Shown one piece after another: positions 1 through 20,948 of a DNA stretch of 20,948 bases. The position numbers and the translations under genes were made by a program. The stretch comes from a virus: IMG/VR virus record IMGVR_UViG_3300021197_001266, positions 1-20,948 of that record. The stretch is one strand, 5' to 3'. The notes under the pieces were generated by a model. The model saw only the letters and a list, made by a program, of their open reading frames with translations, was not told the origin of the DNA and did not search any database. Position 1 is the stretch's first letter, and each line of letters starts with the position of its first letter.

Positions 1-185
1 GGGAACTCATTGTAGATGTAGTACACGTTCGTTGCCGAGTAGCACGTACCGAAAAGGAAGGCAAGCCAATAGCGTTGTTCGACATTAAGCTCGAAACGGT
101 CTGCGACATACCGCAGGGCGTCGTTGCTCGGGTCGATGTCTTTCGCCTGGGAGGACTCGACGTGGTATGTCAGGTAATCCACCAT
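1..185 (-). CDS. Probable amino acid:DNA transferase (alpha-glutamyl/putrescinyl thymine pyrophosphorylase-like), N-terminal part
   Basis: The reading frame starts at the ATG ending at 185 and is still open at the left edge, so only the first 61 residues are visible. It overlaps the stop of the acetyltransferase gene by 16 nt. The start reads MVDYLTYHVESS, then DIDPSNDALRYV, DRFELNVEQRYWLAFL and YSATNVYYIYNEF. From memory this series (an 'ALRYV.DRFELN.EQRYWLAFL.GTCYS' block followed by 'YYIYNEF') is the N-terminal signature of the phage family predicted to displace pyrophosphate from an activated hydroxymethylpyrimidine in DNA and join an amino acid or amine to it (aGPT-Pplase, clade 3 type). 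The assignment rests on recalled family sequence and on the neighbouring dioxygenase. The catalytic part lies outside the window, so activity cannot be judged. It would act on phage DNA in the cytoplasm. Confidence 0.68.
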   Translation of the reverse strand, partial: MVDYLTYHVESSQAKDIDPSNDALRYVADRFELNVEQRYWLAFLFGTCYSATNVYYIYNEF

Positions 186-574
186 ACGTTTTGCTCAACA
201 CCTTTCTTTGTCGCGGTCTTGCCCATTTTCGTCATCCCCATTGCTTCGTAAAATGCATTGCCCCGGTCGTTGTCCACATTGCACTTTAGCATTAGCGGAC
301 GCGGGAGTGCTTCAAACAATGCCCGGCCCACGCCCTTGCGTGTCGTTTCATTGTCGACGCCTATCTCATGCAGGATGTAGGCCGTGTACATTTTTGAGTA
401 CGAGTAGCGCATGAAGCCCCCGCCGTCAATAACAAAAAACTTGCTTTTGTTTGTCTTGTCAAGGTAGTGGTCCCAACTCCAAAAAAGGTTGAAGGAACCG
501 ATGTGTGCCTTGTGTTGCTTGTGGATCTTCTTAATGAAGTCCGCGTCGGTGGCTGTGGCTTTCCTAATCTGCAT
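170..574 (-). CDS. GNAT-family N-acetyltransferase
   Basis: This 134-residue protein has the normal length of a single GNAT domain. It begins MQIRKATATDADFI, typical of the first strand and helix. The acetyl-CoA pyrophosphate-binding loop is visible as ETTRKGVGRALFEAL (about residues 76-90), matching the family's R/QxxGxG/A motif. It is followed by VDNDRGNAFYEAMGM (about 100-114), the usual 'N..A..FYE..GF' motif B. The family moves an acyl group from acyl-CoA to an amine. It overlaps the amidotransferase gene upstream by 11 nt and the DNA-transferase gene downstream by 16 nt, so it is translated as part of the base-modification cassette. I infer that its substrate could be an amine on the modified base or a small amine precursor. 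The sequence itself does not show the substrate. Confidence 0.85.
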   Translation of the reverse strand: MQIRKATATDADFIKKIHKQHKAHIGSFNLFWSWDHYLDKTNKSKFFVIDGGGFMRYSYSKMYTAYILHEIGVDNETTRKGVGRALFEALPRPLMLKCNVDNDRGNAFYEAMGMTKMGKTATKKGVEQNVWWIT

Positions 575-1175
575 AGAGGGTGTCCGGTTTTAGTTCTCGT
601 GGATCCAACGATGGTTCGGCCCTCATGAAAATATCCCTTGTCGAAGCAAAATAAAGCCCTCCTCGGTATGTTGCAAGCCACAAAGGCCGGTTGGTGTTTC
701 GGAAGGCGGTCAGCACGTTAGACGAGCTTAAAACAAGCCCCGCAAAACTGGCGTTGCGTTCCTTCGTCCACTGCAACATTTCTTCCGGCTCGTCATTGCA
801 CAATTCGAGCAGAAGCGCACCGTCGTTGTCGCACGACAAAGTGACGTTGTAGGCCGCTTCCATTTGGTCTTTTGTACGCATGTCGAGGACACCGTTGAAT
901 ACGAGTGCCGATGACTTGTTTGACAAAGGTTGGTTGTTGTTATGGTCCAAGTAGTCCCCGCTTGTCGAGTAGCGGTTGTGAAAAATAATGCGCGTGGCCT
1001 TGGGTATGTCAAGCTCGTCGAGGTCGTGTACTTTCTTGACCTTTATACCGTTGTCCACGTACGCAAGTCCAAAGCTGTGCAACCCACGGATCTTACTTTC
1101 ACGCATAATGCGCTTGAGCAATTCGTAGTGCGCGGCTTGTGGCGCGTCGCACGAAAACCCGACGACACCACACAT
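564..1175 (-). CDS. Stand-alone class II glutamine amidotransferase (Ntn hydrolase)
   Basis: This 203-residue protein opens MCGVVGF, so removal of Met would expose the catalytic N-terminal cysteine of class II glutaminases. Other family landmarks are in order: RGLHSFG (residues 30-36), HNRYSTSG (66-73), the NNQPLS segment (80-85), FNGVL with the oxyanion-hole Asn94-Gly95, CDNDGALLLEL (115-125), and a late NRPLW...GGLYFAST block. The glutaminase half therefore looks intact. No synthetase, isomerase or phosphoribosyltransferase domain follows, unlike GlmS, PurF or AsnB, so a partner must use the ammonia or the glutamyl group. The start overlaps the dioxygenase stop (TAATG). I infer that it feeds nitrogen, or performs an amide transfer, for DNA base hypermodification by the neighbouring enzymes. 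A role in host sugar or nucleotide amidation is less likely given the operon. Confidence 0.88.
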   Translation of the reverse strand: MCGVVGFSCDAPQAAHYELLKRIMRESKIRGLHSFGLAYVDNGIKVKKVHDLDELDIPKATRIIFHNRYSTSGDYLDHNNNQPLSNKSSALVFNGVLDMRTKDQMEAAYNVTLSCDNDGALLLELCNDEPEEMLQWTKERNASFAGLVLSSSNVLTAFRNTNRPLWLATYRGGLYFASTRDIFMRAEPSLDPRELKPDTLYAD

Positions 1176-2071
1176 TACGTTAGCCGCGTTCCCTTTTCAC
1201 GCCGCTTGGCGATTTGCGCCTCCTCGTCTCCTGTGCCGCAGTGTATCATATTCTCCCGGTAGTACATTACCAGCGAAACGCGGGTTGCGTCTTCGTCGAT
1301 CTTGTGTATGGGGGTGTTGCCGTGCCATTGGTGAACGTCGGTAAGAAGCAGGTCGCAATTCTGCATATCAAACGCGACCCCCCACTTGGGCAATACGAAG
1401 TAGCCTCCCGTGTATCGACCTTTGCGAAGCACGACGAGGTTTCCAAAACCCTCGGCGAAGTCACCCTTGTCGGTGTGTACTGCCGTTTGCCAATTCTTGT
1501 TCACGGTTACAGTTGTGAACGCCGTGTTGTGAATTGTAAAGTCACTCGACGTCCCGTCAGCAACGGCCCTTTGCTTGGCGTAGTGTTCCGGCATGAGTTC
1601 CGCGTACTTGGCATCAACAAATTTGATGATTGGGTACGCCTTCTTAAACTTGTCAAACTCTTGAATGTTAAAGGCCGTTTGACGACAATACGGGAACCGC
1701 GCATTGCGATCGAAGTAGCCTATGATACCGCTATTCGCGGCCGCGTCCGAGGCATTCGTTTTCGAGCGCGTGCCGTCTTTCTTTATTGCGTATCGCGTGC
1801 TGTTGCCCTTTTCGTCTTTTTGTCCAAGAGAGCCACCACGATTGTTAGTGGGTTTTGCGGCTTTTTTCAAATTGAGATAAGCTGCTTCTGCAATGTTTGC
1901 CGGTATGACGCGCTTGCGAAACTTCGCAATGCATTGTCCGGTCTCCTCGTCGTACACATCAACGTCGGACGTGAACAGCTTGTTGTAGTCCTTGTCTGTT
2001 AACAACGTCCCCGAGAGCTTTTTGGTTTGCTCGTCCGTAAGTCGTGGACGAATCTTATGAACCTTTGCCAT
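1175..2071 (-). CDS. TET/JBP-family 2-oxoglutarate/Fe(II) dioxygenase
   Basis: This is a 298-residue protein from the ATG ending at 2071 (MAKVHKIRPRL). A longer frame reaches 2134 but runs deep into the ParB gene. The double-stranded beta-helix core shows the iron ligands His199-x-Asp201 in AVHTDKGD and a distal histidine in DVHQWHGNTPI (His250, or His247). Arg264 in ATRVSLVMYYREN fits the 2-oxoglutarate-binding arginine. The blocks PYCRQTAFN (128-136), TVTVNKNWQTAVH, FGNLVVL..G.YTGGYFVLP and WHGNTPI match what I know of phage TET/JBP proteins. These oxidise the methyl of 5-methylcytosine or thymine in DNA to hydroxymethyl. No cytosine C5-methyltransferase is visible here, so the target base (T or 5mC) is undecided. 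The product would be the starting point for the downstream amidotransferase, acetyltransferase and DNA-transferase genes. The N-terminal 110 residues are basic and low-complexity, perhaps a DNA-contacting extension. Confidence 0.86.
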   Translation of the reverse strand: MAKVHKIRPRLTDEQTKKLSGTLLTDKDYNKLFTSDVDVYDEETGQCIAKFRKRVIPANIAEAAYLNLKKAAKPTNNRGGSLGQKDEKGNSTRYAIKKDGTRSKTNASDAAANSGIIGYFDRNARFPYCRQTAFNIQEFDKFKKAYPIIKFVDAKYAELMPEHYAKQRAVADGTSSDFTIHNTAFTTVTVNKNWQTAVHTDKGDFAEGFGNLVVLRKGRYTGGYFVLPKWGVAFDMQNCDLLLTDVHQWHGNTPIHKIDEDATRVSLVMYYRENMIHCGTGDEEAQIAKRREKGTRLT

Positions 2072-2669
2072 AGTATGCTTTCTTGACCACCTCATAGATT
2101 GTGTCCGTAAGGTTGTCAGTGCCATGCACCTCACGCAAGGCCAGTTCCCACTTTTTGAAGTCCGGCTCGGTTTCGCTGTTCATGAACAATTGAACCATGC
2201 GCACTTGTGAGTTCGGCACGAGGTCTTCGGGGTAGTCGTATTCCCCTGTGTCCTCAATGTCGCTTTCAAAGTTTGTGTCGTCCCACTTCGGAACATACAA
2301 ACCCCAGTCCTTGAGGTCGTCCACTTCCCACTCATTCGCCAACATGTCCCAGTCCCATTCACCAAAACTCACGTTGTCCTTAACGACAAATTGGCTGTCT
2401 TTCGCTTCGTCCCATTCACGCACGTACACCGGCACTTCTTTAAGGCCGGCGCGCTGTGCCGCTTGAAGTCGCATGTTGCCCCCTAGCACCACGCCATCTT
2501 TGTCAATCACAATGGGCCGAGCTTCGAGCATTTCAGGGAACTCTCGTAGGCTCTTGACGAGCTTGTCGAGTTGGTCCTTGCGGATTGCGCGAGGGTTGTT
2601 AGGATTCGTCTTCAGGGTGGCCGTTTTCGCGTATGTCACGGGCCGTGTTGAGGATGGTTTCAAGGGCAT
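2055..2669 (-). CDS. ParB/Srx-fold domain protein
   Basis: This 204-residue protein begins at the ATG ending at 2669 (MPLKPSSTRP). TTG at 2702 and GTG at 2639 are alternatives, and none has a clear ribosome binding site. The N-terminal half is a ParB-type domain: TNPNNPRAIRKDQLDKLVKS (21-40), then PIVIDKDGVVLGGNMRLQAA with the GGNMR motif (63-67) in place of the GEhR nucleotide loop of chromosomal ParB. KDNVSFGEWDWDMLANEW (98-114) is typical of phage ParB-like proteins linked to DNA modification enzymes. There is no fused methyltransferase and no ParB helix-turn-helix. It ends 17 nt inside the start of the dioxygenase gene. Known members of this fold bind or hydrolyse nucleotides, and one (archaeal SerK) is a kinase. 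I infer a role in DNA binding for the dioxygenase or in activating the hydroxymethyl base. Confidence 0.82.
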   Translation of the reverse strand: MPLKPSSTRPVTYAKTATLKTNPNNPRAIRKDQLDKLVKSLREFPEMLEARPIVIDKDGVVLGGNMRLQAAQRAGLKEVPVYVREWDEAKDSQFVVKDNVSFGEWDWDMLANEWEVDDLKDWGLYVPKWDDTNFESDIEDTGEYDYPEDLVPNSQVRMVQLFMNSETEPDFKKWELALREVHGTDNLTDTIYEVVKKAYYGKGS

Positions 2670-2850
2670 TGTAAAAGTTTTCGTCTGCGGTTGCGAAGTC
2701 AATGAGGATGGCCCATGACGTTGAGGTCATGGTTGCGCACTCAAGGTTTGCCGTTTCGTCGTTGTTGTTCTTCGACGTGAACAGCACCCAGTCGTCGCAT
2801 TGATTCAAAAGGCGTTTTGCCTTGCGGAAGGTCAGAGGTTTGTTTGTCAT
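2599..2850 (-). CDS. Hypothetical protein (83 aa)
   Basis: The start overlaps the stop of the DnaA-like gene as ATGA, which supports translation. The protein starts MTNKPLTFRKAKRLLNQCDDW and has a central hydrophobic strand-helix stretch (TSTSWAILIDFATADENFYNALETILN) and an acidic tail. No known motif is recognised. The 3' part overlaps the start of the ParB gene by about 70 nt if the ATG at 2669 is used. It is short and probably globular. I cannot assign a function. Confidence 0.7.
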   Translation of the reverse strand: MTNKPLTFRKAKRLLNQCDDWVLFTSKNNNDETANLECATMTSTSWAILIDFATADENFYNALETILNTARDIRENGHPEDES

Positions 2851-3203
2851 GCGCTACAAAATGATTCATACCGACGTTTCGTGTCTTTTTCAACTTCCAT
2901 GAGATCGGTTAATGTTCGTGTATGATGCATTGCGGTAGCGTGGTCTCTTGACATGACGCGGCCAATAGCAAAAAAGGTCCAACCTTGGTCACGCAAAAAG
3001 TGACTTACCATTTTCCGCGCGTCTACCAATTCACGTTTTCGAACAGGCCCAATCACGTCAGCCCATTTTACTCCGAGTCTATTTACACCGCGTTGTACGC
3101 GATGCAAAGCCTCCTCTCGATTCATGTGGTAGCCGTCTTCGTGTGCAAGGTTTCCGACGGCAAGGTAGAAGGATTCACTTGGGATTGTTTCGTTTGCTTT
3201 CAT
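2847..3203 (-). CDS. DnaA domain IV-like DNA-binding protein
   Basis: This is a 118-residue protein. Residues 55-98 (RKRELVDARKMVSHFLRD, then FAIGRVMSRDHATAMHH) match the DnaA C-terminal domain: an 'R..I...RQ...YL.R' helix, a helix-turn-helix, and the SRDHATAMHH signature (85-94). In DnaA that signature (RDHsTVxHA) contacts the DnaA box. The AAA+ ATPase domain is absent, so this is a free DNA-binding domain with an unrelated N-terminal 50 residues. It overlaps the zinc-ribbon gene by 29 nt and couples to the next gene by ATGA. I infer a role in origin binding or in regulating the replication or modification genes. It could compete with host DnaA, but I saw no clear DnaA box in the window. Confidence 0.82.
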   Translation of the reverse strand: MKANETIPSESFYLAVGNLAHEDGYHMNREEALHRVQRGVNRLGVKWADVIGPVRKRELVDARKMVSHFLRDQGWTFFAIGRVMSRDHATAMHHTRTLTDLMEVEKDTKRRYESFCSA

Positions 3204-3582
3204 TTATTAGTTTTTTCAGGGTTTGAACCATTTTTCGGTTGCACCCGCTACAATTTGAAGCCGGTTCATGGGTGCCTAAAACACGATTGTATATGTCTGC
3301 GAGGTCGCCATCGGTCAATGACTTCGGATCGCTTTTCACAATGTCCAAGAACTCCTCGACCTGTGTCAATTGTTCGGCAGTAATGACCGCATCCCACTTT
3401 CCTAACGGACACTCCGCCCACTTGAGGCGTGTCTTGGTCGGCATGTGGCACCCGCACAGCTTTGAGTCGGTAAACGCCTCAGTGACGAGAGGGCCGCAAC
3501 TTTTGGTGGATCCAACAAAGTGCTCGCACTCGCGGCAGATGTTTAGACGGTTAGCCCTTGTTTGTGCGCTGACGATGAACAT
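3175..3582 (-). CDS. Cysteine-rich zinc-ribbon protein
   Basis: This is a 135-residue protein from the ATG ending at 3582 (MFIVSAQTRANRLNICREC). Cysteines fall at 16 and 19 (ICREC), 29, 43 and 45 (LCGCHMPTKTRLKWAECPLGKW), 58, and 111 and 114 (NCSGCNRKMV). The layout is one zinc-binding cluster early and a second CxxC near the C-terminus, with a helical SLTDGDLADIYNRVLGT segment between. Similar small proteins with 'CGC.M..KT+L..A.CP.GKW' occur in Bacteroidota phages, mostly without a known function. It sits between a sigma factor and a DnaA-like gene, so a nucleic-acid or transcription role is reasonable. An extended frame starting at 3648 overlaps the sigma gene more and is less likely. Confidence 0.75.
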   Translation of the reverse strand: MFIVSAQTRANRLNICRECEHFVGSTKSCGPLVTEAFTDSKLCGCHMPTKTRLKWAECPLGKWDAVITAEQLTQVEEFLDIVKSDPKSLTDGDLADIYNRVLGTHEPASNCSGCNRKMVQTLKKLINESKRNNPK

Positions 3583-4039
3583 TGCGGAGTTTCGTTTTGC
3601 TTCGGTGTAGCGATTGGTACAATGTGGTGTGCGGTATGCCGGATTCACGCGCTACTTCACGGAGGTTGTAGCCGTCAAGGTAAAGCTGAAGCACAGTTCG
3701 GTCAAACCATGCGAGGTGACGAGTCAAAATTAGCGCGTTCTCGGCCTCGAAAGGGTCGCGCGTAGGGTTGGGGTTAGCTAACTCTATTTGAGGCGCGTCT
3801 AAGTACGTGTAAAGCGATTTGAAGGCACCTCGTGTTGACTCTGTCCACATGGCTTGTCGAAAGTACGCATTGTACTTGCCAATTGGCCGGCCTGTGCGTT
3901 CAAGTGCGTCGACAGTTCGCAGGTAAGTATTGTGGACCAGATCGGAGCCGTCCGAATGGAAAGCCCGAGCCGAGGCTACGAGGTCGTCGTAGTTCTTAAC
4001 GAACCACTCGTCAAATCCCTTTCGAGCTTCTGAGCTCAT
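3551..4039 (-). CDS. ECF-like RNA polymerase sigma factor
   Basis: This is a 162-residue protein from the ATG ending at 4039 (MSSEARKGFDEW). A longer open frame upstream is only the shadow of the NinG gene. Residues 8-75 resemble sigma region 2, including SDLVHNTYLRTVDAL (32-46), where the family has 'DLVQETFLR'. After a short linker, residues 108-155 form region 4: LAWFDRTVLQLYLDGYNLREVARESGIPHTTLYQSLHRSKTKLR, a helix-turn-helix of the -35-binding type. The length is normal for an ECF or phage-type sigma factor. It overlaps the NinG-like gene by 29 nt and the zinc protein by 32 nt. I infer that it redirects host RNA polymerase to a phage promoter class, most simply the late genes. Region 2.4 is divergent, so promoter specificity cannot be read from the sequence. 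Confidence 0.78.
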   Translation of the reverse strand: MSSEARKGFDEWFVKNYDDLVASARAFHSDGSDLVHNTYLRTVDALERTGRPIGKYNAYFRQAMWTESTRGAFKSLYTYLDAPQIELANPNPTRDPFEAENALILTRHLAWFDRTVLQLYLDGYNLREVARESGIPHTTLYQSLHRSKTKLRNVHRQRTNKG

Positions 4040-4394
4040 CGACGAGGCGTTTGTAGTGATGATACATTTGTTCAAGCTCGGCGCGCGTCCACTTGCGCGT
4101 TTGCTTAGACTCGATGAACAACTCCTCGGCCTTTCCTTCTCCAAACTCAGCGTCGAGGTTGCGGGCAAATAGAAATTGCTCACCCGACCGAAACCCGTTA
4201 CAACGCTTGCATTGAAACTGCACATTGTCTTCGTGCCACCGGGTAGACATACAAGCCCGAGACATAAAGTGGCCCGCGTCAACTTCAGACCAATGCCGCC
4301 TCGAATGACACGTATAGCAATTTCCGTGACCAGTTTCGTCGGTGGTGCGGAGCCGCACGTATTGCGAGAAAACCGCATCAACTTTTTTGACCAT
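4011..4394 (-). CDS. ninG: NinG/Rap-type recombination protein
   Basis: This is a 127-residue protein from the ATG ending at 4394 (MVKKVDAVFSQYVRLR). Cys26-Cys29 (NCYTCH) and Cys62-Cys65 (QCKRCN) form a zinc site, with DAGHFMSR (39-46) between them and a later acidic/basic helical tail. This is the NinG/Rap pattern ('Y+R.RD....C.TC......DAGHF.SR......N...QC..CN'). Lambda Rap/NinG acts at recombination intermediates in Red-mediated exchange and has a Holliday-junction-type nuclease fold. The protein is shorter than lambda NinG (about 204 aa), lacking part of its N-terminus. A longer frame reaching 4565 is basic and low-complexity and lies inside the upstream gene. Overlap with the upstream gene is 17 nt. 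Confidence 0.82.
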   Translation of the reverse strand: MVKKVDAVFSQYVRLRTTDETGHGNCYTCHSRRHWSEVDAGHFMSRACMSTRWHEDNVQFQCKRCNGFRSGEQFLFARNLDAEFGEGKAEELFIESKQTRKWTRAELEQMYHHYKRLVDELRSSKGI

Positions 4395-5022
4395 TGCCCC
4401 CCTCGGGTTCGTGGTCTTTCGTGTTCGGGTACGGGATGTGCTTCCACCTGCCACGTTCGTCTGTTTGGACGCGGTCGATTTCGATTTCCTTTGCAGCGGC
4501 TTCTTTCGCTTCACGGCGTTGTTGTGCGTATTGGTCGTACAAGGCTTTGACCTGTTCGTCGTCAAGGTTGTTGGGTGTTGCTTTTTTTAGCTCGCCCCAG
4601 TTGGCCTCACGACGCTCGGCTCGTTCGCCTTCGTACTGCTGAAATATAGACACAAGTTCAGGAAGTTTCAAACGCTCGTAACCGGGGCGATATTGGCCCG
4701 TCTTCAGACGGTGAAAGATGATGGCCCATTCTTCGAGCTTCATGGCCGGAAACTCAAGCCGCAAATGTTCGACCGCGTCAATGATGTCTTGGTCCGCTGT
4801 AATGGTGCGTGAATAGTCCAAGTACCGGAGCGTCTTCGCCACCATTGCGATGAGGGCGGCTTCGACCGCCGCTTGGGTTTGTGGGTTGTTGTAGGCGGCT
4901 TGGACGTTGACGCCCTTACTCCACGCCTCCACCGGATCCATCCGCGAGGCGACGGAGATGTTGCTCAATGAGTGAGCCGTCCGTTGGACCATTTGCTGTT
5001 GTGCCTTTGCGAGTTCGTTCAT
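4378..5022 (-). CDS. Replication partner, probable helicase-loader-like protein
   Basis: This is a 214-residue protein from the ATG ending at 5022 (MNELAKAQQQMVQ). Starts at 4992 or 4941 would reduce the 107-nt overlap with the initiator gene and are possible. The middle (ITADQDIIDAVEHLRLEFPAMKLEEW, then FHRLKTGQYRPGYERLKLPELVSIFQQY) matches a small helical domain I associate with Bacteroidota phage proteins that follow a replication initiator. Its position directly after the initiator is like gene P after gene O in lambda. The C-terminal third is highly charged and coiled-coil-like (EGERAERREA, then QQRREAKEAAAKEIEID). No Walker motifs are present, so it is not an ATPase loader of the DnaC type. 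The role is inferred from position and general similarity. Confidence 0.6.
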   Translation of the reverse strand: MNELAKAQQQMVQRTAHSLSNISVASRMDPVEAWSKGVNVQAAYNNPQTQAAVEAALIAMVAKTLRYLDYSRTITADQDIIDAVEHLRLEFPAMKLEEWAIIFHRLKTGQYRPGYERLKLPELVSIFQQYEGERAERREANWGELKKATPNNLDDEQVKALYDQYAQQRREAKEAAAKEIEIDRVQTDERGRWKHIPYPNTKDHEPEGGNGQKS

Positions 5023-5608
5023 TTGTTTTGAATTGTCCTGTTCTACGAATCCAACCGCGCGCGGCGGCCTTCCAATCTTTGATGGGTTTGCCACGGCCCT
5101 GTGTCCAACCGTTGGCCGAGTAGTAGTCAAAAAATTGCATTGCATCTACTTCCTCAGCGCCGACGGCTTTGAATGCTTCAATAACCTCATCCAAATTTTG
5201 TGGGCGTGCCACACTCCCTTTAATTGTTTTTTTACTTGTTCTCTCTACTGTATTAGTAGGGGTACTATTCTTTCCTTCTGCCCGAAAGGTTTTTTCGGTC
5301 TGCCCGAAACTATCTTTCCCCCTGCCCGTAAAAATTTTACGGTCTGCCTGAACGACGAGGTGACGCACCCGACCATCAGACGTCGCTGTAATGTAACCCA
5401 ACCCCTGAAGTTTTTTAATGGCCTTTGAAATTGTAGGACGGCTAATGCCATACTCTACTTGAATTGTTTCGTTCGACTTGTGGAAGCTCTTGCCCGCACC
5501 CGTGAACGAATCAATTTCAGCAAGCAATGCCTTCTCGACCAACGTCAACTTTGTGTCCAACCACACCTCAGCGGGGATCCAAACGCCTTTGAATTCTCGA
5601 TCCATCAT
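4916..5608 (-). CDS. Replication initiator with N-terminal winged helix-turn-helix
   Basis: This is a 230-residue protein. I chose the ATG ending at 5608 (MMDREFKGVWIPAEVW) because it overlaps the stop of the preceding small gene as ATGA. A longer start at 5653 would read through that gene. Residues 10-85 form a winged helix-turn-helix: LTLVEKALLAEIDSF, SNETIQVEYGISRPTISKAIKKLQGLGYI. Residues 86-135 are a polar, basic linker. Residues 136-192 are a compact C-terminal domain ending FFDYYSANGWTQGRGKPIKDWKAAARGWIRR, a pattern common in phage DnaD/DnaT-like and O-type replication proteins. The linker is encoded by DNA holding four regularly spaced iterons, so the gene probably carries the origin it recognises. 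It would open the phage origin and recruit host or phage helicase. Confidence 0.8.
   Translation of the reverse strand: MMDREFKGVWIPAEVWLDTKLTLVEKALLAEIDSFTGAGKSFHKSNETIQVEYGISRPTISKAIKKLQGLGYITATSDGRVRHLVVQADRKIFTGRGKDSFGQTEKTFRAEGKNSTPTNTVERTSKKTIKGSVARPQNLDEVIEAFKAVGAEEVDAMQFFDYYSANGWTQGRGKPIKDWKAAARGWIRRTGQFKTNERTRKGTTANGPTDGSLIEQHLRRLADGSGGGVE
5217..5364. other. Putative replication origin: four 22-bp iterons plus AT-rich stretch
   Basis: Four copies of a TCTGCCCGAAA-like core begin at 5277, 5299, 5321 and 5343, exactly 22 bp apart. The copies read TCTGCCCGAAA twice, CCTGCCCGTAA and TCTGCCTGAAC. Two units contain a dyad of the same geometry: CCGAAA-5 nt-TTTCGG at 5282-5298 and CCGTAA-5 nt-TTACGG at 5326-5342. 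Because 22 is not a multiple of 3, each copy is read in a different frame of the host gene, so the regularity is not a protein repeat. Next to it, 5217-5256 is strongly A/T rich and could be the unwinding element. The layout (iterons plus AT-rich DNA inside the initiator gene) is that of lambdoid origins. Function is inferred. Confidence 0.62.
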
Positions 5609-5784
5609 GGGTACGTCTGAATGACCCACCACCGCTTCTTCCAAGGATCCCATGTTTTGACGCCGTGATACGACCCGCTTTGCGGACCGGTGTGGTATTT
5701 GCTACTTTTCTTGTGTGAGTTGGGTGGGAGGGAGCCGTAGCCCCCTCCGTCAATCCAACCTTGTGCGAGGTTCTTGTCGCTCAT
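5605..5784 (-). CDS. Small hypothetical protein (59 aa), aromatic and glycine-rich
   Basis: The start overlaps the upstream stop as ATGA, and its own stop overlaps the next start as ATGA, which strongly suggests a translated gene. The peptide begins MSDKNLAQGWIDGGGYG, has a basic middle (NSHKKSSKYHTGPQSG) and ends with WDPWKKRWWVIQTYP, with four tryptophans in the last 20 residues. It has no cysteines, signal peptide or membrane segment. I do not recognise the family. It directly precedes the replication initiator, so it may be co-expressed for replication or host takeover. Confidence 0.6.
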   Translation of the reverse strand: MSDKNLAQGWIDGGGYGSLPPNSHKKSSKYHTGPQSGSYHGVKTWDPWKKRWWVIQTYP

Positions 5785-6008
5785 GTGTGCGCCGTTGGTT
5801 CAATTTTTTCAATTTCTTCCTGACGCACCATCACCTCGCCTTGCAACTGCAGGTACGTGGTGTCCTTCGTCGCAATGATTTCGGGCGCGTGCTTCAATAT
5901 GCCGCGAGGGTTTGTGCGAATCCAATTGCGAACCGTCACCACGGTCACCCCAAGTTCGTCGGCACATTTGTCCAAGCTCCCGAAGTGTTTAATAAGGTAG
6001 CCTTTCAT
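5781..6008 (-). CDS. Small helix-turn-helix protein (Cro/YdaS-like)
   Basis: This 75-residue protein begins MKGYLIKHFGSLDKCADELGVTVVTVRNWIRTN. The segment from about residue 10 to 34 is a classic helix-turn-helix of the Cro/YdaS type, with the glycine turn at LGV and the recognition helix TVVTVRNWI. The following PRGILKHAPEIIA resembles the 'G+P...A..I' element of small phage regulators. The C-terminal 30 residues are polar and acidic. It follows another DNA-binding gene after a 3-nt gap. I infer a small transcriptional regulator of the early genes, possibly acting on the dyads at 8167-8206. No integrase or divergent promoter is visible, so a lysogeny switch cannot be claimed. Confidence 0.75.
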   Translation of the reverse strand: MKGYLIKHFGSLDKCADELGVTVVTVRNWIRTNPRGILKHAPEIIATKDTTYLQLQGEVMVRQEEIEKIEPTAHT

Positions 6009-6011
6009 GCC

Positions 6012-6266
6012 TCAGAACTTTGTGATTTCAAGCGCACCCCACAACCACTTTACCGTCTTTCGGGGAACGTTCGTGTACTTCGTGTATTTCGCCGAAGCTC
6101 GTGGCGCTCGGTAGGGCTTGAGACGTTTTTGTGTCAAGCGGAGGGCGATCGCCTTCGGGGTTCGTCCCATAACCTTGGACATTTCAACAGGACTCTTGTG
6201 TTGAGCGTGGAGATGCAACATTTGCTTCTCGTCAGTTTCGGTCCATCTTGCGTTGTGCTTGTTCAT
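6012..6266 (-). CDS. SANT/Myb-like helix-turn-helix protein
   Basis: This 84-residue protein has the pattern W-x-E-x-(E/D)-x6-L-x-L, then a helix-turn-helix: RWTETDEKQMLHLHAQ (7-22), SPVEMSKVMGRTPKAIALRL (25-44). The motif 'eiA..lgRt..Ai..RL' is common in phage SANT/Myb-like and GcrA-like DNA-binding proteins. A basic stretch follows (KRLKPYRAPRASAKYTKYT), probably DNA-contacting, then a short C-terminus with WLWGALE. The start overlaps the upstream stop as ATGA. The target sites are unknown. It is next to a second helix-turn-helix gene, which makes this pair the likely early regulatory node. Confidence 0.75.
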   Translation of the reverse strand: MNKHNARWTETDEKQMLHLHAQHKSPVEMSKVMGRTPKAIALRLTQKRLKPYRAPRASAKYTKYTNVPRKTVKWLWGALEITKF

Positions 6267-6496
6267 TTTTTTTCGTTTTCGTATTCTTTCATTTCTTCTA
6301 AGTCATCGGCAGGACTCGTCACCCTCTGCCAATGGGTGGGATCGAAGGCATAGCGAATCCCAAACTGCTCCTTGCCATCCCAATCGTACAGCATGTACCT
6401 TGGTTTGACTTCAGGCACCGGGATGTACCAGCAAATCAAGTACAGCCCCGGCTCTGTAGGTTCGTCCTGCCTCCACTTGAAAGGCCAACCGCTCAC
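6263..6496 (-). CDS. Hypothetical protein (77 aa)
   Basis: The gene starts with GTG, which overlaps the stop of the upstream gene as GTGA, and ends in an ATGA overlap with the next gene. The peptide begins MSGWPFKWRQDEPTEPGLYLICWY. It has an 'EPG.Y....W' opening seen in many small phage proteins (DUF551-like pattern), a central WDGKEQFGIRYAF and a late DPTHWQRV, then an acidic-basic tail. The 'PxEPGxYL...' and 'I.HWq.l/v' elements resemble small phage proteins of unknown function found in early regions. No function is assigned. Confidence 0.68.
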   Translation of the reverse strand: MSGWPFKWRQDEPTEPGLYLICWYIPVPEVKPRYMLYDWDGKEQFGIRYAFDPTHWQRVTSPADDLEEMKEYENEKK

Positions 6497-6909
6497 GGCT
6501 CGACCTCGTTTTTGATTTGACGGCGGGCCTCAAGCGCAAGGCGTGCATACTGCATGACCTGTTGGTCGTAGTTCGGCGCCGAATTGTCGCACACCTGCAT
6601 AGCGACACCGACAGCCCAAGATGCAATAATGCCCTTTGTATTGTCTGAGCTGGATCCACCACCGCCCGCAAAGGGTTTGGGTAGGCCGTTGAACCCCGGC
6701 TTGTCGAGCTTTAGTTTGTTGCCGTGGTGCGTGCTAAGCGAGGTGTATTCGACCTCAGCGCCCACTTGCCATTTGTCAGGGCTCTTTGCGTTAACTACTC
6801 CGGACGCGCCGTCGTCAAGTTCAACGTCAAAGGCATACATGAGTCCGTGGCTTCCTTGCCACGTTGGGGGGTTTGCGGGTTCTATCCGCGAGATTTTGGC
6901 TTGTGCCAT
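6493..6909 (-). CDS. Possible OB-fold-like early phage protein
   Basis: This is a 138-residue protein. Residues 1-75 run MAQAKISRIEPANPPTWQGSHG, MYAFDVELDDGASGVV, WQVGAEVEYTSLS and GNKLKLDKPGF. This series of short beta strands with 'G....VG.EVEY' resembles small phage proteins that I believe adopt an OB-like barrel, but I cannot verify this. After a glycine/serine linker (FAGGGGSSSDN, about 80-90) comes a helical C-terminal domain (KGIIASWAVGVAMQVCDN, then QQVMQYARLALEARRQIKNE). This shape (beta barrel, flexible linker, tail) would suit single-stranded DNA binding, though the tail lacks the usual acidic tip except EVEP. The role is inferred with low certainty. The gene itself is secure. Confidence 0.65.
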   Translation of the reverse strand: MAQAKISRIEPANPPTWQGSHGLMYAFDVELDDGASGVVNAKSPDKWQVGAEVEYTSLSTHHGNKLKLDKPGFNGLPKPFAGGGGSSSDNTKGIIASWAVGVAMQVCDNSAPNYDQQVMQYARLALEARRQIKNEVEP

Positions 6910-6912
6910 TGT

Positions 6913-7173
6913 TCAGGGGTTTATAGTTACGACCTCAAAGCCTTGTGCCTTGATGCCTTGAATTACTCGGTCTCGGTTGTGTTCGCCACGGAACCACCAC
7001 CGCGTGTTGTAGTCGCGGTCTTTGTGGCGGGTGTCAACGAACAATGTGTAGCCCATTTCTTCCATGCGGTCGGGCTTAAACTGGCACCCGTTGTCGGGCA
7101 TAAAGACGGAGGGCAACTCAAGGCTGTCCTTGACGACCGTCTCGCCGCTTTTCTTTTCGTAGTAGTCCTTCAT
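6913..7173 (-). CDS. Hypothetical protein (86 aa)
   Basis: The start overlaps the upstream stop as ATGA, and a 3-nt gap separates it from the next gene. The peptide begins MKDYYEKKSGETVVKDSLELP and includes CQFKPDRMEEMGYTLFVDTRHKDRDYN, TRWWFRGEHNRDRVIQGIKAQGF and a short hydrophobic end (EVVTINP). It has an alternating beta/alpha look and many charged residues. No known motif is recognised and there is no membrane segment. It belongs to a run of small co-transcribed early-type genes. Confidence 0.68.
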   Translation of the reverse strand: MKDYYEKKSGETVVKDSLELPSVFMPDNGCQFKPDRMEEMGYTLFVDTRHKDRDYNTRWWFRGEHNRDRVIQGIKAQGFEVVTINP

Positions 7174-7484
7174 GCCGCTTTCTTATCCAATTCGTACTGC
7201 TCAATCAAGTGCTTTGCGATCTCATAGTACGAAACATCTGCAAGGAATGCATTCGCATAGCTGCGAATCAAGTTGCTCATGTCATCACCGGGGTCGTTGG
7301 CATCCATGATTGCTTCCACGTATTCTTCCACCTCTTTTGTCATGGTGTATTGGATGTCTGCTTCGTCCTCCCCTTCCATCTCCTCCAGCATCTCGTTGAA
7401 GTAGTCGTAGTCCAAGTCAATGATTTCAAGGTTGACGCGCCACGTTGCGTAGTTCGTCCAGCCGTTGTAGGTGTTGTCGCTCAT
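7170..7484 (-). CDS. Small acidic protein with 'NGWTNYATW' domain
   Basis: This is a 104-residue protein from the ATG ending at 7484, which overlaps the upstream stop as ATGA. A longer start at 7523 exists. The N-terminus MSDNTYNGWTNYATWRVNLEI carries the 'NGWTNY.TW.V.L' motif of a small phage domain of unknown function (DUF7249-like from memory). A strongly acidic helical middle follows (DYFNEMLEEMEGEDEADIQ). The C-terminal part includes NLIRSYANAFLADVSYYEIAKHLIEQY, the typical 'vnw.EIA..l' end of that domain. It is found in early regions of diverse phages. The biochemical role is unknown. The acidity (pI clearly low) fits either a DNA mimic or an inhibitor, but this is speculative. Confidence 0.72.
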   Translation of the reverse strand: MSDNTYNGWTNYATWRVNLEIIDLDYDYFNEMLEEMEGEDEADIQYTMTKEVEEYVEAIMDANDPGDDMSNLIRSYANAFLADVSYYEIAKHLIEQYELDKKAA

Positions 7485-7750
7485 TTTGCGTGGTTTTCGA
7501 TTTCTTTCTTGAACTTTTTCCAAATGCGGTCGTATTGCACCTTAAATCGGTCGGCCTCCTCAGGCGATTTGAACCAATGGCATTGCCACAGATAATCCAA
7601 CTCCCTCTTAAACTCGTCCGCGTCGCGTTCGATAGATTTAGATGTGATATGCTGGATCCACTCGTTGTAATCCTTAGCCGGATCTTCCGGCATAATGGTG
7701 TGGCTGATGCCGTTGGGTTTTAGGTTGTCCATTTGTTTTGGGTTAGTCAT
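7481..7750 (-). CDS. Hypothetical protein (89 aa)
   Basis: The start lies 8 nt inside the end of the upstream gene, and the stop overlaps the next start as ATGA. The peptide begins MTNPKQMDNLKPNGISHTI. The main body is helical and charged: DYNEWIQHITSKSIERDADEFKRELDY, WQCHWFKSPEEADRFKVQYDRIWKKFKKE. It is rich in tryptophan and lysine/glutamate, with no membrane segment or zinc site. A start at MDNLKP (ending 7732) is also possible. The family is not recognised. Confidence 0.66.
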   Translation of the reverse strand: MTNPKQMDNLKPNGISHTIMPEDPAKDYNEWIQHITSKSIERDADEFKRELDYLWQCHWFKSPEEADRFKVQYDRIWKKFKKEIENHAK

Positions 7751-7943
7751 TGAATTGGAAGTAGATGATGTTACGAATGAAGGCGTCGTCGGTGCCGAAC
7801 TCTCGGCTCAAGGTTTCTTTCATTTCCTTGCGGTTGTAGCCGGCCTTGTACAAGTCCCAATAAGAAGCGCGTATGGCTTTCTTAATGCCGCCGTAGCCCT
7901 GTTGTGCAATGATGGCTTTGATGTTTTCAGGTGTAGGTCGCAT
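7743..7943 (-). CDS. Small helical protein, possible helix-turn-helix (66 aa)
   Basis: The peptide begins MRPTPENIKAIIAQQGYGGIKKAIRASYWDL and continues YKAGYNRKEMKETLSREFGTDDAFIRNIIYF. The second half has the outline of a helix-turn-helix: a helix starting at NRKEMKETL, a turn at EFG and a second helix TDDAFIRNII. No named family is recognised. Its ATG lies 6 nt after the T-rich end of a terminator-like hairpin, so expression depends on read-through or on a signal not visible here. Confidence 0.62.
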   Translation of the reverse strand: MRPTPENIKAIIAQQGYGGIKKAIRASYWDLYKAGYNRKEMKETLSREFGTDDAFIRNIIYFQFND

Positions 7944-7949
7944 GATTCG

Positions 7950-7974
7950 AAAATTAAGGGGGCACGTGGCCCCC
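7950..7974 (-). terminator. Terminator-like hairpin between the 43-aa and 66-aa genes
   Basis: On the minus strand the sequence is GGGGGC-CACGT-GCCCCC followed by TTAATTTT. The 6-bp all-GC stem and 5-nt loop with a T-rich tail fit an intrinsic terminator. It begins 8 nt after the stop of the 43-aa gene. The tail ends 6 nt before the next ATG, so it may be a partial terminator or attenuator rather than a full stop. Confidence 0.6.
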
Positions 7975-7982
7975 GTTTGTTC

Positions 7983-8114
7983 TTACAGTTGGTCGTTAAT
8001 GATTTCGAGGGCTTCCCAGAGTGTGCGATCCTCGTCGCTACCCATTTCAAAGGGGGAAACGCGGGTAAACTCCGACAGGAGGTTGTAGAGTTCTTCGAGC
8101 TGTAAAGGGTCCAT
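7983..8114 (-). CDS. Small acidic leader-position protein (43 aa)
   Basis: The frame runs from the ATG ending at 8114 to TAA at 7983. It encodes MDPLQLEELYNLLSEF, then TRVSPFEMGSDEDRTLWEA and ends LEIINDQL. It is acidic and helical with no membrane segment. It is the first gene after the promoter gap and is followed at once by a terminator-like hairpin. This isolates it from the rest of the operon and suggests either very high early expression or a leader/attenuator role. The ATG is preceded by an A/T-rich leader without a Shine-Dalgarno site. The family is not recognised. Confidence 0.6.
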   Translation of the reverse strand: MDPLQLEELYNLLSEFTRVSPFEMGSDEDRTLWEALEIINDQL

Positions 8115-8200
8115 ACTTATTTGTTTTTGTTAATGCTTACGGCACTAATATGGGGTGGCAAATTTCTTTTCGCAAACAAAACACGAAAAAAATGTTTTGC
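8115..8200 (-). promoter_or_regulatory. Candidate promoter and operator region of the leftward early unit
   Basis: This is the only sizeable gap (8115-8283) and separates two transcription units. On the minus strand a TTTG (8173-8176) lies 22 nt upstream of TATTAGTG (8143-8150), a partial match to the Bacteroidota -33 TTTG / -7 TAnnTTTG pattern (two mismatches in the -7 box). An A/T-rich leader leads to the ATG at 8114. Two dyads lie just upstream: TTTTCG-11 nt-CGAAAA (8167-8189) and the palindrome TTTTGCGCAAAA (8195-8206). They could be operator sites. The promoter is weakly supported by sequence alone; position is the better argument. Confidence 0.38.
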
Positions 8201-8230
8201 GCAAAAAGAAGCCCCCGGCGTTCCGGAGGC
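8201..8230 (-). terminator. Intrinsic terminator after the phosphoesterase gene
   Basis: On the minus strand GCCTCCGG-AACG-CCGGGGGC is followed by TTCTTTTTGC. The stem has 8 pairs with one T-G wobble and a 4-nt loop, then a T-rich run. It lies 53 nt past the phosphoesterase stop and ends the late/lysis transcription unit. The stretch 8231-8283 between the stop and the hairpin shows nothing else recognisable. Confidence 0.78.
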
Positions 8231-8283
8231 TCCTCGACTGAAAAAACAAATGGTTCGACCACCTGATGGCCGACACGAATATA

Positions 8284-9129
8284 CTACGAGGCGTCCCGTA
8301 CTTCGACGCGGTAGTCGTCGCAGTTTTCCACGAAGCGCACCCACCACCCCCCGAGGGTTGGCGTGTTGAATCCCTTCTCGGTGGCCCACCCTGCAAAGCG
8401 GTCTCCAAGTTTTTTGTACGATCCAAGGCGCATGAGGTAGCGCGTGCGCTGTTCGAGCTTCATCTTTTGGTTGATGCGGTCCACGGTGACGGGGTGATAC
8501 CACTTGTTGTGGTCGTGGCCCCTGACAAGGAAGTCGGCGTCAGGGAACTGTGCAAGATCAAGGTCGTTGTTTAGCACACCCTTTGAGCGTTTGGCGTTGC
8601 CGCCGTACCCGTGGTGATAATGCACGAGGAAACGCTTGGCGCTTTTCTTGCCACGGTGACAGGTCAGCCCAAGCCACCCCGCATAACCTCCCGTCTCTAC
8701 CCGTCCCCCTGCGGCGTTGATGATTTGCGCCACGCGATCAATGGGGGAAACCATCATGCGCTTCTCGATGTTTGTCTCGTGGTTGCCGCGTGAGATGAAA
8801 CGAATGACGTCCTTGTATTCTGCGAGCTTCTCGCCCACGTCTTGAATGACCTCGTCCACGTAGGTACACGCCTTGTATTCAGGTCGCAGTTCGGAGTAGT
8901 TGCCCCGAGGGTCGAAGCGCCCTTGCATAAGGTCGAACAGGTCGCCAAAAATGAAGACGCCGGCCCCAATGCGTCTCGCCTCCTCAAGGTGGCGGTGCAA
9001 AAGTGACCGGTCGCATTTGACGCTGTCGTAGTGAACGTCCGATATAAAAAGGAAGTTCTTGTCTGTGCCTCGCTTTTGAAAGTCAAGGTCGACGTGGTGA
9101 ACCGTTCGGCTCTTTCTTAGTATGTCCAC
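8284..9129 (-). CDS. Calcineurin-like metallophosphoesterase
   Basis: This is a 281-residue protein with all five metal-binding motifs of the family: ISDVHYD (Asp31, His33), FGDLFD (Asp63, Asp66), RGNHET (Asn116, His117), HYHHGYG (His172/173) and RGHDHN (His205, His207). It hydrolyses phosphomono- or diesters with two metal ions. The substrate is not visible and may be nucleic acid, nucleotide or a cell-surface phosphate. The start is GTG, 13 nt inside the end of the endolysin gene. The first 25 residues precede the first beta strand. It is the last gene before a strong terminator. In this position, after the lysis gene, it is more likely to act late or on DNA ends or host polymers than to be the SbcD-type replication nuclease, since no SbcC partner is present. 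Confidence 0.88.
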   Translation of the reverse strand: MDILRKSRTVHHVDLDFQKRGTDKNFLFISDVHYDSVKCDRSLLHRHLEEARRIGAGVFIFGDLFDLMQGRFDPRGNYSELRPEYKACTYVDEVIQDVGEKLAEYKDVIRFISRGNHETNIEKRMMVSPIDRVAQIINAAGGRVETGGYAGWLGLTCHRGKKSAKRFLVHYHHGYGGNAKRSKGVLNNDLDLAQFPDADFLVRGHDHNKWYHPVTVDRINQKMKLEQRTRYLMRLGSYKKLGDRFAGWATEKGFNTPTLGGWWVRFVENCDDYRVEVRDAS

Positions 9130-9473
9130 AATACGTTTTGAATTTTGTTTTCGTCCATGTCCGCGTGAATGAAGCCCTCCGCGATGCCCAGCCGATTAAA
9201 TCCGGCGTCGAGCAAAGCCTCGACCATGAGGTAGCGTCGTTGACTGTTGTCTACACGCAGGTCGACGGCAAGGCCGAGAAGGTGCGATGACTTCGTCGAA
9301 CCTCCGACGGCTCGATTGTGTGCGATTGTCCTCACCCCACTGGTCACCACAAAAGGAAAACCGGCAAGGTCACGGGCGTTCTCCAACGCTTCAATGACTG
9401 CCGGCTCCATCATTTCACCTGACCCCGGTTCGTCGGGGCTGTCGAATTCTTCGAGCTTGAAGTATTTGTACAT
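9117..9473 (-). CDS. Peptidase M15-type endolysin (D-Ala-D-Ala / L-Ala-D-Glu peptidase)
   Basis: This is a 118-residue single-domain zinc peptidase, the length of compact M15_3-type enzymes. The N-terminus MYKYFKLEEFDSPDEPGSG carries the 'F...EF.S.D' start seen in phage versions. Zinc ligands are His64 and Asp71 in SSHLLGLAVDLRV and His103 in GFIHADMD, and Arg48 in SGVRTIAHN completes the active site. It cuts the peptide part of peptidoglycan to lyse the cell. There is no signal peptide, so release needs a membrane partner. The adjacent membrane/coiled-coil gene (stop directly abutting this ATG) is the natural candidate. Confidence 0.88.
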   Translation of the reverse strand: MYKYFKLEEFDSPDEPGSGEMMEPAVIEALENARDLAGFPFVVTSGVRTIAHNRAVGGSTKSSHLLGLAVDLRVDNSQRRYLMVEALLDAGFNRLGIAEGFIHADMDENKIQNVLWTY

Positions 9474-9677
9474 TTAGAAACCTTTTTTGGCGAGCAAAAT
9501 TTTGAGTTCCTGAATGCCTTCGACGCATTCCTTGAGCATGCCCTTGAGTTCGTTTTGGTCTGACTCCAAACGGTACACGCGGCCCTTCAATTTTGCCACC
9601 TCTGCGTTGAAGTTCACCCAAACCCCAATGATTGCAACTAAAGTTGGCACCAAAGTTATTAACGCTTCGTAGGTCAT
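9474..9677 (-). CDS. Membrane plus coiled-coil protein, holin/spanin-like
   Basis: I place the start at the ATG ending at 9677 because it overlaps the preceding small gene's stop as ATGA, giving 67 residues. A longer start at 9725 (83 residues) is possible. The N-terminus MTYEALITLVPTLVAIIGVWVN is one hydrophobic segment. The rest is heptad-like and charged: AEVAKLKGRVYRLESDQNELKGML, then CVEGIQELKILLAKKGF. One membrane span followed by a cytoplasmic or periplasmic coiled coil is seen in phage holins, in inner-membrane spanins and in XhlA-type hemolysin-like proteins. It sits immediately upstream of the M15 endolysin, so a lysis role is the most likely reading. Confidence 0.7.
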   Translation of the reverse strand: MTYEALITLVPTLVAIIGVWVNFNAEVAKLKGRVYRLESDQNELKGMLKECVEGIQELKILLAKKGF

Positions 9678-9760
9678 GGCTTGGATTTGGGCTTGGGTTT
9701 CTCTTTCTCTTGTTTGGCGAGCCATGCACGCAAGGCGGCCTCATTTTCTTTGCGTGTCAT
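9674..9760 (-). CDS. Very small basic ORF (28 aa) linked by ATGA at both ends
   Basis: The ATG ending at 9760 overlaps the connector stop (ATGA), and its TGA overlaps the next ATG at 9677 (ATGA). The peptide begins MTRKENEAALRAWLAKQE and ends in a lysine/proline repeat (KEKPKPKSKP). Double coupling suggests real translation or at least a reinitiation bridge that carries ribosomes to the lysis genes. There is no recognised family, and a peptide of this size could also be non-functional. Confidence 0.45.
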   Translation of the reverse strand: MTRKENEAALRAWLAKQEKEKPKPKSKP

Positions 9761-10320
9761 TCGTATAGCTTACGAGCTAGATCCGGGTCAATGCCTTCGT
9801 GACCGATGGAGATGGTCATACCGTTTTGGAAGTACGCCGTCTTTTGCGGGAACATATCGGGCGAGGTGTTCGACGTGTACTCCGGGAAGCTCGTTTGGTT
9901 GTGACACAGATATTCCACCATGCGCGTGGTGTAGAATTGTGCGTTTTGCCGTGCGTTCTCGATTTCGCGGTGCAGGTCGTCCGGCCCGATGGCGTTGGTG
10001 TTTTCAGCCGTGCGGATGACCAACCCCCCGTTGTCCAATTTGACGTACAAATTCGGCAACATCTCGACCATTGACCACCACGCGGTCGTCTTGCGCACGT
10101 ACTCGTCTAAGAGGGTCTCGTAAACGCCCGAGGGGCCGCTTCCGGCCACGTCGCTCTTGAGCTTGTTCAAGAGGTCGGTGCCGAGGTACTGTTGGAGGTA
10201 CTTGTCTTGCGCCAAAATGATGGCGGGAACCATGACCGCTTCCTCCACCGCGCCGTTGAGTTGGGTAATGCGCTTGAGGTAGTCGGGATTGACGAAAAGG
10301 ACTTCAGCGGTGAGTGCCAT
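9757..10320 (-). CDS. Head-tail connector/adaptor-like protein
   Basis: This is a 187-residue protein following the portal gene directly. It begins MALTAEVLFVNPDYLKRITQLNGAVEEAVMVPAII and continues LAQDKYLQQYLGTDLLNKL and LLDEYVRKTTAWWSMVEML. The 'D.Yi...LGT.L...' followed by a helical W-containing block resembles Bacteroidota phage proteins of the DUF6712 type (from memory) that sit next to the portal and probably fill the role of the gp6/gp15 head-completion adaptors. No enzyme motif is present. The stop couples to the 28-aa ORF by ATGA. Confidence 0.7.
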   Translation of the reverse strand: MALTAEVLFVNPDYLKRITQLNGAVEEAVMVPAIILAQDKYLQQYLGTDLLNKLKSDVAGSGPSGVYETLLDEYVRKTTAWWSMVEMLPNLYVKLDNGGLVIRTAENTNAIGPDDLHREIENARQNAQFYTTRMVEYLCHNQTSFPEYTSNTSPDMFPQKTAYFQNGMTISIGHEGIDPDLARKLYE

Positions 10321-12033
10321 TTATTGCGGTGTTTGCCAGTTCTTAGGTTGAAGGAATCCACGGTTGACCATGTCGCGGGGACGCTGGGCGACCTTAGAGT
10401 CGTTTTGCTTCATCGGTGGCAACCCTGCCTCACGAATGATTGCGCGGGCGCGGTTCACGCCGACTTTTTTGTTGTTGCGGCGGAGGTAGGTGCGACGCTC
10501 CCAAAAGTGCTGGCAAGACCCCCCACCCTTGTATAGGAAAAGGTCGTATTCACGAGCGCCATTTGGACCCCACCCGGGGTTCACGGCACGAGCTGAAGCG
10601 GCGTCGATGTCTTCCTTGCGCCACACCCGGTCGCCAGCGTTCACCATTTTTTGGCAGAAGTCGCGGCTGTCGTAGGGCTCGCCTGTTTTTGGGTTTGTTC
10701 CCGGCCCGCCCGTTTTCTTGGGCATATATGCGTACCGCACCTTGATAACTGCGTTGTCTTGCTCCTCCGAGGTGGCTTGCGGCTTGCCGCTTGGCACGGT
10801 CGCAAACGTCCACATGGCGTCCTGTTGTGCTTCGGTGTCGTAGTCCACGCGGCGGGCGTCAATCAACTCCCATTCGTCGCTTTCCTCCTCGCCCATCTCG
10901 ACGAGGTAGTCGCAGGCGAGGTTCAAGGCGTCCGCGCTCAACTCGGTGTTAGCATCCGGGTCCTCGACAATCTCCGCGTCCGTTTCGACCACTTCAACTG
11001 TCACCTTGGCCGGTGTGTCGGCCGCCTCAAGGACGCTTTCAATAGATGCTGTCAAGATCCGTTGGTATGGCTTGACGACTTGCTTGTCAAAAAGCTCGGA
11101 TGCGATTTCAAGCTCTTGGGTGTTGCCCAGTTGGCCCGCCGTCTTCACACCAAACATGGCCGAAGACACCACGCGGTGGCCGACCATGATTTTGTCCGAC
11201 ACCTCGGTCGAGAGGAATTGGTATTGCTTGTCCGCATCGCTCAACGGGAACGGCTCAAAGTCGGGCTTCCTGTCGGGTTGATCTGAGTACGTGACGAGGA
11301 ACTTGCCGGCGTTGGTAGCCCCTGCAAGTTGGCGCTCGATGTCGTTGCGGATTTTGTGGCGCTCCTCCTGTGATGGCACTCCATTCTTGAAATGGATGGT
11401 GAACGAAGGTGCGAGGCCGTTCTTGATGTTGTTGATGTGGTACGTGCCAATCTCCTTGTCCAACTCGATGTAGTTGATGGATCCAACGTAGTCAGGCTTG
11501 GGATAGTAATACGATCCGGGTGAGAACGGCTTCACGTACAAAATTTGGTGAGGGTAGTCGTTCTTGTCTTCAGGGTTAAAGCACCGCACCTTCACCGGTT
11601 CAATTTGCTTGTTGCTCCAGTCCTCTGAGTAGTAGTAGAACTCAACCTTCTCGTCGTCGTTGACTTCGGCCGAACGGATGCGTTCAAACGGGCAGTGCTT
11701 CACCTTTTTGATGGAGGTACGCCCGAGGTTGTAGGCGATTTCCAACGCGAAGCCGCCTTGGATTTTTAGGTCGAGGCACGCCTTGCGTATCTCGTCGTCC
11801 AAACCCCACTCCTCCAACTTCAACCGCGCGTCAAGGGTGTCGGCTTTCACCCCGTCGCCAAATATCATGTACGCGATGGACGTGCAAAGGGCGTTGTGTG
11901 TGGCGCTTGAGTGGTAGAGGTCGATGAGGTACTGCGGAAACATATTGTCGTCCCCGTAGTTCATCCACCCTTCACGGCTTGAAGTTTCCGCGTAGCTCTT
12001 GGCCTGGTATTCTTTGAGTTGTAGTAAATCCAT
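10321..12033 (-). CDS. Portal protein with C-terminal extension
   Basis: This is a 570-residue protein. The N-terminal part is portal-like: GWMNYGDDNMFPQYLIDLYH (22-41), SSATHNALCTSIAYMIFGDGV (42-62), WGLDDEIRKACLDLKIQGGFALEI. The middle has ERQLAGATNAGKFLVTYSDQ and LFDKQVVKPYQRILTASIESVL, as in HK97/SPP1-type portals of Bacteroidota phages. The portal forms the dodecameric DNA channel at one capsid vertex. Roughly the last 130 residues are an extra module (SRDFCQKMVNAGDRVWRKEDI, NPGWGPNG, LFLYKGGGSCQHFWERRTYLRR). I recall this module as the C-terminal domain of XkdF-like proteases in related phages. Here it is on the portal. The terminase is not in this window. Confidence 0.84.
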   Translation of the reverse strand: MDLLQLKEYQAKSYAETSSREGWMNYGDDNMFPQYLIDLYHSSATHNALCTSIAYMIFGDGVKADTLDARLKLEEWGLDDEIRKACLDLKIQGGFALEIAYNLGRTSIKKVKHCPFERIRSAEVNDDEKVEFYYYSEDWSNKQIEPVKVRCFNPEDKNDYPHQILYVKPFSPGSYYYPKPDYVGSINYIELDKEIGTYHINNIKNGLAPSFTIHFKNGVPSQEERHKIRNDIERQLAGATNAGKFLVTYSDQPDRKPDFEPFPLSDADKQYQFLSTEVSDKIMVGHRVVSSAMFGVKTAGQLGNTQELEIASELFDKQVVKPYQRILTASIESVLEAADTPAKVTVEVVETDAEIVEDPDANTELSADALNLACDYLVEMGEEESDEWELIDARRVDYDTEAQQDAMWTFATVPSGKPQATSEEQDNAVIKVRYAYMPKKTGGPGTNPKTGEPYDSRDFCQKMVNAGDRVWRKEDIDAASARAVNPGWGPNGAREYDLFLYKGGGSCQHFWERRTYLRRNNKKVGVNRARAIIREAGLPPMKQNDSKVAQRPRDMVNRGFLQPKNWQTPQ

Positions 12034-12034
12034 G

Positions 12035-12430
12035 TCACTCGTAATATACGACGTTGTCAGGTATCGAAATGGCCGGTGTACTCCATGCGGCCGAGGCTGT
12101 CACGCGGGCGGCTCCCGTTTCGCAAATGCCAACCACCGCGCCGTTCGTGGGGTCGGTGTTGGATGAGCTGTTTTGGCCGTACACGGTGTACGTGTAGAGG
12201 CCGGATTGGGTGATAAGCACCTCGCCGGCCGCATCTGCGTCCGTGGGAAGGTCAAACTTCGTCTCCCTTGCATTGTCGACCGACGTGTTGAGGACGGCCT
12301 TGTGCGTTGCTTCCGTGGCCTCGTTCGTCAAGACGATGAGGTAGTGCGAAAACGTGGCGAGGTACTTTCGCGCTTGGTAGGGCGAAAGGCTCACAACGTT
12401 GGCGGCGGCGTTTGGTGTTAGGTGTATCAT
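12035..12430 (-). CDS. Neck/structural protein upstream of portal (131 aa)
   Basis: The start is the ATG ending at 12430 (MIHLTPNAAANVVSLSPYQ). An in-frame TTG at 12454 would lie inside the terminator hairpin and is rejected. The body is a predicted beta-rich domain: HYLIVLTNEATEATHKAVL, KFDLPTDADAAGEVLITQSGLYTYTVYGQNSS. The 'G.YtY.vYeQ' motif with a 'TNGAVVGICETG' end is one I recall from small proteins beside the portal in many Bacteroidota phages. It is separated from the portal gene by one base. It is probably a structural head or neck component; no enzymatic residues are apparent. Confidence 0.66.
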   Translation of the reverse strand: MIHLTPNAAANVVSLSPYQARKYLATFSHYLIVLTNEATEATHKAVLNTSVDNARETKFDLPTDADAAGEVLITQSGLYTYTVYGQNSSSNTDPTNGAVVGICETGAARVTASAAWSTPAISIPDNVVYYE

Positions 12431-12436
12431 GGTATC

Positions 12437-12464
12437 AAAAAAGGGGAGAGCCAACGCCCTCCCC
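12437..12464 (-). terminator. Strong intrinsic terminator between tube-type and neck genes
   Basis: On the minus strand GGGGAGGGC-GTTG-GCTCTCCCC is followed by TTTTTT. The 9-bp stem has one G-T wobble, with a 4-nt loop and six T. It is the best intrinsic terminator in the window. It lies about 50 nt after the stop at 12514, and its T run ends 6 nt before the ATG at 12430. It would limit read-through from the capsid genes to the portal and lysis genes. Confidence 0.85.
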
Positions 12465-12513
12465 CTCCTTTTGTAACTATAAACGGTCCCAAGGCTTTTT
12501 GGCCCGGTGTTTA

Positions 12514-13050
12514 TTACGGTGTGACGTTGAAGGTGACGTCTCCGGCAACTGCGGTTGCCTTATCCAAGAATGGAGCCGGAATGGCCTCCTCGGCTGTAAA
12601 CTCCAACGTGAAGCCGTTCAGGTCGCCGATGGCGGTACCTGTGGCGATGCTTCCTCCAGTCAATTCAGCGCCACGAATATGGCCCATGACAAAGTAGTTG
12701 TCGTTCATGTCTTGCACGACGATGGCGAGGCGTCCCTTAGCGAGGTTTTGCAGTTCGACAATGTCAGCGGACACCGGCTTGTTGCAAACCAAAGAAAGAA
12801 CCTGTGAATAAAAGACCGTTCCGTTTTCGACCGAGGCGTTCACGGTTTGCGTGAGGCTCGACGTGTTCTTTGGGCTGACAAAGTCCTCAAGGGAGAGTGC
12901 CGCCGTGCTGTTGTCAATTTCACCGGCTTGGGTTGCGCCAACGTCTTCCCAAATGCCGTCAGAAAACGAACCAACCCACACCTTTTTCACACCTCCGAGG
13001 GCGTCGCGGCAAGGTAAAGACCGTCCTGTAATTGTAAGGCTACAAGCCAT
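12514..13050 (-). CDS. Tail-tube or head-decoration-type structural protein
   Basis: This is a 178-residue protein beginning MACSLTITGRSLPCRDALGGVKKVWVG. It is beta-rich, with LTQTVNASVENGTVFYSQVLSLVCN and LAKGRLAIVVQDMNDNYFVMGHIRGAELTGGSIATGTAIGDLNGFTLEF. The block 'G.LA....D.N..YF..G...GAE.T.G....G...GD..G.tl.F' is one I associate with major structural proteins of Bacteroidota phages, either the tail tube or a capsid decoration. It lies between the major capsid gene and a strong terminator, with a hairpin on its other side, as expected for a highly expressed structural gene. I cannot decide between the two roles. Confidence 0.7.
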   Translation of the reverse strand: MACSLTITGRSLPCRDALGGVKKVWVGSFSDGIWEDVGATQAGEIDNSTAALSLEDFVSPKNTSSLTQTVNASVENGTVFYSQVLSLVCNKPVSADIVELQNLAKGRLAIVVQDMNDNYFVMGHIRGAELTGGSIATGTAIGDLNGFTLEFTAEEAIPAPFLDKATAVAGDVTFNVTP

Positions 13051-13074
13051 GATTTCAGAGGTTAGGAAGATGCA

Positions 13075-13094
13075 GGGGAGCCCAGTCGCTCCCC
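13075..13094 (-). other. GC-rich hairpin between capsid and tube-type genes
   Basis: A perfect 7-bp stem (GGGGAGC / GCTCCCC) with a 6-nt loop lies between the capsid stop (13114) and the next ATG (13050). On the minus strand it is not followed by a T run (TGCATCTTCC), so it is not a standard terminator. It could stabilise the capsid mRNA end or reduce expression of the following gene. Confidence 0.5.
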
Positions 13095-13113
13095 CGCGTT
13101 CTTCGGGTTAATG

Positions 13114-14121
13114 TTACGCGCTACGGCGAGAGATGGCGATGGAGCCAGCGTCCACAATCTGTGTGCCACCGCTGAACTGCATGATGACGCGAGTCACGTC
13201 GTCACCGGTCACGTCGCGGAGGTTCAAGATGCTCGCGTTCACGTGGTCGGTCAACAAGTCAGTACCGAAGTACAACTGGTTGGGATTGCAGAAGATGATG
13301 GTGTCGTTTGCCATACCTGCGGGACATACGATTGGGAACCCGAGGTAGGTCAATGGACGAGCGTCGCCCAAGAAAGTTGGCGAGAACGCCGCCGCAGAAC
13401 CTTCAGCGGGCACGACGCGGTCCACCAAACCGGACATGGCGCGTTGCAACAAGAACAACGACTTCTTGCTCATGTAGATGACGGCGTTGCTGTCACCCTG
13501 CACTTCGCTTGGCGCGTTGTCAACGATGTCGTCCAACTTGCTCAAGATGCCAGTCACGGACGCGTTGTCAGCGGTGAAAGCGCCGATGGCGGTTTTTTCG
13601 TAACCGGGTGTCGCGTCCACGAGTTGGTGGCACAAGCCGTCAAAGGCAGTACCCAAGCGTCCGGCGCCTGTGTTGCCTCCGTCGGTAGGGTCGTAGTTAC
13701 CACCCCACAAGTTGATTTCGACGTTTTCAGCAACCTTGGCGGCCACGTATTGGGCAACGTAGGTTGTAAAGTCAGCGGGTGCGGCGCTGTTTTGGCCGGA
13801 CATTTGCATACCCTCCCATGTGGCGCGGAGGTCTTCGTTGCACACTTGCTCGTTGACCTTCAACGGGCTTGTTGCCAAGACAGCCTCCCCAAGGGTCAAC
13901 TGGCCAGCGGCAGTAGTAAAACCACAGTCGTCATTGGCCTGAATGGCGGCGCCGGAGAACTTCCGGAGGACGGCTTTGCTGTGAACGTTTTGCAACACGC
14001 TCACGTAGTTGTTCGCGATTGTGTCTGCGGACAGGATAGCCGCCGCCACGTATGGACGGGCCGCCTCACCTGCGTAGGTTCCAACGGCGATGGACGCGTT
14101 GGCGAATTTGTATTGGCTCAT
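13114..14121 (-). CDS. Major capsid protein
   Basis: This is a 335-residue protein directly after the acidic scaffold-like gene (ATGA overlap), in the canonical protease-scaffold-capsid order. It begins MSQYKFANASIAVGTYAGEAARPYVAAAIL. The composition is alanine-, threonine- and asparagine-rich, as in coat proteins. Features include LKVNEQVCNEDLRATWEGMQ, NVEINLWGGNYD, VIYMSKKSLFLLQRAM and PLTYLGFPIVCPAGMANDTIIF. The last block, with the 'G.PI......M..d.i...' pattern followed by LYFGTDLLTDH, is the usual beta-hinge/P-domain end of HK97-fold major capsids. It builds the icosahedral head around the scaffold. The large antisense open frame on the plus strand is a shadow of its codon bias. Confidence 0.88.
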   Translation of the reverse strand: MSQYKFANASIAVGTYAGEAARPYVAAAILSADTIANNYVSVLQNVHSKAVLRKFSGAAIQANDDCGFTTAAGQLTLGEAVLATSPLKVNEQVCNEDLRATWEGMQMSGQNSAAPADFTTYVAQYVAAKVAENVEINLWGGNYDPTDGGNTGAGRLGTAFDGLCHQLVDATPGYEKTAIGAFTADNASVTGILSKLDDIVDNAPSEVQGDSNAVIYMSKKSLFLLQRAMSGLVDRVVPAEGSAAAFSPTFLGDARPLTYLGFPIVCPAGMANDTIIFCNPNQLYFGTDLLTDHVNASILNLRDVTGDDVTRVIMQFSGGTQIVDAGSIAISRRSA

Positions 14122-14846
14122 TTCTGAGAGAATTTAGAATGGAGGGCGGCGACGCGCTCCGTAAGTGAAAGTTTCGACAAATCAATGTGCTCAGGTTGCG
14201 CCGTTGGAGTGGCGTGCTTGAGCATGGGAACGGCTTCGTCTTTCATTTCTGAAAGCTCGGCCTTTACGGCGGCCAGTTCCTCAACAACGGGGTCGGCCTC
14301 GGGGGCTTCCTCCGCTTTAGGTTCTTCTTTGGGTGCCTCGGGGTTGACGTCGGACATATCTTCCTTGTCTTCCTCTTTGAGGGCTTCAAACGCGGACTTA
14401 ATCATGTCCTCCACCTCGGCACGGGTGACGTAAGACGGCTTTTTCTCGTCTTCGTCTTCCATTTCGATTTCGACCTCAATTTCGAGCTCCTCCTCGGTAT
14501 CTTCCTCGGTGGCTTCGGGCTCGTCGGCGCTTTGCTCGACGCGATCTTCGTTGGCTTCCTCAGCTTCCGGCTCCTCAGCGGCCTTGATTTCTTCAATGGC
14601 GCCGCCCTCAGCAACCACCATCAAACGGCCGTCGGCCAATTCGTAGTCGCCAGCGGGCACAGAGATGCGTTCGCCCTCGTCGTTGATGATGTAGGCTTCA
14701 GCGCCAACGGCAAATTCGTCGTCGGTGTAAACGACGGTGCCGTTTTCAAGGGTCACCTCGGCGAGTTCCGTGCCTTTCTCCTCGCTGACTGTCAAGTTGA
14801 CGTCAAATTTGTTGAGGATGTCTTGCACGCGTTGTTGGATGTTCAT
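14118..14846 (-). CDS. Acidic scaffold-like protein
   Basis: This is a 242-residue protein between the prohead protease and the major capsid protein, where scaffolds usually lie. The N-terminal 70 residues are a small domain (MNIQQRVQDILNKFDVNLTV, LENGTVVYTDDEFAVGAEAYII). Residues about 80-210 are dominated by glutamate, aspartate, alanine and proline (EEPEAEEANEDRVEQSADEP, EEELEIEVEIEMEDEDEKK). They are followed by a helical part (ELAAVKAELSEMKDEAVPM) and a short basic C-terminus (LSLTERVAALHSKFSQK). Strong acidity plus a helical C-terminus that contacts capsid is typical of phage scaffolds. I saw no catalytic motif. It presumably leaves the head after cleavage by the upstream protease. Confidence 0.82.
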   Translation of the reverse strand: MNIQQRVQDILNKFDVNLTVSEEKGTELAEVTLENGTVVYTDDEFAVGAEAYIINDEGERISVPAGDYELADGRLMVVAEGGAIEEIKAAEEPEAEEANEDRVEQSADEPEATEEDTEEELEIEVEIEMEDEDEKKPSYVTRAEVEDMIKSAFEALKEEDKEDMSDVNPEAPKEEPKAEEAPEADPVVEELAAVKAELSEMKDEAVPMLKHATPTAQPEHIDLSKLSLTERVAALHSKFSQK

Positions 14847-14887
14847 GGGTGTGCGTTTTGTATTAGACGGTTTGAAGGGGGCAATGC

Positions 14888-15832
14888 TTACGCCTCCCTT
14901 GATTTTTTTTCGTTTTCGGCCATGATTTGTACGGCGACCTTCTCAAGCTCGGACAAGTTTTCAAACTCTCGCACCTTTGAATCGGCCCACCGCTTGCCGG
15001 CTTTACCACCCCACAACAGGTACGAGATGTAGCCGCAGTCGTTCGGATCGCCGTTGTCATAGTACACTTCGGCACGAGCCAAGTACGAGGCCATACGTCG
15101 AATGGTTTCCCGGCTGAGTGCTTTGCGTTGCGCGAGCTGTTGAGCGCGCACCTTGCCCGTCTGTGTGGCGCACTTGTTGCCCTCACGCTCGTTGAGTTCG
15201 ATGCCGCGCTTGGCGTTGTTCACCACCGCGTCCGGGTAGTCGGAAAACGTCTCAAGCTCTAAGGCGTTCAACACCGCGTCGACCACGTCGTAGCCCATTT
15301 CGGTTTCTTCCTCGTTTTTTTGCATCTTGTCGGCGAAGTAGCCCTCGATTGAGAACCCCTTAACCTTTCCCTCCTTTACCCATTCCTGCCAAATGGCTTC
15401 GTTGTCGACCTTAACGGCCACCATCCATGTACCGACCGGCACGTCAAGGTCGTACAATGCCGACTTGTCCTTGTCCTTGTCTTCTACTAGCCAAGATTCG
15501 ACGACAGTCAGGCCGTTGATAGCGTGTTCGTGTTCCAAGGTGTGTGCCGTTTGTCGTCCCTGTTGCAAGTAAAGCTCGGCCGCACGTCGGACCGTTGACT
15601 TAGCGAAGTAGACGTAGAACTCACCCTCAGCGTTCTGACGATAGATCGGCTTGTCAGGGACAAGGGCCGGCCCCATGAGGATCCGCTTGTCGTTGTCGAC
15701 CTCGGCAAATTGCACCTTTTGGTCTTTCAATGCCACAAAGTCCAACTCGATGGCCGGACGGTCCACGAGCGAGATGGCTTCAATGCCGAACACCTCGGCC
15801 TCCTCGTCAATTATTAGTTCCACAATTTTCAT
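14888..15832 (-). CDS. XkdF-like prohead serine protease
   Basis: This is a 314-residue protein. It begins MKIVELIIDEEAEVFGIEAISLVDRPAIEL, then has KRILMGPALVPDKPIYR, FYVYFAKSTVRRAAELYLQ, HTLEHEHAINGLTVVESWLVED, VPVGTWMVAVKVDNEAIW and KVKGFSIEGYF. This series is the XkdF-like phage serine protease pattern; H and S in HEHAINGLTVVESW and GFSIEG are the obvious catalytic candidates. It processes the scaffold and capsid during head maturation. The C-terminal 90 residues are a separate helical domain (ALSRETIRRMASYLARAE, YISYLLWGGKAGKRWA) that I recall as a C-terminal module in phage head proteins. The start overlaps the tape measure stop (ATGA). A GGAGG lies against the ATG but is too close to be a Shine-Dalgarno. 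Confidence 0.84.
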   Translation of the reverse strand: MKIVELIIDEEAEVFGIEAISLVDRPAIELDFVALKDQKVQFAEVDNDKRILMGPALVPDKPIYRQNAEGEFYVYFAKSTVRRAAELYLQQGRQTAHTLEHEHAINGLTVVESWLVEDKDKDKSALYDLDVPVGTWMVAVKVDNEAIWQEWVKEGKVKGFSIEGYFADKMQKNEEETEMGYDVVDAVLNALELETFSDYPDAVVNNAKRGIELNEREGNKCATQTGKVRAQQLAQRKALSRETIRRMASYLARAEVYYDNGDPNDCGYISYLLWGGKAGKRWADSKVREFENLSELEKVAVQIMAENEKKSREA

Positions 15833-17397
15833 CCTCCGAGAGTTGCTTGGTCTTGGACCTGTTGGTTTGCTTGTTGTGCGTTGCTCACGTTTTGCGCGAT
15901 GACATACGCTTGAATTGGGCCTTCTTGCCCTGCCCCACCACCCAAGAACCCGAGGTCAAGCTGTGGTGCCCCCCCAAACACGCCGCCGTTGCCGCGCAAT
16001 GGTTCGCGGTCAGTCGTCTCGCTCAAACTTGTCGACTGAAATTGAGCGCGGTTGATGGCCGTGATTTGGGCGGCACCTGCCGCACCTGCGGCGGCGGCGG
16101 CAATAAACCGAGAGCCGGGGAAGGTGCTGTCCTTTGCGAGAGCGCTTGTGACGGCTTCGGCGGTGTTGGTGATGGCCGTGGCAAGGGAGAGGGCTTTGTT
16201 GCGCTTAAATCGCTTCCTAGCGTTCTCCTCGCCGTCTTTTGCGAAGGCTTCGTTGAGTTGGGCGAGGGCGGCAAACGAAGCGCGGAATAATTGCGCACGT
16301 ATTTCGACCTCATCTTGTAGCAGGTCTACGGTGTTGTCAAACTCGTCGCGGCGTGCTTTCTTGCGTTTCTCCGCTTCGCTGATGACGATGCCCGTGGCAA
16401 CCGTTTCCGCGTCCTTGCGCATCATCAAACCGCGTTCCTGCTGGTTGTTGACTTCATCAATTAAGACAACCTGGGCTTGAAGGGCTTCGTTGACCTCTCC
16501 AAGGCGTTCCAGTTGTAGCGCGTACTCCTCTTGCTGGATGCGTAGCCCCTCGGCGCGGATGGTGTTGAGTTTGTTGTTGAGGGTTGTTTGCAGTTCGAGC
16601 GACTCTTGCGTCAAGCCGAAGATGTTGGCTTCCAACTCGGCGACTCGTTCGCGGTCCTCTGTCGTAGTTCGTGATGAATCCAAGCGCAACTTGGCGATGG
16701 CGAGCTCCTCCTCGGCCTGTCGCTTGCGTTCTTCAAACAAACCGCGCTCCAATTCACCCGCACGCTCTGCGGCGGCCCCCCGTTCTTCTATGCTTCGTGT
16801 GGTGTCTTCGGCCACAAGGTTCAACTCCTTAATTTCGGCCCGTGTTTGGGCCGTTGCCACCGTTTGTTTGATACGCGCGTCCTCAAGGGCAATTTCGCGC
16901 TCTATCAGTTGGTTGTACAAATCGACTTGCTTGCCGTACTCGTCGTTGTTGTTGGACAACGCGCGGTTCAAGTCCTTGGCCGCACCTATAAAATCTCTTG
17001 AAAACAGCTTGAAGATGGCCCCGCCCAATGCCGACACTCGTTGCAACAGCACGTCCACGACGGCTTGAACAGGCGCAAAGGCACGCTTCAAGGCGCGGGC
17101 ACCCTCCTCGGTCTTGCCGAATTGCCGCACGAGCTCCACGACCGCGATGACAAGCGCACCAATACCCGTTCCGATGACGGCGGCGCGGGTCAGCTTGAGC
17201 CCCTTGATAAAGTTCTTGATACCTGCGATGCCATTTTGCAGGTTGAAACCGGCAATGGCGTTGAGCTTGGCCGCCAAAAGGTTGGCATCGCCCGACGCGA
17301 CGACGATGTTGTCGTCAAGATTTTCAATTTCCTTGCTGACTTGGCTCGTGTCCGTGTCAAACTCAAGGATGATTTGTTGCTTCGTTACGTTAGCCAT
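15829..17397 (-). CDS. Tail tape measure protein
   Basis: This is a 522-residue protein from the ATG ending at 17397 (MANVTKQQIILEFDTDTSQ). It has a short N-terminal domain, then a hydrophobic stretch (AVIGTGIGALVIAVVELV, about residues 73-90). A long coiled coil follows (about 150-390), rich in E, R, Q, L, A with segments such as EERGAAAERAGELERGLFEER and ARKRFKRNKALSLATAIT. Next is an alanine-rich segment (FIAAAAAGAAGAAQITAINRA) that could be membrane-active, then a glycine-rich end. Predominant coiled coil plus one or two hydrophobic segments is the tape-measure pattern; length sets the tail. About 520 aa suggests a short to moderate tail. A longer start at 17478 would overlap the small membrane gene and is rejected. 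Confidence 0.78.
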   Translation of the reverse strand: MANVTKQQIILEFDTDTSQVSKEIENLDDNIVVASGDANLLAAKLNAIAGFNLQNGIAGIKNFIKGLKLTRAAVIGTGIGALVIAVVELVRQFGKTEEGARALKRAFAPVQAVVDVLLQRVSALGGAIFKLFSRDFIGAAKDLNRALSNNNDEYGKQVDLYNQLIEREIALEDARIKQTVATAQTRAEIKELNLVAEDTTRSIEERGAAAERAGELERGLFEERKRQAEEELAIAKLRLDSSRTTTEDRERVAELEANIFGLTQESLELQTTLNNKLNTIRAEGLRIQQEEYALQLERLGEVNEALQAQVVLIDEVNNQQERGLMMRKDAETVATGIVISEAEKRKKARRDEFDNTVDLLQDEVEIRAQLFRASFAALAQLNEAFAKDGEENARKRFKRNKALSLATAITNTAEAVTSALAKDSTFPGSRFIAAAAAGAAGAAQITAINRAQFQSTSLSETTDREPLRGNGGVFGGAPQLDLGFLGGGAGQEGPIQAYVIAQNVSNAQQANQQVQDQATLGG

Positions 17398-17549
17398 GCC
17401 ACCATTTTGTAGATGAGCCAAACAAACGTTGCGATGTAAGCAACGGTCAACACGACGTCCAAAGGCTGGATCCACCACATGGAGGGCTTGCGTGTCTTGG
17501 TTGCCACGAGCAGGTCGATGGCTTCAATAATATGACGCGGGTTTTCCAT
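17385..17549 (-). CDS. Small membrane protein (54 aa)
   Basis: The frame runs from ATG (17549) to TAA (17385), 4 nt after the upstream tail gene and overlapping the tape measure start by 13 nt. The peptide begins MENPRHIIEAIDLLVATKTRKPSMWW and continues IQPLDVVLTVAYIATFVWLI, a single hydrophobic span near the C-terminus, ending YKMVAWLT. It fits the gap exactly, which supports it as a real gene. Its role is unknown. A membrane-embedded partner of tail or DNA injection, or a lysis-related protein, are possibilities. Confidence 0.6.
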   Translation of the reverse strand: MENPRHIIEAIDLLVATKTRKPSMWWIQPLDVVLTVAYIATFVWLIYKMVAWLT

Positions 17550-17553
17550 TTGC

Positions 17554-19794
17554 TTACGAGGGTTGAGCCTGTTCGTTGAGTGGTTTGCACAAGTTCACGG
17601 GAGTGACCCCGCCGATGGCTTGGTCGTTCTTGACCCACCGGTACCCGTACAACTCACAACACTCTTGCGACCCGTAGTCAGGCGAGGCCGACGTCGTGCC
17701 GTTGAACAAAATGTAGTTGAACTTGGTTGAGAGCGATGTCGGCGTGTCGGCGCATATAGCAACGTCGGACAGCACCTTGATACATTCGACCTGAACCAAG
17801 CCCTCCACGTTCGCGTCGTACGTCATTTTGAGCACACGCCACCGCGCCCCACGCATCCATATTTTGTCGCTGAACTCAAAACCGGCCAACTCCACGCGGT
17901 CGAGCTTGACGTGTAGCGTCATGATGCGGGCCTCCTCGCTGTACAACTCGGTGACGTATTGTGCCCAGTACTTGAAGTACAACGTGTCGCGGGGGTTGCA
18001 TTCCATTGGGATAAATGCCGCCTCCATGCCGTAGTTGAGGTCCAACGATGTCAGCACGGGCAGGTCTACCGAATAATTTGAGAAGCTCGGGAAGGTCGTG
18101 AGCGTCTGTTCGACTCCGCTGTCGTTGCGTAAATACCACGTCCCAAAGTCGTTCACGAGGTCGTGGTAGTAGGCCAACATGGGCGGCGGGTTTTCAATGC
18201 CTGTTCCGTCCTGTTTAAGGCTTCGGTGAATTGGGAATTGAGAGCCAGGAATAACTGAGGTGATGTAAGGCGCAAAGGGCGTCTCAATGCGCTTGTCGCC
18301 CGTAGCGAAGTCGTTGTCTGCGTCGGTTACTTGGAAGCGGCCGTAAACACGGTCCAAACTGCTGTCGATGGCTTCGCTGAGGAAGTCCTTGCCGGGCTTG
18401 TGCGTCCATTCGTATCGCTTGGCCTGAAGGTCCGTTGTGGGCTTGAGGGTAATGTCGTGGTCGTAGTCGATGAGTTCGTTCCACGCCTTCTCGGTCCCGG
18501 CGGCCATGTAGTCCACATACGGCTCAATGAGCAGGTGGTTCTCCCTGTTTTTGTCCGGCACAAACACGAGGTTGAACATTTTTTGCAAACCCGTCACGAA
18601 GTCGATCTGCTTCACCTCGGGCATATTGCGGGCCACGTCTACTTCAAAACCGGAGAACGGGAAGCCCCCAATGATTTCAAGCGACGTTCGCACACCACCG
18701 ACGGTCGAGTCGTTGCCTTTGATGACGACCCCAGAGGCATGAGCCCGGCCCTTGACCTCTACAGTGTCGCCACTCACAAGCACAAACTCTTGAAAGCCGG
18801 TTGAGCGATTGTTGGCGACGTTGTCAAGGTTAGCCGCTTCAAACAGAACTGTTGAGCCGTTTTTTACCACTTGAATGGTAACGTGTTCCGTGTGTGAGCC
18901 TTGGTCGTAGGAATACGTCAAGTTGGCACGAAAAAATCCCGTGTAAGGGGCCGTGAACTTGTTGGTCGTGTTGTTGAAGTTTTCGCCTTCATCAACGCCT
19001 CCGGTGGCGTCGTCCTCAAGGTCGAGAGTCGTTAAGGTAGACCCTGTGAAGTCAGCCGTTAAGCCGGCTCGTGCGTTGGTATTTTCCGCTTCGCTTGAGA
19101 CAGGTGTCGGTGTGCCAACCAATCCGGGCAGGTAAATCTTGGCGAATGATTGAAGGCCAGTTGTTGAAAGGAATGTCGAGTCGAAGGTGTAGCCGGCAGT
19201 GGACAGGATTTTGTCCAACACGAACTTGGCTTGGAACATGGGCGTCAACTCTCCAAGGTACAAACCGTCGGCGGCTGTCCACGGTGGGCGGTTGTTGTCA
19301 AAGTCCCAGTTGAACCCCTTGTCGATGAGGCCGTAGGTTATTTCGGGGCCAATGCCTACACCTGACCACGAACCGGTGACAAAGTTGTACGTGAGGTCAT
19401 GGTTGTTGGCGCTAAAATTCAAGTCGGAGAGCATCCCGTCACCGATGGCCGTCTTGAGGTCCACCGCACCCGCAAAAAACACGAGCTCGATGTCCGCGTA
19501 CTCTTTCTTTTGGAGGTAGACGGCTTTGACCTGCACAAACCCGCGAAGGATAGACACGGAACCCGAAAACAGCTCGGCCGCTTTCTTGGTCTTGAGGTTG
19601 ACGCCGCCCGGGTCGCTCATGTCTACCGGCCCAAAGACGTCCATGTTCTTGGCCGTACCCGGCACCCTGAAGGTCTGCGAGAACGAACCGACCGGGCTGT
19701 TGATGCCCTCAAGGTCGGAGAACTGAACCGTGAGGTTGACCGCCTCGTCTTGGTAGAGGTCGAGATCAACGTCGGAAACGTTAAGCCTCAGCAT
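17554..19794 (-). CDS. Large tail protein (Bacteroidota phage type)
   Basis: This is a 746-residue protein beginning MLRLNVSDVDLDLYQDEAVNLTVQFSDLEGI and then VGSFSQTFRVPGTAKNMDVFGP. The pattern 'LDLY.DE...L..QF.D...I..p.gsFSqtF.vPgT..N..vFG' is an N-terminal signature I recall from tail proteins of Bacteroidota phages. The centre holds a TNF-like or collagen-like beta region (NKFTAPYTGFFRANLTYSYDQ, then IQVVKNGSTVLFEAANL) similar to receptor-binding or C1q-like folds. The C-terminus is a cysteine-containing tail (SQECCELYGYRWVKND, then VNLCKPL). It is probably a baseplate hub/tip or fibre component contacting the host surface. It overlaps the upstream tail gene by 7 nt. Confidence 0.72.
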   Translation of the reverse strand: MLRLNVSDVDLDLYQDEAVNLTVQFSDLEGINSPVGSFSQTFRVPGTAKNMDVFGPVDMSDPGGVNLKTKKAAELFSGSVSILRGFVQVKAVYLQKKEYADIELVFFAGAVDLKTAIGDGMLSDLNFSANNHDLTYNFVTGSWSGVGIGPEITYGLIDKGFNWDFDNNRPPWTAADGLYLGELTPMFQAKFVLDKILSTAGYTFDSTFLSTTGLQSFAKIYLPGLVGTPTPVSSEAENTNARAGLTADFTGSTLTTLDLEDDATGGVDEGENFNNTTNKFTAPYTGFFRANLTYSYDQGSHTEHVTIQVVKNGSTVLFEAANLDNVANNRSTGFQEFVLVSGDTVEVKGRAHASGVVIKGNDSTVGGVRTSLEIIGGFPFSGFEVDVARNMPEVKQIDFVTGLQKMFNLVFVPDKNRENHLLIEPYVDYMAAGTEKAWNELIDYDHDITLKPTTDLQAKRYEWTHKPGKDFLSEAIDSSLDRVYGRFQVTDADNDFATGDKRIETPFAPYITSVIPGSQFPIHRSLKQDGTGIENPPPMLAYYHDLVNDFGTWYLRNDSGVEQTLTTFPSFSNYSVDLPVLTSLDLNYGMEAAFIPMECNPRDTLYFKYWAQYVTELYSEEARIMTLHVKLDRVELAGFEFSDKIWMRGARWRVLKMTYDANVEGLVQVECIKVLSDVAICADTPTSLSTKFNYILFNGTTSASPDYGSQECCELYGYRWVKNDQAIGGVTPVNLCKPLNEQAQPS

Positions 19795-20948
19795 CGGACC
19801 GGGTTTGCGTCTTCAATCGCAAGCGATACCCGGTACATTTTAGACCCCGCCGGTTCAATGACGAGGGAGTTGGTGTCGACCACGCACGGCGCCCAAGCGT
19901 CGGTGCCGTATCGGTAGTAAACCAAGCGCGACCTCATGCAAAATTCCAAGAGCGCACGCTCCTCCGCGTTGAATTGGTCGTGGGTCAAGGTAAACCGAAT
20001 CTTGCCCTCGTTGTGGAAGGTTGTGTTTTCACGGTCCCAAGTGTTCCAAGTTGGGGAAGTGCTTTGCCAAGTGACGGGGTCCTTGCGGAACCGCTTCTCG
20101 TTCTTGGTTATGGTCTTGGGTGCGCGTGCATCAAAGCGCAAGCCGTCCCACCCTCCGACGCTGTTGGTCCATGCCAGTTGGACGGGCTGGTGTTTAACGG
20201 GTCGGCAGTCCTTTCGGATGACGTACTTGGCCCCCACTTGCGTGTTGTTGTACGCTCGTGGGATTAACTCGATGTAGTCCCAGTCGTCCGACCAATCCGA
20301 ACCAAACAACGCCTTCACGTTGACGGGTCCGCATGGAATCCAGTATTGATTTAACCGGTAGGTCGTAGAATTTGCAAGGGTGAGCGTCTCGGTGTGGATG
20401 CTTGTGCCATCGGCTTGGAACGCCTGCACCGTCACCCGTAGAAGGTAACTGGTGATGCCTAAGTAATACCCCATGACAATGCTCACGCGCCCCTCGTCCT
20501 CGTCGGCCATGTGTCGCTCGATGACTTGCGAGTTGTTGGGCAGGTCGGTATACCACAACTTGGCCGTGTTGCTTAATGAGTCGGCGTAGTATTCCGCGAA
20601 GCTCGGGTGTTTGCCGTCCTTAAATTGCCAAGCGCCACCAACCAAAAACTTGACGGCCGAGTCGTCGTTAAGGTCTTCAACGCCGTTGTAGATGCCACCA
20701 ACGCGAATGGTGTACTTTTTGACAGTTCTGTCGGTTGACTCTGCGCGCTCGTTTTGGTTGTGCCCTGTCATAGCAAAGCGGTCGGTGCCTTGAAATGACA
20801 ACGTAGCAGGGGGCAAGAGGCGATTGCTTACGATGTCGCCCAAGTCGAAGACGCCTCGGTTTTGTTCGTTCGGCGTGATGTAGACCTTGGCTATCTCCGG
20901 CCCTTGCGATGAGGTGCTTTCGCCTTCAAATACCTGCACGATGTAACG
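19788..20948 (-). CDS. Tail protein, 5' part outside window
   Basis: The frame is open to the right edge, so the N-terminus is missing; 386 residues are visible. A GTG at 20939 could serve as start, but the upstream codons (R-Y-I) are also open. The visible part is beta-rich with many aromatic and charged residues: AKVYITPNEQNRGVFDLGDIV, NERAESTDRTVKKYTIRVGG, SYLLRVTVQAFQADGTSIHTETLTL and NRYWIPCGP-type strands (here LNQYWIPCGPVN). I recall similar proteins located before the large tail protein in Bacteroidota phages, without a named function. It probably belongs to the tail tip or fibre. No enzymatic motif was seen. Confidence 0.62.
   Translation of the reverse strand, partial: RYIVQVFEGESTSSQGPEIAKVYITPNEQNRGVFDLGDIVSNRLLPPATLSFQGTDRFAMTGHNQNERAESTDRTVKKYTIRVGGIYNGVEDLNDDSAVKFLVGGAWQFKDGKHPSFAEYYADSLSNTAKLWYTDLPNNSQVIERHMADEDEGRVSIVMGYYLGITSYLLRVTVQAFQADGTSIHTETLTLANSTTYRLNQYWIPCGPVNVKALFGSDWSDDWDYIELIPRAYNNTQVGAKYVIRKDCRPVKHQPVQLAWTNSVGGWDGLRFDARAPKTITKNEKRFRKDPVTWQSTSPTWNTWDRENTTFHNEGKIRFTLTHDQFNAEERALLEFCMRSRLVYYRYGTDAWAPCVVDTNSLVIEPAGSKMYRVSLAIEDANPVRC

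Follow-up and report, generated by a model that had tools for sequence, protein, structure and literature searches.

Phages can form modified thymidines by way of 5-hydroxymethyldeoxyuridine (PMC6449724). The Vibrio/Salmonella (ViI-like) phages with modified thymidine encode an amino acid:DNA transferase (ADDT), and Pseudomonas phage M6 possesses an ADDT together with a homologue of the 5-hmdU DNA kinase. In Pseudomonas phage PaMx11, gp46-gp51 correspond to an ADDT, a flavin enzyme, a GNAT protein, a P-loop kinase, HMUDK_hel, and a thymidylate synthase. Further phages encode TET/JBP dioxygenases that are paired with C5-methyltransferases or glycosyltransferases. To our knowledge, the characterised phage TETs oxidise 5-methylcytosine (5mC). 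It was reportedly predicted by Iyer et al. in 2013 that TET/JBP products feed aGPT-Pplase/ADDT enzymes and kinases. The components are already known, and so is the broad concept of a hypermodification that begins with TET.

The window, i.e. the whole stretch of DNA analysed here, is a linear virus record of 20,948 bp. It encodes a portal protein, a tape measure protein, and an endolysin among other genes and therefore derives from a tailed phage. Its predicted modification cassette has an ADDT in common with the ViI-like phages, and relatives of the cassette combine ADDT and kinase as M6 does. The TET/JBP family is shared with the methyltransferase- or glycosyltransferase-paired phage enzymes. 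In contrast to these, the window has no match to the C5-methyltransferase model PF00145, its TET gene is flanked by ParB_N and class II glutaminase (GAT-II) genes, and tailoring appears to involve a kinase, the ADDT, and the glutaminase. PaMx11 likewise brings together an ADDT-type transferase, a P-loop kinase, and a GNAT protein, and the ADDT fold is common to both, but TET and the glutaminase occupy in the window the place that a thymidylate-synthase homologue, a flavin lyase, and a glycinyltransferase have in PaMx11. In Vibrio phage D506, too, a thymidylate-synthase homologue takes the place of TET. No GAT-II profile match was obtained in the examined stretches of M6, D506, and PaMx11, and in this the first two also differ from the window. 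We propose, at a probability of roughly 40%, that GAT-II and ADDT constitute a glutamine-dependent amidotransferase acting on a DNA base, by which TET-made 5-hydroxymethyluracil would be converted to 5-aminomethyluracil in phage genomes. This predicted glutamine-derived nitrogen step has no counterpart in the characterised DNA-modifying phages compared here.

Gene content and linkage of the cassette

Five overlapping open reading frames were located at 1-2669 on the minus strand:

2055..2669, minus strand: ParB_N-fold protein (PF02195, 2.8e-8, above cut-off; 204 aa from the ATG at 2669)
1175..2071, minus strand: TET/JBP 2OG-Fe(II) dioxygenase (PF12851, 1.3e-29, above cut-off; 298 aa)
564..1175, minus strand: stand-alone class II glutaminase, GAT-II (GATase_6 PF13522, 1.9e-8, above cut-off; 203 aa)
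170..574, minus strand: GNAT acyltransferase (PF13508, 1.2e-5, just below cut-off; 134 aa)
3..185, minus strand: ADDT, first 61 codons (PF18724, 0.0038, below cut-off alone)

The overlaps comprise 17 nt (2055-2071), 1 nt (1175), 11 nt (564-574), and 16 nt (170-185), in agreement with the initial annotation. This had also described the dioxygenase as a TET/JBP enzyme with an intact HxD...H...R motif, the glutaminase as a free enzyme with N-terminal Cys, the fourth gene as a GNAT, and the partial gene at 1-185 as a probable member of the aGPT-Pplase/ADDT family, all of which was borne out. The TET_JBP match of the dioxygenase spans profile positions 2-164 of 164, and the Fe ligands H199, D201, and H250 as well as the 2OG-binding R264 are invariant in 16 diverse homologues. 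A single-sequence search with the TET did not match any PDB entry, whereas a profile search reached TET2. With high confidence we predict that this enzyme oxidises a 5-methylpyrimidine in DNA. The GNAT family profile had no match in the PDB and matched PaMx11 gp48 with 31.7 bits. The ParB start is ambiguous (ATG 2669 or GTG 2639).

As the left end of the window cuts the ADDT gene, the full-length gene was taken from a relative (L028) that overlaps this end with 94.9% nucleotide identity over 1,551 bp. Full-length ADDTs of relatives exceeded the PF18724 cut-off of 26.2; the L028 protein (L028:1365-2234, 289 aa) matched at 3e-18 (66.8 bits). A P-loop kinase gene, which had been expected past the left edge, was present in the closest relatives of sufficient length: in L028, L004, and L003 the next gene after ADDT encodes a P-loop kinase with the Walker A motif GGTPGSGKTT, and the small and large terminase genes come after it. 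This kinase (L028:2219-2740) did not match PF18748 (HMUDK), and its best Pfam match, PF18751, reached 26.1 bits, under the cut-off of 27. It was assigned to phrog_800 at 7e-12, the same family that the PF18748 5-hmdU DNA kinase of M6 matches at 2e-39, and the cassette kinase profile also matched PaMx11 gp49. Phosphorylation of the hydroxymethyl base by this enzyme is very probable.

About 20 of 51 TET relatives showed overlapping genes in the order ParB-TET-GAT2-GNAT-ADDT, and in about 20 individually inspected contigs the order ParB-TET-GAT2-GNAT-ADDT-kinase-TerS-TerL was fixed. Two scans were evaluated for the closest 80 loci each, so that the counts describe this clade. The GAT-II-seeded scan contained ADDT in 79, TET in 76, kinase in 70, and GNAT in 63 loci; the ADDT-seeded scan contained glutaminase in 79/80. 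All 80 distinct loci holding both GAT-II and ADDT had the two genes either adjacent (30) or separated by GNAT only (50), and TET was also present in 71 of 80 distinct relatives with the pair. This linkage is well beyond chance. The cassette genes are under purifying selection, with dN/dS values of 0.084 for TET, 0.072 for glutaminase, and 0.029 for GNAT in comparison to L004.

In most cassette loci the ParB gene precedes TET; it was found in 68/80 and 65/80 loci of the two scans. Since it tracks the modification genes, an interpretation as a sign of partition was rejected. The protein may load or guide the cassette enzymes on DNA.

Substrate base and module exchange

The substrate of the TET probably is thymine, which would give rise to 5-hydroxymethyluracil. 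Of the two substrates initially considered, T and 5mC, the former is favoured because cytosine methyltransferases are rare in the relatives. PF00145 had no match in 44 of 48 related records (4/48 matched) and none in 31 of 33 related records (2/33 matched, one being Melnitz itself). Related records and contigs mostly are fragments, and a methyltransferase encoded elsewhere in the genome, or methylation by the host, may exist.

In a cytosine route a methyltransferase would form 5mC, TET would convert it to 5hmC, and kinase, ADDT, and glutaminase would generate an aminated 5-methyl-cytosine. This route, which we regard as doubtful, is in line with the 5mC oxidation noted above for characterised phage TETs, and it draws on the base pocket. 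In published structures, Asp or Asn at HxD+3 faces cytosine N4, and His or Arg further on faces cytosine O2 or N3 (PMC7854593, PMC11040006). The window TET has D204 and R272 at these positions, with Y270 completing the predicted pocket. Taken alone, this pocket, which resembles that of 5mC-recognising TET-family enzymes, leans towards cytosine. Cassette TETs fall into two co-varying pocket types, (D,R) and (N,L). Melnitz-type TETs, located beside a C5-methyltransferase, share the pocket Asp; their loci contain a C5-methyltransferase in 66 of 71 cases, and in 24/71 C5-methyltransferase and TET are joined by a kinase that matches the cassette kinase profile. With Asp occurring in both contexts, the pocket residues were given up as a discriminator between thymine and cytosine.

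One cassette relative, L004, encodes a C5-methyltransferase in which motifs IV and VI were recognised. However, this gene resides in a cleanly inserted segment of about 950 bp (corresponding to window position ~5605) that neither the window nor L002 possesses, although the cassettes are near-identical. Also against a cytosine route, the window and most relatives lack a C5-methyltransferase, and none was found in the complete genome of SAR11 phage HTVC112P, whose TET has the same D/R pocket. Short methyltransferase-like proteins are encoded in L005, L011, and L010.

A further argument against cytosine comes from an exchange of modules. L011 and L012 share ParB and TET proteins with 96% and 82% identity, respectively. 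Behind these genes, the close relatives L012 and L013 carry homologues of the PaMx11 glycinyltransferase (8z2m, 1e-7) and flavin-dependent lyase (8z2o, 6e-7) followed by the kinase, whereas L011 carries GAT2-GNAT-ADDT in the same slot. The replacing transferase is a homologue of a deoxyuridine-type enzyme. Neither a thymidylate synthase nor a C5-methyltransferase was found in the 32-kb contigs of L012 and L013, which leaves TET as the visible source of the hydroxymethyl group in these phages. A search with the thymidylate synthase model PF00303, which covered 48 related records (fragments), gave no match in 47 of them. As the modules are exchanged in one slot, they presumably start from the same substrate, and the comparison suggests that they perhaps reach a similar product. 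By analogy, the cassette would parallel the PaMx11 operon, TET replacing the hydroxymethylase and the glutaminase replacing glycine plus the flavin lyase.

The glutaminase and the transferase

The glutaminase is the predicted nitrogen donor. Its residues C2, R68, N94, G95, and D118 are kept in 40/40 homologues, and the catalytic residues align with those of GlmS and PurF. A structure model (pLDDT 94.5) yielded the near-tied matches GlmS (Z 19.9), PurF (Z 19.6), and EgtC (Z 18.2), and PurF was the best PDB sequence match (6e-9). Fold and catalytic residues are thus common to the window protein and PurF/GlmS, but the cassette encodes its glutaminase and its putative synthase as two polypeptides, with a base in DNA as the proposed acceptor. 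In PurF, ammonia displaces pyrophosphate, which is the chemistry proposed here.

The model of the L028 ADDT (pLDDT 96.2) matched the PaMx11 5-phosphomethyl-dU glycinyltransferase 8z2m with Z 19.6 (rmsd 3.3 over 254 residues), which also supports the family assignment of the partial window gene. The next-best match, a DNA glycosylase, was far lower (Z 8.2). The ADDT profile did not match PDB sequences, so the link to the glycinyltransferase is based on the fold and on an hhalign profile-profile comparison (2.2e-7). By sequence, the cassette ADDT (phrog_3271) is nearer to the Vibrio/Salmonella-type ADDTs, which serve phages with serine-derived adducts. Hence, the ADDT might yet use an amino acid as nucleophile.

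Accordingly, a second alternative holds that the ADDT attaches an amino acid, as happens in phages already described, and that the glutaminase only supplies glutamate for it, or acts afterwards by transferring or trimming a glutamyl group. The ADDT family and its best structural match are amino-acid transferases, and the gamma-glutamyl hydrolase EgtC is likewise a close structural neighbour of GAT-II. Nevertheless, we consider this unlikely. Glutamate is abundant in cells, and it would therefore be odd to find a glutaminase dedicated to its supply locked to ADDT in 80/80 distinct loci; moreover, the best PDB sequence match of GAT-II is an ammonia-feeding enzyme. The initial annotation had suggested addition of an amino acid or amine followed by amidation. 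Its glutamine-derived nitrogen is retained in our scheme, whereas the separate amidation step is disfavoured, because an ATP-dependent amide ligase was not seen in the cassette. The strict pairing of glutaminase and ADDT is better explained by nitrogen entering the ADDT step directly. Our main basis for proposing direct amination is the module exchange.

That the cassette modifies a host small metabolite or a protein instead of DNA is very improbable: GAT-II, GNAT, and P-loop kinase families also serve small-molecule metabolism and LUZ24-type phages place GAT-II near an ATP-grasp gene, but the known examples of TET/JBP and ADDT enzymes have DNA as their substrate, a ParB-fold gene precedes the cassette enzymes and terminase genes follow them, and the ADDT matches a DNA-modifying enzyme in structure.

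Proposed pathway and occurrence

Direct amination on TET-made 5-hydroxymethyluracil would proceed in the following order. TET would oxidise a pyrimidine of the phage DNA at its 5-methyl group, and the resulting hydroxymethyl group would then be phosphorylated by the P-loop kinase. The glutaminase would hydrolyse glutamine and pass the ammonia to ADDT, which would displace phosphate or pyrophosphate to form a 5-aminomethyl base, a PurF-like logic applied to DNA. Gene pairing and fold give this ammonia transfer an even chance. Where present, GNAT may N-acylate the amine, e.g. to 5-acetylaminomethyl-dU, which we hold to be slightly favoured. Roughly one fifth to one quarter of the cassettes lacked GNAT, among them 13 distinct loci arranged as ParB-TET-GAT2-ADDT-kinase; GNAT thus is accessory and at most contributes a finishing step. 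The gene set fits the broad scheme put forward initially, i.e. oxidation, activation, addition of an amine, use of glutamine-derived nitrogen, and acylation, with the product being a prediction. For the entire chain of TET oxidation, kinase, and glutaminase/ADDT amination, as a post-replicative pyrimidine hypermodification encoded next to packaging genes, the chances appear balanced. The modification probably would shield phage DNA from host nucleases.

If this holds true, glutamine-derived nitrogen would join the ways in which phages decorate their DNA, a phage TET would act on thymine rather than on 5-methylcytosine, and the cassette would provide enzymes potentially able to place an amine on DNA. 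Phages with this cassette are known almost only from metagenomes. Among cultured phages, Caulobacter phage Cr30 gave profile matches for TET, ADDT, and kinase, and Nonlabens phage P12024L also has related genes. Window DNA 1-6000 had no match in annotated phages, and a close relative of the glutaminase was not found among the annotated phage records searched, the matches in 139 records all being below 60% identity. With many such cassettes in IMG/VR, a widespread modification may go unnoticed. In LUZ24-type phages GAT-II occurs in a different context, namely the ATP-grasp neighborhood mentioned above, and PF20691 glycosyltransferases accompany sister clades of the window TET.

TET base pockets and pairing with C5-methyltransferases

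Two co-varying types of base pocket, Asp plus Arg versus Asn plus Leu, were found among the TET/JBP dioxygenase (TET) ORFs of the cassette loci. In the Melnitz-type loci (L228-L298) a C5-methyltransferase was paired with TET in 66 out of 71 cases, and 24 loci carrying this pair also encoded a cassette-like kinase, for which 5hmC may be a substrate. The family phrog_800 is labelled as terminase small subunit; its members include the homologue of the M6 5-hmdU DNA kinase as well as the cassette kinase (L028:2219-2743).

Other partner genes of TET and a further window gene

L226:6973-9195, ParB-TET-FkbM methyltransferase, SAR11 phage HTVC112P
L049:10001-13103, PALP-like PLP enzyme flanked by TET and the amino acid:DNA transferase (ADDT)
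Window 2847-3203, small protein matching, barely above the cut-off, the profile of the DnaA C-terminal helix-turn-helix

The TET of HTVC112P is annotated as DnaJ/SNF2.

Loci without a TET match

Profile searches detected no TET in L180:8155-13806, L182:8504-13750 and L179:7349-12170. The first two, on contigs from Phocaeicola and Prevotella bins, combine ParB, class II glutaminase (GAT2), ADDT and P-loop kinase with a radical SAM protein and nearby packaging genes. In L180 a SAM synthetase is located upstream and a GNAT downstream of the kinase. In L179, GAT2-ADDT-kinase adjoins a 700-aa ORF matching the TAGT profile.

Follow-up and report, generated by a model that had tools for sequence, protein, structure and literature searches.

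A hairpin followed by a run of T residues stands almost directly against the start codon of gene B on the minus strand of the phage DNA analyzed here (the window, the whole stretch of 20,948 nucleotides). This placement raises the question of how B and the genes behind it are expressed. The late genes of the minus strand run in the order protease, g6, M, A, B, portal, g11, holin, and endolysin. M (positions 13114 to 14121; 335 aa) is assigned as an HK97-fold major capsid protein. Comparison with the PDB gave HK97-type capsid folds with E values down to 5e-9 (probability, 1.00), and the assignment rests on these fold matches, since the model scored low (mean pLDDT, 57), with weak PHROG matches in addition. 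Gene A (12514 to 13050; 178 aa) encodes a probable tail-tube protein. Nearly all of its top structural matches were tubes or related Hcp proteins (best Z score, 9.1, at low identity), and we consider the tube-like assignment to be of moderate strength because the best Foldseek match had an E value of just 0.011. The A-to-B spacer (12431 to 12513) is, at 83 nt, the longest among the late genes. It leads to B (12035 to 12430; 131 aa), and the portal gene (10321 to 12033), assigned with PHROGs, begins 1 nt after B. Thus, genes of the abundant virion type (HK97-fold capsid and tube-like) lie upstream of the hairpin and the portal block lies downstream. A phage particle requires its components in widely differing amounts, and a terminator close to a start codon can influence transcription and translation at once. 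The junction provides a homologous, alignable case of this kind across many uncultured aquatic phages, probably of Bacteroidota.

Read 5′ to 3′ on the minus strand, the element consists of GGGGAGGGC (12464 to 12456), a GTTG loop (12455 to 12452), GCTCTCCCC (12451 to 12443), TTTTTT (12442 to 12437), GATACC (12436 to 12431), and the ATG of B at 12430. The core hairpin (12443 to 12464) was supported by the sequence, a terminator scan, RNAfold, relatives, and covariation, and the T run (U6) was supported by the sequence and by comparison with relatives. The 9-bp core stem contains 7 G-C pairs and one G-U pair, and this G+C-rich stem with U6 directly after it has the makeup of an intrinsic terminator. 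The initial annotation of this DNA had described a 9-bp hairpin whose TTTTTT ends 6 nt before ATG 12430. The placement was confirmed exactly, and the 9-bp stem holds as the core but is somewhat too short, since the purine tract AAGGAG (12470 to 12465), identified by folding, relatives, and covariation, adds outer pairs with the T run and extends the stem to 15 bp.

In RNAfold, the 34-nt element folded at −19.4 kcal/mol (z, −4.37) and a 56-nt segment with the 15-bp stem folded at −24.8 kcal/mol (z, −3.76), with 0 of 200 shuffles equally good in each case. Within a 116-nt context, the z score was just −1.47, and 12 of 200 shuffles were equally good. The terminator scan also picked up this minus-strand hairpin, with the register shortened slightly. 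Two observations may go against reading the hairpin as a terminator. The minimum-energy fold pairs the U run with the purine tract, and terminator-like sites were no more common in window positions 1 to 20000 than in shuffles (26 versus 31.7 ± 5.7). Since the single-window statistic is modest, the case for the hairpin rests on conservation. A search of window positions 8000 to 14300 against Rfam gave no match to a curated family with an E value up to 1.

We assembled 241 loci by scanning for proteins like A, B, and diverged forms of A, together with the record of the Nonlabens phage P12024S. Both A and B could be placed in 169 of these loci; of the remainder, 70 lacked a match to B, 1 lacked a match to A, and 1 was excluded by the placement rules. 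The 169 loci gave 58 distinct spacers, of which 52 represent the window's clade and 6 the Nonlabens type. The spacers are not independent because they were drawn from 12 A-protein clusters (70% identity). The B start was placed by B homology for all spacer counts; L050 and L089 have an ATG inside the hairpin loop that is not the B start. By rule, the hairpin and T run were present in 48 of the 52 distinct window-clade spacers. In all 48, the T run after the stem was 3 or more nucleotides long and the next ATG lay 6 to 13 nt past it. B is the next gene in 46 of these, which bears out the earlier placement of the hairpin directly before the first gene of a block of B, portal, connector, and lysis genes. 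L093 (2228 to 3542) and L077 (2464 to 3115) carry one or two extra genes of ~220 aa between the terminator and B, and in these loci, the ATG follows the T run by 8 and 10 nt, respectively. The hairpin could be seen by eye in each of the four spacers that failed the rule: L087 has a hairpin with U6 that lies 35 nt from the ATG, and L265, L276, and L279 have interrupted T runs. The terminator after A was retained despite other stem sequences in L019 to L022, L077, L087, and the Nonlabens type. Gene A is tandemly duplicated in L015 (398 to 1476), where the hairpin follows the second copy.

Covariation was analyzed in 18 chosen representatives, in which 93.7% of the 269 cells of the 15-bp stem pair. 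Both sides had changed in 7 of the 15 pairs, with 13 such cells compared to 4.2 in shuffles (0 of 500). All covariation measures exceeded those of shuffles and slid controls, figures that are not probabilities because the sequences are related. These compensatory changes in 18 sequences argue for a stem that is kept by selection. The outer six pairs, between the U run and the purine tract, are mostly A-U and G-U. The AGGA found at the stem's 5′ foot was retained in 45 of 50 distinct window-clade spacers, a retention that appears to exceed what pairing with the U run needs and that a plain terminator does not explain.

Other hairpins occur nearby. Single-sequence folds of many relatives gave a weak upstream hairpin without a U run, HP1 (12480 to 12513, minus strand). 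The M-A spacer (13051 to 13113, minus strand) holds a G-C hairpin without a U run whose structure is conserved in relatives; of 49 distinct spacers, 6 carry a T-rich tail behind it. Because the M-A hairpin usually lacks a U run, the U run is specific to the A-B hairpin; judged by sequence, these spacers often contain a hairpin of some kind, and the U run sets the A-B one apart. The idea that the A-B stem is unusually invariant compared to the M-A stem was rejected, with 11 distinct 8-bp stems in 50 A-B spacers and 13 in 49 M-A spacers (some stems shift register, and the best-scoring one was taken).

The start of B was examined for its structure and its likely host context. The Nonlabens phage relatives have 33% portal identity to the window. 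Among genome contigs, scanning with the portal protein gave no relative, scanning with A gave three weak matches in MAGs of Lachnospiraceae, Muribaculaceae, and Bacteroidales, and a DNA search in a phage collection gave no match to the window. From the Nonlabens phage relatives and the weak MAG matches, we infer a host in the Bacteroidota. Bacteroidota do not use Shine-Dalgarno (SD) sequences, and where no SD is required, the distance from terminator to ATG can shrink to 6 to 13 nt. The window has no SD between the T run and ATG 12430, only the GATACC remainder, and this ATG is the right start since nearly all homologues align from residue 1.

It had also been proposed that a ribosome would have to load on a leader overlapping the hairpin, and the measurements agree: the B start is the most structured of 22 window starts, ranking lowest in both folding energy (−19.9 kcal/mol over −35 to +20) and accessibility (0.25). 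The start of g16 was off by one base in this set. Relative to the B start, the stem reaches −13 in its core form and −7 in its extended form. Two reports provide a comparison: in Prevotella bryantii, reporter protein fell to 0.7% when a hairpin of −11.1 kcal/mol was placed in the SD region and was unaffected by one at −21 (PMC3155529), while in Flavobacterium johnsoniae, secondary structure near the start tunes initiation (PMC6847099). Given where the stem ends, the hairpin likely inhibits B translation if the host is in the Bacteroidota. The B-portal gap is 0 to 3 nt in all but two of nine gap kinds, so translation of portal may be coupled to that of B.

Known phage junctions allow the arrangement to be placed. 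The terminator between genes VIII and III of M13/Ff sets high pVIII and low pIII levels. This junction resembles that of the window, with a hairpin after the major coat gene VIII, U9, and 13 nt to the gene III start, but GGAG follows the U run directly in M13 and is absent in the window. In T7, Tφ separates gene 10, for the major capsid protein, from gene 11 and so comes directly after the most abundant virion gene, a position comparable to that in the window. Its U6 is followed by 18 nt that contain AAGGAGG before the ATG, compared to 6 nt without an SD in the window, and Tφ serves T7's own polymerase. T7 genes 11 and 12 are expressed by read-through of Tφ only (PMC5592923), a precedent for a leaky terminator that sets ratios. 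The d'Aubenton-Carafa formula gave terminator scores of 43 for the window spacer, 22 for Tφ, and 50 for M13 gene VIII-III. P12024S and its relatives have a homologous junction, with a terminator after A and then B. They differ in having AACAAA and CGTTATA between the terminator and the ATG, where the window has no room; its own box lies 5′ of the hairpin. Taken as a class defined by comparison of sequences, the junction is a real, conserved terminator type that sits tighter to the ATG (6 to 13 nt) than those of T7 and M13 and lacks their SD. The literature, some of it available only in part, yielded no paper on the A-B junction or on P12024S promoters; we do not claim absence from print.

Our favored explanation, which we hold to be reasonably probable, is that an intrinsic terminator ends the capsid/tube mRNA and that its tight placement limits the portal and lysis proteins by read-through and by a structured start without an SD. 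The hairpin and U run would act as a factor-independent terminator and form the 3′ end of the capsid/tail-tube mRNA. Most capsid/tube transcripts would end there, and some polymerases would read through or start in the spacer. A read-through mRNA would carry the hairpin within the translation initiation region of B, crowding its start codon, so that two limits would apply to the portal and lysis proteins, one set by how many polymerases read through and the other by the structured, SD-less start. Supply of the portal and lysis genes by read-through in the window is suggested by analogy with Tφ. The dosage proposed in the initial annotation, with capsid and tube proteins high and portal and lysis proteins low, fits this explanation and would follow if termination is partial and downstream expression is low. 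However, read-through need not supply the downstream genes, because the downstream unit of AT-rich relatives seems to have its own promoter.

An unseen promoter had been raised as the other route to B. Such a promoter is favored in the AT-rich relatives by a two-box motif at leaderless spacing, while in the window's clade, the corresponding box is degenerate, lies 5′ of the hairpin, and is suggestive only. The motif of the AT-rich relatives lies between the terminator after A and the ATG of B and sometimes overlaps the terminator: in L330 to L334 and L354, where the two appear merged, the terminator loop contains the −30 box, and the U run serves as spacer up to the −7 box immediately after it. 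The Nonlabens-type boxes lie between terminator and ATG, AACAAA about 31 nt and CGTTATA about 12 nt before the ATG. Among 50 rows examined, 42 had a usable start, and both boxes were at the set positions in 35 of these and missed in 7, compared to a mean of 0.1 and a maximum of 2 in shuffles. P12024S (L362) has five plus-strand copies of a strict form (AAACAAA, 9 to 16 nt, CGTTAATA, 2 to 4 nt, ATG), at 2998, 5379, 23929, 25168, and 26769, before genes 05, 08, 41, 44, and 45; they are candidates for a phage late promoter with leaderless spacing. The strict form was found in 0 of 200 Markov-random genomes, and a looser form adds gene 21280 in P12024S. At the P12024S sites, CGTTAATA has its final base 4 nt away from the ATG, and in F. 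johnsoniae, the −7 element lies 4 to 5 nt from the transcript start (PMC6847099). This similar spacing suggests that mRNAs from P12024S-type boxes would be leaderless, provided that the box acts like the F. johnsoniae −7 element. The AT-rich relatives, which include P12024S with its cultured host, make the choice between terminator and promoter directly testable, and end mapping could tell read-through and an own promoter apart.

In the window, the Nonlabens-type boxes are absent at the B start, where −12 to −1 reads TTTTTTGATACC. The box of the window is CCGTTTATAG (12477 to 12486, minus strand), a degenerate promoter-like sequence 5′ of the hairpin that overlaps the 3′ side of HP1. A phage sigma factor acting there would start a B-portal-lysis mRNA at the foot of the hairpin. 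The hairpin would then close the tube mRNA at its 3′ end and also form the 5′ leader, as a gate or attenuator, for the portal-lysis mRNA. A related box precedes late genes in the AT-rich relatives and g6 in the window's clade, where CCGTCTAATACAAAA (14847 to 14870, minus strand) is kept in relatives and is a candidate late promoter. This element is clear before g6 and degenerate in the A-B spacer, and its −35-like part is, by eye, not common to the A-B site. A matrix trained on g6 ranked the A-B site 7th of ~42,000 window positions, and its p value for the A-B spacers combined was 5e-5, but the control M-A spacers scored too (p, 0.008), so the specificity of the matrix is weak and the A-B box is suggestive. 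The pattern GTTT?AT[ACT] occurred 5′ of the hairpin in 29 of 50 distinct spacers and in 7 of 20 representatives (shuffle mean, 1.0; maximum, 4), leaving 13 representatives without it. A window ORF (3551 to 4039, minus strand) with a region-4-like helix-turn-helix matched the sigma factor family phrog_1740 (E value, 9.5e-8), as did P12024S gp33 (E value, 5.8e-6); however, the two proteins gave no alignment to one another (E value, 0.10). Moreover, a terminator ~36 nt from the start site would halt that transcript also. We therefore regard a promoter 5′ of the hairpin as possible but doubtful. A host-type promoter ending in the U run (TTTG of TTTTTTG) was rejected as a general mechanism; it is absent in L012, L032, L038, L090, and L098, among many.

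The two arrangements could also be forms of one compact terminator/promoter node whose order is reversed between the AT-rich relatives and the window's clade. The −30 box of a phage-sigma leaderless promoter would lie in the terminator loop in the former (the L330 to L334 and L354 arrangement). In the latter, the box would lie 5′ of the hairpin, and the hairpin would both finish the capsid/tube mRNA at its 3′ end and gate the portal-lysis mRNA from its 5′ end. We consider this scheme rather unlikely.

The hairpin could instead affect RNA stability or processing, protecting the 3′ end of the capsid/tube mRNA or marking a cleavage site with little termination. The G-C hairpin between M and A shows that hairpins in these spacers need not terminate, but a T run of at least 3 in every one of the 48 rule-based spacers of the window's clade would be unneeded for pure stability, and this makes the explanation an unlikely one.

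A further possibility concerns how B is translated. In T4 gene 25, the ribosome-binding site is split, and a stem moves the SD to normal spacing. The AAGGAG tract could likewise be an SD brought near the ATG by the folded stem, and the 45 of 50 distinct spacers with AGGA 5′ of the G run agree with such a role. However, with the stem looped out, the SD-ATG distance is ~12 to 19 nt and variable, AAGGAG is able to pair with the U run instead, and addition or removal of an SD had no effect in P. bryantii (PMC3155529), which leaves a split site very improbable. Initiation at TTG 12454, inside the hairpin and behind AAGGAGG, would be in frame with B, and the frame is open to that codon, but this start is refuted almost beyond doubt by conservation, as the loop holding it differs among relatives (ATAC, GCAA, and ATTT) and B homology begins at the ATG.

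Two other hairpins were seen on the minus strand of the window, one shortly before the g16 start (7943 to 7982) and a terminator-like one at ~8200 to 8235, after the last late gene and before the next gene block. The stem was also considered as a lineage marker and rejected, since the exact pattern occurs in at least 120 IMG/VR stretches, many in unrelated phages. Loci found by the pattern (L104 to L217) were excluded from all conservation counts because they had been chosen by it. In these unrelated phages, the GGGGGAGGGC..GCTCTCCC stem with a T run recurs several times after capsid-like genes, and the pattern loci include gp23-like genes, named by eye, that are followed by TATAAATA.
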